A stretch of 64,000 nt of DNA, from the NCBI GenBank assembly GCA_947034885.2, contig OX344749.2, positions 28,783,501-28,847,500 on the forward strand, in the 5' to 3' direction. Numbering within the stretch: the stretch's first letter is position 1; the number at the start of each line of letters is the position of its first letter. The DNA is from Thuidium tamariscinum. Its lineage: Eukaryota; Streptophyta; Bryopsida; Hypnales; Thuidiaceae. The position numbers and the translations under genes are program-made. Positions 1 to 64,000 of this stretch are shown here, piece after piece. The notes below the pieces were generated by a model, which was not told the DNA's origin, ran no database searches, and saw only the letters and a program-made list of their open reading frames with translations.

Positions 1-658
1 ATACCGTATGCAAAAGTTATTAACGGTCAAAGTTTGTTTCTGAAATGGCCATCTACAGTCTGGTTACATGACTGATTTCGGAAATGTATGCATGTTGTAG
101 ATGGTGCTTTAAGGTCAGGTGCCATTTTGGGTGTACCTACCTTACCCCACGCTCTCTTCATTTCTCCTGCTTCACAAATCCTGGTTCGCAATCGCTGCCT
201 GGAATTCAAACTGCCTGAACATTACAAGATAGTTACCTCATATCGGCAAATGCATCTTTGCCGACATCTAGAAGACTCAGCAGAGTGAAAGAGCTAACCA
301 CCCCAATCAGTTTAGTGCAATCTGATCAAAGCGTAGCTGGAATACTATTAATCCGTACATGGCCGACGATCAAGCGCCCGACTGAGCGACCCAGCCGCAA
401 GTTCCAAGAAGTTCCGATCCTTACACTGAAATTGCAAGCTTCCGTGAAATTCAAATCCAAGGATAGGATATATGGCATCATGGGGGATCAGGGTTGTCGA
501 CTTCTCGCTAATTCAGGGTTCTCTGTCCAGCACTGGATTGAAGAGGAATTGGAGAGCTAGATCGATTTGGAGTGGAGAGGACGAGGCATAAGCGTTGCTA
601 GCTGTCAACCCGGCTGTCAAACTGTAGATCGAGTTAGTCGGCATATACCAAGAGAGCT
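1..658. other. Upstream region of the alpha-kinase gene
   Basis: No convincing coding exon is visible. Open frames here are short, overlap on both strands and match no family I know. Base composition is higher in GC than in the repeat tracts, as expected of a 5' flank. The stretch probably holds the promoter and 5' UTR of the gene whose ATG lies at 659. I could not fix a transcription start or TATA box. Confidence 0.4.
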
Positions 659-3600
659 ATGGAGGAGGTCGTCGATTTGTCTGGCTTGAGCTCGGCTTCT
701 CTCGCTGTCCATGAGCGGAACAGGGAGCTGGAGCAGCGACTGGCGAAGTTAGAAAAGGCAGGGCTCAGTCGACCCTCGGGATTGAGCCCTGCTTCTGCTG
801 CCGTGCAGAAGCGCAATCAACAACTGGAGCATCAGCTGGCGCGGTTAGAGAATCTGACCATCAACGAGCACAAAGTTTTCAAAGGGGGGGATTTCAAGGA
901 GCCGACAGAGTGGAGCGAGGGGTCGGTTCATACCGTCGGTAGTGAGCAGTTACTCCTTCAGGACAAGGACAGAGAAGAGAGGATTCGTCAACTCGAGCTC
1001 AGGAAAATGCTTCAGCAAGCGCAGGAGCTCGACCTGGCTTTCGTTGTGGACGCGACGGGCAGCATGGAGGTAATATAGTCTTCCAATTCTTTCTTAAGAT
1101 TGTAATTCATCTGACGTATTTAAACGGCTTGCAAGTAAACCAGCTAATAGCCGCAGTATACCTACTGGTTAGTATCCAGATCCTTTTCATCAAATATTAA
1201 GCGAAATTGTAAAATTTCTCATAATTCGTTAGATAGTTAGATTTGGTGCGATGCTTGTGCAGGGAACGATCGAGGAAGTGAAGAATCTGGCTCCAAAAAT
1301 TGCAACGGATGTCAAGAAGGCGTTTCCCAAACTGAAGCTCCGCGTGGCGTTTGCGCCATACCGAGACTACGCCGAGTACGATCAAGACGAAGCAGACAAG
1401 TGCGACTTTACCGACAGTTTCCAAGGTCAGGTTTCACCGACAGTCTTGGCAATTGTACAGCTAGTTTCTTTCGATTTCATCTGATTCCAATAGCCTTTCA
1501 AGAAGATTTAATGGAAATGAATTCTGCAGGTCCTGAGAGCACATTCGTCTCAGCTATAGCCAAAGTGAACGCAACAGGGGGTGGGTACCCTCTCGCGGAC
1601 GTGTTCTCTGGGCTGGAGCGCGTGGCGACTTTAAACTGGAGGTCCAAAACTCGAATCCTCATTCATATCGCTGATATGCCTTGCCACGGCAAGGAATTTC
1701 ACAACGGATTGGACGATAAGTACCCGGAAGGAGACTTGAAGCGCCGGGACGTCAGCAAATTGCTGGCAGCTCTTCGTTATGACTGCCAGATCGTGCACTA
1801 CCTGTTTTGTCATATCACCTACTACACGAAGAAGATGATGAGCGTATTTCGAGAGCGCGCTCCTCAAGGGGGGTGGATTCAAGAGGAGAAGCTTAGCAAC
1901 ATGAATAAGCTGCTGGAGGTCGTGGTGAGTGCTTCTTGCAAGAGTATCGCGGTGTCCACTCGAATAGTCGGTGGAGGTAAGCCAATTTCAATTCCATCTG
2001 GTGGCAAGTTTTCGATTGCTTGCCAAAAATGAGATCTATGCACAAGCTAGTTAGGGCTTTCCTTCGATCACTACGACAGGAATGACTTCAAGATTATGTA
2101 TGAATTCCCTCGAGCACTTTCTCTTCAAGGGATTTGAAAATATTCCCCTGGTATTGCAGCGGGGATTTGCTTTAGGTTCTACTCACCTGCCTCGATTTCC
2201 TCCCTTGAATAACTTTTGCTGTGAATTCCATGGAAATCCCGCAGATCCATCTGTGCCCAGGTATGTACCGGTGGCATGGAAGAATAAGAAGCCACAGTGG
2301 AGCGCTATCAATTGGCAACATGCAGTGCAATTCAGTTACCTGTAAGAACACAGTGCGTTGATCGACCCTCTCAATTCATTGGGCAAAAGAATTTGATGGC
2401 CATTGTAGCTAATTTTTCTAGTTCAATTTCCCTGAGTTCTGCAGGCTCCCGGAAACTCTGGAAACTTTGTTCAAGATCGTGGACAACGATGGATTGTTGG
2501 TGCTGGAGCGAACGCCTGCTTCAAAAGTAAAGATTGCACTTCGACCTTTCACGGATGAGGGGAACTTGAGGTGGCCATATCACGCACAAGTTTACAAGTC
2601 GCGATGGAAATCACCACGGTGAGTACATCTCTTCATTCTCTGGGATATCATAGGCTCCTGAAGATCAAGTAAAATGTGCAGGCCGGACATCAGGTACTCA
2701 GATCCATCTTCATACCTTTTGATCAATAAATGCATGATCCATCTTTCTGTACATCCAATTATCTGGAATCATTGGGAGGACTTCGGAGTCGGCTCACTTC
2801 CAATATCATCACGATCTTGGTATTAACGTTCAGAGGTCGCAAATATATTTCATAGAGACCGAATTTCAGTCTCGCTGTAAACAATCATGCATGACCTGGA
2901 TGTAAAAGACTTGCCTGGGTGCTTATTGTCATGTTTTTTAATTGATCGTGTGAATCTACACACATTTGAACATTACAGAAAGATGGTAGTGAAAAGATTC
3001 AAGGTGCTTGTTGGAGAGGACGTCAGCAAGGTGCACACAATGGAGGCATATTGTGAGCAAATGGAGGTGCAGACAGTCGCCGCTTTCATGGCCGAGCACT
3101 TCAACCAGGAACTGAAGAAGTAAACAATTGATGAGCACTCCCCTCTCGATTCGCAAGAAAAGCATTGAACAATTACCTTGAACAGGAATTAATTCTTGCA
3201 AGCATAGTTTTCTTTTTTGGTATTTTGAAATTCAATTGGTATTGACGGATCAATTTCTGACCATTACAATCGAAGACCTCGAAGTCCTGCCTTTGGAATG
3301 ATTACTCTGTCTCGTTGTTTCGACGCAGATTGTCGGGGCTCACTGACTACAAGACCGTGCAGTTCACGGCGGTTTCGGTACTCCAGGTGGGAGATTCAAC
3401 ATGTTACAACATGGAGACGTTGTTGGAAGGGACATGGATTCGGTACAGCAACAACGTGAATTACGTGAACACCAAAGAGTACGCGGCCACTCTGCACGCC
3501 TTCTCTCACTGGACCTACCAACGCTCCAAAGGTTTGCTCATGGTGACCGACTTGCAAGGCGTCCAAGTGAGAGACTCCAAAGGGAAGAAAGTGTTTATGC

Positions 3601-3779
3601 TGTGCGATCCTGCGGTTCACTGCAAGCATCTTCACCGCTACGCAAGGACCAAGACCAACTGGAGCTCTGCAGGAATGGACAGCTTCTTCGAAACCCATCG
3701 TTGCAACAACATTTGTCGGAGCCTCAATCTGACGCCCAAATCTTCGAGCTTCACGTGTGAGGGCACTATCATTAATTGA
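659..3779 (+). CDS. von Willebrand A domain / alpha-kinase (vwkA-like)
   Basis: Predicted atypical protein kinase with a vWA ligand-binding domain, similar in layout to Dictyostelium VwkA. Exons by eye: 659-1069, 1263-1425, 1530-1976, 2245-2260, 2445-2618, 2682-2693, 2979-3119, 3329-3779. They sum to 1,815 nt (604 aa) in frame across every GT-AG intron. Residues 1-70 form a charged, coiled-coil-like region with an internal duplication. The vWA domain begins with the MIDAS motif DATGSM (D131, T133, S135). The alpha-kinase domain starts near residue 340. K413 in VVKRF is the likely ATP-binding lysine. H515 (HWTY), then D529 and Q531 (TDLQG), are followed by a glycine stretch near 570 and the zinc motif H578-x-C580-xxx-C584. 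All key alpha-kinase residues look present, so it should be active. The 16- and 12-nt exons are the least certain part, but the frame requires them. Family assignment is strong; substrate is unknown. Confidence 0.9.
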
Positions 3780-5027
3780 TCAATGGCATACATGAAGTTT
3801 GAATCTGCAAATCCGATCGAGAACATCGCAGGCGTTGAAGCTTAAGACAGTTATATAAGACTTTCCTGTCATACCTCGAAAGCCTAAGACTTATCTGAGC
3901 CCGTAGCCTCCAGTGCATACTAATTGGCATTCGATTACAAACGTCGGATGCACTGATTTCTTGGCTTTCAGCATTGTAGTGTGGGAGTCGTTTGGGGGAG
4001 AATAAGCAACTTGATCTGAGATTGGACGTGTTCCTGGATGGTTTTGTTGGGTTTCTCTTAATTTTATTTGAACAGGGAAGTCTGGTGATGTGCATTTGTT
4101 TTGTTCAAGGTACTGAACTATGGTAATATACAAAGCATGGTATTGAATAATTTATGGTGTTTTAGGGCAACATGCCTCCCTGTCAGATGAAATGTCCTCG
4201 TCCAAATCACAAAGTATGTCGTCCTTGGTAGTCATGCACATGCCATTCTTACCTGTTGTTCCATCGTTGCATGTTTAACCCTCAAAACTGTCCAATTTTT
4301 TCTTAAATCAGTCAAAGGAATTCAACTTCCCACACAGAAATGGGCCTGAAATTTCGGATCAACCATATTAATTGACTAGGCAGCAGTGATCTCAGAACAG
4401 ATTCAGGGTTTTTAGTCAAATGTTCATTTTTGGAAGATTTTTAAAAATTTATATAAAGGGCATGAGAAAATTAAGTAGAAAATGAGCAAAATTTAGCCAG
4501 TTTTGGGATCACTGCTAGGCAAGACGTTAAATCGTGCCATCGAACCTGACGTGGTGTAGGTAAATCCAGCCCCCTGCAAGTAAAACAGGTTTTACTAGGG
4601 GTTGATGAGGGTTTTGGGGTTTATGTTTTGTTGGTTTTTTTGGTTGTGTCAAGGTCCTCCCTAGTTAATTTGGGGTCTCCAAATCCAAATATGAATTCAG
4701 AATTTGAAAACAATAAATTTTGAAAAAAATAAAAAATTTCAGTGCTTACCCTGGGGTAACTTCAGGTGCGCCACGTTAGTTTCGATTACACAATTTAACG
4801 CGCTGCGGCAGTTAGGGGTTAATTGAGTAGAATATCAATTATTATTATTACCTTTCAGCTTGCAAGAGAGTATACTATTTGCAGTGAGCATGACAGGGAG
4901 GGACAGAAACAGTAGCTGACAGACTTGGATGGTGTGCTATGACACCAGTGAGTGAAGCTGAAGCAGGGCATGACCTATGACATGTGAGCCTTGCTGACCC
5001 CTACGAACCTTTTGCAAGTTTTGGAGG
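3780..5027. other. 3' flank of the kinase gene and AT-rich spacer
   Basis: The first few hundred bases are the probable 3' UTR. After about 4,250 the sequence turns AT-rich and has no credible gene. A TTAGGGGTTAA string near 4,811 resembles the end of the TTAA-flanked elements described elsewhere in the window, but I found no partner terminus. Confidence 0.35.
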
Positions 5028-5029
5028 TA

Positions 5030-5390
5030 CAGTAGAACCTCTCTTATTAAACCCTCCTAGGTTGATAAACCTCTCTAACTCAATGTGTCAGACTAATTTA
5101 GAACTAAGTCAAATTACAAAGGATGTGAGTAAATCTGACCCTCTCTAAGAGAATAAACCTCTTAAACTCAATGTGTCTGACTAATCTAGAACTAAGTCAA
5201 ACTTCAAAAGATGTGAGTAAATCTGACCCTCTCTAAGAGAATAGACCTCTGAAACTCAATGTGTCAAACCGGTCTAGGACTAAGCCAAATTACAAAGGAT
5301 GTGAATAAATTTGAACCTCTCTAAGTAAATAAACCTCTCTATATCAAACTAGGCTTAGACCAATTGAGTTAAAAAGGTTTTACTACAGTT
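5030..5390. mobile_element. pogo/Tc1-mariner-like MITE
   Basis: The left end reads CAGTAGAACCTCTC and the right end, read inverted, CTGTAGTAAAACCTTTT. Both ends abut a TA dinucleotide (5028-5029 and 5391-5392). CAGTAGAACCTC-type ends next to TA are typical of pogo-like elements. No transposase fits in 361 bp, so it is non-autonomous. Most of the interior is a tandem repeat (separate entry). The end match is imperfect, which suggests age. Confidence 0.6.
5071..5340. repeat. 88-bp tandem repeat inside the pogo-like MITE
   Basis: Three units contain CAATGTGTC at 5081, 5169 and 5257, giving an exact 88-bp period. Each unit ends with CCTCTCTAAG-like sequence that resembles the element's own end. 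The array may have grown from the terminal sequence. Confidence 0.75.
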
Positions 5391-5539
5391 TATCTTCCTA
5401 TAGTAGTTTTATGCAATTGAAAACTATTATCAATCATAGAAACACACATATTAACATTAGAGTTGCCCGACATTCCATTTAGGCTAAATTTACACGTATC
5501 ATATCACTAGATTGTGAGATTGATGTGGATCTAAAGCCC

Positions 5540-6272
5540 AAATTTTCATTCAGCGGGCAGAATTTCTTTTTGCCAAAAGTCAAAATTAAATTTTTTTAGG
5601 GAATAATATATTTTTGCCTACATGAAAAGATTTAATTCACTCTATTTGAACTTATAATGAGAAAGTTATGGACAATCTTGTTTTTTGAGCAATCTAAACA
5701 TCTTCTTGAAAAAATAACTTATAGGATTCATTTTTGAATACAATTTTTACAATTTTTCAAAAGAAATTGTTGGACAAGGTTACGTTTACTTGCTAAAACA
5801 ATCTCACTTTTGGGATTATTGTGTTTCAATCCCATCTTAGAATTATTAATGACTTAGTTTTTCTATCAATCTTGGACCTACATCTACACAACAATTTTTT
5901 AAACAATGAAAATCAAGTGTTTTTTGTGTGGAAATTTTTTCCTAGACTCTCAACTCAATTTTTCAACACAAAAAATTATAAATTCAAGTTCTATAGTGCA
6001 AATGTTTCTTACAAATGGCGGTCAAAGTAATCTGAAAATGCAGACAACAAGAAAACTTGTATTTCCAACTTTGAATGCTCATATCTTCCAATCTATACAA
6101 TCAAACTTCATGGAATTATTACCACATGATTTCACTCAAGTTAAGTACAAGATCCAACAGTTAGATTCTTAAGAAAATGTATTTTTTGTTTTCTTGGGTG
6201 AATACAACAGAAATGGCAGTTTTGAGAGTTTTTTGACAGAAAAATGGCCTTGATCCTTTCGTCCTCTAGGGG
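5540..6272. mobile_element. Relic of the TTAA-flanked element family
   Basis: The right end reads GTCCTCTAGGGG followed by TTAA (6273-6276), matching the right end of the intact-looking element at 26616-27626. Interior landmarks occur in the same order in both: an ATCCCAT-containing segment, an ATCTTCCAATCTA segment and an ATACAAGATCC-like segment. I could not find the left terminus, so the start is approximate. No transposase frame is evident. Confidence 0.45.
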
Positions 6273-6276
6273 TTAA

Positions 6277-6819
6277 AAGGGTGGTAGTCAACCCCGGTTC
6301 TTTTGCGAAGTCCAAAAACAAGATAAAACGATAAAGATTCTTAATGCATATAGTTTCAAACCAACCAATGGCCAAGAGAAAGTGAACAACACCAACATTT
6401 TCAACTTCGTTTCTGCTCCCTCTGATCCTACATACACATTCTAAATTACCATATTCTCCCTCGTATTCTCTGCATAGAAAAACCCAGACAAGTATTCTTG
6501 GCATTCAGATCCTACATGTTACATAATAATAACAGGTTACAAAGAATGTGCAGATGATCCTCCCAGAAATTGAGAGTGATGCGACTGTCTTTTGAGAATT
6601 GCCCACAAGTTTTGGGGCAGCCCCTACTGACATACGACTGTACAGAATATCTAAAACAATGTAATCTCCTGAAAGCATTGTACACTGTACAAAACCAATA
6701 CAACCTTGTATTGGAAACAAGGGAGGATACCAATGAAACTGCTATGATTCTGCAACATCACCAAACCTGGAAAACCCAAACTGTTGGTTGGGTTCTTTTA
6801 GCCAGTAAATTTTGGCTCC
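6277..6819. other. 3' flank of the F-box/kelch gene
   Basis: No coding exon is recognised. The stretch lies directly downstream of the minus-strand kelch gene and probably contains its 3' UTR and polyadenylation site. Confidence 0.3.
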
Positions 6820-9075
6820 TTACAACCTCAATGTACACACAGCTCCCCATGACAGGTTATTCCTGGCGGATTTGGCCAGCAGAGGACGAGTCATCACGAA
6901 ACGCCAACCACGAGTCTTGGGGTTATACACTTGAAACACTATAGATCCTCGCTTCTTCTTCGGTGTCCGTTTCCCGTCTCCAATGTCCAGCACTGGCCCC
7001 CCAGGGATCACATACAACTCTCCTCCCAAGGGAACCAGCCGACATGATGCCTCAGCCAACACTGTCCCTGGTAGTTGGGCTTCTCTGATCCACCGGTTCT
7101 CTTGAATGTCATATCTGCAAAACAAAAAGCCTCGAAATTATACTAAACAACAAGTCTCAAAGAATTAAAAAACTGAGTGTGCAATTGCACCCTAAACTCC
7201 AACACTAGTAATTTGGGATCCCAAGCGGTCAGATTAAAGAGGTCAGGCTGTAAGACGTACATTTCGCATCCATGAAGTCTTTAAACCCCAAGAGACACTT
7301 TCAAACAGAACCCATACTTCTCATTTCAAAGTTCACTATGGGGTTGGCATAAAACAGTAAAATTAAAAATAGGGTTTTTGTATGGCGTTTAGAATACAAC
7401 TCAACCTTCCAAATATGCAGATTTTGCCTTATTATGAGAACTGTCAGAACCAAGACGTTAGATTAGTATTCTTAAACCAATAGTAGAAATTGTTGGTTGA
7501 CCACCGTAAAAAACATTTTCACCAACTGAGACCACCCCTAAATGGCACACTTGTTAACACGAATTATTTCGGCAACTTCCTCAAAACAAAAGCCCGTTCT
7601 TTATAATGGTTATTTGTTATCATATCCAATTGCTTAAATTCCGTAATCAAATTGTTCCACATGAGGATTTCCAACCCTCTCAATGGGTAAAAACACTTGT
7701 GGTATGCAATGGTACAAGAAAACCAAACCAATCAATGCTATATAGTATCAGTGTTTTTAAATCTTCTGGCTCTTATCAGACCTAAAATCTTACGTAACTA
7801 CCTTCAAGTGGATCCCATGTGTTATTTTGAATTGGTGACCAGATTTTTGAATACTGACATCTTTTCGAATATGAAAATAAACTTAGAATAGTAAACGATG
7901 GCCAAATTGCAAGTAACACTCCATACAAGAAAACCAGATCCCCCTCGATATATATTACCAGTGTTTTTCGTGCTCTGGCAACTCTCAGCCAAATTGCGAC
8001 TGAAAATTCTCCCTAACCTAAAATTCCATACTCTCAATTCTGCAATACTAGCCAGACTCTTGAATTACAAAAAAACTGCACAGTACCTGAAAAGGGCAGA
8101 TCCGTCCAACATATAAATACTCTCCGGCTCCCCCTTCGAATTGCAAAGCACAGCAACCTTCCCCAACCTCCTGCGCTCGCCTTCTTCCCACATTGGCTTC
8201 AAAATCCGCCACACCCCAGTCTTCAGGTTCATAATCTCCCCATCCGCATAATACTCGTCCACAGGCAATATCCCCGCAATCGTTCTTGAGCCTCCATAAC
8301 CTCCCATAACCCAAAACTCCTCCCCAAGAACAAACCCAACACAACCAGCTCGAATGTTTTGCAAATTTCCCAATGCAGTCCACCGATCATCTTCCAAATC
8401 ATACTTCTCCGCAGAAGAAAGACGACTTCCCCCTGCAGCGAATTGCGCATGCCGTGAGCCTCCGCCTGCCACAATCACTGAGTTCTCATGAACTCCACAG
8501 GCGAAGCTTCCTCGAGGAGTGCGCATATCTGTAAGTCTGTCCCATCGCGAGTTCACAGGGTCGAAGCGGTAGACGGCAGAGGACGGCAAGGGGCGATCCA
8601 TGGGGAAGCTTCTTGCGTCGTAGAGAGATCCGCCTATGATGAGAAGCGAATTTCCCAGGGAGACGCACTCGAAATTGGTGAGCCCGTAAGTGAAATTCTC
8701 CGAGGGCATGGGAGGGAGGAGACTCCAGAGTTGCGACCGGGGGTCGAAAAGCTCCCCTTGTGTGATGGACGGGTCGTCACGGAACAGGCACATGATTTCT
8801 TCATGTTTCGACCAACGGTTCCTAATGTCGAATAAACCTCGGCTCGACAGGACTGCTTTCCAGGACTTGCAAACGACTTTCAAGGAACTGTGCTGACACA
8901 AAGGCAGACAAGCAAGGCACAGACAGGCTAAGTCGTTCGGCAAGCCCGGAATTATACACTCGCCGTCATCGCCGAAAGCATTCCACAACTTCGGCATCTC
9001 GGAACTGGAACTCGCACCTTCCGAACCTCCGCCTTCCCTCAACCCCAGCATCACCATCGCCGTGAACGCTTCCAA
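6820..9075 (-). CDS. F-box/kelch-repeat protein (OR23-like)
   Basis: Predicted substrate receptor of an SCF (SKP1-cullin-F-box) E3 ubiquitin ligase. There are two exons, 8087-9075 and 6820-7114, with a roughly 970-bp intron. The join is in frame (LFR/YDIQ) and yields 427 aa. A serine- and glycine-rich head is followed by an F-box at about residues 43-80 (GLPNDLACLCLACLP to CKSWKAVL). Kelch blades follow, with motifs such as SLLIIGGSLYD, SVIVAGGGSRH and EEFWVMGGYGGSRT. The SRHAQFAAGGSRLSSAEKYD and PVDEYYADG stretches recall the Arabidopsis F-box/kelch protein OR23, so I read it as that subfamily. The protein ends shortly after the last kelch blade. The start is the first ATG of the open frame; a later start near residue 8 is possible. 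Confidence 0.88.
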
Positions 9076-9800
9076 GCGCTTCCAACCACTTCAAACCGCA
9101 AACTTCAAAAACCAATCGCAAACCCTAATCATCCCGCATTCCCCCGATTCCCTCCTCATCCATGAATTCACCCAACTGGTGTACATGCCGAATCTCCGCC
9201 CCATCGCGTCTCCATCACGCAAGCCCCCTCTTCAATAGTGACCCACCAATTCCACGAAAAGGCTAAAAACCCAAATGGTTCCCAACCCAACCCACCCACC
9301 CACCCAATTGTTCAAGACTCCAATTCCCCCTCAATACATGTTCAAAAATCACGCAAACACTCGCTCCAAAGTGCTCGAAACTCGGCAAATCAAAAGGAGA
9401 GTGCAATTGTGGGGAGGAGAGCGATGGCGAGGGAGCATTGAAACCCTAGGCAGGGGCTCCCTCTGGCTCCCTGTGCTCTGTGCTCTTGGAGTGCGTTTCA
9501 CAAACTTAGTGTGGTGTTGGGCAATTCTCTGAGTCCTAGAGTTGCTTCCTGCATTGCTTCCTTGGAGTCGTCAGTTGCTGCTTCCTTCACTTCGGTACTG
9601 CAAGCGACTGGGGGGGCCAGCTGGGAGTTGCATGGCCTTGGCAGTGTGCGAGAGGATGAGAGGGTGGCGTGGCCTCCACTTAGGATCTGTCTCGGGGTCC
9701 ACCTCGGATTCTGTGGGGCTCCGTGCTCTCTCTGTTTGCTGTGAACGAGATTGGAGAGATTGCAGCTTTTGATAAATGGAAGGAGAGAGAGGATCACACT
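9076..9800. other. Upstream region of the F-box/kelch gene
   Basis: Probable promoter and 5' UTR of the minus-strand kelch gene. A C-rich CCCACCCACCCACCCAAT-like stretch lies near 9,290. Short overlapping open frames on both strands at 9,500-9,800 look incidental. The tract ends where the repeat element at 9811 begins. Confidence 0.35.
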
Positions 9801-9810
9801 AGGCTCTCAT

Positions 9811-10199
9811 ACAGTGGAAACACCCAAAACCGTCCAAATAAGGAATTCAGTATAGTTGGAGGCAGCGTTTTCTAAAACTGCTATTTTCCCAGTATTAGCG
9901 AGTGAAAATCATGAATATTCAAAAAAAAATTAAAATTTTTGGAATCAGTATGTAATTTTTATAAATTTCCAAAGTGTTGGCTCCCTAGACCACTGGAACC
10001 GTCTTATAGGTGTACCTTTAACTAAACACCTGCTGAGATTAGTTGTCAGTGAATGAAAACTATACATGTGTCTTACAACTGCGTCAGCAAATTAGAATTA
10101 AACATTTGTCAGACGCTTTAATGAATGCTTATGGACAGATTTAGTAGTACTCTAGGGTCCAGGAATAGGTACAGGGACGGAAATGGGTGTTTTTCCTTT
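9811..10199. mobile_element. MITE family A, copy 1
   Basis: This 389-bp element begins ACAGTGGAAACACCCAAAAC and ends GGGTGTTTTTCCTTT. The inverted ends align as GGAAACACCCAAAACCGTCC against GGAAAAACACCCATTTCCGTCC. It is flanked by a perfect 10-bp direct repeat, AGGCTCTCAT (9801-9810 and 10200-10209), a clear target-site duplication. The length of that duplication would suit a Mutator-like or hAT-like element; superfamily is unresolved. It carries no coding capacity. Confidence 0.8.
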
Positions 10200-10228
10200 A
10201 GGCTCTCATTTTTTGCTGTGTGGAAGGT

Positions 10229-11169
10229 ACAGTGGAAACACTCAAAACCATCCAAATAAGGAATTCAGCATAGTTGGAGGCAACATTTTCTAAAATTGAT
10301 ATTTTTCTAGTATTAGTGAGTGAAAATCATGAATATTAAAAAAATTAGATTTTTTGGATACAGTATGTAATTTCTACAAATTTTCAAAGTGTTGGCCCCC
10401 TAGACCTATGGAACCGTCCTATAGGTGACCCCAAAATTGAACCTTGCGAAAATTAGTATTCAATCAACCAGATTTTCTTATGTGTTTCAATTGTCTCAGC
10501 AAATTACAATCACACATGTGGCGAACACATTAACCCTTTAGGGCCTAAGGAGCCCCAAACAACCTCTTGAATTCTTCTAGAATCAAATTTTCATATTAAA
10601 ATTTTATAATTTAATTTAAATTATTATTTTTCTACAAATAAGAATTCATATCTTCTATCTAATGTGATTTTTAATTTATTTTTGGAAAAAAAATGAAATC
10701 TATATGATTTTTTTAAGTTTATGCCTTTGAAAAATCATAGTAATTACAAAAAAGCTCAATTTCCCATGAAATTTTTATTGAAAATAGAGTATATTATATT
10801 GAACACTATGGTGAAGTTGGCATTCTCTCTTTAGTTATACACAAATAAATTCAATAGAGAAACATGTTCCATGTGCAGTGCATTTTGAAACTCTAAAATT
10901 CCGAACTTCAAATTGCAATAGGCAAATCATCATTGCTCTAAATTTGATGGCCAATGGCTCATTAGAAGTGGAATACCCGTGCCCTCACATCTTGTTCATA
11001 CCTGAAGAGGAACTAAGGCCAAGAGAGTGTTCCAATTCCCAAAATTCAATTTAAAAGAACCAAAATTGGTTTGCTAGGCCCTAAAGGGTTAAGGTAACTC
11101 TACTGACACATTTTGGTGAATCTACAGTCCACTGCAAGGAACAAGTGCGGGAATGGGTGTTTTGCCTTT
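10229..11169. mobile_element. MITE family A, copy 2, split by a TTAA element
   Basis: It begins ACAGTGGAAACACTCAAAAC, resembles copy 1 throughout and ends GGGTGTTTTGCCTTTA near 11169. Between 10530 and 11092 it is interrupted by a TTAA-flanked element (separate entry). No target duplication is recognisable at its outer ends. Confidence 0.75.
10534..11088. mobile_element. TTAA-flanked non-autonomous element (piggyBac-like)
   Basis: This 555-bp element has perfect 14-bp inverted ends, CCCTTTAGGGCCTA, and is bounded by TTAA on both sides (10530-10533 and 11089-11092). It sits inside a family A MITE. Copy 1 of that MITE (9811-10199) shows the matching site with a single TTAA, so the duplication can be checked within the window. 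TTAA targeting with CCC-starting ends fits piggyBac; Kolobok elements also use TTAA. No transposase is present. Confidence 0.75.
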
Positions 11170-12081
11170 AGTCTCTCTTGCAGCAAGTATTTAAGAGTTG
11201 ATTGTCTTTTCAAGGGGAAACTAGATTCCTTTGAAACAATTTTTAGTTAATTTTTGGAGGAAGAAAAAGGAAATTGGTATCTATACCAAGTCATTTAATG
11301 TATTTTGGACCTTTGTGGAATTAGTTTGAATTTTTTTGTGAGTTGAAACACAATGGTCACCAAAGGCACCTACCTCCTTAAATGTATACTATTGATACAT
11401 AGAAGAAAGAAAAATGCACCTCTTTATAATGATCACTTTAAGAACATAGTTGCTTTTGAAGCTTGACTGCCTTACATTCTTTGCAATGAAGGTTTAGGTC
11501 AATGTTTGAGATTTTTTGAGTTTTACTAGCTATTTTCCTTTAATTCTCATATTGAACCCATTTTCCTAGTAGGAAGGCTAATTTTTTTCTCTGCTTTATA
11601 CTCCAAATATAAATCTTACAAATTTCTTCACTAATTATTTTTTAGTGTTTTCATATTGCAAACAAATTTTTTCCCAATTTCACCAATTAACAATGAACTC
11701 ACTAGTGATTCCCCTCAAACATTGGTTTAGGTATAGTGTACAATGTATTGTACATTGTTCAAGTGATACTTTTGGTCCAAATGTATATGTATTTTGAACA
11801 ATGTTGATTATTACTATATGAATCTATTATGTATTGAAGAACGTCGTAGGGTGAATAGGTAGAAAGAAGGGGACTCCAAGACAACTCCACTTGAAATCTT
11901 TCACCAAACTCTCAACCAAACTTTCAACTCAACTTTTCCAAAAAATGATATCAGAAACAAACATTATATAAAGAAATAAGCTACCAAAATTCACTATAAT
12001 CCAAAAATGTCTTGATTTGAACTTCAAATTGCTCCTAAACATTCAAAACAATTTGAATTGGCATTAAAATTTTACAACAAT
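11170..12081. other. AT-rich spacer
   Basis: No gene or clear element is recognised. The sequence is low in GC and has stops in all frames. Confidence 0.3.
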
Positions 12082-12296
12082 CACTAGTAGAAACCCCCAT
12101 TTAATGTGACAAGGCCAATTTTTCTTGACGGATTTTGTTAGGCATCAAAAGTAACAACCCATGTTTTTATGTCAACATTGATGTTGTGTTGAACGTTTTT
12201 ATTGACATAAAAACACAGGTTGTTACTTTTGATGCCTAGCAAAATCCGTCAAGAAAAATTAGGCCTTGTCACTTTAAACGGGGGTTTCTACTAGTG
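12082..12296. mobile_element. CACTA-type foldback MITE
   Basis: This 215-bp near-perfect palindrome starts CACTAGTAGAAACCCCCATT and ends GGGGTTTCTACTAGTG. It is flanked by the 3-bp direct repeat AAT (12079-12081 and 12297-12299). CACTA ends with a 3-bp duplication define the CACTA (CMC/EnSpm) group. The two arms pair along nearly their whole length around a short loop near 12,190. It has no coding capacity. Confidence 0.85.
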
Positions 12297-12299
12297 AAT

Positions 12300-13345
12300 A
12301 TCTACACTTTGAGGGAAACATAACCCAACAAACTTTATTGAAAAGAAGCATTGGATGAAGAAAAAAAAAGCCCCCAAAGTTGCAACCATTAAAATGCAAT
12401 TTGGTGAACTCAAATTGAACCCTTGAACTTTGAATGATTTCCAATAATTCAATACATCTTGGATTGACTTGAAAATTTTACCACACAAACTAGAAGAGAG
12501 AGTGCACATTTCAACTAGTTTTTATTAAAATCAGACACTAGATGCAAAAGTTATGGCACTTTAAATTAGACTTCCAAACTATATGAGGACACTTTTGGTC
12601 CCCTTGGACAGTGAGGTTAATTGAGAGTGTTGTTCTGGAAGGTCTAAGGAATGAACTTAGACCTACTTCTTGACCAGATTCACATTGCAAACATCACCCA
12701 TAAAACCAATTGCAAACAAACCAAAATATTATTTAATATACCACACATTCAGACAAATTTAGGTGTTGTAACTGGTCTTTGGAAACTTCGGAAACAACAT
12801 ACTTACTCGAAAACTTTCTAAACAGTAGAAACATAAACATTTTATAACCCTGGAATTCATAGCTAATTGAAAGGAGCTTGTAATTCATTTTATAGAAAAA
12901 TTTCCAAGTCGAGTGTTCATGATTACACCAAAAAACTGAGAAGAGAGAGAACAGAATCTCGATTCCTGGATATGGAGAGCTCTATCTTAAATAGAACTCA
13001 ACATTAACATTGCTGCCTTTCATCAACCTTAATGATTTCATAGTAATATGAATCCAAAGGTTTTCAGTTCGCCCTCTGACTCGCTCCTCCATTTTCTTTA
13101 CCCAAGGACAAGAACCCTTCTTTAGCTCTACTTAACGGAGCACTCTAAATGCTCCAAACTAAAATCATACTCCATACGGAAATGCTGAGAACTCTATCAC
13201 ACCCACTTTACAGAGGTGAGAGGCCTAGAACATCTACAGATGACATGTTCACCCTCCTTGAAACAGCAGGGAGAATTGACAGGGTCTCACTCAAGAGGGG
13301 CTCCAGTGGGCACAGAATGTCATGCCAATCCACGCTTCAGTCAAA
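12300..13345. other. Spacer and 3' flank of the quinone oxidoreductase gene
   Basis: AT-rich sequence without a credible exon. The last few hundred bases, which are less AT-rich, are the probable 3' UTR of the minus-strand gene that follows. Confidence 0.3.
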
Positions 13346-15860
13346 TCACTTAAACAAAGCATCAGGTATGAAAACCGTGGATCCTGTTGTTTTACGCCCT
13401 TCAAGATCGTCTTGCGCTTTGGCAGCCTGCGAAAGTGGATAGGTTGCATGCACGCGAATTTTGAGCGCTCCGTTTGCAATATTTGCAAATAAGTCTCTGG
13501 AGGACTCTTCCAGCTCCTCTCGTGTTGCAGTGTAGTGCAGCACTGAAGGTCTGGTGAGGAATAAGGCTTTCAAAGCTAAGGCAGATGTAAGGAGAGGTTC
13601 AGGAGCTCCAGAGGATTGCCCAAACGATACAAGATATCCTCGGACAGCCAAAGAATCCAATGAATCCTGAACATGTTGAATTCATGACACTCAGTTACTT
13701 AATTAGACAGGAGAAAACAATGGAATCTGTAAGCAGCTGAATTGAAAATCATCAGAACTTATCCAACATCTCATTCTAGAGCAGTTGGGATCACTCATCC
13801 ATCTCCACTGTAGACTCAAAACTTAAAAACGAATCAAATCGGTGAAGAGAAGTTCTATCAAATGGAGCTAGAAAGAATCTAAACAATTGAGCACAGGACT
13901 TTGCAAGGACTGTAAAGGGATTAACTTTTGTGTCCAGATTCTTCTTCACAAACAGATTCTCAAGAACACCACGCACATCTCGGAGATACAAATTGATCAC
14001 ACAGGAGCAAATCACTACTAGTAAAGGCTCTCCAGCCAGATATATCTGAACACTGTAACTGAAACTCAACCTTGATGGCATCAACAGAAGTCCAGTTTCC
14101 GAAGAGGTTGAAGAAATCCGAATTGAAAGAAATGAGAAACAAATAATTTTCCAGCCAAAAGGTTTTACCTGGAAAGTATCTTTGCCCACCGAGTCATAGA
14201 CTACCGAAACACCGGCTCCATTGGTAATCTCCTTCACTCTCTGCACAAGATTCTTGTCAGAGTACAGAATCACGTGATGCGCCCCGTCGGCCTTGGCCTT
14301 CTTCGCTTTCTCCTCCGTAGATACAACCCCAATGACAGTTGCACCTAAGCTGTTGGCCCACTGCACCAACAGGGAACCCGTTCCACCAGCGGCTGCGTGA
14401 ACAAGAACTGTATGCCCCTTTTCGACCTGATAACATTCATTCTCAAGAATTAGCCCCGAGAGAATGCTAATAATGCAACTAGAAGCCCATTTTGAACTTT
14501 CACATTAAGCTCTCCAAACCTCTAGAGAAACCATAGATATGATACTCATGAGGCAAAAAAAATCGTGTTTACGCAGAGAGGTGGAAATTCCGATTTCATT
14601 AATGCAGAAAGGCACAACTTCAAGAAGAGACCTTAAAAACTTTGCGGAGTAAAACTTGAGTTGTCAATCCTTTTAAAAAGACGGCAGCAGCAGTGACATC
14701 GTCCACTCCGTCAGGTATCTTCACTAGTTTCGCAGACGGTACTAACCTCTCTTCGGAGTAGGCGCCAAGCGGACCTGTATGCATGGATGTGTAATCAGCT
14801 TTGAAATCTCTGATCCTAAGGTAGGTGACGCCAAACGAGACAAAACATAAGACGCGATAATCACATTCGCATTACAAGGAAAGTGCAAAGTTTCTAAAAT
14901 CGTCATAAGCTTCAAAAATACACAATGCAAATGTGCAGAACCAATAGGAAGCGAAACATTTCGTGAGTCAAGGACGTCCACTTTAGCGGTACTCTACTGT
15001 CCACTTATCATTTCAACTTCAGAAATCCATAGAACATTGTTGGAGTGTCGGTCAAAACGACCTGCAATGTGATTCTCTTTCATTTGCACGGACTTTGATC
15101 TAAATTTTCAGCCCATATCCTCGCTCAGGTGGTTGAATTAGACAAAGCGTCACCAATAAGGTGGATTCCATTAGCGCAGAAACATCAAGAATTATCATTA
15201 CGAAGTACTCAAAAAAGAAACGCCAGGGTCACAATTGCGGCACAATTGAGCTTCCAGAACTCCATGTTAAAAGATGTTGAGAGAGCGAGGTCGATATTAT
15301 ACCTGCATAGGAAACCCTGTCTCCAACACGAACTTCTGTAACATCTGACGCCACTTCTTCCACAACACCAGCGGCCTCCATGCCTGTGTGGACATGATAT
15401 CTCCCATTGTCAATGTCATTACCGATCACAAAAGAAAGAAATTAAAAATACAAAAATTCGATAGGACCAAGATCCGGGGACACGAGATCAATGCATATAC
15501 CTGGAATAAAGGGAAGCTCCGCTTTGTACACGCCGCTTCTAAAGTAGGTATCGATCATGTTCAAGCCAATTGCGGTATGCTTCACCCTGGCTTGTCCAGG
15601 ACCGGGCTTTCCAACCTCCACATCCTCATATTTCAATTTCTGTCCATCACAGGGGAGGAAGAACTTCAGAAATCGAGCTATGACAAAACCCAAAACCCCA
15701 AAACTACTTACAATCTCGCATAACTTGATTGTTTCCGCAATGCTCAAATTGATTCTCTCAAATTGTGTTTCCTCCTTCAGAAATTCGAAGTGCGGTAAAG
15801 AGATGCAAGCATACTCACCTCGGTTCCACCCACTTCGAAGATTCTCACCGCCTTCACCAT
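13346..15860 (-). CDS. NADPH:quinone oxidoreductase, zeta-crystallin/TED2 type
   Basis: Medium-chain dehydrogenase/reductase that reduces quinones with NADPH; probably cytosolic, as no targeting peptide is apparent. Six exons on the minus strand: 15819-15860, 15501-15639, 15303-15383, 14632-14774, 14169-14426, 13346-13666. All introns are GT-AG and the total is 984 nt (327 aa), the usual family length. The N-terminus MVKAVRIFEVGGTE leads into a GroES-like fold (EDVEVGKPGPG, IGLNMIDTYFRSGVY). The nucleotide-binding loop HAAAGGTGS is at about residues 145-153, and VVYDSVGKDTF and SFGQSSG follow. It matches the Arabidopsis At5g61510 type nearly throughout. Zinc-binding cysteines of alcohol dehydrogenases are absent, as expected for this branch. 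The start was chosen because an upstream in-frame ATG would add sequence unlike the family. Confidence 0.92.
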
Positions 15861-18027
15861 GGCTGTCCTCTGAGCGATCGATTCTCAAACTCCAAAGCTG
15901 AAACAGCAACACACCTAAGAATGCCTCTGTGTTAGACCAGATTTATACAGGTAGAGTTCACGATTGATTGTCAGCAGTATGAACCCACTAATTTTAGAGC
16001 ACATGCGCGGAAGAAGCGAAGAGATTGCGTCATTTGCGTCTTTGCGATGCCAGCAACGAGTGCCTGCAGCAGCAATGGCAACTTCTCAAGGAGGTTCGTA
16101 AAGCATTTGGGCTGTACAGTTCAGTAAAGTGCCCTCCAACAAAGGTTGACGCCCCTGTTTGGAGCCTTCAGTTTCCGGCCGTGACGGCCAAGTGATGGCC
16201 CTCATGATCAGTTCGGTAAATTACAGACCCTTTTGAAGGAAAAAAAAAGATTTTGAGTAAAAATGAGTTTCTAATATAACTTAATTATGTTGGATTTAGA
16301 TCAAGGAAGAACTTATTATGGAGGTTAAATCACAGTTTTGTAATGAAGTTATGGTATTTTTACACTTGGTGAGAGGGGTGTTGTTTGCAATATGAATCTA
16401 GTCCACAAGTATGTCTAGATTCATTCCTAAGACTTTCAATAGCAACACTTCTTAGCACTAAGTGAAAGCATACCTTTAGGCCTTTTACCATTGTTGATCA
16501 ATATAATTCCATTGGATGTTGGGAAACAATAATTGGTTAAAAATGGTGCTTCAAGGTTATTAAAAAATTGAACTAAAACTCAATAGGTGTCAAGTAGAGT
16601 AATTACAATGCAATCTTTGTGGAGTTCATCAATGTCATCCGGAGTGAGCATTTTCTTACAATGACAACATTCTTGTGAAAGAAGTGTGCAATCTTAGTGA
16701 AGAAAAGCAATGTTGAGAGTTGCTACTTCGATTTTTGGTGTTCTAGATTCAAGTCGTGCATATGAAAAGGTAGTTCAAGTTCTTGGTGGAGGGAAATTAC
16801 AACATGCAATTCCAACACCAAAAATCAAGGTAGAGCCCACAACATCTAAGCACCCAAGAATTCTCTATAGTTCAATAGTCAAAGATCGTAGCCCCAATTT
16901 ACAACATTGTAGTCCCAACTTACAATAGTGCAACCCCAAGTTGTAGCTTTACATCTACTAATAGCTTGCTATAAGGAGGCCTCTCAATCAAATGGATATA
17001 GTATTTCATGCACAAACAAGAGGAGTAATGAGATATTTTAAAACAAGAAGTAGAGAAGTAGAGATGACAATGACAATGGAAGAGAAGACCAATAATGAAC
17101 TTAGCAACTAAAGTGAAGACAATGAAGGTGACTTTTGTAGAATGAGAGAAGTCCAAGAAAAAGCTATAAAAAAAAGACTATTGCAACCAAGAAAACAGAA
17201 AAAGGAAAGAAAAAAATACCATCATTCTTAAAGCTCCTAGGTTACAAGAGCAATGAGTATACATAAAGGGACAATACCAAAAAAGAAAATTCACCCTTGA
17301 AAATGGAGAGGCTAGTGCCACTGGATTTTGGAGCAAAAAAGAAGGACCCCGCACAATCCATGTTACATACAAAACAAGACAAGTGTCCAAACAAGCAAAG
17401 GTAACCATCCCATCTTCTTTCATGAATCCTTTGGTACATATCACTTACAAGATGCTACTAGCCTCCAAAGCATACCTCCAAAATCACAAGTAGAGAAGAA
17501 AGGGGGGCTTAGACAAATAAATCCCTTCAATTAGCAATTTTAGTAATAGAAGATACAAAATCCAAGAAGTTAGTGATTTTTATAAAATACCTAGAACTAG
17601 CTTGGTAAATCTTGTTGACGAAAGAAAGATATCAAGAACAATAGGGTAACAATGTATTGCTTTATCAAACTTGACGAAGTAGCCCTATTAGAATGTTTAG
17701 ATAATATATCAGTTTAGGATCTTCTACTAGCAACCATAGATTTGAGAGAGAAAGTCTTTGAGATGGTTTAAGGAAGATCAAATCCATTTACCACTGGTAT
17801 ACTTGGAGCAAGTTGGTTGAAATCACTACAAGAGAAAAGAGTGTTTTAAGTATAGTCCTAGAGATAAGATTTTAAGTAATGACCTTTTTAGGAGATTTTA
17901 AGTAAGAAATACATGTCTTTCTAGTAAGAAAATTGACCATTTGTGAGGACTTGATAGTGATAAAATTTCATTAAAAAAATGAAGTTGACACCATCTTCAA
18001 TGTTAAAAAGTGCTTATGCAAAGGAGC
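15861..18027. other. Promoter of the quinone oxidoreductase gene, then AT-rich spacer
   Basis: 15861 to about 16,150 is the likely 5' flank of the minus-strand gene. From there to 18,027 the sequence is AT-rich, with no recognisable exon. From about 17,900 onward it belongs to an interspersed repeat whose sister copy lies at about 42,780-43,260. Confidence 0.35.
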
Positions 18028-18730
18028 CATTAGGAGGGATTTGAGGGCTCTGGAAGCCTATGAGTTCCCACAGCCCGAAATCGCGAAAACAGCCGTGGGA
18101 ACGCAGTTCTGCAGGAATCCGACGTGGTCGAGACCGTGCCACGTCATCGACTTTTTTTTTGGACTTTTTTTCATATTTCAGGACCCAAAATTTATTTATT
18201 TATTTATTTTTTTGAAAATGCTGACCAGCAGCCTGCCGTTCCCAGGCCAATTTCGGGAACAGTCTCGAAACGGCCCTTTGCAGCCCTCAAATCCTTCCTA
18301 ATGCCTATTTTTATGGACCCAAAGGACATAAGATATTGTATTTTTAGATGCCCCATTGTAGGCATATGCCTACCTAATGTAGTAATAGACCATAAAAATT
18401 TCAACTTTAGATTATTCAAATTAGGCACACCAAACATAGTGAAAACCTCTAAACCTCAAAGTGTGACAAATTATGAATATTTATCTATAATTTCTCAAAT
18501 TTTCATTTTATTTTATAAAACTAAGGGATGTGAATACCATCAAATTTGGTAGTTTCTCTAATTATTTCATGTTCTTAAAACTTGAGATTCTAAATTTGTA
18601 GCAAATAACAATAGTGTCACTCTAATTGTGATGATAAATAGGACAAGTGTTTCTTGCAATGACCCTCCATTACAAAATTTTCTATCTTCCATAAATGTAG
18701 GGCTCCAGAGAAACAAATCCTTACTTCTAA
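17930..18730. repeat. Interspersed repeat B, copy 1 (carries a MITE)
   Basis: Shares a run of landmarks with 42,780-43,260, in the same order and orientation: a GATAAAATTTCATTAAAAAAATG-like segment, an ATCTTCAATGTT segment, a TAGACCATAAAAATTTCAA-like segment and CAAAGTGTGACAAATTA. The main difference is a 276-bp MITE present here and absent there. The repeat has no recognised coding content; its outer limits are approximate. Confidence 0.6.
18028..18303. mobile_element. MITE family C (CATTAGG ends), copy 1
   Basis: The left end reads CATTAGGAGGGATTTGAGGG and the inverted right end CATTAGGAAGGATTTGAGGG. The 276-bp element sits inside repeat B, and the sister repeat at 42,780-43,260 lacks it. 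Its GC content is above that of its surroundings. A second, more diverged copy in opposite orientation lies at 44105-44379. The superfamily is not clear from the ends; a 3-bp GCC duplication is possible. Confidence 0.7.
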
Positions 18731-18945
18731 ATCTTCAAGGGAAAATATAAAATGCCAGATTATTTTAGCCTATATGAGAAAGATGCCACCAAGGCCATGC
18801 AACCTAGTACATAAATGACATAATTTCTTTTTTTCAAGCAAACGGACCATCTCCTTATCAATGCAAAAATAAAATAAACAAAAGCCCAACTCAAATTAAG
18901 AGATTAGCATTTGACAATTTAGAATGGAGAATTGCTATTGAATAT

Positions 18946-19171
18946 AAGCTTAGGAGTGTGAACTTAGGAGTGTAGATCCATGAGCCTAGAAGACTATACA
19001 CCTACATTATCAAAATCTTTATTAAAGAAACCTTCTATGATTATAGTGAATTGTATTAAAGACATCTATATTATAGGTGTTTATATTAAAAACACCTTCA
19101 ATGTTATAGTATATATACTTATATATATGCTCAAGGCTCACATGCTAACATTTTTATACTCACATACTAAC
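18946..19171. mobile_element. MITE family D, copy 1 (diverged)
   Basis: The right end, inverted, reads GTTAGTATGTGAGTATAAAA, closely like the ends of 48838-49061. The inside shares TATAGGTGTTTATATTAAAA-type sequence with that copy. The left end is poorly preserved. It is non-coding and about 226 bp long. Confidence 0.5.
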
Positions 19172-19912
19172 ACCATTGATTTTAGATGGGCACAAATTCT
19201 TATATTATCCTAAAAGTCATTCAAAAAGAAAGGACAACAAAGTTAGATATCATATCCTTATTTTCACACACCAATGGGCAACCATGCACTTTAAGCACGA
19301 CTTTAATCCCTCAAGGACCAAGGGGATATAATGTGTCCTCCTCGGAGAGATCACTTCTTATAATTTAAGGTATACACTTGAGTTAAGAGGGTATTTTATG
19401 TAGGGCTAATTACACTAATAGAAGCCCTTGATTTTGTGGATGTTTGTAGAAAGCAAAAATGTTTTTTGAAACATAAGCAAGAAGATGTTGTTACAACCAT
19501 GGAAGACACAATTCAATTGGATGTTGTAAAAAACACGTGGATGTCATAAGCAAAATAAGGTAATGTTCTATTTGACAGTGATGTTTTAAGAGATATAAGA
19601 AAATACAATTACATTTTGTACAATGTCCAAGAAAACTCATGGAACTGACACATTTGCAAGGGTTTTTGATTTAACTCCAACTAAGTTTATAAAAGTTACT
19701 GTGGTCTTAGGTAGTTAGGTAAAACCTTGACCAAATGTGAAAATATAGAAGAAAGGAAGCCATGTGGCTTGCTTTTAAAAGAAAAGAAATCAATGGATGT
19801 ATACTGTGAATGAAAGGAGCAAGTCTATAGACTAGTGGATGGTAGAAAGTATAGTAGGGTCCCAATCAAAATGGTGTTTTGGGATCTGTAGTGAAAACAA
19901 TTTTAGCTCTGT
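19172..19912. other. AT-rich spacer
   Basis: No gene seen. Short open frames are not supported by any recognisable motif. Confidence 0.3.
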
Positions 19913-20640
19913 CAACTTTAAGAGCCTCTCAAGACCTCAAAAATTGATATTTTCCTATGAATTTTCTTACAACATCATTTGTAAGTGAATAACATGCATG
20001 CTAAATTTCAATGCCGAGAGATCTACACAAAAAAAGATATTCAAAATTTACCAACATGTGTAGCAGTGAAAAACATTTCACTACTTTCAACTTTGACACC
20101 CTTCTAAGGATTGAGTTTTTTCTTTTGCCATTAAAATTTTGGCATGAAATGAACTCTATGTTTTGAATATGTGTGAAAAATTTCAAGGTCAAAAGATTAA
20201 TTTAAAAAAAGATATTTGAAATCTCCCAATATGTATAGTTTTGAGAAAATTTCACAATTGCCAACTTTGACACCCTCCCAAGGGCTGAAAAATTAGTTTC
20301 TTACCATGAATTTTTTTTGTGAAGTCATATCTATATTGATAATATGTGTTCTAAATTTCAAGTTCAAAAGACTTACCCACTAAAAAGAGATCTAAAATCT
20401 CCCCAACATGTGTAGTTGTGAGGGTGAGTTCACTATTGCCAACTTTGACACCTTCCCAAAGGCTGAAAATTTGTCTCTTGACCATGAAAGTTTTTGCATG
20501 AGATCATTTCTATGTTGATAATTTTTGTTTCAAATTTCAAATTCAAAAGACTTATCCAAAAAAAGATATTCAAAATCTTCCAACATATGTAGTTGTGAGT
20601 ATGAGCTGAGTTTTTACATTTGTGTCAAACTTTGACCCAC
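19913..20640. repeat. Diverged tandem repeat, period about 176 bp
   Basis: The landmark CAACTTTGACACC or a close variant occurs at about 19913, 20088, 20262, 20440 and 20625, with spacings of 174-185 bp. Each unit also carries a GATATTCAAAATCTTCC-like block and an ACATGTGTAGTTGTGAG-like block. An inverted partial unit follows at about 20,655-20,790. Units differ widely, so the array is old. Confidence 0.7.
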
Positions 20641-20789
20641 AAAATGACACTATACTAAGGGCTCAAAAACTCACCCTCACAACTATTCATGTTGGGGAGA
20701 TATTAGATATCTTTTTAGTGGATAAGTCTTTTGAATTTGAAATTTAGAACACATATTATTAACATAGAGATGACTTCACAAAAAGAAAT

Positions 20790-21605
20790 GTATGTTGATT
20801 TGAGATGACGTGGGAAAAAAATTCAAAATGTTCTACTATGTAGATTGCAAGATATTAGCATTTGAATTGATAAAAATTATTTTTTGACCCTCCAAAAAAC
20901 AAGGAGCTATACTTTACAAGGTTACCTTTGTAAGAAAAAATTTCCATGTTGTTGGTGCTATTTTGGATTCTTTTTTAAAGGCAAGCAGTCTACATGCTTG
21001 AAAATTAGAAGATCATTTGGAATTGTATAACACATAGGAAAAAAATAATAAGTAGAAAGAAGTAGAGAATAATCCAAAAAAATACATTGTTAAGAATTTA
21101 GTTATGGAATTTTAAAAAATCAATTCCAATGGTTTTATTGTTTTAATAAACAATCTAAATCTAAAAAATAAATTTTTTTCAAGATAAATTGAAAACTTGA
21201 GTTAAGTAAAGAACTTCAAAGTTTATTTCAAAGAAGAAAATCTAGAACTACTTGAAACCAAAACTCATAACTTTCATCTCATTGATCAAAATGGAATGAT
21301 TCAAAAAGATTTCCTCATGTGTATAAATTTGAAAAAACAATTCCAAATTTTTGTTTTTGAAAAAAATGATTTTTGTTTATTTGCCCAGATTGCTTGATTA
21401 AAAAAAAGTTACATATCATACAAGAATTTTTTAACCATGTACTCATGTAGTCAAAGTTTTTGAAAAGTGATAGGTTTTAAGAAAAATCCTTGTTTTCATA
21501 TAGCTTGAAAATTTCAAAGAAAAAAAAAATTCCATTTATAGTGAGTTGCCTAAAATCGCTATGTTGCCAAAACAACACAACTTCAATTGGTCCTTAAAGG
21601 TTTAA
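20790..21605 (-). mobile_element. TTAA element family, inverted partial copy
   Basis: Read on the minus strand it begins at TTAA (21602-21605) and follows the 26616-27626 element block for block: the ATAGC(A/G)ATTTT...GGCAA segment, the GAGATGAAAG segment, the TCAAGCATGTAG segment and the ATCTTGCAATCTACAT segment. The far end is lost and merges with the tandem array at about 20,790. It has no coding capacity. Confidence 0.6.
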
Positions 21606-22199
21606 ACAAGAATTGTATTCAAAGTAGATTGTTCGAAAAAAATGGCCATATGTTTGATACATCTACATGTTTGCAACAACATTTGAAACAACATTTGAAA
21701 CAATGTCTATACTAATATTTGAGATTTACAATGGTTAAGTTTCTTCATTGCAATTATCCCATATCTTTTGTCTCCACAAGGGCGGACCATAAATATAAAT
21801 ATGACCTCTTTCATCTTCATTCTTACAAATAAATAATAAACTAATAATTAAATAACTAATAAATTCAACTGTCAATTCGGACAAAGATGCACGTTAGCAA
21901 GTCTTCCTCTCACTCCTTTGCCACCGTGGATTTTTTTTCACGTCACTTATTTTAAAAAACTATTTTCCAGGGATTAATTAAATAGTTGAAATAATGGCTA
22001 GAAAAAAAAATTAGATGAAATTTTTTCAGATGAATGATAAATTTTTACATGAAATGCTTTTGGATGATTATAATTTTTTAATTTTTTTAATCAACTTTCA
22101 AGAATGTTGACGAAAACAAATTAAGATCATGGAGTTGATTTATTCACTAAAAAAATTCTATTCCATGAATCATTTGTATTTTGTGAAATGAATGGTGAA
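21606..22199. other. AT-rich spacer
   Basis: No gene seen in this stretch. Confidence 0.3.
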
Positions 22200-23108
22200 G
22201 GGAAGCTCTTTATATACACATACAGAGGTAGGAGGTCAAGCAACCCATATGGAATATATGAATTCTTAAAGTTGTAAGAGCTCATAGTTAAATTAAAAAT
22301 CCAAAATTTTGTATTAAAATTAATATTTTAGACCTCATTTAAGTATAGTAGAATGTCTTTTTTCAAAAATATTTGAACTAAGACTATTTAGAATATAAAT
22401 TGAAGTTTCAAGTCCAAAAATTTGTTTGACATTTCAAGTTTCCAATCAGAAGTTATGGACAGATTTCAAAGAGGAAGTTTCAAAAAATATAATAAGAACA
22501 ATTTCAAACACCTCTTTGAAATTTCGTAACTTTTAATTGGAAACTTGAAATGTTAAAAGAATTTTTGTATGCAAAACTTGAGTTCATTTTCTAACTCAAT
22601 TGTTGATTCACATTAGGTTAGAAATAAGAATTGTGTTGAAAATAAGACTTCAAACCTCATTTAGGCGTAGAAGAATGTGTTTTTTCAAAAAAACTTGAAC
22701 TAATCTTAGTTAGAAAATCAACTCAAGTTTTGCATACAAAAATTCTTTTAACATTTCAAGTTTTCAATCAAAAGTTATGAAATTTCAAAGAGGTGTTTGA
22801 AAGTGTTCTTGTTATATTTTTTGAAACTTCCTTTATGAAATTTGTCCATAACTTCTGATTGGAAACTTAAAATGTCAAACAAATTTTTGAACGTGAAACT
22901 CTAATTTATATTCTAACTAGTTTTAGTTCAAATGTTTTTGAAAAAAGACATTCTATTATGCTTAAATGAGGTTTAAAATCTTAATTTTATTACAAAATTA
23001 TGGATTTCTAATTTCACTATGAGCTCTCACAACTTCAAGAGTTCATATATCCCATATGGGTTGGTCGACCGCCTACCACTCCACATATATAGAGGGAGTT
23101 TTTCTCCC
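22200..23108. mobile_element. Large foldback element (about 0.9 kb palindrome)
   Basis: Two arms of about 400 bp (roughly 22,205-22,610 and 22,700-23,105) are reverse complements with modest divergence, separated by a loop of about 90 bp near 22,650. Outer ends begin AAGGGA. Matching landmarks include CCCATATGG near each tip, AGAGCTCATAG and CAATCAGAAGTTATGGACA. It contains no open frame of note. The long inverted arms suggest a foldback or Mutator-like non-autonomous element. I did not find a target duplication. Confidence 0.8.
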
Positions 23109-23840
23109 TTAAAGACAAATAATGTTAAGGTGTTGATAGTGAATGGTTAAATATTGCAATGACGTATAATTCCTTATAGAGTTAGTAAATGATAGTTACA
23201 TCATTTTGTATCTAAAATAAAAATTGTATAAAAAAATTTATTGGATTTCAACGAAGACATTAACCTTGTTTGTCAAAATTGATTGAGAAATTCACAAGGA
23301 TTTGACAGACATTACAATATTAACTGCATTGACAACAAGCAAAATTTCACAAGTTGTGACTCAAGTTGTGACTGTCATTTCGGACATGTGGCTCTCATTT
23401 CGGACACTATTCAATCAAAATTTCTGTAAATTAGGGCCCATTTCCCTTGTAGTAGTAATCCACAACTTCCAAAACACTTCACACACTTCAAATAAACAAA
23501 TAATCTATGCTCTAGTTAGAAGTAATGAAGTTCTGATGACGTTAAAGTTCAATTTTGACAAACTATAATGGATGACAAAAGAAACAAGACATAATGTATT
23601 TTTTGAAATAGAATTACTATTAACAATCAAGCTCAGACCAAAAGAATAAGAACTACGAGATGTGTTGTCAAGACTGAAGAGTTCTTTACCCTCGAGTCCA
23701 TTATAAACCATAATCTAAAATAAAAGGAACTAAAAGGTCATACTTTAATATTATTCCAAAGTATGAAGAACTAGCTCTAGAACTATGTCAAGGCATGTCT
23801 TTAACATGATTTTGTTGTCTAAGAAGCTTCTTCTATCTTC
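23109..23840. other. AT-rich spacer
   Basis: No credible gene; small open frames on both strands show no recognisable motif. Confidence 0.3.
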
Positions 23841-25701
23841 TTATGTCCGTGACATTGCAATGGTAACAAAATATAAAAATACAAGGCAATAATTACTCCA
23901 CAGTTCCTCCATTAGTTGCAAAGATGCAACCAAAGATGCGTCATGTTGCAACGGTTGTTGTTCAATGTATTGACCCCTCAATTCTTTCATTCGACTAACC
24001 ATTTCTTCTAGGATTTCGATTGAAAACATAATTACATTTGCATGGCTAACTCCAAGAAGTAAGTCCCAAATTGCAGCAACTATCATACTAGTTACATTGG
24101 CATCCTCGTTCGCACACAACACTTCAATTATGTCCTATGACCGCCAATTTGGATGGGACTCTATTGAAAATGTGGAGACAATTTGTTGTAGGTTGTAGGC
24201 AAAAGTAGGTATTTACATAATGTAAGAAACTTCATTTTGTATCATGGCATCAATGATCCTTCAACTGTGATTGCAACAATGTTGCAAAATTCAGAATGCC
24301 TCGGCTTGTTCCCAATTATCTAAGTTAGCAGCTTCAATGGCACATTCATCAAAAATTGTCCAAAACTTGGCACACTCAATGTCTGCATTGTTCTTCAATA
24401 ATGCGTCTTCCGATAATGGAGTAGGGAGGCCAACTTGCACTTCAAGCGCACAGTGCGCAGCCACAACCTTTGACCATTTTGCATCCAATTCCTTCATCTC
24501 AAACATATTATTCTCAACACCATATGAGGAGTGGTACCTAGTTGAATGTTCACCTCAGTTGCATTCCAGTTGAATTTATTTGATTTTTCGGGAGATAATA
24601 CCTTTAGGCAATGGTTGATACCAGTACCTTTATGGTTTACCAATTGAAGAAGGGCGTCGACTAGTGGATAGTGTGCATATGGAGGTAGTTGGGAAATCCT
24701 GCATACAACAAAATTGGCATTAGGGTCCTTGAAATGGATGATTCTCACAAAGGTGTTTGATACAATTTAGTATAAGATGGAACTTCACATAAGATGGACA
24801 TTCAAACAATGGCACAAAATTTAAGAAGTAGATTTTAAGAAATTATCACCTGTAGCAACGTATAGAAGGAGATGGAATTGGCAACTTGGTCCATAAATGT
24901 GCTAGTATGAATTGTAGTACTAGAAATCAAGCTAATGGGGGGGGGCTTTCCATTCTGTTGAAGTCTAATTTCATGGGTGCACAATTTGTTTGAATCATAA
25001 ACATTGACATCTAAAGGAAGGTTGGATTTAGGTTGCCTTTAGACTCATCCTCACTAGCACTATGAGAAGCTAAAGAATCCCGATGTTGAACATGTTGTCC
25101 TAAGAGCATCCCATGCCTGCACGGCAAAGGGCTGAAATATATTAATGTGGCGTATTTGGTATCTGGAACTACCCATGCCAGACATGCCAAGCAGAAAAAT
25201 CAGCTAGTCAATACTTCAAAGTAAGAATGGCACTGAATTGTTGTGGGTCTTCCCTGTGACTCACTATACCTTGATTTGTTCAATTATGGCACTATCTCAA
25301 GGAATAATTAGCCATTTGGAGCTTTAAGGCCCAATACTTGGCCAGACTATTCCACCTGGCTTTATAAAAGTGGTCCTTTGGCCTGGGAGATGTGTTTAGT
25401 GGGTGAATTACCAATGTAAGCATGGGACTACTAAGATTTTGAAGGACCTTTAGTAGTCATCAACCCATGTCCAACCCCACTTGGCCCCCCTCCTTGAGGG
25501 TTTTGGCATGGGGATGCTCTAAGGCATTGGGTTCATTGAGGATGCGATTCTCAATATTGAGCCTTGTCAAATTTGTTGGCATGTTATAGGAGTTCATACG
25601 ATCATAATTCCTAAAAATACCTCTCGTTCGTCTTCTTGGAAGACATTGGAAGTCAAGGTCAGAGTCATCTGATGATGGATCTTCCCATTGTGTTGGTATG
25701 C
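23841..25701 (-). pseudogene. Unidentified multi-exon protein locus, interrupted
   Basis: I do not recognise the family. Several minus-strand blocks look like real exons by amino-acid composition and splice signals. One starts after an acceptor at 25,702 (GIPTQWEDPSSDDSDLDF) and runs to a donor near 24,850. A second holds ISQLPPYAHYPLVDALLQL (about 24,630-24,700). A third is 24291-24506 (ELDAKWSKVVAAHCALEVQ). A fourth is 23841-24122 (EILEEMVSRMKELRGQYIEQ). The first is acidic and serine-rich; the later ones look alpha-helical. A 416-bp MITE at 25104-25519 interrupts the first block, and a frame change follows near 25,035. It could be a decayed host gene or the accessory gene of a DNA transposon. 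No start codon was identified. Confidence 0.4.
25104..25519. mobile_element. PIF/Harbinger-type MITE
   Basis: This 416-bp element has ends GAGCATCCCATGCC and, inverted, GAGCATCCCCATGCC. It is flanked by TAA on both sides (25101-25103 and 25520-25522). The 3-bp TAA/TTA target and GAGCATC-type ends are typical of PIF/Harbinger. It lies inside an apparent exon of the unidentified minus-strand locus. Confidence 0.8.
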
Positions 25702-26611
25702 CTGTGGGAGGAAGATGCTATAGGGTGCTAACACGATTGTTAGCAAAGCCATATAAAGAGAAAAATGGATCTAGGCCCCCCCCCATTTTATTAATGCACT
25801 ACAAATATATTGTATATGTTGATATGTTGATATGTTGATATAAATATGTAGAGAGAGAGATTTATAGACATGACATACAAATACAAGATATGGATATTGG
25901 CACTTAGATACTTATATTACATATGAATATGATATGGATATAACAAATGGATATGACATAAATTACATCAATTGGTATCATATGTGTGTTCAAAATATAC
26001 AAATGGTTTAGTGGTAATGAGAAACAAATTAAAATCTCTTACTTTAATTTTTGGTTTGGAATATTGCAAAAAATAAATAAACATAAGTTTTTAATATTGA
26101 GAATTTTGGCTTTTGTACCCTTTTGAGTAACTATCCATTCAAAAAAGACACCTTCAATATCCAAAAAGTATGAAATGAATTGATTTAGATGACTTTTAAA
26201 GGAAAATTTATTTGAAAAGTATTTTAAGACGTCTTATCTTTTTAAATGAAATCCCATCTTTTAAATGGACTTCTTGTTAACCTCCTACTTTGTTAGTCAT
26301 ATGCAAAAGCCACAAGGAATTTTATGAAGTATGACTAAATTCTCATGTAAATGTGATGGCATGTTTCACACTATACTAAAAATTGTATTTAATATGAGCT
26401 ATAGTAACTATTAATTCAACGCTATAACTTTTGATAGTAGATGAATGTTTTTACTAAAAGCATAGATATCAGTACTATTCAAAAAAAATCTTTATAAAGA
26501 TAGTTCATGAAGAGTATGAATTTATAGCATTTTAATATCAACTAAATTTAGATGACACTAAATAATGAATGCAATCACTCATCCAAGTAAAGGGTGATTT
26601 GACAAGGGGAT
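25702..26611. other. Spacer with simple repeats
   Basis: A (TGTTGATA)n run lies near 25,815 and a C-run near 25,770. The rest is AT-rich with no gene recognised. Confidence 0.35.
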
Positions 26612-26615
26612 TTAA

Positions 26616-27626
26616 CCCCTAAAGGACCAAACTGCATTTTTTGGCAACATAGCAATTTTGGGCAATTCACTACAAATGGAGTTTTTTTTTCTTTGAAATT
26701 TTCACAAAACATGTGTCCAAGGAGTAGCTTTAAGGCTCAATAGTTTTCATAACTTTTGACTACATAGTGAAAAAGTTATTGTATGATATGTAGTTTTCTC
26801 TACTCGGCAGGCATCCCGGCAATAAGAAAAACTTCTTTAAAAATCACTTTTTTTGAATTTTCAAATTTCAAATTTGTTCTTTAGATTTTTATCTACTTAG
26901 AAAGCTTTGAATCATTCCATCTTGATTAATGAGATGAAAGAAGTTCCCCATTCCCCTTGGTAGACGCAGCTCCAGTGAATGGAGCGTAAGCATCTACCAA
27001 GGGGCCCATAAAAAATATAGGAGTTTTAGTTGGTGGGTAGTTTATGGGTACTTATGGAATCTCTACACTAAAATAAACTTTGAAGTCATTTATTTTACTC
27101 AATTTTTAATATTTTTGAATAAAAACAAAAACATTGGGTGTATATTGTTTATTACAACATTACAACCATTGGGATTGGCATTTTTCAATCCCATAAAAAA
27201 AGTAGTTAACAATTTAGTATTTTGGATCATTTTCTACTTCTTTTTACCTATTTATTTTTTCCTACATCTTGTACAATTTTAAATTATTTGAAAATTTTCA
27301 AGCATGTAGCCAACTTGAATTGAAATTGAATCCAAAGAGTTACAAACGTTTGGATATTTTTTCATATAAATGTGAGCTATTGAAGTGTAGCTACCCGGAT
27401 TTTTGCAAGGGCAAAAAATGGTTCTTTGAAAATTCAAACACTAATATCTTGCAATCTACATGTTGGAAATTTCTGAATTTTTTTTCACATCTTCTTGAAC
27501 TAGTGTAATACAAGATCCTATGGTTACAAATGTTCAACGTTGTTTTTTTTCTGAAATTTTGTACTTGCTTTAGAAATGGCCGTTTTCAATCATTTTGGTG
27601 AAAACATAGTCAAAAACCTTAAGGGG
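26616..27626. mobile_element. TTAA-flanked element, about 1 kb, apparently complete at both ends
   Basis: It starts CCCCTAAAGGACC and ends AACCTTAAGGGG, which are inverted relatives, with TTAA immediately outside each end (26612-26615 and 27627-27630). The family also has an inverted partial copy at 20790-21605 and a relic at 5540-6272. No transposase is present; the longest frame (79 aa, 27269-27508) matches nothing known. The TTAA target and CCCC start suggest a piggyBac-like non-autonomous element. Confidence 0.7.
26953..27004. repeat. 52-bp perfect-ended hairpin within the TTAA element
   Basis: Outer arms CCCCTTGGTAGA and TCTACCAAGGGG pair perfectly. An inner stem, GCTCCA with TGGAGC, closes a GTGAA-type loop. 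The hairpin is much richer in GC than the element around it, and the related copy at about 21.3 kb lacks it. Confidence 0.8.
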
Positions 27627-27630
27627 TTAA

Positions 27631-28558
27631 CATGATTTTTTTCATTAAAAATAAATTATTTTAGAAAAATCTATATGTTGTAGAATTTGTAAGTAGGAGA
27701 AAAGGTTAGAGGTTGAAAAAATTGTTTAAGAAATGAGTCATCCATCATATATCTTTGCAAAGATGAAAAAGTCAAAATGCATTTAGAAATTATCAAGGTT
27801 TTGAATTTGAAGAAGGTAGTTTAGAATTGAAAAGCTAACATCTTCTAATCATCTAAATATAATTTTTGAATGACTAATTATTGAATTATATTTCTACGAG
27901 TTTTTAAAGGAAGATGATTATACAATAGATTGTGTCAACTACAATATACAACCCAATTGTATGATAAAAGACTTCATTTTTTGAAGATAATGAAGAATTA
28001 TTTGTACTTGCTTGTCTCATTTTAATGTTTCAAATGATCATGATTGTGTAATAAAAATTAAAGGATGAAAAAAAACCCATCATCTTAAATTATGCAAAAG
28101 ATGTTTGATTCAATTGACAAAATACAACTTTTACATGAAATTCAAACCATCACGTTATAAAAGAATGATAAATATTTAAGATGATTTCTTTAGCTTTGAG
28201 TACAAAATAGAAATCAATTCAAAATATATGGATTAGGGATTCTTTTCCATTTTTAGCTTTCTATCTTTTTCATTATTATTATAAAATCATCCACTAAAGT
28301 AAAAGTTCTAGTTATAATTAGAAGTATTCTGAATATTTCTGAATATAAAGAATTCTTGGACTTTAAAGAGGGCAATAAGTAAACCGGTATTTCTTGGCCG
28401 TGTGAAAGCGTCGGCATCAAGTGAGCCCTCCCATTGAACCCTAAAACGGAGTACTTCATCCCCCAGGAGCCGCCTCTGCGGCAGTCCATTTTCTCTTCGT
28501 GTCCCCGAGCTTCTGAACTCCTTCGGCTTCCCCGCCTCCGTCTCCTATCTCGGTCGCC
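27631..28558. other. AT-rich spacer, then promoter of the eEF1B gene
   Basis: 27,631 to about 28,370 is AT-rich with no gene. From about 28,380 the composition shifts to GC-rich and pyrimidine-rich, as expected of a promoter and 5' UTR upstream of the ATG at 28559. Confidence 0.4.
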
Positions 28559-30220
28559 ATGGGTGTCTCATTTGAGAATTTGTCCACGCCCGCTGGCTTG
28601 AAGAAGCTCGACCAGCACCTTGCTTCTCGCAGCTACATCTCAGGGTAAGCGCCACGGATCCGCTTCTTTTTGTTACATCCTTCCGTCCAGTTCCAGTGCC
28701 AGTGCCAGTTTTTAGGGTTACTGATGTATCAGGGTTTGTGTTCAGGTACCAGGCTTCCAGGGATGACCTTGCTGTGTTCGTCGCTTTGGAGAGCGTGCCT
28801 GCGGAGTACGTGAACGCTGCGAGGTGGTTCAAGCATATCTCAGCTTTGGCTGGACCACAGTACGCTTCTCAACAGCCTTTGCTACTTTCGTGTTTCTTTG
28901 AGTGTTTTGTATATAGAGGGGTAATTCTATTGCTTTGTGATAGTTTTAATTCGTATGTTTGTGTGTGGAGGAATTCGTTCTAGAGTTTTCTTTGAATATT
29001 GGAAGTTTATTATCGAGAGGCTAATTTTAGATTCTTTTCATTTCTTAGGTTCGCTGCACCGGGAGTTGGAGTGCAGATCGAGAGTGGTGCTGCCCCTGCG
29101 GCGGCCCCCAAGTCGGTGGAGGCGGTTGAGGAGCTCTCTCCGCCTGCTGCGGATGCTGTATGTCTTCCGGAATCCTGGATTCGTGGCTATGATAATTGAT
29201 TCGCTGTTGCTCTTTGTGATTCGCGGTATGGAACTGAGTATTCTGATTTCGTGTCAATCAGTGTTGGCAGCTGGTTAGTACTAACTTGTGTATTCTGTAT
29301 TGCTTCTGGCAGGATGAGGACGATGACGATCTTGACCTTTTCGGTGACGAAACTGAAGAGGACAAGGCCGCCGCAGAGAAGCGTGAGGCCGAGAAGAAGA
29401 AATCCACCAAGCCTAAAGTTGGTAAGTGATTTCATTTGCTGCTTGATTGTTATTGGTTTGTGCGCTTCATGCTGAGTCGTTTTTCCTTTCGAGGAATAGA
29501 ACTTCCGACAGATGCTAATTGCTGGGAACTGTATTGAATAGTCGGAAAGTCATCCATCGTTTTGGACGTCAAGCCTTGGGATGATGAGACCGACATGGTG
29601 AAATTGGAGCAAGTCGTTCGCGCTGTTGAGATGGAGGGTCTACACTGGGGAGCTTGTAAGCTTTTACAATCTATGTTTTCCACTTTCCTTGTTGGTGGTC
29701 CACAGTAGAGGTTATTCGAGTGTCTGAGATAAAGAATTACTGTTATTAACTTATATGTTTGATATTGGTTACAGCCAAACTGGTGACGGTTGTTGCCGGT
29801 ATCAAGAAGCTGTCGATCATGCTGACCATCGTGGACGACTTGGTCAGTATCGACAACCTGATTGAGGACCACTTGACTTCAGAGCCCAATGACGAGTATA
29901 TTCAGAGTTGCGATATTGTTGCGTTCAACAAGATCTGTAAGTACCATATCAGTTAATGTCTGGGGAGCTGTTTTGAGTAAAATCTAGACTAGATTTTAAT
30001 CTGCAATCGTCAGGGGTTTGCCGTTGGGGGGTAGGGCAAACTCATAACGGAACCCATGATCACTCGAAGTTTTCACGCAACCTGCAGTCTCTGATTTAAG
30101 GATATTTTGTGGAATGCCTTGGGATCTTCAGTTTGATCATTTTTTTCTTTCAGAATTAGGTCAATTAACCTGGGATATTATGCTTCATACTCTGATATGT
30201 TTTTTTGTAATTTTGCAGAG
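28559..30220 (+). CDS. EF1B: Elongation factor 1B, nucleotide-exchange subunit (beta/delta)
   Basis: Exchanges GDP for GTP on eEF1A during cytosolic translation elongation. Seven exons: 28559-28644, 28746-28859, 29049-29157, 29313-29421, 29542-29655, 29775-29936, 30219-30220. The sum is 696 nt (231 aa), the normal plant length. The N-terminal GST-C-like helical domain begins [21 protein letters not shown] central acidic stretch ([13 protein letters not shown]) starts near residue 104, followed by a lysine-rich linker. The catalytic C-terminal domain begins [17 protein letters not shown] and carries GLHWGASKLVTV and [14 protein letters not shown]. The protein ends in the canonical VAFNKI. The stop codon is split: T is the last base of exon 6 and AG the first two of exon 7. 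Without that splice the frame would add six residues. Confidence 0.95.
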
Positions 30221-31314
30221 ACGAGTTCTATCAATGCTGCGATTTTCGATTCGTATCTATGATTTTAGAATGAGCTTCCATCTTGAAACGAAGTCTACTA
30301 TCTAAGCCCTGTCCGCTTCGTCTTTTTGGGTGACATTTTTGAAGCTTCGTTACGTAAAGCACTGTTCATTTTATGTTTCGACTTCAATTGTCCTTGGCTG
30401 CGAGAGCTGGTATTATCTGTGTTCAACCTTGTACTGGTTCTTCGAAGAGTGTCGAATTTTGACTTCAGTATGATCGCTCTTCTGAGTTCTAATAATCTGT
30501 TGGTTCTCGTGATAATGTACCGTGTTGGTTCAAGTAGCTCATGTATCCGATGAGGTCCATTTCAAATTTGCAGACTGGAGCGTTCTCACAGAATGGTCGG
30601 TCGTGACTGTTCCTCTACCTTATCTAGAGCCTAAAAATTGAAATCGTTATGATCTCAATGGACTTTACAACTGTACCTCAAATGCTTCCCGCAGTCAATT
30701 CCAAGGCAGACTGCTTTGTCAGTATCATGTTTCGAAGCTTCAACCTCAATAGTATGCGCTCAGGGAGCTAAGACTGACAAGTTCAGACCTAATTTTGTTG
30801 ACATAGAATTTGATTAGTAACCTTTCTCAGTGAAGTATTGCACACATGAAATATTATACAGTAAGCTTAGCAAGCTTGTCTTCACTTATCTTATATTCTT
30901 GCTACGCACATTTTCAAATTAGAATTAAATTCTCCAATTTGTACCCATTCTAATCCAACATATACTCATGTTGATATCAGTTTGACTTACAAATTCTCAC
31001 TCAATTTGCACAAATCATAACATTCAGACCCACATATTTCAATGCCCATATGATATAAAATATTTCTTTTTTAAGATACGGAATTGGTGAATAAGTCACC
31101 TTCATACATTTTATTAGAATTTTTACAAATCTAATGCATGACTAAATTGATTTCATCATTTTATCTATTCCAATTTGTAATCCCGACTCTCTTCCTAACT
31201 TTTCATAACAGCACACACTCCAACTAGGAAATTATCACACTGATCTCCCATTCGGCACATGGACATGCAAATTTTACATCATCTTTAGACACTGCTTCCT
31301 CATTCACTCGAATT
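30221..31314. other. 3' UTR of eEF1B and spacer
   Basis: Exon 7 continues as 3' UTR, probably to about 30,600. The rest is AT-rich and shows no gene. Confidence 0.4.
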
Positions 31315-31885
31315 ACAGTGGAAACACCCAAAACCGTCCAAATAAGAAATTCAGCATGGTTGGAGGCATCTTTTTCTAAAACTGATATTTTTTCTAGTAT
31401 TAGTGAGAGAAAAGAATGAATATTCAAAAAAAAAATTAAATTTTTTGGAATCACTATGTAATTTCTACAAATTTTCAAAGAGTTGGCTCCCTAGATCACT
31501 GAAACCGTCCTATAGGTGTACCCTAAACTGATCCCTGCTGAAATTAGTTGTCAGTGAATGAAAATTATACATGTGTCTTACAATTGTGTCAGCAAATTAG
31601 AGTTAAACATTTGTGAGACACTTTAAGCTAGGCCGTAGGAAACACATTAAAAATTTACATGCTTTATGCTTGATAGTAAAAAGCTAAATCCTGTCTCAAT
31701 ATATTCAGTACACTTAACAGTCATTTGTGCTAACAAAAAGTTGCAGTAAAGGGGTTTGGATTGAATAGAAAAGATAAATGCGTTAAACATTTGTCAGACA
31801 CTTTAATGAACACTTGTGGACAGATTTAGTGACACTCTAGGGACCAGGAATAGGTACAGGGACAGAAATGTGTGTTTTTCCCTTA
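31315..31885. mobile_element. MITE family A, copy 3, with an internal insertion
   Basis: It starts ACAGTGGAAACACCCAAAAC and ends TGTGTTTTTCCCTTA, closely like copy 1 at 9811-10199. It is longer because of an extra 155-bp segment (31627-31781), flanked by a 25-bp direct repeat that begins GTTAAACATTTGTGAGACAC (31602-31626 and 31782-31806). No target duplication is visible at the outer ends. Confidence 0.75.
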
Positions 31886-33642
31886 GCCTTACACACTCCG
31901 AAGCACCCCACTAGGACATTTGGTCCACTCCAAACAAACTGACATACTTTACTCCATATTTGACACAAATTTTCAACTAGTAAACACTCACAATTACAAA
32001 GAAACAAAACTTACATGGCTAGTTAGGACTTGTATTGGCATACTCTTGACAGTGGTTAAAACAAAATGACTTAGAAATCAAACTAGTAGGAGACTAGGAA
32101 GATGACAGCTACCAACCATCACCAATTGACTCAACTAAATTCACTTACAAATCCTCAATTGACATGAGTTGGAATTCCAACTTGGACACTTATCACTCAT
32201 CTATTTACTACTTGCTATAGCTACCAACTAGGAACACTTGTCCTGCCCAGAAAGGACATTTAGTTAACTTTGACAAAATCACTACCAACTTGGACTAACC
32301 CATATACAAATACAAACGCACAAATTCTTACAACTAGAACACAATAAAAACAAAAGAACATAGCTTGCCTATCTAGGACACGCACTGCTTTCTCTGCCAA
32401 GGTTGCTACTATGTAAGTGGGGAGCAACGAGCGTTGGGTGTTGAGCATTTAGCATTGAAATTTTATTTTAAAATTGTGAAAATTTTCTAAGTTTTCACCA
32501 TAATATGCCTATGTCAATGGTTTCGAAGAAAAATATATAGCTATAGAAGTGTCTAATGAGAACAAATGAAGATGAATGGTTGGGGGATTGTCTTTTAGAA
32601 CAAATGAAGATGAATGAGGATGGATGGAAATGAATGAAGAATTGAAGATGAATGGAGATGAATGGGGATGAATGGAGATGGATGAATTTTTTGGATGAAA
32701 TATATGTATTGTTCATCGCATTGAATGAAAAAAGGTTTGGAAGATTGAAAGATGAGATTAAAAAAATATCTCTTTAGGCTCAAGGATAATTATAAAGTAT
32801 TAAAGGTCCAAAGTTTTAGGTGACTTTTTGAAAACTAGAGACCTATGTTTTACGTAGTGTTATAATACCATTTCAATGAAGGTACCATTTCTAATCAAAA
32901 TTTATAATTCCTTTTAAGCATTATAATTGAGATTCATCAAATTTATTTCTATATTAACTCCAAGATTTATCATATTATATAATACTAACATTTTTTTACT
33001 AGTAATTTTATTTTAAATAGAACCATATTCTTAAAAAAGTGAAATGTTGCTAATTACAAGAAATAGATTTTATCTACAAATATTCCTAAAAATTGACATG
33101 TAAAATGAAGAAGTCTTTTAAAATGGGGGATTGTCTTTTAGAATAAATATGACCTTTATTACTACACTTAGGATCACAAGAATGAAAAATAATTCAAGAA
33201 TATGATAAGGTACAAAAATGTAGTGGCCCTTTTAGTCTCACTACATGATATTAGGAAACCAAGTAACAACATTAGTATTTAAAACAAGATCAATTTGATC
33301 CAATACCACATATGGAAGAAGAATGATGAATGTCTTTACTACTATCACTGCATATAGGTCTTAGTGTCTCAACCTCAACTTGAAGGGCTAAAAACTTTTT
33401 AAAAACAACATTGTATGAATGATGTTTGGCAATATGAATGGGTGATGGAGTCTACTATAACTATCGCTAGAGTCTTGATGTAACATGGCAAACTCTTGGC
33501 ATTAGTAGAAGGTGAGAGTTCAAGATGCTAAAGAAGATTGCTTCTACAAAATGCGAGGAAAAAACAATTAGAAGGTTCAAGATAATTTTGAGATATCAAA
33601 CAATAAAAGAAAATGAAGACATGCATGAAAACAACAACCAAT
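31886..33642. other. Spacer with a GATGAATGG minisatellite
   Basis: No gene recognised. 32,575-32,690 is a simple purine-rich array of GATGAATGGA-like units. The segment at about 32,050-32,110 shares an ATGACTT(A/G)G(A/G)AATCAAACTA-type block with about 49,910, so both belong to an unidentified interspersed repeat. Confidence 0.4.
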
Positions 33643-36600
33643 TTACTTACAACATTGTCTCTTTGGAGGCCTTGCAAAGGGCTTCACAATGTCTTCATCA
33701 TCAGAATCATCCACCACTAAGCATAGAGGGTGTTTGACTTGATTATTGGCAATGAAAGTAGGAGGAATGTTCAAAGATTGAAGGAGAGCTTTATAAATCT
33801 CAGTATTGCTCTCCAAGGCCACCAAATGAAGTTCAATGTTGTGGCATGCTTGAATAGAGGTCCTTGTTCATTCAATAGAATGTCATTAGTTATAATTTGT
33901 AACAAATATGTGACACTCAATTTAAAAAGAAGATGGTTTAGAAAATGATAGCTAATAGAACATACCTATAGATGCGTAACAATCTAGCACCACATTGCCA
34001 GGTTTTGAAAATGCCTCAATTAATAGCTGCACAAATAAAGGATCCTTCTCACAAGCACCTCTCCACAGAACTGTATCATTTATAAGTTGAGTTTGTGAAG
34101 AGGTGAAGTTGTGGAGAAGGTCAATTTCTTCAAAGTTTATGCCTACATTGCTAAGTTATTGGTTCACATAGATAGAGAACTTAGACACCACCGATGATTC
34201 CTCCCATTTGCTTCATATAAAAAGAAAGATTTGAAAGAGCTGTGTCTGCTAAGGATAAACAAGTTTCTCAATTAATATTTGACGAATACAATGTTGCAAG
34301 AAGTAGGTTCAAACATTTAAAAATAAACATTAGAGTAAGTTCAATGGAACTTAACTTATCCAATGTTTGGATTTTTTTCTAACTAGAAAGCTTCAGCTTG
34401 TTCACGCTCATTCATGAATCAAGTAGACAAAAACCACATACATCAGCATACTCAAGTATAAATCCCTTTACCTTACCATTCTTTAGATAGAATAACAAAA
34501 CTACTCCATTATCATGAATGTGCTTTGAAGCAAGTTCAAAGATGGGTTCAATAACCTCTTCTTCATTAAAAATGTTCCATACAAGAATATAGGATGGTGA
34601 AACTAAGATGTTGGGGACCAATAATCCATCTAGGATATCTGCAACAATCAAGTCAAAGTATAGAGCACGCTTCTCATTGCCTTCAAGAATTTGCACCCAC
34701 TCCCTCCTAACCTTAATATAAAAAATATACAATTTTAGTTGTATGAATGAATTGCAATGTCATCTTTATAATGTGTAAAAGAAGAGGAAAGAATTAGAAT
34801 AAGACTAGGGAGCATGGCTCTTATTTTTTTGGCAAAATCAAGCATTTCATTCCATGATGGTGTATTGTCCCTTATCTTCTCCTTGATACTGAGCATTGTA
34901 GATTTGTAGAAATCGATGATGGTAGAATTAGAGATTGAGGCTCAATTCCATGTTTATCAGATTGAATTTTTGATCTGGCAACGTACTTAGATGAAGCAAA
35001 GACGTTTGTTGTAATAGACATAAGAGTTAGAGGGCAATAAAAATGAATTGTGTCAATTACATCAATAGTACTACAAGGCACAAGAGGAAGAGGTGCAACA
35101 ATAGATGCACGCATAGATGAAGAGGGGGTGTCATTGTTGGTGGTATTGTCACTCTTTGTCTTCTTTGTAATCTTCCTCTTTCTTGGCTTGTACCCTTTCT
35201 TTATTAGTACAACTTCCTCATGTTTGTCTTCTTCATCTAGAGACTTTTGTTGTGTGATTGATTTGGGATGGTCTTTGATAGATTTTTTTTTAGTCCCTCA
35301 AGAATAGGGGCAAAAGTTCTTAGACACTCTGAATACTAAGAATAAGCTTGAAGTTCTTGGATAGAAATCCCTTGCTGTTGAATCAAAGTCAACATACAAC
35401 CCTTCAAAGATGTATTAAGTCATCTTCTAAAAAGCTCGGGCATAGATCTCTTTTAAATCCCACCTTTTTTGAACCAACTCTTATTTGAAATATCTAAATT
35501 CATAGAATAAATGAAATTATTGCAATGATGAAGATGCAAATGTCATTATTTCAAAGATTTGTAAAGTAAGTAAGCAACTCAAATTTATGCAAATGAATAA
35601 AATTGAAGTAAAAGGTGTACCTATAGTCTTATATAGAAGCCTCTTTGTTGCTACATCTGAATCATCTTGCTCTTTGAAAGGAGTAGACCTTGAATATGAA
35701 GAATCCTTATTGAAGAGCCACCAAAAAGCATGACCCCGTAATACAATACGCCATGTCTCCACGTAATCTTCAATTGTATCTAACTCACCATGAGCACTTT
35801 ATTGAACCACAATGTTTTCAAATTTGATGATGCTTATGAATTCTTCTTTAACTGCTCTTCCAACTGTAAAGAACTCCAACAAAGTAAATATAACATTGTT
35901 TAAGGAAAGCATATGATGGTACAACAATAAGATAAGAATGAAAATATTCATAAACTTATAAAAAAAAGTATTGATTATATAGATGAAAGAAAAGGTTCAT
36001 TATATACCTTAGCCTAAAAAACAACTTCAAAGAGTTAAGTTTCTAAAGTTAATGTATTGAAACTAAGAGCAGAAAATTTGAAGCCTTCCCTAGAAGTCTC
36101 ACTGGAGTTCCACAAATGAAGCCAACAAACCTTGTAGTGTGGTTGAACTACACATGTAGATATCCCTTGAAGTTTTTCCAGTGACATTTCCGGCTTTTCG
36201 TTGGCGTTGTAATGCAAATAGATATGAAATTTCAAAGAACAAAACCATAGTAAGAACCAACACCAAAAGTAATCATGCAATTCATTCATTTGCATGCAAT
36301 TAAAATTATATACAAGTTCTTCTAAAAACCCAACACCATTTTTGGGATTTGTAATAGTTGATTACTTATCAAATTTTGTTCGAAATCCTTTGATAGCTAT
36401 AGTAGCGGCTAGGGTCATGGCATCATGTACTCCTATTAGAGTTCGATCTTTGGGCTTGGTATTCTCATAGTACGTTCCTAGTCTTTGTACTATTGCATCT
36501 AAAACAAGGATCAAAACAAGGTAATAAGAGCCAATTTTGACACACTTATAGGTCCTTTTGGAGGTCCTTTTTGAAATTTTCAAAGAATGTTTTATTCAAA

Positions 36601-37930
36601 AACTTCATCAATTTCATCAAAATTGATTCTAAAAATTGTTCAAAGTTGTTAATATTGACAAATTCTATTCAAAATATTATAACTTTCAATTAAAAAAATT
36701 TTAAATTTTCTATTTTGAATTTCACCTAAAGACTAAAAAGCACTTGTTACATGAGGTTTTTTATGCTTAATTAAAATAAAATGATAATATAATAGACAAT
36801 AAAATGATGTAATATGACACTATAACATCTATGATTCTTAAACCATAATTTGTTAAGACAAATCTATTCAAATTTGAGCTTTAAAATCAATAATTGTTCA
36901 AGAAAAGCAATTGGCTCCTATTACCTCATTTAGACCCACAATAGCAATCTCTTGCTGCACATGAAAAATAAAAATATTAAATCAATGTAGAACAAATTCA
37001 AGAAAATTTAGCAAGTGAATGAAAAACTTTTTCAAATATAGAACACTCACCCAATGAAGGAATTGTATGAAGATGTTTGATGTTGATGGATACCAAGTAC
37101 TTGGTAGTTTTCAGTTCTTGCATTTTTGTAATCCTCATTGTTTAAAAGACCTTTAAATTCCTCCAGTTTCATGTTGTCATAGGTATTCATCTTGTGTAAT
37201 TGTTGAACCAAATTGCTCTTGACATGGGAATGCACTGTAGACCTATAATTAGTCATAAAAGTAGAATGTAAGATCAAGGAATTTGAAACCATAGAGTAGT
37301 ACAACATGCCAAAGAAAGTAATGAAGTTCAAAAAAAACATTTATAATAGAAATAGAAACTCACCAATTGATGTTATTGATAGCCTCCAATAAAATGCATG
37401 TATGACCCTTTGATACCAAAAACATACAATCAACTTGCATATACCACTTGCGATCACTTTGATGCATCATTTTGATGTAATCATATTAGGCTGCAAATTT
37501 ATAATTGTCATTGAAACACAAAAAACATATGGTTTGACAAATGTGAAATAGATGGTTGAGACTTCAACCAACACTCAAATCGGTCATTTTCCTCTATCCA
37601 ATGATCATCCCATGTTTCTACAATCTTTGGGATTACTAATTTGCATAGTCCTTTGTCATTTGTAGTAGATACATAAAGTACACGATCACCTTATCGGTAT
37701 CCATAGACAAACTCTACCTTCAATCATTTCACGTGATTTTGAAAGAGTAGACGGTCCAATGGAAGTCTTATCATCATGTACGAAGGAATATCAAAGTACA
37801 ATCCTCATTCACCATTGTTGAATAGCATGTTATTGATGACAACATTGGAATCAAGTTTTTGACCATTGCGCACATTTTGTTCCACCTCCTCCACAGTTTG
37901 ACCCTCAAAAGCTTGATCAATACCTTTTAC
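33643..37930 (-). pseudogene. N4/N6-type DNA methyltransferase-like locus, degraded
   Basis: Multi-exon minus-strand locus with motifs of SAM-dependent DNA amino-methyltransferases. Read 5' to 3', exon-like blocks are: 37,560-37,930 (AFEGQTVEEVEQNVRNGQK; at least two in-frame stops), about 37,380-37,470 (CMFLVSKGHTCILLEAINN), 36362-36470, 36035-36230, 35517-35762 (TWRIVLRGHAFWWLFNKD), a lysine-rich block at 34872-35330 (KPRKRKITKKTK, a likely nuclear signal), 34412-34732, 33960-34110 and 33643-33800. The last three give a motif IV-like FDLIVADILDGLL, then LIEAFSKPGNVVLDCYAS as motif I, then LHLVALESNTEIYKALL as the SAM-ribose acidic strand. Motif IV before motif I is the beta-class order. The DPPY/NPPY core is replaced by DILD, so even an expressed protein may be inactive. 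I infer a decayed nuclear gene; it may be part of a transposon family. Confidence 0.55.
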
Positions 37931-38189
37931 ATTGAACGATGTGGTTCACATACAATGAATGGTACATTGAAAATTAAAATTTTAGTTAATAGTAAAAAGC
38001 ATTGTAGTGAATAGAATGAAAGCATTAAAACTCAAAGCAAAATGAATCATAGTTGTGCAACAAGAACTGTCAATGAAAAATGCATAAAAACAAGAAAAAT
38101 TTGAAAAAAATCTTATTGGAACAATGGTAACCATAGGCTCGGAATCATCATTGATGATGAAGTCTTATCCTTCTACATGCATAAGCCCT

Positions 38190-40645
38190 CCATCAACGTC
38201 TTTGAAGCTCTATTTCATCAACAAGGTGGTATTTTATAAGCAAAATCAATCATTGAAAAAAAATCTAAAACGTGTCTAGCAATGCAAGCTTAAACTAAAT
38301 GATCACAATCCTACAGAATCTAAAATTGTCACCTCATTGATGAGGTGTGACTTACAATCAAAATGAGCCATTGAAAAAAAATCTACAACATTTCTAGTAA
38401 GCTTGGACTAGTTCATGCATGTAAACCCTAGAAAGTCAGAAATTGGCATCTTGTTGACGAGGTGGTGTTTTACAACCAAAATTAACCATTGCCAAAAAAA
38501 ATTCAAAACATGTTTGGCAAGTTTGGACTAGTTCAAGACAACCCTAAAGAGCTTGAAATTGCCACCTCGTTGATGAGGCGGTCTTATACAACCAAAATCA
38601 TCCATTAAAAAAAAAATTTAGAACATGTTTAGCAAACTTTGATTACCGTACGCAGTGGTCGGTTTCAGCCGTCACTAGCCGAAATAATAATTTTTTTAAT
38701 AGGGCGTGACTTTGGCACCCCTTTTTTCTTTTTTTCCAAATTTCGACAAGTCACTCAATATATATTTGAGTTTTTAGCATCTTTCCTTGCTGTTTTAAAC
38801 CTGACATTTGTATCTCTTTTCCAAACTCATGGCAGGTGCTCAGGTGGGAGAGCAATCTAAACTCTCCACTTGATCATTTCCCACTTGTGCGTTTAGCGTC
38901 GGCCATTTGAGGTATTGGTATTTGTAAATTGCTTTTTAATAATAAATAGTCATATTTATGAATTGCTTTTTAGGAAAAACCTTTCATTTACAAAAGGATT
39001 TATGAAGCAACTTGGTATTTTTGACTTTGTTGAAACTTAAAAGCATGAATCATAATTTATAAACAATCCTTCATGTACAGGGGTAGTATTAAATAAACTT
39101 TGCATTTCTATAAAGTTTTAAAATATAAACTTAATTTAACATCCAAATTTTTAAATTGATAAAAAAAGGTTGATTTATATAAGTGATTGTTTTCAGGTAC
39201 TGAAACTTAATACCATAGCCAAGATGGTGTAGGTCAATTTCATTATTTTGCATGCATATTTCAATGCATAATTGTAAATTTGTAATATTGTTGAATGTTG
39301 TTCCATTTGTGTCATGTTTTTATTCAAAATTCCTTACATTTACAAATAAGTACCTCATTTGATTTAGTATTTGTAAACTTTGACATAATTACAAAAAATT
39401 TACAGTATTAGGCAAAGTTGCTTAACAATTTTTTCAAATATTCAACAATTTCTGAAAAATATTTAAAGAATTTAGGCAATTTCAATTTCAATTAATTTTT
39501 GCCAAATCCGACCCGTGTGTAGGGTAGTTCATTACAATCGTAAAGAGCTTAAAATTGCCACTTTGTTGATGAGGCAATCTTGTACAAGCAAAATCAACCA
39601 TTGAAAAAAAATTCTGAACATGTCTAGTAAGCTTTGACTAGTTCATCAGAAGCCTAAAGAGCTTGAAATTGCCACCTTGTTGATGAGGCGGTCTTGTACA
39701 ACCAAAATCAGCCATTGAAAAGAAAATTCTACAACATGTTTGGCAAGCTTAGACTGGTTGATCACAACCGTAGAGAGCCTAAAATTGCCACTTCGTCAAC
39801 AAGGCGGTCTTTTACAATCCAAATCAGCCATTGACAAAAAAAAGACAAAACATGTTTGGCAAGCTTTGACTAGTTCATCACAAGCCTAAAGAGCTTAAAA
39901 TTGCCACCTCGTTGACGAGGTAGTCTTGTACAACCAAAATCAGTCATTGAAAAGAAAATTCTATAACATGTTTGGTAAACTTGGATTGGTTGATCACAAT
40001 TGTAGAGAGCTTGAATTTGCCACCTCGTTGACAAGTTAGTCTTCTACAACCTAACTCAACCAACAGGAAAAAATTCAAAAACAAGTCTTTGAATCTTTTT
40101 GTAGCCGATTGCAACCCTAAAGTAGAAAGCTTGAAATTGTCCCCTCATTGACAAGGCGATGTTCTACATCCAAAATCAACAATCAAAAAGAAAATTCTAC
40201 AACATGTCTTCTAAATTTGCGCTAGCCTAAGGACAATCGTGAAGAACTAAAAATTGATGCCTCATTGACGAGGTAGTGTTCTACATCTTAAATCAGCAAT
40301 TGAAAAAGAAAATTTTGAACATGTCTTCCAAACTTGCGCCAACCCTAGGGCAATCGTGAAGGGTTGGAAATTGATGCCTTGTTGATGAGGCAGTATTTTA
40401 CATCCTATATCATCATTCGAAAAAGAAAATTTTGAACATGTCTTCCAAACTTGTGCGAACCCTAGGACAATCGTGAAGAGCTAGAAAGTGATGCCTTCTT
40501 GATGAGGTAGTACTCTACACCCTAAATCAACAATTGAAAAAAAATATGAACATGTCTTCCAAACTTGCACCAGCCTAGTGACAATCGTAAAGAATTGGAA
40601 ATTGATGCCTCGGTCACATGGCAATGATCTATAACGCTAGAAAGT
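38190..40645. repeat. 116-bp satellite-like tandem array with a palindrome in each unit
   Basis: Landmark GCCACCTCGTTGATGAGGCG (with variants) recurs at about 38,216, 38,330, 38,446, 38,561, then 39,555, 39,671, 39,787, 39,903, 40,019, 40,139, 40,257, 40,374, 40,491 and 40,606. The spacing is 114-120 bp. Each landmark is an inverted repeat, CCTC-GTTGAT-GAGG. Units also share AACATGTTTGGCAAGCTT-like and ACAACC(A)AAATCA(G/A)CCATTG blocks. A transposon at 38646-39524 splits the array. It lies between exon-like blocks of the minus-strand methyltransferase-like locus, possibly in an intron. Confidence 0.85.
38646..39524. mobile_element. TA-flanked DNA transposon remnant inside the satellite
   Basis: This 879-bp insertion has TIR-like ends, CCGTACGCAGTGGTCGG and, inverted, CCCTACACACGGGTCGG. 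TA lies just outside each end (38644-38645 and 39525-39526). Removing it rejoins one satellite unit cleanly: AACTTTGAT-TA before, GTTCATTACAATCG after. The interior is AT-rich and has no transposase frame. The TA target suggests the Tc1/mariner group. Confidence 0.75.
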
Positions 40646-43600
40646 ACTGAAAGACAAAAAAAATGTTACTTGCATTGGTGTTTTGGTGGCTTCGATTTCT
40701 AGAGCGTTGACACCTTCGCTGTAATCGGGTACACCCTTGCCACTTTTGTCAAGCACCTCTCCATCCTTCCGCATCGTCACGCTTTGTAAGTTCATTGCGA
40801 AAGAACATTTAAGCAATGTGCAATGCAACACACAAAGAAAACAAAAAAAGTATGGAAGAGAACAAATCCCGGGACAAATCCTAGCATGTTTGCATTGGTC
40901 TAATTTGGGAAAGTGGGGAAAAAATGCCTTTTTTGAAACATTCCAGAATCTTAGGCATCTATCTAATGCACTTCCAAGCTAAAACAACCCTTTTACAGAA
41001 CTAAGCATATCTGTAAAGCTTTTTTACACTAAGGCTTTTAAAAGTATATATTGTAATTGCAATAATTTTATCTCTCACCATATATGTGTGTGCTTAACTA
41101 TGAATAACCAGTGAATTATTACTAAAACAATATCAAGCTTGATTTTATAACAGCCATCACTTCAAGTCAAAATCTCAAGATGTGCTTATTTTAAATACAA
41201 CCAACTACTTGTAAAATAATGGGAGTACATCTAATGTAGGCTAAGCCAAAATAGACAATCAAATCCAACATCTAGACATTATATTAGCAATGATAAAAAC
41301 ATCCATCAAGTAGTATGAAAATAAAACTGCATCGTAAGTTTTTCTATAACTTTTGAGCTAAAAAAACTACAAGTATTAGGAGGACAAAATGTTGAGATCT
41401 TGAGTCCAATACTTTCTCTAAGAGGTTGAGGTCCTCGCCTATGCCCATTCGAAAAACAAGACCACGAAGTATAGGTAGTGTATATACACCAAGTGTCTTC
41501 AGCCCATCAAAATGTGTTATAATTTTTACAAGGAGAAAAAAGAGACAACAAATTAGCACAAATAATCCTCAATCATTCAAAAAACCTACGTAGAGTTGGT
41601 CTGAATAGAAGCCATGGTAAGAACATAGTAGCTTAGAGAAGTGAACTATAAAATTAGGTGATGTAAGACAAAGCTCCCAAAGCTAAAGAGAAAATAAACA
41701 ACAAGTAGTGAAGCTAATTCTTAAACCATCCAACATACAACAATTAGTAAGTTGTTTGGTAAGGTAATTGTCAGTGTATTAGTGGCTAGCAATTTTTATC
41801 AAAGTCTCATCATCCATAAAGCATGGAAAGCTATTCATCAGCTCATGTTGGAACCTTCAATGTATGGTAAATAATGGTAGCCCTCAAATGCATCAACATT
41901 TGATACAAATCAGTGTAGTAAGCATGTTCACCCACCTAATTAAATGAATTTTAAGGCAAATCTTTAGAGTAACCAGCTCATTAGCGAACTACATCCAATC
42001 AGTCCTTGCCATCAATAAAGTATTCTCAATTCATTATTTGTGATATAATACTTTGAACCATCCATTTTAAATAACTAGCTCCATAGGCAAATGTCTAGTT
42101 TTGTATTTATTATTGATTTGAAGGTAATTCTCATCCTTATTCATACTTTGTAAATAAGAATTTAATTACAAAAATATTTTTTTCTATATGTATGTTGTTA
42201 TATTATGTAGTATTATATAAATCATTAGAGAATCATATAGTGAATACAAATAAGCTATCATAGATTCATAGTATTCAAAGAGTTGTCTTAAAATTTTTTT
42301 TTTAAACTTTTAGGAGAGTCCTCAAAAAATTATTGCATAATAAAAGGTATGCTAAAAGTGGTAATAATACAATATATCTTTATCCTTCAATTTATATTAA
42401 AGATCTAAGAATCTAAAATCTATTCAAACCATTTTGTTATTTACATATATTAAATCCAAAAAGTAGGAATCTAATCATAATTTAAGAGCCACTAGGGTGA
42501 TTGCAAGAAAGGCCTCCCATTTTTTGTCTCATATTGCTATAGTACTCATTTTTTCAAGAATACTTAAAAATAAAAAAACAATTTTTTAAAAATGAAAAAT
42601 ATGTTCAATGTATATTTCTTGAAGAAGAAGAAGAAGATACCCCATGAAGGAAAAGTGTAAGAAAATTTTCTAAGTAGGTGAACTAGACAAGTGCAAAAGA
42701 TCATGAAAATGAGCATTTTACATTTTTTTTTTAAAATTCGTAAAAAATAGGAGAAGACACTTTAAGAAAAAATAAAAGTTTTCAATTTGAGAAGGATTGA
42801 TGGTGATGAGATTTCACCAAAAGAATGATTTTGAAACCATTTTCAATGTTTAGAATTGCATGCACAAGAGGTCCCTATTTGCATGAATGTAGAGGATATA
42901 AAATATTGTTTTTTTCAATTCTTTTTGGTGGACACATGAATCTCTAGTGTAGGAGTAGACTACATAAATTTCAAGTCTACATCATTAATTTTGGATACTT
43001 CACAATACTAAAAACCCCTAAATTGCAAAGTGTGACAAATTAGCTAAATTAAAATTTATGTAGAAAATGTTTTTTGAATTTTTTGAAAAACAAGGAATCT
43101 TATTATTATCAAGTTGGCCATCTTCAATAAAAATTTCAAGTAAATTAGCTTAATTCCCCAAAAGTTATAACCAATGGCATGAAAGTCACTTCAATTGTGA
43201 CGCCAAATAGTACAATCATTTCTTGCAATCACCCACTAGTACTTAGGGTGGGAATCTAGAAAAAAAGAAAAAATAGGAAGATTTAGGGCAAGATAATTTC
43301 CTGAATAAGATCTGTGGTTTTGAAGTTTTTGGGTTCAAAATTTTTCTATGCATAGATTATAACCTTAGTAGCCATTTTGAATTTTTTTTTCAAATTTTTT
43401 GGACTCATGATCGATTTTACAAAAATCAGCAAAGTTCTCTAAAAATTATATGGGCAAGATTTGATCAAAAAATCTACTAATTTTGAAAATTTTAGATAAG
43501 ATTTCAATATGCTAAATTCATTTTTAGACCGTAAAATGTTTAAAAAAACTTCGTTTTTTACATGCTATATATCGTTGGAATCGTCTTTTCAATATACATG

Positions 43601-44030
43601 AAATGGTATTGTATTCCAAATGCACCTCTAAGAAAAAAATTCATGTAAATTCAATTGTTCACATTTTGAATTTCTAATGAATCATCTTCTATCAAAAAAA
43701 TAGATGAACTTACCAACTCTATACTTTCTAACAATATGATGTCCGCAAGGGCACTTGATTGACACACTTCAACTTCATCTATGCTATCAAGCTTAACTAC
43801 CTTCGCTTCTTCTATAATTTGTATAGAACTATCCCTACATTGAATATATCCAAATTCAACTCTATCATCTTTATACAGCAAGGTCTAAATAGAACTACTT
43901 ATATCAGCTCCATTGGCTTTCTATAAATGTCGAACCATCTTCAATTTCTCTAACTGCTTCTTACTAGAAAACAAAAGATCCACCTTACGTCTCTTTTTAT
44001 GAGAACTCTTTGGCATCCCTATAAAATGAA
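40637..44030 (-). pseudogene. Possible 5' exons of the methyltransferase-like locus
   Basis: Minus-strand blocks with coding character continue upstream of the satellite. They are 43,710-44,012, starting MPKSSHKKRRKVDLLF (a basic nuclear-type head) and continuing with KDDRVEFGYIQCRDSSIQI after two in-frame TAG codons, with a GTAAGT donor; about 41,830-41,950 (GEHAYYTDLYQMLMHLRAT); 41,370-41,510 (LGVYTLPILRGLVFRMGIG); and 40,640-40,800 (EVLDKSGKGVPDYSEGVNA). No domain is recognisable in these pieces. I link them to the downstream methyltransferase-like blocks only by strand, order and style, so they could be a separate gene. Confidence 0.3.
42780..43260. repeat. Interspersed repeat B, copy 2 (without the MITE)
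   Basis: Same order of landmarks as 17,930-18,730, including a GATGAGATTTCACCAAAAGAATG-like segment and CAAAGTGTGACAAATTAGC. It lacks the family C MITE; the matching point is near 42,873. It therefore records the pre-insertion state. Confidence 0.6.
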
Positions 44031-44104
44031 AATAGTGACATGAAACTAATTTTATTTCTCTGGTATCAACTTTGTCATCTTGACTATACATAGCACTCTT
44101 GAAG

Positions 44105-44379
44105 TCTAATCATTTGAAGGCTCCCGAGGGCCGTTTTAGGGTTTGTTCCCAAAAACTGTTGGAGAACTATTGGCTATTGTCAGCAGGCAATTAACCAAAA
44201 AAAAAAATTGTCCTAAAATATGAAAATAAGTCCAATTTTTTTTTTCAATTTTTTTATAATGACATGGCAGTCACTCAACCACTGTGGATTCTTGCACAAT
44301 TGTGTTCCTACGGTCGATTATGTATTTTTAGGTTGTGGGAATTCACAATCTCCTAGAGGCCTCAAATCCCTCCTAATGG
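44105..44379. mobile_element. MITE family C, copy 2 (inverted)
   Basis: Aligned to the reverse complement of 18028-18303, it shares GGGCCGTTTTAGGGTTTGTTCC-like sequence near one end, CCTAAAATATGAAAATAAGTCC-like sequence in the middle and CTCAAATCCCTCCTAATGG at the right end. It is non-coding. The left terminus is eroded. Confidence 0.6.
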
Positions 44380-45229
44380 AATGCATTTTCATCCAATTGA
44401 ATGGAAAGGCATCTATTTACAACAACATAAACGATCACTAAGATCATTCCTTCTTTGCTCAATTGCCTCATATTTGTTCTTACATTTGAACATATCATCT
44501 CTACAATAAGAAAGCCTCCATTTCCTAGCTTTAAATGTGCTCCCATCTTCTACATGTGGTGCTATTTAAAATCTATAATCTAACCAAGGATTGTCTAATA
44601 TTAATTCAAATACAAAAACTCAATTGTTGGCCAAGTTTGAAATCCTTTAATGTAAGCCTTTCCAAATTCAAATTTCAAATCACTAAAAGCCAATATGCAT
44701 AAATGACTACTCTCCATATCAACTACTTCAAAGCCTTTTGCCTTATACCACAAATCAACAAGCTTTCAAATGTTAGCATACAAGCAAAGACCATGAGTAA
44801 AAGTTTGTAGATTGTATGCATATGCCAACATGGACATGGCATTTGTTTGCAGTGATGGGTCTAGCATTCCAATATCATTTTCTTGCAATGATGATGGTAT
44901 AGCATGGGTAATTGTATTGATTTTTACTATAAGGTTCAACCTTAATTTGTTGTCTTTGTAGATGGAAGAGGAGCTATTTGATTTCGAGGGAGGACAACCT
45001 GTGTCAACTGTCATGCAACTAAAGATCAATAGTGAAGAAAGAAATATATAGAGACTCTCCTCCGATAAGTACCATGCATTCGGAACCCCAAGTATTGCAA
45101 GATTAGTGTCACCTAATGTTGTTATACTTGAATCTGTAACGTCTACAGTGCAGATGCCTTGAAGAAGTCATCTCAAAGTAGAGCCTTCAAATCCTATCCA
45201 TATTGATCTTAGTGAGTCTTTAGATGACA
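44380..45229. other. AT-rich spacer
   Basis: Minus-strand open frame 44766-45029 (87 aa) has no recognisable motif. Nothing else is supported. Confidence 0.25.
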
Positions 45230-48200
45230 ACGCTATTTTTGTTAGTGAAGCAATTGGAAAGTTGTCTCCCATACTTGAGTTTGACAAAGATACTATTTTG
45301 GTGATGAATCAAGATGTTCATGGTAGCACTTTACCTCCTTTAGATACATAAAATTCAATGCAAGTCCACAATGTCTTTCAATGCCATAAAGATATGCAAA
45401 GTCGTCTACGTGCCCGTAATGAGTCGAAATTCTTGAACCTAGATGAATTTCGAGTTGAGTCCGTCCCTCATATTCCACAATCATTCAATGGAGATGTACT
45501 TTTTGAATTGCCTTGTCTTTCATCTCCGTCATCTTCCTCTGCTGCTTTGTCCAAATTGTCATCCTCCTCATTTGTAGGTCGTTTATTAGAAGGCATGGAT
45601 CAAAAGTTTGATGGCCGGATACATATAAGCACACATATACACTACGGATATCACTAATGACTTTGGTTTAAAGTTTTTCTATTCTTTTTTAATTGGGCAT
45701 TTAATATGCAAGAATCTAGATTGCCCTAGAATGCATTGTGGTGGAGACAAAAACAAAAGTAAGCAAGACGGGTTATCACCTATTATCTTTGTTGTAGAGA
45801 ATGAATTGCCTACAAAATTTATTGTTGTTAGTCGAATCTACAAACCATCCTCTTCTTGCAAGTCATTAATTCATTATGCCCTTGCCACATGTATAGGATC
45901 TTCAATTCTAATGGTTCATGGAGAGCTTGTATCCATATTGGCTATCACAAACATCCTATTGGAAGGGGTGTTTATTGTGCACCTAATGAGCGGATAACAT
46001 CTTTGATAAATTAGGAAGTTTATAAAACATCGTCTGCCACTAATTTAGCTATAAGTCTTGCTACTAGCAAAGAGTTCCTTGCATCTAAATTGTTTCAGAA
46101 TGAAAGACTAGAGGGTGAGCCAAGGCCTCTCAAAGGTTAGGCACTAGAAGCAGTGATGGAAAAGTTTTGAATACTCAAATCACCAAGTATCTAAAATACA
46201 ATCTCCAACTTCTGGCATACTATTACTATAAAAAAATGAGTATCCACAATGATTGCAAGATGTTTGCAAAATGACTATAGTAGTCATTTTGCAGTCATCT
46301 TGTAGTCATTGTGGGCACTAATTTTTTTGTAGTGTATAAGTGGAGGACCTATTGACAACATCATATCATTGAAGAAAAAAAGTGCATATTCCTACATCCT
46401 AGATAGTGTTTTTTTTGAGGCCAAGGTAAAGAAAAGGTTTACCTTTTCAAGATGTTTGAAGAAGGTCGAGCAAATAGGGTCGATCTTATGAAGTGAATGC
46501 AATTTGGTAGAGATTTACAATCATCTTGATGCATGTTTGACTATGTCAAAAGGGTGAAGGCATGGACAACAATGGCTGCGCATGCATATGATGTAGAGTT
46601 TTGTTGAGTTCTCACCATTTGTGTTTGTGACATGATGAGTGAAGATGCGTTGTCACAAGAGCAAATGTAGAGATCTCTAAATTTTGTTATGGAACACCAC
46701 AATATTCCATCTTCAAATTTTAAGGGCTTCATGGCTGACAATGTAATGACCAATTGGCATGCTGTTCATATCATATATGGGAGTGGCAACAAACAAGAGC
46801 CTAGATGCAAGATCGAGAGTGCTCGTGTTTACTTCATTGGACAACATCTTTGAATAGATACACAAAAAACCACATTCAACCTCAATCAGTCAATCCCAAG
46901 ATATTCACAAAATTTTTTGTAAAGAATACAAAGATGCTAAAATAATGGCTGAAGTTGAAGAAAGATACCTTCAAATTAAGGGTTGGTGGCATTCTTCAAG
47001 GGTTGCACCCAAGGATATCCTCTGAGCTCTTGTTGATTGGCTTGGCTTTGGGCACTTTTGCTATCAACAATGAGGTGGATTTTTGGAGTTGGTAAGTCAT
47101 ATGCTTCTTAAGTTCTCCAACATTTAGGACTAATAATTCAAATTGTATTCAAAGAAAAATGATTAAAGAGTTAGAAATTCATGTCTTTAAAATCTAATGA
47201 CTTTCTTACAATACTCTAGTAAAGTACAAATTACAGATGTTGTCATTTAGTTTTGAATTCACAAATAGGTATTTCAAAATTCATAACCTAGAAAGCTTTA
47301 TTGTATGAATGTAAAACATTTGTCGTATTGCAGTCTTGCAGAACCCAAGCTTGGAGGAACTAGGAGAAATGCCTCTTTGCAACCTAGCAGAAATAGTGTA
47401 CAACAAGTGGTTGTAAAATGTTCAGAAAGAGAGATATTTGTTTGTATGTTGCTACTACAGATGACATGATGGGGGCAATTCAACAGTCTACCAACTATTG
47501 GGCGTACCTTCAAGGATATGCAACTGGCATTGGCCTAAACTTGGACAAACTTCGCCTTTGAGCTGCAAGATGAAGCAAGAATCTGGCAAAGTTTGCCGAG
47601 ATCGTTGCCAAGCTTCCTAGTGCCTAGTTATTCACTATGTAGGTCTCGTACTTTGAAGGCTCCATGAAGCCCAAATTAGATCTTTCACTAGGGTCGGATG
47701 GTGGTTCCCATTGCCACGATACAATTAACTTATGTGCACCAATAGTTCAAACTAGCTCAATTACAACAAGGAGAGAAGCAAGCGCATCAACGCCAACTAT
47801 GAGAGATGAAGGTGAACCAAGTGCAATATGTCCACATCTACTAAGGTTTTTAAAATTGATTGTAATCCTTCTTTGTGGCACATTGCTAGGTGTAAGAAAG
47901 AAGGAAAGACTTGTCATGCCGTTCAAGTCAAGATGAAGAAGAAATGCAACGCCAAGATAAACATATCAAAAAAGAGTGGAACGGCAACACCTACCTACAA
48001 TGTCCGCATGATTGTATATGGAACAAAGGCCATCATCAATTTGATTTTTGGTTTTGTGCAAATGACCTTCATCATTGTATAGGACAATCTAAGGTGAAAT
48101 GGGTTCACAATTGGCCCTCTCTTCCAATTGCATGGCCTGTAGCAAAAGGAACACATCTCACCAAATCAAAGATTCTTTCTTTGGAGGAAGCTAGGTTCCA

Positions 48201-48720
48201 ACTACAAGCTGAAGAAGTAGGCAATGTGACCTTCCACCTTTTTAATGAAGAGAACGCGGAGAAAGGTATGTTTTCTCTTTGTCCACCACAGATGGATATT
48301 CATTTGACTCTGATGTGCATCTTACAAAGCGATTGGAGAGGACCATTAGACGTAACCCTAATACACCTACAATTGACTACCTTTATAAGTAGGAGACAAT
48401 ATGAAATTTGAAATTTGTCATTCAATTTGTAGTTGTCATTCCATACCTTGGATATAGGCGAGTGATAACTTTAATGTCAAGTATCTTTCCCCACCAAAAG
48501 GTATATCGCGTCACAATTTTAGACTTCCCTGCTTGTACCTGCGAAGATTTTGTTACTATGAGTCTAGTTGTACTTGGTAGCAAGAAATCATAGATGAATT
48601 GCAAGCATCTGTATTATGTCTTCAAATTTGTATGCAAGGCAAATTCTAAAAACAACAAATATTTCTATACTCCAAATCTGAGCTTCAATGAAGTGAAGCT
48701 ATTTCTTCAAAATAGCAATC
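45230..48720 (+). pseudogene. MULE-like transposase gene with SWIM zinc finger, degraded
   Basis: A plus-strand coding-like trail crosses this region. Blocks include 45358-45657 (KFLNLDEFRVESVPHIPQSF), 45731-45997 (SRIYKPSSSCKSLIHYALAT), about 46,020-46,140 (TNLAISLATSKEFLASKLFQ) and 47,660-48,410 (KIDCNPSLWHIARCKKEGK). The last block is near 48,510-48,640, where FPACTCEDF is followed by NCKHLYYVFKFVC, a C-x-C...C-x-H SWIM zinc-binding arrangement. MULE transposases and FAR1-like proteins combine such parts. Frame changes and stop codons are frequent, so it is a decayed DNA-transposon gene. A 111-bp CACTA-type hairpin has inserted into it at 46224-46334. I did not find long terminal inverted repeats. 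Confidence 0.5.
46224..46334. mobile_element. 111-bp CACTA-type foldback MITE
   Basis: The inverted right end reads CACTACAAAAAAATTAGTGC and the left end TACTATAAAAAAATGAGTAT. TAT lies directly outside both ends (46221-46223 and 46335-46337), a 3-bp duplication. The whole element folds on itself through blocks such as CACAATGA and GCAAAATGACTA. It has no coding capacity. Confidence 0.75.
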
Positions 48721-48837
48721 TATAAGATCTTGTGAAGACGTCTAGTAGTAGATAATGAAGTTACCACCAATTTTGTTTAGAGGTGGATAAGTAATGGTTC
48801 ATTGTTCTAGCTCTAATGTACTTCGAAGGCCAACAAC

Positions 48838-49061
48838 GCTAGTATGTGAGCATAGAAGTGTGAGCCAATGAGCCTTGAGCCTAAGTATAAATAAGTATCC
48901 TACACTCATTGAAAGTGTTTATAATATAAACACCTATAATATATGTACTTAAAACATAGATACACTATTACCATTGAGGTGTCTATAATATAGACACCAA
49001 TACTATAGGTATATAGAACTCTAGGCTCATAGGTTCACATTCTCTATGCTCATATACTAAC
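48838..49061. mobile_element. MITE family D, copy 2
   Basis: The left end reads GCTAGTATGTGAGCATAGAA and the inverted right end GTTAGTATATGAGCATAGAG. Inner arms also pair (GAGCCTTGAGCC with the inverse of CTAGGCTCAT), and the centre contains GTGTTTATAATATAAACACC. A diverged relative lies at 18946-19171. It is 224 bp long and non-coding. Confidence 0.65.
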
Positions 49062-51358
49062 AATTAGGCTTCAAAGGCTAATCACTTGAAAGGAAGAATA
49101 GTTTGTTCGAGGACTTTTAGGACCTATTTTAATCATTTATAAAATAATAAACATAAAAAAAATACATAAAAAAAGATGAATTCAACAAGACAATGGGGCA
49201 TTGTGATTTGAGTGAAGTTTTAAAGTTCTACAAATGATATGGGAAGATGCTCTTTGGTTCCGAGGGACACATTATCATAGCCAAAAAACATTATTGAAGT
49301 AATTGTTCTATGGTTTTGTAGTGAATATTAATGGCCTTTAGGATTCTGAATAGCTCTAAATGATGAAATTTTTTGTTGTTGCATAAATTATTACATTTCT
49401 ACAAATGACCTCTAAGGTGGCTATTAGATTTCAAAGAGCATTCAAGCAATTCAAAATTAGATAAAAAACTTCCAAATCAACAATACAAACCCTAACAAAC
49501 TCAATAAACTTATATCATTCATAACTATAAATCTAAACCAAAAAATTAAATTTTGGGGGATATATAGCAAAATTAAAATGAAGTCTTATTTGAATGGATG
49601 ATGGTTGGATGGATGACATATGTGAAGTTCACTCATACAATATACTTATAGATGCAATAATCTGTTGATAAAAATTCAGTGTATATTTGTAATATAAAAT
49701 TTACAAAGTTTTTACCAAATTTTTCCTTTTTGGATTTTTGACATTATTATATTGGTATTTGACAAATTAATTTATTATTTTGATGTGTTTATTTTTAGTA
49801 TATATTTTTATTATGAGTGCTCAAATCTAATTGCTCATTGCTTAACGTTAGCTACTCCCTACTTACATGGTAGTGTTGTTTCTCTCTTTGCAAGTGGGTA
49901 AAATACAATGACTTGGGAATCAAACTAATAGGAGCCATTAGAACCAACAAATTCAATCGGAAGGCTGAAGAAGATTGCTAACTATCCATTTGTTGCTAAT
50001 TGACAAAACTTCCCAATTGGACTAGATAAAAAAAAATTTCAATTCGGACATTTTACTAACCAATTGGCTCACATGACTCACACTCTAGTTTGGAACCTCA
50101 TGGACCACCACTTATTGCCCAATTGGAAATTGACCCCTTCTATTTGGAATGCCAAACAGACCTCTTGTCGACAAACCCTCCAAATAGAAAAACCCACATT
50201 GGCCCAAAAATCCACGACATCGTTATAAAACTGACGCCAAATTGATTGAAACACTACTCAAAATAACCAAATTGGAACATAGATGAACAATTTGACTATT
50301 AAAACCAAGATAAATCCGCAAAAAGATATACCATAATGGTCAAATATTACTTCAACTAGGTTATTTACATCTCCCCTTTAAAAAAAGATGAAGAAAAATA
50401 TCTAACAAATGTTAGGATTTAAAATTCATCAAGTAAATGAATTATTTAGTGAAGGTACAATGGCATTATGCAATACAAAAGCATATGAGACAAAATAACA
50501 ATGCAAAATAATCAAAATCAATGTAAATGATCTTTTGCAATGCTTACTTTTTGTGTGTAATAATACCTTATTAGTAAGATCTTGAAAGACACCTTGCTAC
50601 TATTGTAGAAAAAATTTATGTTGCAACTTCATGCTTTTTACATATAGTTGCCACATGAAATAAAGTAGAACAATCCAATTCCAACATCTATTGGACCCTC
50701 CCATTTACATCAAGGACCTACCCATTACCACAATCTTAGCAACCATTTAGCATCATGACAATGCACTTGGGGAGGGGATATACTAAGGTGTAATTTAACA
50801 TGGATCTACCTACATTTTACCAATTTTGTCCCAACAAAACTATGAAAAATCATAGAAAATTCAATTCATGTCTAAATGTTGTAATTCTACTTGCAAATGA
50901 CTTCTCTCAAATCTCTCAATCTTTGAAAAATATGTGAGTTGACAACTAGCTTCTTTAAGGTACCTAGATAGCAAATCTGCTTGGTAATAAGCATGGTTAC
51001 CTTTTTCTTTACACCCTTGCAATCTTCACTATATACTTGACAATATAATGAAGCTACAATAATGCTTTTGGATGAAAAATTGTTGCCAAGACCTCTGCAA
51101 TAATCTTTTCTACAATTTCACTAACTCCAAGAATGACCCTCGCTTGGCCACATGGAAAAATGCTGAAATTTTATATTCTCCACACATGATAAAATTTGCA
51201 AATTCTGAATTCATATTTGCAATCTAATACCCCAAATTAGTCAGGAAACGAGGTCTACGTAAATTACTTGGGCACAAAATAGCTTTTATTTTCACTTGCA
51301 CCCCTGAAATGACTTGGTGTGGCCGAGTGAGGGCCGGGGCCAGTTCACCCGGATCCTG
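49062..51358. other. AT-rich spacer with unidentified repeat material
   Basis: No gene recognised. The segment at about 49,830-50,000 shares short blocks with 32,050-32,430. The tract 50,700-51,200 has somewhat coding-like minus-strand composition, but I cannot assign it. The last few hundred bases before 51,359 are the probable 3' UTR of the minus-strand TPR gene. Confidence 0.3.
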
Positions 51359-54032
51359 TTATAGGGAGGCACTGGCAGTGGCTAACTTCGATTGAAGTTC
51401 TCGTGTTTTAGCCTGCATCCAAAAACCCACCAAATCTGGATTTACTGCTATTAAATGTTTACAGTCTCCCAAGCTATCTACCCACTTCCAATCATTTAAG
51501 GAATTCAACATAGCTCTCGGTTGAGTTTGGTGGTGGTGGGGAATTTTTCATGTGTACGGAAATAGATTTAAGATGGATTTGAAATTTTTTCATATTTTTC
51601 TGCCCCAAAACAAAATTACTGTGAAATTTTTTTATTAACATTCTGTGAAACCTATTCTAGACGTATAGGTGTGTCTAATTCCAACCATAGTCTGGTTAGA
51701 AGATGCAGAGAAAACCAATGGCTCATAATGCATCATAATGGGCTGGTTACTTCCCACCTCCTATCCTATGCTCAGAATTAAAATAGTCTAGACTTTGGAA
51801 ATGCGGGGTGATTGAAAAGGGGCCGGCTACGTTAAATTATAAACAAATTCCAACGCAGGAAAACAACAAGGGAATCAATGACAAGATGTTTAGAATCAAC
51901 AAGGCATCATACATTGCTGCACAAGAGGTATCCGTTTAAATTCACATTTCCCCACTTCAGCATCATGTGGCTCCATTTACTCATAAATTTGGCACTACCT
52001 TTCTGAAATGATTTATTGTTGAACCTGGAGTCAGGGAACAGGGGATTTAATTCAAAAAATAATAACGAAATTTTTTCAAGAGTCTATAACAATTCAGATA
52101 AAGCAGTACCTGAAATCCTTTAGAGCGCCTCAAGGGAGGATCCAAACGAAGAGCAGTGGACAGAGCAGCAAGAGCAGTCTCAGTGTTGCCCATTGCAGAA
52201 AACGCATCTGCCTGACGCACAAAAGCCTGCATCAATCAAGTCAAAATTACATTCTTTAACCACTGTAGAACAGCACCTCTATTTACAGATGTTGAAATAC
52301 TGCATTCACGAAGTACGTGACTGCGTAATGCTTGTGCTTGGTTCTACAGCCATTCGTACTCAACCATGGACATCATTTGCTTACATCGTCTTTGTGCTTT
52401 GAAAATCCTTCAACCTTCCTCTTGCGAATAGAAAAAAAGGAAGAAGGAGCATCATCAAATCCCAATATCAAAACACCATAGCCAATATTAAGCTGTCACA
52501 AGGCCTCCCAAACAAATGTTAAAAATACCATGCCAAATCTTGTTAATTTTTCGAGTTTTTAGAAAACTAGAATTTTCTTTTGGTACCTGAGCCCAATTGG
52601 GAGCAATACGTCCAGCCTCTTGAGCGTCTTCCAAAGCTCCCTGGAAGTTCCCTTGCGCTAGTCTTGATGCAGACCTGTAGCATTCATTCATTAAACATCA
52701 ACATTCACATTTCGAGCAATCGTAGCAATCGTAGGAAAAGATGACGCAACTGAAAATTATTTACAGAATGAAGAGGGTACCTGTTAGCGAGTACAAAGTG
52801 AAGCCCTCCAGATGGATTAATATCTATTGCCTGCAGGAGACATTGTGACGAAAGCAACCCCACGAGAACTTGAAAAAAACGACATTATGATCCTTTAACA
52901 AACTAGAAAAGAAGGGCTAGGTAATAAGGAAAGAATGAAAGGCCCAAGAAGTCCATAGAACATAATGCTACGATCAGCCCTTGAATGAAGGACATGCAAT
53001 AGTGCCCGTTTGAACACAATGGTGTCGGTTATAATCCCCTTCCTCTCAATCAAAAAGAATCTTAACTCAACTGCGATGATTGGGTTACTTAGCACTATGG
53101 GAATCAAAATGACAAACTAAAATAACATAAACCACAAATGACAAGCACGTAGGATTAGATTACGCCTCTTTAGTTCAATTCATGAGAGATAGAGAATGAT
53201 AATGAACAACCGACCTGTGTGTACAACTCCTCAGCTTCCATAAGGCTGCCACGTTCAAAGGCTTTGTTAGCCTGCTGCTTCAGATCCAGAGCTTTAAGGT
53301 TGCTGTCTGGATTGGAAACCCCACACTGCAGAGCCAGAAGACGAGCAGCATGTGCCGCAGTGTTGCAATGGCTCACCATCATCTCAGCTGGTAAGATAAT
53401 CAAATTCGGACCATTTCCACATCTACCTGAAATCACATAATTTCGCATAAGACAGTAAAAAATACACCCATTCCTCTTTACTGTCACGACCTAGGCACCT
53501 AATACGCGCATGATTATCCGTGGAGTTCTGTAACTTCGTGACACAATCAACAGTGTTGTAAGTAGAAGTCATCTTCGAGAAATTTTCAGGAAGGTGGTCG
53601 AAACCCTTTGACAAGTTTCTTAAAACCGCATTTATATGCAAATTCATATAAGAATTGGATCAGGGTTAAAAACATACCAATGCAGCCGCATGATTCCACC
53701 TTCACGTTGGGCGGTGCCAAGCTTCGCATCACGTCCAAGGTTTCCAAGCTTCCACTCTTTCGACATGCTTTGTTGATGCAAAGTCTGATCTCATGCTGCT
53801 GTTCCCGCAGCTTCTGCTCACGGTCTGTGCTTGCATCTGCCCTAATTCTCAAAACACCGCGTGTCTTCTCACCATTGCAATATCTCGAAGCCCCAAGAGG
53901 CTTACGTTTGAAGTTAGTATGAACTCGTTTGGGATGTATACGACTGTGCTCTCGGAAGGGTACTATGAGCAGCTGACCCACTGTAGAAAATCCAGCAAAT
54001 GCCATCGCTGGAATCGGCAACCTACTTTCCAA
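51359..54032 (-). CDS. Plastid-type 2Fe-2S ferredoxin-like/TPR protein
   Basis: Predicted chloroplast protein combining a thioredoxin-like 2Fe-2S ferredoxin domain with TPR helices. Exons on the minus strand: 53678-54032, 53215-53426, 52781-52830, 52587-52674, 52110-52226, 51359-51412. The sum is 876 nt (291 aa), in frame. Residues 1-65 are basic and rich in small residues, as in a transit peptide. C85 and C90 (LCINKAC) and the CGCIGRCG cluster (C115, C117, C121) suit iron-sulphur binding. SLAPPNVKVE, GNGPNLIILPAE and SHCNTAAHAARLL complete that domain. TPR-like helices begin at LKQQANKAFERGSLMEAEEL and continue through NFQGALEDAQEAGRIAPNW and NTETALAALSTALRLDP. The last exon (AKTRELQSKLATASASL, then stop) lies beyond a 697-bp intron. 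The first ATG was taken; the one at residue 10 is also possible. Exact role is unknown. Confidence 0.85.
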
Positions 54033-55372
54033 TTGAGAACCTCGTACTCTCCAATCGAACTAAAGTATGCAGTCGTCAAAACATCCAATCCTAAACCGAA
54101 CCAATCGAAGTTCTATTGATGACGTCAAATCTTCGATCTTAGCAACATTAAACTTCCAGAAACGAAAAAAATCAAGTTCACATTAATCTCTCTCTGACAA
54201 TCTCTAGCTATGAGAAGTGTATGCAATCTACTCCAAAGCTCAAAAAAAAGAACCAGGAAAAGAGCAAGGCAATAGTCACGAACTGATATCGTCTTGAAAA
54301 TCAGTTGGTCTTGCACATCTCTACACCATAAATCCCAAGTGCAGTGGACTGCAGCACTCACACGAAACAGAATCCTCTGAACTCTGACGCTGAAAGAACT
54401 GAAATTGAAACACAAGTACAAGAGCTTGTCAGCAGGTCGGTGCAAAGATACAATTGCGAGATGGTCACTGAGAGCTACGTGCAAGCATAGCGTTCAAGAA
54501 CATTTTCACTTTCTCGCTCAGCGGGAATTTGAAGGTTTTTCCAACGATTTTCAATTACACCAGACAGGTGCAGTCGCAGCTCAAGAACACAGGCGGTTAA
54601 AAAAACACAGAGAAAAGCGTAGAGCTCGTTCTCCCCAAAACTCGAATCTGGAATATCCGGCGGTTCTTCGTAATAAATGCTTGTAATAAGAAACCCAGCT
54701 CCAAGAGGGAGAAGACGAAGAAGCTCGGGCACCGCCATCGTTGTGGCATCAGCAGAATTCCGGTCGCAAAAATTGTTTGATGACGACGACGGCGGGCACA
54801 AACCTCACGGTGACGGGTAACCACCACGGCACTGGTAACCGTGGAAAAGGCAAAGCATGATGAAAGTGAGCTAAACCAGGGGACCCCAACCAATGCTGGC
54901 TGGCAGCCTCGTGTGCTCCGCTTGCTCCCTCGTTGCAGATGCTCCGTCCACCACCAATTGCATTCTCACTTCAGCAATTTTCAGGCTCTTCACGTCCCAT
55001 CTATCGCCATTTGCACTTCTCGTGCAATGCGACCATGCCCCAGTTCTCTCGCTCCTGCTTGAGTGCGCTCATAATCAATCTCAGAATTTGCAAAGCCCTG
55101 CATAAGCCCTGAATACCTTAGTTTTTTATTTAATTTTTTTTCTGTTTTCACGTAAACATTCTTCCAATATTTGCTCATAGCCCCAATTTCCGCATTTCAT
55201 CTCGTTTCTTCTCGTGTCTGTGATTCTCTCGGTAGAGTTTGCGATTGAGATTGTGTTCACTCCTTGGAGAGGTTTTAGGTATTTAGATTGCGTGCAATCC
55301 TCGGGGAGTGTGTTTGAGTTTCCGTTTTAATTTGGTTTGTGAGTTGAGTGAGTGAGGGTTTTCTGTGTGGCC
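54033..55372. promoter_or_regulatory. Divergent intergenic region of the TPR and pyruvate kinase genes
   Basis: About 1.3 kb separates two start codons facing away from each other. The right part (about 54,840-55,370) is C- and T-rich, as expected of the pyruvate kinase promoter and 5' UTR. A minus-strand open frame at 54475-54801 contains a hydrophobic, membrane-like segment (ELYAFLCVFLTACVLELRL). It may lie in the leader of the TPR transcript or be chance. No core promoter element could be fixed. Confidence 0.4.
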
Positions 55373-58300
55373 ATGGCGCACGGGGCGATGATGCAGTCAT
55401 CGTCACTGCGTTGCTCGGTGGCCGTGTCGTCATGTGTTCACGGGGAGATTGCATCCAATACTAGCCTCTCCTACGCCGCATCGTTTGGGACGCCGTTGAA
55501 GTTGGTTACTTTGAAAACTAGAGGGCATAAGAACCGTAAGGGGTTGCCGCCGCCCGTGGTGACGGCGACCTTGGGTTTAGAGAAGAGCAGCGATGGCGTC
55601 CCGGCTGCTACAAATGGTCGTAACGTGGTGGACGAAACGATATTAGGTCAGCAAGGGCAATCTATGGAAGTGGATACGGTGACGGAAGCCGAATTGAAGG
55701 AAAACGGGTTCCGGAGCACGCGAAGGACGAAGCTGATCTGCACTATCGGCCCTGCGACGTGCGCTCCCGAGCAGTTGGAGGCGTTGGCCATGGGCGGCAT
55801 GAATGTGGCCAGGCTCAACATGTGTCATGGGACTCGCGACTGGCACACGCGTGTCATTCGCAATGTGCGGAGCTTGAATTCGGAGAAGGGTTACTCCGTG
55901 GCTATCATGATGGACACTGAGGGCAGCGAGATTCACTTGGGCGACTTCAATGGCGCTCCATCTGTCAAAGCCGAGGTATGAGTGATGATACTGTTTCTTA
56001 AATGATTACATCGATAAAATATGCAAGGTTATGTAGCAAATCTATACGAAATGGAAACTTATGCAGCAAGCTGCAACAAGTAAGAAGTGAAGTCTGGAAT
56101 CTCTCGCTTCTCCAAAATAATCTCTTCCACAAATTATTATCCAAATCAGAATCATGGTTTCTCGTGAGCCTCCCGAAGTTTGTATCTCATAATGATGAAA
56201 TGAATCTACCGAACATAACTTTCTAGGATCGTTGCGATCACTCACGCTTCCGCACTCTAGAATCGAGGTGAAGTATATCAATCGCTGCAGAGAAATACCA
56301 CATGAAGCAACGAAAATTTAATATTTTTGAGCTCATGATGGTCTTTGCGAAGGCATTTTCTCGACTTTTTAGTATTCTTTTTGCTCTATGTGATTGTCCT
56401 CTACAGTTTTCGACATGTTTTCGCAGTGGAGAAGGGTGAGTGAGTAATCCCAACTGATTTCATGTACTTTTTGGTGCCATTCTTTCGAGTATTCGCTCAA
56501 GACGCTTGAATTTATGAAGCATCTGTCCGACGTGATGGCGCTATGAACTGGGGTTTGAACCAATTTGAAGAAAATTGGAATCTGAGGTTTTTGATTTTAT
56601 GTCTGATTGTGGTTGTGAATTCACTTGTTAAGGATGGTGAGGAATGGATCTTCACGGTCCGCAAACTCGAAACTCTGCCAGACTGCACCGCAATTGTGAA
56701 CTACGACGGGTTTGCTGAAGGTATTTATCTCGGCAGCAAGCATTCTTGTTTACTGCATTTTCATTGTAGCAGCAGTCATGTGCAACCCTTATCGTTGTGT
56801 AACCTCCAGATCTGGAAATTCTGGGCCAAGGATCCTGACCTGGTTGGTTGGTTGGTTGTTGACAGATGTTAGGGTTGGGGACGAATTGGTGGTGGATGGA
56901 GGGATGGTTCGATTTGAAGTGAAGGAGAAGGTCGGTCCGGATGTCAAGTGCAAGTGCATTGATCCCGGTCTCTTGCTTCCTCGTGCCAATCTGACTTTCT
57001 GGAGAGAAGGCCGGCTGGTTCGGGAGCGAAATGCCATGCTTCCCACCATTTCGTCCAAAGTGAGCCTCATGGAACGTTTAGTGTTCACATATGTTCGTTG
57101 GGAAGACGAAGAGTGCTCTTATGATATTTGCTGATACTGGAAATTGGTGCTGTGCAGGATTGGATTGACATTGACTTTGGAATTGCAGAAGGGGTGGATT
57201 TTATTGCCGTCTCCTTCGTGAAGACATCGGAGGTCATTAAGCATCTGAAGAGTTATATTCATGCAAGATCACCAAACGAGTACGAGTCACTTTTCAATTT
57301 TGTGTCAGAAAATATATTACATTAGGGACTGGAAAACTTGATCTTACCATCGTACTTTCATCGTACCAGCATAAAGGAATATTCCGGACCTAAACGACTA
57401 TTGTTCAATTTGTTATTTTCTTCTGGCCCGCTTTCTCTAACCAAGCAGCGTGAATTAGCTAACTGCGGTGTTATTTGGAAGTTAATTAACTTACTGTATT
57501 AGCTTTTTGGAAGTTAATTAACTTACTGTATTAGCTTTTTGGAAGTTAATTAACTTATTGTATTAACTTGTTGGTAGTTCACGAACTTATTTTGTGCTTG
57601 CACTTGCGAGGCAACTGATGGGGAGATAGGCTTTCAAGTTGGCTATACTGCTGTTTTTTTGGTTGTTGCCAGCGGATTTGGCACGTCAACCTTTGGTAGA
57701 GGGACGGTTAGTTTACTTGTGCAAGAGTGGAGAGTTAGCTAACTGATTGCAAGTTAATTTGCAGGTGTTGGCACCAATTTGCTAAATGACCCAACTCGGG
57801 CTATTAATAGCGAATTTTAGTCAGTTTCTTGTTGATAATTGGTTGGTGTGGGTGGGGCCGTTTTGCCAACGTTTGCATCCTATGACATACGGAGTTAATC
57901 TGTGAACAGATCAATTGGGGTGTTCGCCAAAATTGAGAGCAGTGCCTCTTTGAAGAACCTGGAGGACATCATTCGTGTTTCAGATGGAGCTATGGTGGCT
58001 CGAGGTGATTTAGGTGCTCAAATTCCATTGGAGCAAGTGCCTTCTGTGCAGCAGACGATTGTCAACTTATGCCGGGAGCTCAACAAACCAGTCATTGTAG
58101 CATCGCAGCTCTTGGAATCTATGATTGAGTTTCCGACACCCACTCGAGCAGAGGTCAGAAATCGTCATGATAGTCTTTTTGTCTTCAGTTTTCAATTCAC
58201 CCCTAAGATTCATGGTTAATTCAGTTTATTCTATTGTGAAAATTATAGAATTGGGATGTAGCCAACTTTGATAGTACTAGAATCAGCACATGTTGGTAAA

Positions 58301-59823
58301 AAATAAGCAAAATTGGTCAATAGAAGGTCTTCACCGTGGTCCTTCAGGGGACCTGGAGGCCCAGTTTGTTCCTTGTATGTTTTGGTAGTTTAATTCATTT
58401 GTTTCCTATTTTTGATCAACACATGCAATGTTCTTCACTGACTCTGGTGATATTAAAATTGGCCGTCTGAGTTACTGATTTTTCACAGTACGATCAATGG
58501 AATTGTTCAATTTAAAACCATGAATTCTCTGTCCTTATGCGGTTAAATACATTTCAAATTAAGGCAAATCCACAAGGGAGAATGGGTACTCTACTTTCTG
58601 TTATTTCCTCGACTTTCTCATCTGAGACCCTTGTTGTGATGGCCCCATGTAGGTGGCAGATGTCTCGGAGGCTGTGAGGCAACGAGCAGATGCGTTGATG
58701 TTGTCTGGAGAGTCGGCCATGGGGCTGTTCCCAGAGAAGGCGCTCAGTGTCCTGCGCACCGTCAGTCTGCGTATGGAGTCGTGGTGTCGTGAGAACAAAA
58801 GGCATGCCTCCGATCGTCTTCCCGAACTCTCCTCTGCGCTTCATGACCGCATCTCAGAGAATATCTGCAGCTCTGCCTCCCAGATGGGTACACAATCTTG
58901 CTAAACTTTATTTTTCTACTAGTTGTCGATAGTAACCAAAATAGCTTCAATATGAAGCAAGTGGATCGAATCAAGGTGTAGACTGAGCTTTTATTCGCAG
59001 GTCGAAGCGCCAAGGTTAAAATTTGAACGACCTTCATGTGCTTCTAGGGGTGAGATAATAATCCTAATATAATTCATTGCATTTACGATGTTTTGAGGTG
59101 GCACGTGTCCAATTACCTCAAAGAGGTGGTTTGAGACTTTGTACCTCAAATCGATTTTAGAGGATCCGTAAAAGTACATCTGTAATTTGGAGTAGTATGA
59201 AGTTGACATTTAGAAGAACAGAAGAGTTCAAAATGTTTTTTCCATCAATGAAGGGGTAGAATTTCTCTTCAGCTTGTTGCGTCAACCTGTTACATCTAAA
59301 GTGACTCTAATCCAAGTTTACCAGTATAGAAACTGGTCACTAGAACTGAATCATATGCAACAACGTTTGGAGAAGATTCTGGTGAATTTGGACCCATTTT
59401 GCACATCATGTTCGTAGAGAGTTCTGGTTTGTGCTTCATGTGCGTAACATGTTTTATATTCTCTTGCTGACTTATCTGAGACGCACTGTCTTGTGGACAA
59501 CCGCAGCCAACAGACTGGAAGTGGACGCCATCTTCGTGTACACAAGACGCGGCTACATGGCGTCCCTCTTGTCCAGGTCACGGCCGGACTGCCCCATCTT
59601 CGCCTTCACCGACACCAAGACGGTCCGGCAAAGGCTGAACCTGCAGTGGGGATTGATCCCCTTCCGCCTCGACTTCTCCGGAGATATGGAGAGCAATCTC
59701 CGGAGGACGTTTGCGCTATTGAAAGCGCGTGGCATGATGAAGTCTGGGGACCTCGTTGTGGCCGTCTCTGACATCTCCACGAGTGACATGTTGCAGTCCA
59801 TTCAGGTCCGCCGTATTCCGTGA
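55373..59823 (+). CDS. PKP: Plastid pyruvate kinase, beta type
   Basis: Converts phosphoenolpyruvate and ADP to pyruvate and ATP in plastids, feeding fatty-acid synthesis. Seven exons: 55373-55975, 56633-56720, 56866-57059, 57158-57279, 57910-58153, 58653-58887, 59507-59823. The sum is 1,803 nt (600 aa), in frame. About 110 N-terminal residues, rich in Ser, Ala and basic residues, form a transit peptide. The core starts at [15 protein letters not shown] (about 120-130). It continues with [10 protein letters not shown] (K+ and substrate site), the B domain, then FAKIE with catalytic K343 and E345, and [11 protein letters not shown] with D369 for Mg2+. [11 protein letters not shown] and the C domain ([20 protein letters not shown]) follow. 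The end DMLQSIQV resembles PKP2/PKP3 of Arabidopsis. The ATG at 55373 has a good context (GGCCATGGCG); an upstream in-frame ATG at 55352 is weaker. All catalytic residues look intact. Confidence 0.94.
57479..57574. repeat. 32-bp tandem repeat in a pyruvate kinase intron
   Basis: Three units of GGAAGTTAATTAACTTACTG plus TATTAGCTTTTT repeat with a 32-bp period (GTTAATTAAC at 57481, 57513 and 57545). Each unit contains the palindrome GTTAATTAAC. It lies in the fourth intron. Confidence 0.85.
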
Positions 59824-62484
59824 GCTCGTTCCGTTGCAGCTTATGCCCCTCCTTTCAACTCCAATTGGGGAAGAAAAGGGGAACCAGTCAGGTCTCTTCC
59901 TGGCCTCCCTATGAATTCCTCCTAAGTACTTCGATTCTTCTTGTATTTACTTATTTTTAGGGGATCAGTGGGAGGATTGACAAGCTGAGGTGGGTGAGAC
60001 GCGTCTCAAGTGGATCTTGTATGTTATTGAGGGAACCGTAGGGCAGAGAGTGAGGTAGAGTAGTAGATTAGATTCTTCTCTGTTGAGGGTGTTCGATACG
60101 CTGCAGGCGATGAATTTTAGAAGCAGCAGGATTGGTAGGCAGGCTGGTTGCTGTAAGAGCGTGAGGCCAGTTTTTGATGGTTGCTCTTGCTTCTAGCTGA
60201 TTATTTACACAGAGCAGAAGAGTCAACTGCGGAGTTTGGCATTCTGTTACGAATATGTTACTAATTTAATGCAAGTTAAGGCATTCCTCTTTAAATGTCA
60301 CCTCCTCTAATATCCCACATCCTCTGGTCTCTCTCCAACCTACGAAATGGAGGAAACCTGTTCCAAACTCACTCTGCATCCTCACCAGCACAATGTTTTG
60401 TCTCAAGAAGTTGTGTATAATGTGATAAATAGTGATAATAAGACATTCAACTACCGTTAGTATGAAAAGGTTTCGACATGCTTGCTGCAAATGTCACTTA
60501 CCGGTATTGATTATCATATTGTTGAGAAGCTTCACATTATTGTGTGCTTTCTGTTGCCTACAGTATGTTGCAACTTGCAACGTGCGATTATTTTCATATT
60601 GGATTTTGAGATTCTGAACAAAATCTTATATTTGAGTTAGTGGTTACAACTCTGCCTCTCAGATGGGGAGAATCAGAGATATGGTTACAGCTCATCATAC
60701 AGCTAATTCATCTACGGAACTCAACTGTACCTCCTAAGTTAGCTTATTGCTAAGCTGAGGCTTCTGGACCCTATTACTACGCCGAAATCGAGATTGACGG
60801 GGCAAGAAATCCTCCGTCCTTACAAGAATCACTCACAGATGGTGAAGATATCATTCATCCAAACACCCACAGTACATTCAGTTCCGTCACTGAGTGACGG
60901 ACCCAACCACCCACCCATCCATCCTTTTCATGCATTCATCCATTCAGCCGAAGTCCCTCTCACGAACGAAGCCCGAATCGAGGCTAAGTTACCGAAGAGT
61001 CTGACGAAGTTTTGGAGGCGCTGTCACAGCTATGGCGTCATTCTTGTGAGAGTGGACCTCGTCGTCACGCCTCTGGCACCACTGCAAACTTCGCCCCTTC
61101 TCCGCCATGCCTCTCAGGTTAGCATTCTCTCCCGAATGTTTACAATGCCTGGGTTGATGACTCCTGTTTGCCTGAGCTGGGGTTTCGTGCTGGCGATGGC
61201 GGAAATTCGATTGTTGTTGGAGGGCGTGGTGTGAGATTTGGTATCTGGGATGAGACTTTAGGGAGGTTCTGTGTTTGGTGATCGGCAGTTGTGATTTTTG
61301 TTTCGGAGGGGTTCCTATTTCTGGGTTCGGTGAGGGTCGGTGTTTTTGAAGACTGTGTAGGCTTTTAGGAATTTTGTATGGTTTGCCTCTAGATTTTGTT
61401 CCTCTTGCGGTGCGTGGTCATGCGAGCCAAATACCGAGAACGAGTCTCTACGAATGCCACATTTTCTCTAAGTCTATGTGGAATTGTGACACATTAGTAT
61501 TTTTTTGGTTACTCAGCATGTTAGAATTTTGATTTTATTGATGTGCTCCTCGACATTGGAGTAATCAGTGATGTGATAAGAATCTTTTTTTAGTGTCTGT
61601 GATACTTATTTTATTAATTTCAAGCCGCTTCCGTGGTGGAGACAGTGGAACTCGTCAACTTGATGTTGAGTTTATCAAACCTCTGGCGTTATCGATCGTA
61701 AATGCTGTTATTATCACCTTCTGGATTTTATATGGAATCTAGACTCTGAGTTTGTTTAATACGTGTGTGTTCTGTTCGAATTTTTTAGTGTGGCACCTGA
61801 TGATTCATGTTTCATGTGATTGTTGAAGATATAAGGTTAAGGAGGAGTGCCAGGGTTGAGTTACTACCCTGCCCGTCTTTCTTCCTTGATCCGAGGTAAG
61901 TAACAACCCTGCGCATGTGCAAGGAATCCTTTCATTCTTGACGGTTGGCAAGGATTTTCTATTTTATTTTCACTTGAAGAAGGCTGATAGTTCTTTTGAA
62001 GTCAAGTTCTTGGAAGATCAGATATTGGGGTTTTTCATGTGGAGATGTTGTGGTTTGGGTTTCTTGCTCTTCGTGATTTGCAATTTCGGTAGAATTTTAT
62101 GTCTACTAGTGTCAAAATCTGCTGCCGCGTTCTGGTTGGCTGTAGAAGAGTGTGTAAGGGATTAAAGAATTTTAGAGATTGATACTTCACATTGGAGCTT
62201 TCCTCTGACTACGCTCCAGTCAAGTTATCTGAAGCTGAAGTCATTTGAAGTTTTTTATGTTGATGTCAAGCTGCTGCAGTTGGTTCTTCTTCCGGACTTG
62301 GTGGCCTGAGAGTGCACGGTTGAGCATTGTGGAGAATCAAACAGACACAGATGAAAGGGAGCAGAAAGCTGTATGCTTTATGACAACCTGTTTGACTGAA
62401 GCTTAGTATCAAGCTTCATACGCTGGTGGGTGCTCCTTCCGCTTCTGCACTCTCTAACCGAGGGAGGGACCTTCTCTGCACACG
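59824..62484. other. 3' UTR of pyruvate kinase and upstream region of the XRCC4-like gene
   Basis: 59,824 to about 60,280 is probably 3' UTR. From about 60,850 the sequence becomes less AT-rich. A CCGCCATGCCTCTCAG followed by GTTAGC near 61,105 would suit a short leader exon with a donor, but nothing proves it. No conserved coding exon was found between there and the ATG at 62485. Confidence 0.35.
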
Positions 62485-64000
62485 ATGGTGGAGGTGCCAG
62501 GTGGTAATCACACCATCACCTGCACGCGTCTGACTCTGTTGGATGGAAGCCACATTTTTCTCCGCTCCAAATGGTTCAATACCAGCTTCTCTGTCACAGC
62601 TATGGACTTCCCGCACTCCTGGTCATGCCACGGTATGTGTCTGTGTTTGATCCTGGCCTTCCAGTTTTGCTTTTCATTTTGGAACCTTCCCTTCGTAAGC
62701 TGGCAGATTTGGTCAGTTAGGAACAATCCACCTATGCCCTTGGGATTGCAGCAGATATTGTGGGTGGTCTGAGTTTTGTCATGTGAGCGCTTGAGGAACT
62801 GGAAATTTGGGAGATGCTCGTGTCAGCCTTATACTCACTGTGTATTATTGTTTGTGGGAACGTGTGTGTGCTTGGGCTGTGGGACGTGGAATTGTGAACA
62901 AAAAACAGTGATGACGCAGGAGATACGGGAAATAGCGTCAATGTTGGGCATTAATTGCGAAGAATTTTTCTCCCAGGCACGTCTTTATCTGGGTGATGGT
63001 ATTTCGAACTCCCAGTATTCATTTGAGGCAATAGGTCGACGACCCAATGTTATGCGGGTACATATCTCTCATTCTATCTCCTGGGTCTTCATGAATTACC
63101 TTAGCTCAGGAAGCTCTTCACTTGCCTTCTTTTCTTGTAGTTCGTTTTATTTTCATTTTGCGAGGCTGTGAACGAGTAGCTTGGATACTAATTTGTGTCT
63201 GTCATTGCAGCTTTCTTGGACGACAGCTGACATGAGATATAACGAAGAACCAAGGGTGGCTCTTTTCCTTAAAGAAGATAGTAGCCCAATGGAAGTCGTA
63301 CCAGAGTTCCTGAATGTGCTAATGGACACGACTCTCATAGTGAAGGTACGTTGAGCTCACTCGTTGGCAACTTGGATTGACTTTGGATAAGGTAAGTAAG
63401 TTTTGGAGGTACAATGAACTCTCTATATATTTTCAAATGTAAAGGATGTAGGAGGCTATAAATGTAAAATCCGTTCGATGCACACTAAGAGAGATATTCA
63501 TGTGGGTAGACCAGAAATAGTGTGGGTGTCAGTGAACACGTCAATCACAATGGTGCGCATGCTATGTTGTACCCAGGATCTTCTGGCAAAGTGCAAGATC
63601 AACAAGAGCAAGAAGGCCCGCCAACTGGCGATGCGGTTTTCAGTATCACAAAAGGTCGGGAAGAGAAGTTCGTCTGAACAAGCACCCACCGTAGAAGGAA
63701 TGCATGGAGGATTGAACGGATTAGTCGTCAAATCCGAGTTTCAAAATAAAGCGCCGAAATTCAATTCATCAACAGCCAGCTATGAACCCGCTTCGGGGTT
63801 GAGTACTCCTACGCATCCGTCCAGCTTGACAACTCTGGATGGCAGAGTTCAGCAGCACGAACTCCGGACACCTGCCATGGAGAACTTACTATCACCAAGA
63901 CAGGTTTTGCAGTCAGTCTCTTCGACATCAAAGCTGATGAACCTAGGGCTGTACGATGCTGGGAGGCTCGTCTCAGAAGAGGAGACTACGCCTTGCTATG
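62485..64000 (+). CDS. XRCC4-superfamily protein (XRCC4/PAXX-like), cut by window end
   Basis: Probable non-homologous end-joining factor with an XRCC4-type head, acting in the nucleus with DNA ligase IV or Ku. Exons: 62485-62632, 62909-63057, 63211-63345, and 63577 onward, open to the window end. All joins are in frame and give at least 240 residues. The head shows LDGSHIFLRSKWFNTSFSVT, DFPHSWSCH, ARLYLGDG with YSF, then RLSW, and VVPEFLNVLMD. These line up with plant XRCC4 (WF.T.F, W.CH, YLG...YSF, LSW). After the head the sequence is basic (KINKSKKARQL) and then serine- and proline-rich, with no long coiled coil visible so far, which is unlike textbook XRCC4 and closer to PAXX or a divergent form. 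The C-terminus lies outside the window. Confidence 0.65.

Follow-up and report, generated by a model that had tools for sequence, protein, structure and literature searches.

A methylase-derived accessory gene lacking its catalytic motif in a decayed DNA transposon of the moss Thuidium tamariscinum

The window, a stretch of 64,000 nucleotides from contig OX344749.2 of Thuidium tamariscinum, contains a whole, decayed DNA transposon of 17,481 bp (17.5 kb; 32398..49878), recognised by both of its ends and a flanking duplication. The left terminal inverted repeat (32398..32458) matches the 3' end conserved among paralogous elements, whose end ...TAGCAACCC(T/C)G is common to divergent subfamilies and lies at 32398 in the window, and the right terminal inverted repeat (49821..49878) repeats the left one in inverted orientation. 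Alignment of the inverted left end placed the right end at 49821-49873 with a score of 50, in comparison to a maximum of 41 among 100 shuffles. The element was given these limits because the inverted end is accompanied by a target-site duplication in which 7 of 9 bases agree between TTTCTCTGC on the left (32389..32397) and TTTCTCTCT directly after the right end (49879..49887).

Terminal inverted repeats together with a target duplication of about 9 bp are the hallmark of the Mutator superfamily. Both were found here, as the ends are inverted and, in addition to the partial duplication in the window, duplications of 9-10 bp flank five of the six young copies that were compared at both ends (9 bp in three copies, 10 matching bases in two and none in one). 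The three 9-bp duplications of young copies are TTTCTTACC, TAGTTTTTG and CTTTTCAAT; the opposite end, CAACGACGCTAAATTG..., was located from 10 copies of one young subfamily, and one young copy (L036/L016) spans 12.8 kb. Short insertions were also seen at about 1837-2478 of locus L009, starting CAGGGTTG, and at about 964-1500 of L040, ending CAACCCTG and with a 9-bp duplication; they probably represent a non-autonomous relative whose ends are similar. At L018 (about 4101-9306) a young-subfamily copy ends at 6652, where homology to the window subfamily starts, and one element appears to abut the other or to sit inserted in it. The transposon of the window is flanked by exons of ordinary genes encoding an alpha-kinase (3261-3779, plus strand), an F-box/Kelch protein (8065-9090, minus strand), a zinc-binding dehydrogenase (13791-14504, minus strand) and a pyruvate kinase (55352-55981, plus strand), and long tandem repeats with units of 175 bp and 322 bp lie outside the element at 20028-20599 and 22332-22918.

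Within the element, the minus strand of 33643-37930 carries methylase motifs IV, I and II/III in that order, as the original prediction had described. The translated blocks comprise a basic linker upstream of the methylase motifs (34872-35297), likewise part of that prediction, a motif-IV-like block (34412-34759) containing ...FDLIVADILDGL...IHDNGVVLLFYL, a motif-I-like block (33952-34155) containing ...GNVVLDCYASIGMF and a SAM-ribose-type block (33643-33867) containing ...LHLVALESNTEIYKALL. Comparison with paralogues by tblastx extended the gene beyond these coordinates to about 37894-33450 and resolved it into exon remnants, all on the minus strand: an N-terminal exon (37514..37894; matching loci L028 and L020), exon 2 (37054..37244), exon 3 (36296..36472; L020), exon 4 (36074..36232), exon 5 (35628..35846), exon 6, which includes the basic, lysine-rich linker (34872..35460), a motif-IV exon with DILD in place of the DPPY or SPPY of enzymes (34352..34759), a motif-I exon with LDCYASIG (33952..34155), a motif II/III exon with HLVALESNTEIYKALL (33643..33867) and a last exon (33450..33494; L020). 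The gene is broken by stops and frame breaks, and the suspicion that it was a decayed relative therefore proved correct; it is the dead accessory gene, the second gene, of a dead DNA transposon.

The first gene, a decayed transposase at 44812..48722 on the plus strand, was recognised by tblastn with open relatives; its pieces are 22-57% identical to these (E values as low as 5e-59), and it is also interrupted by stops and frame breaks. In related elements, a long transposase-like gene occupies the strand opposite to the accessory gene and is divergent from it. This arrangement was quantified from the listed matches by setting 150 scored transposase places against 224 typed exon places: an accessory N-terminal exon lay head-to-head, 3-30 kb away, at 107 of the 150 transposase places listed, in comparison to a mean of 1.9 and a maximum of 6 in 200 trials of random placement, and the same 150 places included only four tail-to-tail and four same-strand pairs. 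At one relative, L024, a transposase open reading frame was not found within the 7 kb read. Mutator transposases are marked by a DDE core, a CxxH after the second D and a SWIM finger. The residues FMADSAQANW..CLFHW and CTC..CKH were found by eye in the present transposase, with no profile match; the Pfam MULE domain PF10551 matched neither of two transposase open reading frames nor the core, and the 70 PF10551 places in the genome come no closer than 73.8 kb to any of the 150 transposase places listed. The label Mutator-like is thus based on the duplications, the inverted ends and the residues seen by eye.

Between the two divergent genes of the window, TRF identified three tandem arrays with 116-118-bp units (38224-38639, 39525-40062 and 40143-40611; span 38224..40611), whose units contain the palindrome CCTCnTTGAnGAGG. 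All eight window matches to this palindrome (at most one mismatch) fall inside the arrays, from which the pattern was itself derived. Exact dyads in the window array occur at 3.4 per kb and are not enriched in comparison to 4.1 and 2.9 per kb elsewhere in the element. The array of L012, which is unrelated to that of the window, has 53 short dyads per kb versus 1.7 and 2.7 in its two flanks. Of the four element types whose upstream DNA was read, two had long arrays, namely the window and the L012/L016 type; TRF detected no array upstream at L028, and L024 had only a short 22/43-bp array.

Searches of the source genome (363 Mb, 19 contigs) demonstrated that both the transposase and the accessory gene belong to a large repeat family, each with at least 150 scored matches. 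From 512 first-look candidates, at least 150 matches to the motif-IV block alone were scored (tblastn, E <= 1), and its nearest siblings among the matches listed had 64-74% identity (E down to 1.9e-48). The N-terminal exons of two relatives each gave at least 150 scored matches, of 613 and 614 candidates, and the motif-I exon gave 174 matches out of 978 candidates, of which the best 150 were scored; the candidate numbers are not copy counts. An internal stop was counted by eye in 29 of the 150 N-terminal-exon matches listed and the remainder were open. The tblastx blocks were collinear along the whole gene with several paralogues, and this collinearity, together with the genome-wide matches, places the motif blocks beyond chance.

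In relatives L028 and L012 the accessory gene has about ten exons, with GT/AG candidates at the junctions inspected by eye, and exon order agrees across subfamilies by tblastx. In the encoded protein, an N-terminal exon with the sequence DGNHR is followed by a middle region, a basic linker and, at the C-terminus, the methylase-like domain. The Pfam domain N6_N4_Mtase (PF01555) was detected in all nine relatives whose C-terminal domain was spliced (best 3.7e-9), and PHROG DNA methylases also matched nine of nine. A check of the window against this profile had been suggested, and it succeeded for the spliced relatives and not for the window blocks, where one of nine open reading frames touched PF01555 at an E value of 0.014, short of Pfam's cut-off. 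The profile of the relatives matched DpnA (2.5e-8), CcrM (1.6e-6; positions 17-232) and MboIIA (0.018) in the PDB. A beta-class ancestry, which the order IV...I had suggested, is real because PF01555 is found in nine of nine relatives and the CcrM alignment extends across the domain; by these sequence comparisons, the C-terminal domain is descended from beta-class DNA amino-methylases.

The aromatic residue of [DNS]PP[YFW] is normally needed for amino-methylase catalysis, and active enzymes carry the glycine pattern FxGxG in motif I. In the alignment with CcrM, DPPYNL stands opposite dvpegL (DPPY versus DVPE) and FFGVGTT opposite the stretch ctastgas. No aromatic residue was found at the fourth motif-IV position in any of 29 distinct copies (32 rows, three of them repeats of a copy), where DVPE occurred in 11 and DIPD, DMPE, DCPE and others made up the rest; SPPY, the catalytic motif of the N4CMT type, was absent from all 29. 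Of the 29 copies, 28 keep the motif-IV Asp and 23 the second Pro; the first motif-I glycine is missing from all nine rows at the site aligned with FFGVG of CcrM, and the domain retains the motif order and acidic SAM-site residues. The idea of a working N4/N6 methyltransferase is not supported by these sequences, and we infer from these residues that catalysis has been lost in the accessory family. Intact DPPY-type paralogues, which the original prediction had suggested looking for, were not seen either: an exon-by-exon search of the genome with PF01555 gave no match at E <= 0.1 from 44 candidates, an absence of little weight because the same search also misses the present accessory family. Copies without the catalytic residue may thus serve their element otherwise than by DNA methylation.

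The signature DGNHR, present in the N-terminal exon of relatives and lost from the window copy, is ParB-like at best and is a lead only. Pfam comparison of the N-terminal domain returned weak similarity to DUF1015 (0.0049; three of eight members) and DndB (0.19; two of eight members), hhalign gave no match to one phage ParB-methylase and nine phage proteins, and the AlphaFold model of the domain had a pLDDT of 43.7. A ParB-like domain was thus not confirmed by Pfam, profile comparison or the AlphaFold model.

In one deep pair of relatives, L028 and L012, purifying selection on the accessory gene was evident, with dN/dS values of 0.05-0.12 in the five of nine exons with finite dS; these ratios are rough because the finite dS values were 1.5-3.2, and dS was saturated in the remaining four exons and in the transposase. 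For the same pair, dN was 0.254 in the accessory gene, 0.181 in the N-terminal part of the transposase and 0.078 in its core, indicating that the accessory protein evolves faster than the transposase. Close pairs were mixed and ranged from 0.21 to 0.95, the latter for the motif-I exon of L024 and L023. The window subfamily had dN/dS values of 0.57-1.75 in 13 of 28 pairs computed and is drifting, as expected of dead copies.

Transposons with DNA-modifying enzymes are already known in fungi and algae. The element Sola1-1_Ec32 of the alga Ectocarpus is described as encoding, opposite its transposase, a protein of 1104 amino acids with ParB-like and N4/N6-methylase domains, and similar proteins are reported there from transposons of green and red algae with reference to Iyer 2011 and Petroll 2025 (PMC12477816). 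According to that description the algal proteins resemble the present one as an amino-methylase accessory gene opposite the transposase of a large DNA transposon (PMC12477816). In contrast to the algal cases, the present family occurs in a land-plant genome, in an element with 9-bp duplications and with the catalytic motif lost in 29 of 29 copies, and where they have a ParB domain it has only DGNHR, with ParB unconfirmed; the land-plant distinction follows the account of the algae in PMC12477816, and earlier land-plant cases are possible. Our literature search recognised no methylase-bearing transposon from a moss or other land plant, with subscription papers mostly outside its reach, so that absence is unproven. 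The accessory family is apparently a land-plant, catalytically degenerate variant of the algal transposon methylase proteins.

Other systems share single features with this family. VANC of the Arabidopsis VANDAL elements is described as binding tandem-repeat motifs of its own element and inducing loss of methylation, and is similarly an accessory gene of a Mutator-type element with tandem repeats in non-coding DNA (PMC5735166); binding and anti-silencing are reported there and are proposed here by analogy. Fungal DNA transposons are reported to carry TET/JBP dioxygenases, proposed to aid escape from silencing, and thus also have a DNA-modification enzyme family as accessory gene (PMC12730594), although that is a different family acting as enzyme and the present one is apparently non-catalytic. 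N4CMT of bdelloid rotifers is, by the published account, likewise a bacterial beta-class amino-methylase captured by a eukaryote, but one that methylates DNA and combines SPPY with a chromodomain (PMC8885841); the present family is transposon-borne, and none of its copies read here contains SPPY. The protein P0001 of Wolbachia phage WO (ParB_N and N6_N4_Mtase) matches the profile of the relatives over motifs I-III (hhalign probability 92) and also has an extra N-terminal domain. It differs in possessing DPPY, its ParB_N match (1.6e-5) is just under Pfam's cut-off, and its N-terminal domain does not align to that of the present family.

We propose, with a probability of roughly 0.5, that the accessory protein is a pseudo-methylase that would recognise specific sequences of its own element and assist it, for instance against silencing, instead of writing a mark. 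The element is a DNA transposon with 9-bp target duplications, as in Mutator-like elements, and in its relatives two divergent genes encode the transposase and an accessory protein of roughly ten exons. The methylase-type domain has lost the catalytic aromatic and the first motif-I glycine and shows constraint in one deep comparison; the protein may bind its own element, perhaps at the repeat arrays between the genes, where it could act as a helper, for instance in anti-silencing as VANC does, instead of adding N4- or N6-methyl marks. The anti-silencing role is suggested by analogy with the binding of tandem-repeat motifs by VANC, and we infer binding, anti-silencing and loss of activity alike. 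The arrays are not general to these elements and that of the window is not enriched in dyads, which counts against the array-binding explanation; the roughness of the low dN/dS ratios, the value of 0.95 in one close pair and the missing Pfam MULE match also weigh against the proposal. The wider reading, that plant transposons have turned a bacterial-type methylase into diversified non-writing readers which recognise their own element via the arrays and shield it from silencing or reverse it, is tentative and on the doubtful side; if true, a DNA writer would have given rise to an anti-silencing system with no relation to VANC.

Among the alternatives, the accessory protein could be a transposition cofactor without an epigenetic role, binding targets or ends as is thought for maize MudrB. 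Mutator-like elements are known with extra open reading frames, and MudrB is described as apparently required for integration (PMC6446971). The linkage of the accessory gene to the transposase fits such a cofactor, but a methylase-type domain would be of no obvious use to it and the arrays lie between the genes rather than at the ends, and we regard it as unlikely, if a serious contender. An active methylase with an unusual motif (D-x-P-E/D), placing N4- or N6-methyl groups on the element that encodes it, would account for the constraint on the domain in one deep pair and for the retention of the motif-IV Asp and second Pro in most copies, and the Ectocarpus proteins have been suggested to perhaps modify their own element (PMC12477816). 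The lack of the aromatic in all 29 copies read and of the first motif-I glycine in nine of nine rows speaks against this, as does the reported abolition of 4mC addition by rotifer N4CMT once Ser and Tyr of SPPY are changed to Ala (APPA; PMC8885841), making activity distinctly improbable.

A functionless captured gene carried as a passive passenger would agree with the drift of the window subfamily; it is very improbable given the head-to-head arrangement with the transposase, the presence of the gene in subfamilies only 30-40% identical and a dN/dS near 0.1 in the deep pair. Least credible is a host methylase gene, akin to the N4 enzyme of liverworts, that decayed with no tie to a transposon. 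The original prediction had offered this as a lead and the beta-class domain suits it, but the ends, the duplication and the transposase all lie in the window and the locus is repeated across the genome; the element structure refutes it for the window locus. The other guess, a transposon equipped with a DNA-methylase-like gene of its own, was borne out by the same features and by the linkage of the two genes. Under the preferred reading of an element-binding pseudo-methylase, a family in which at least 150 matches were scored, and in which the methylase domain persists minus its catalytic residue, would show how a protein that writes DNA marks can turn into one that binds DNA as transposons and silencing contend. 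Since young copies are present, the question is testable within one genome. As a minor observation on distribution, the 17.5-Mb contig C11 had 1.6 transposase places per Mb in comparison to 0.20-0.65 on C1-C10, among the 150 listed, and is perhaps a sex chromosome or a poorly recombining chromosome.
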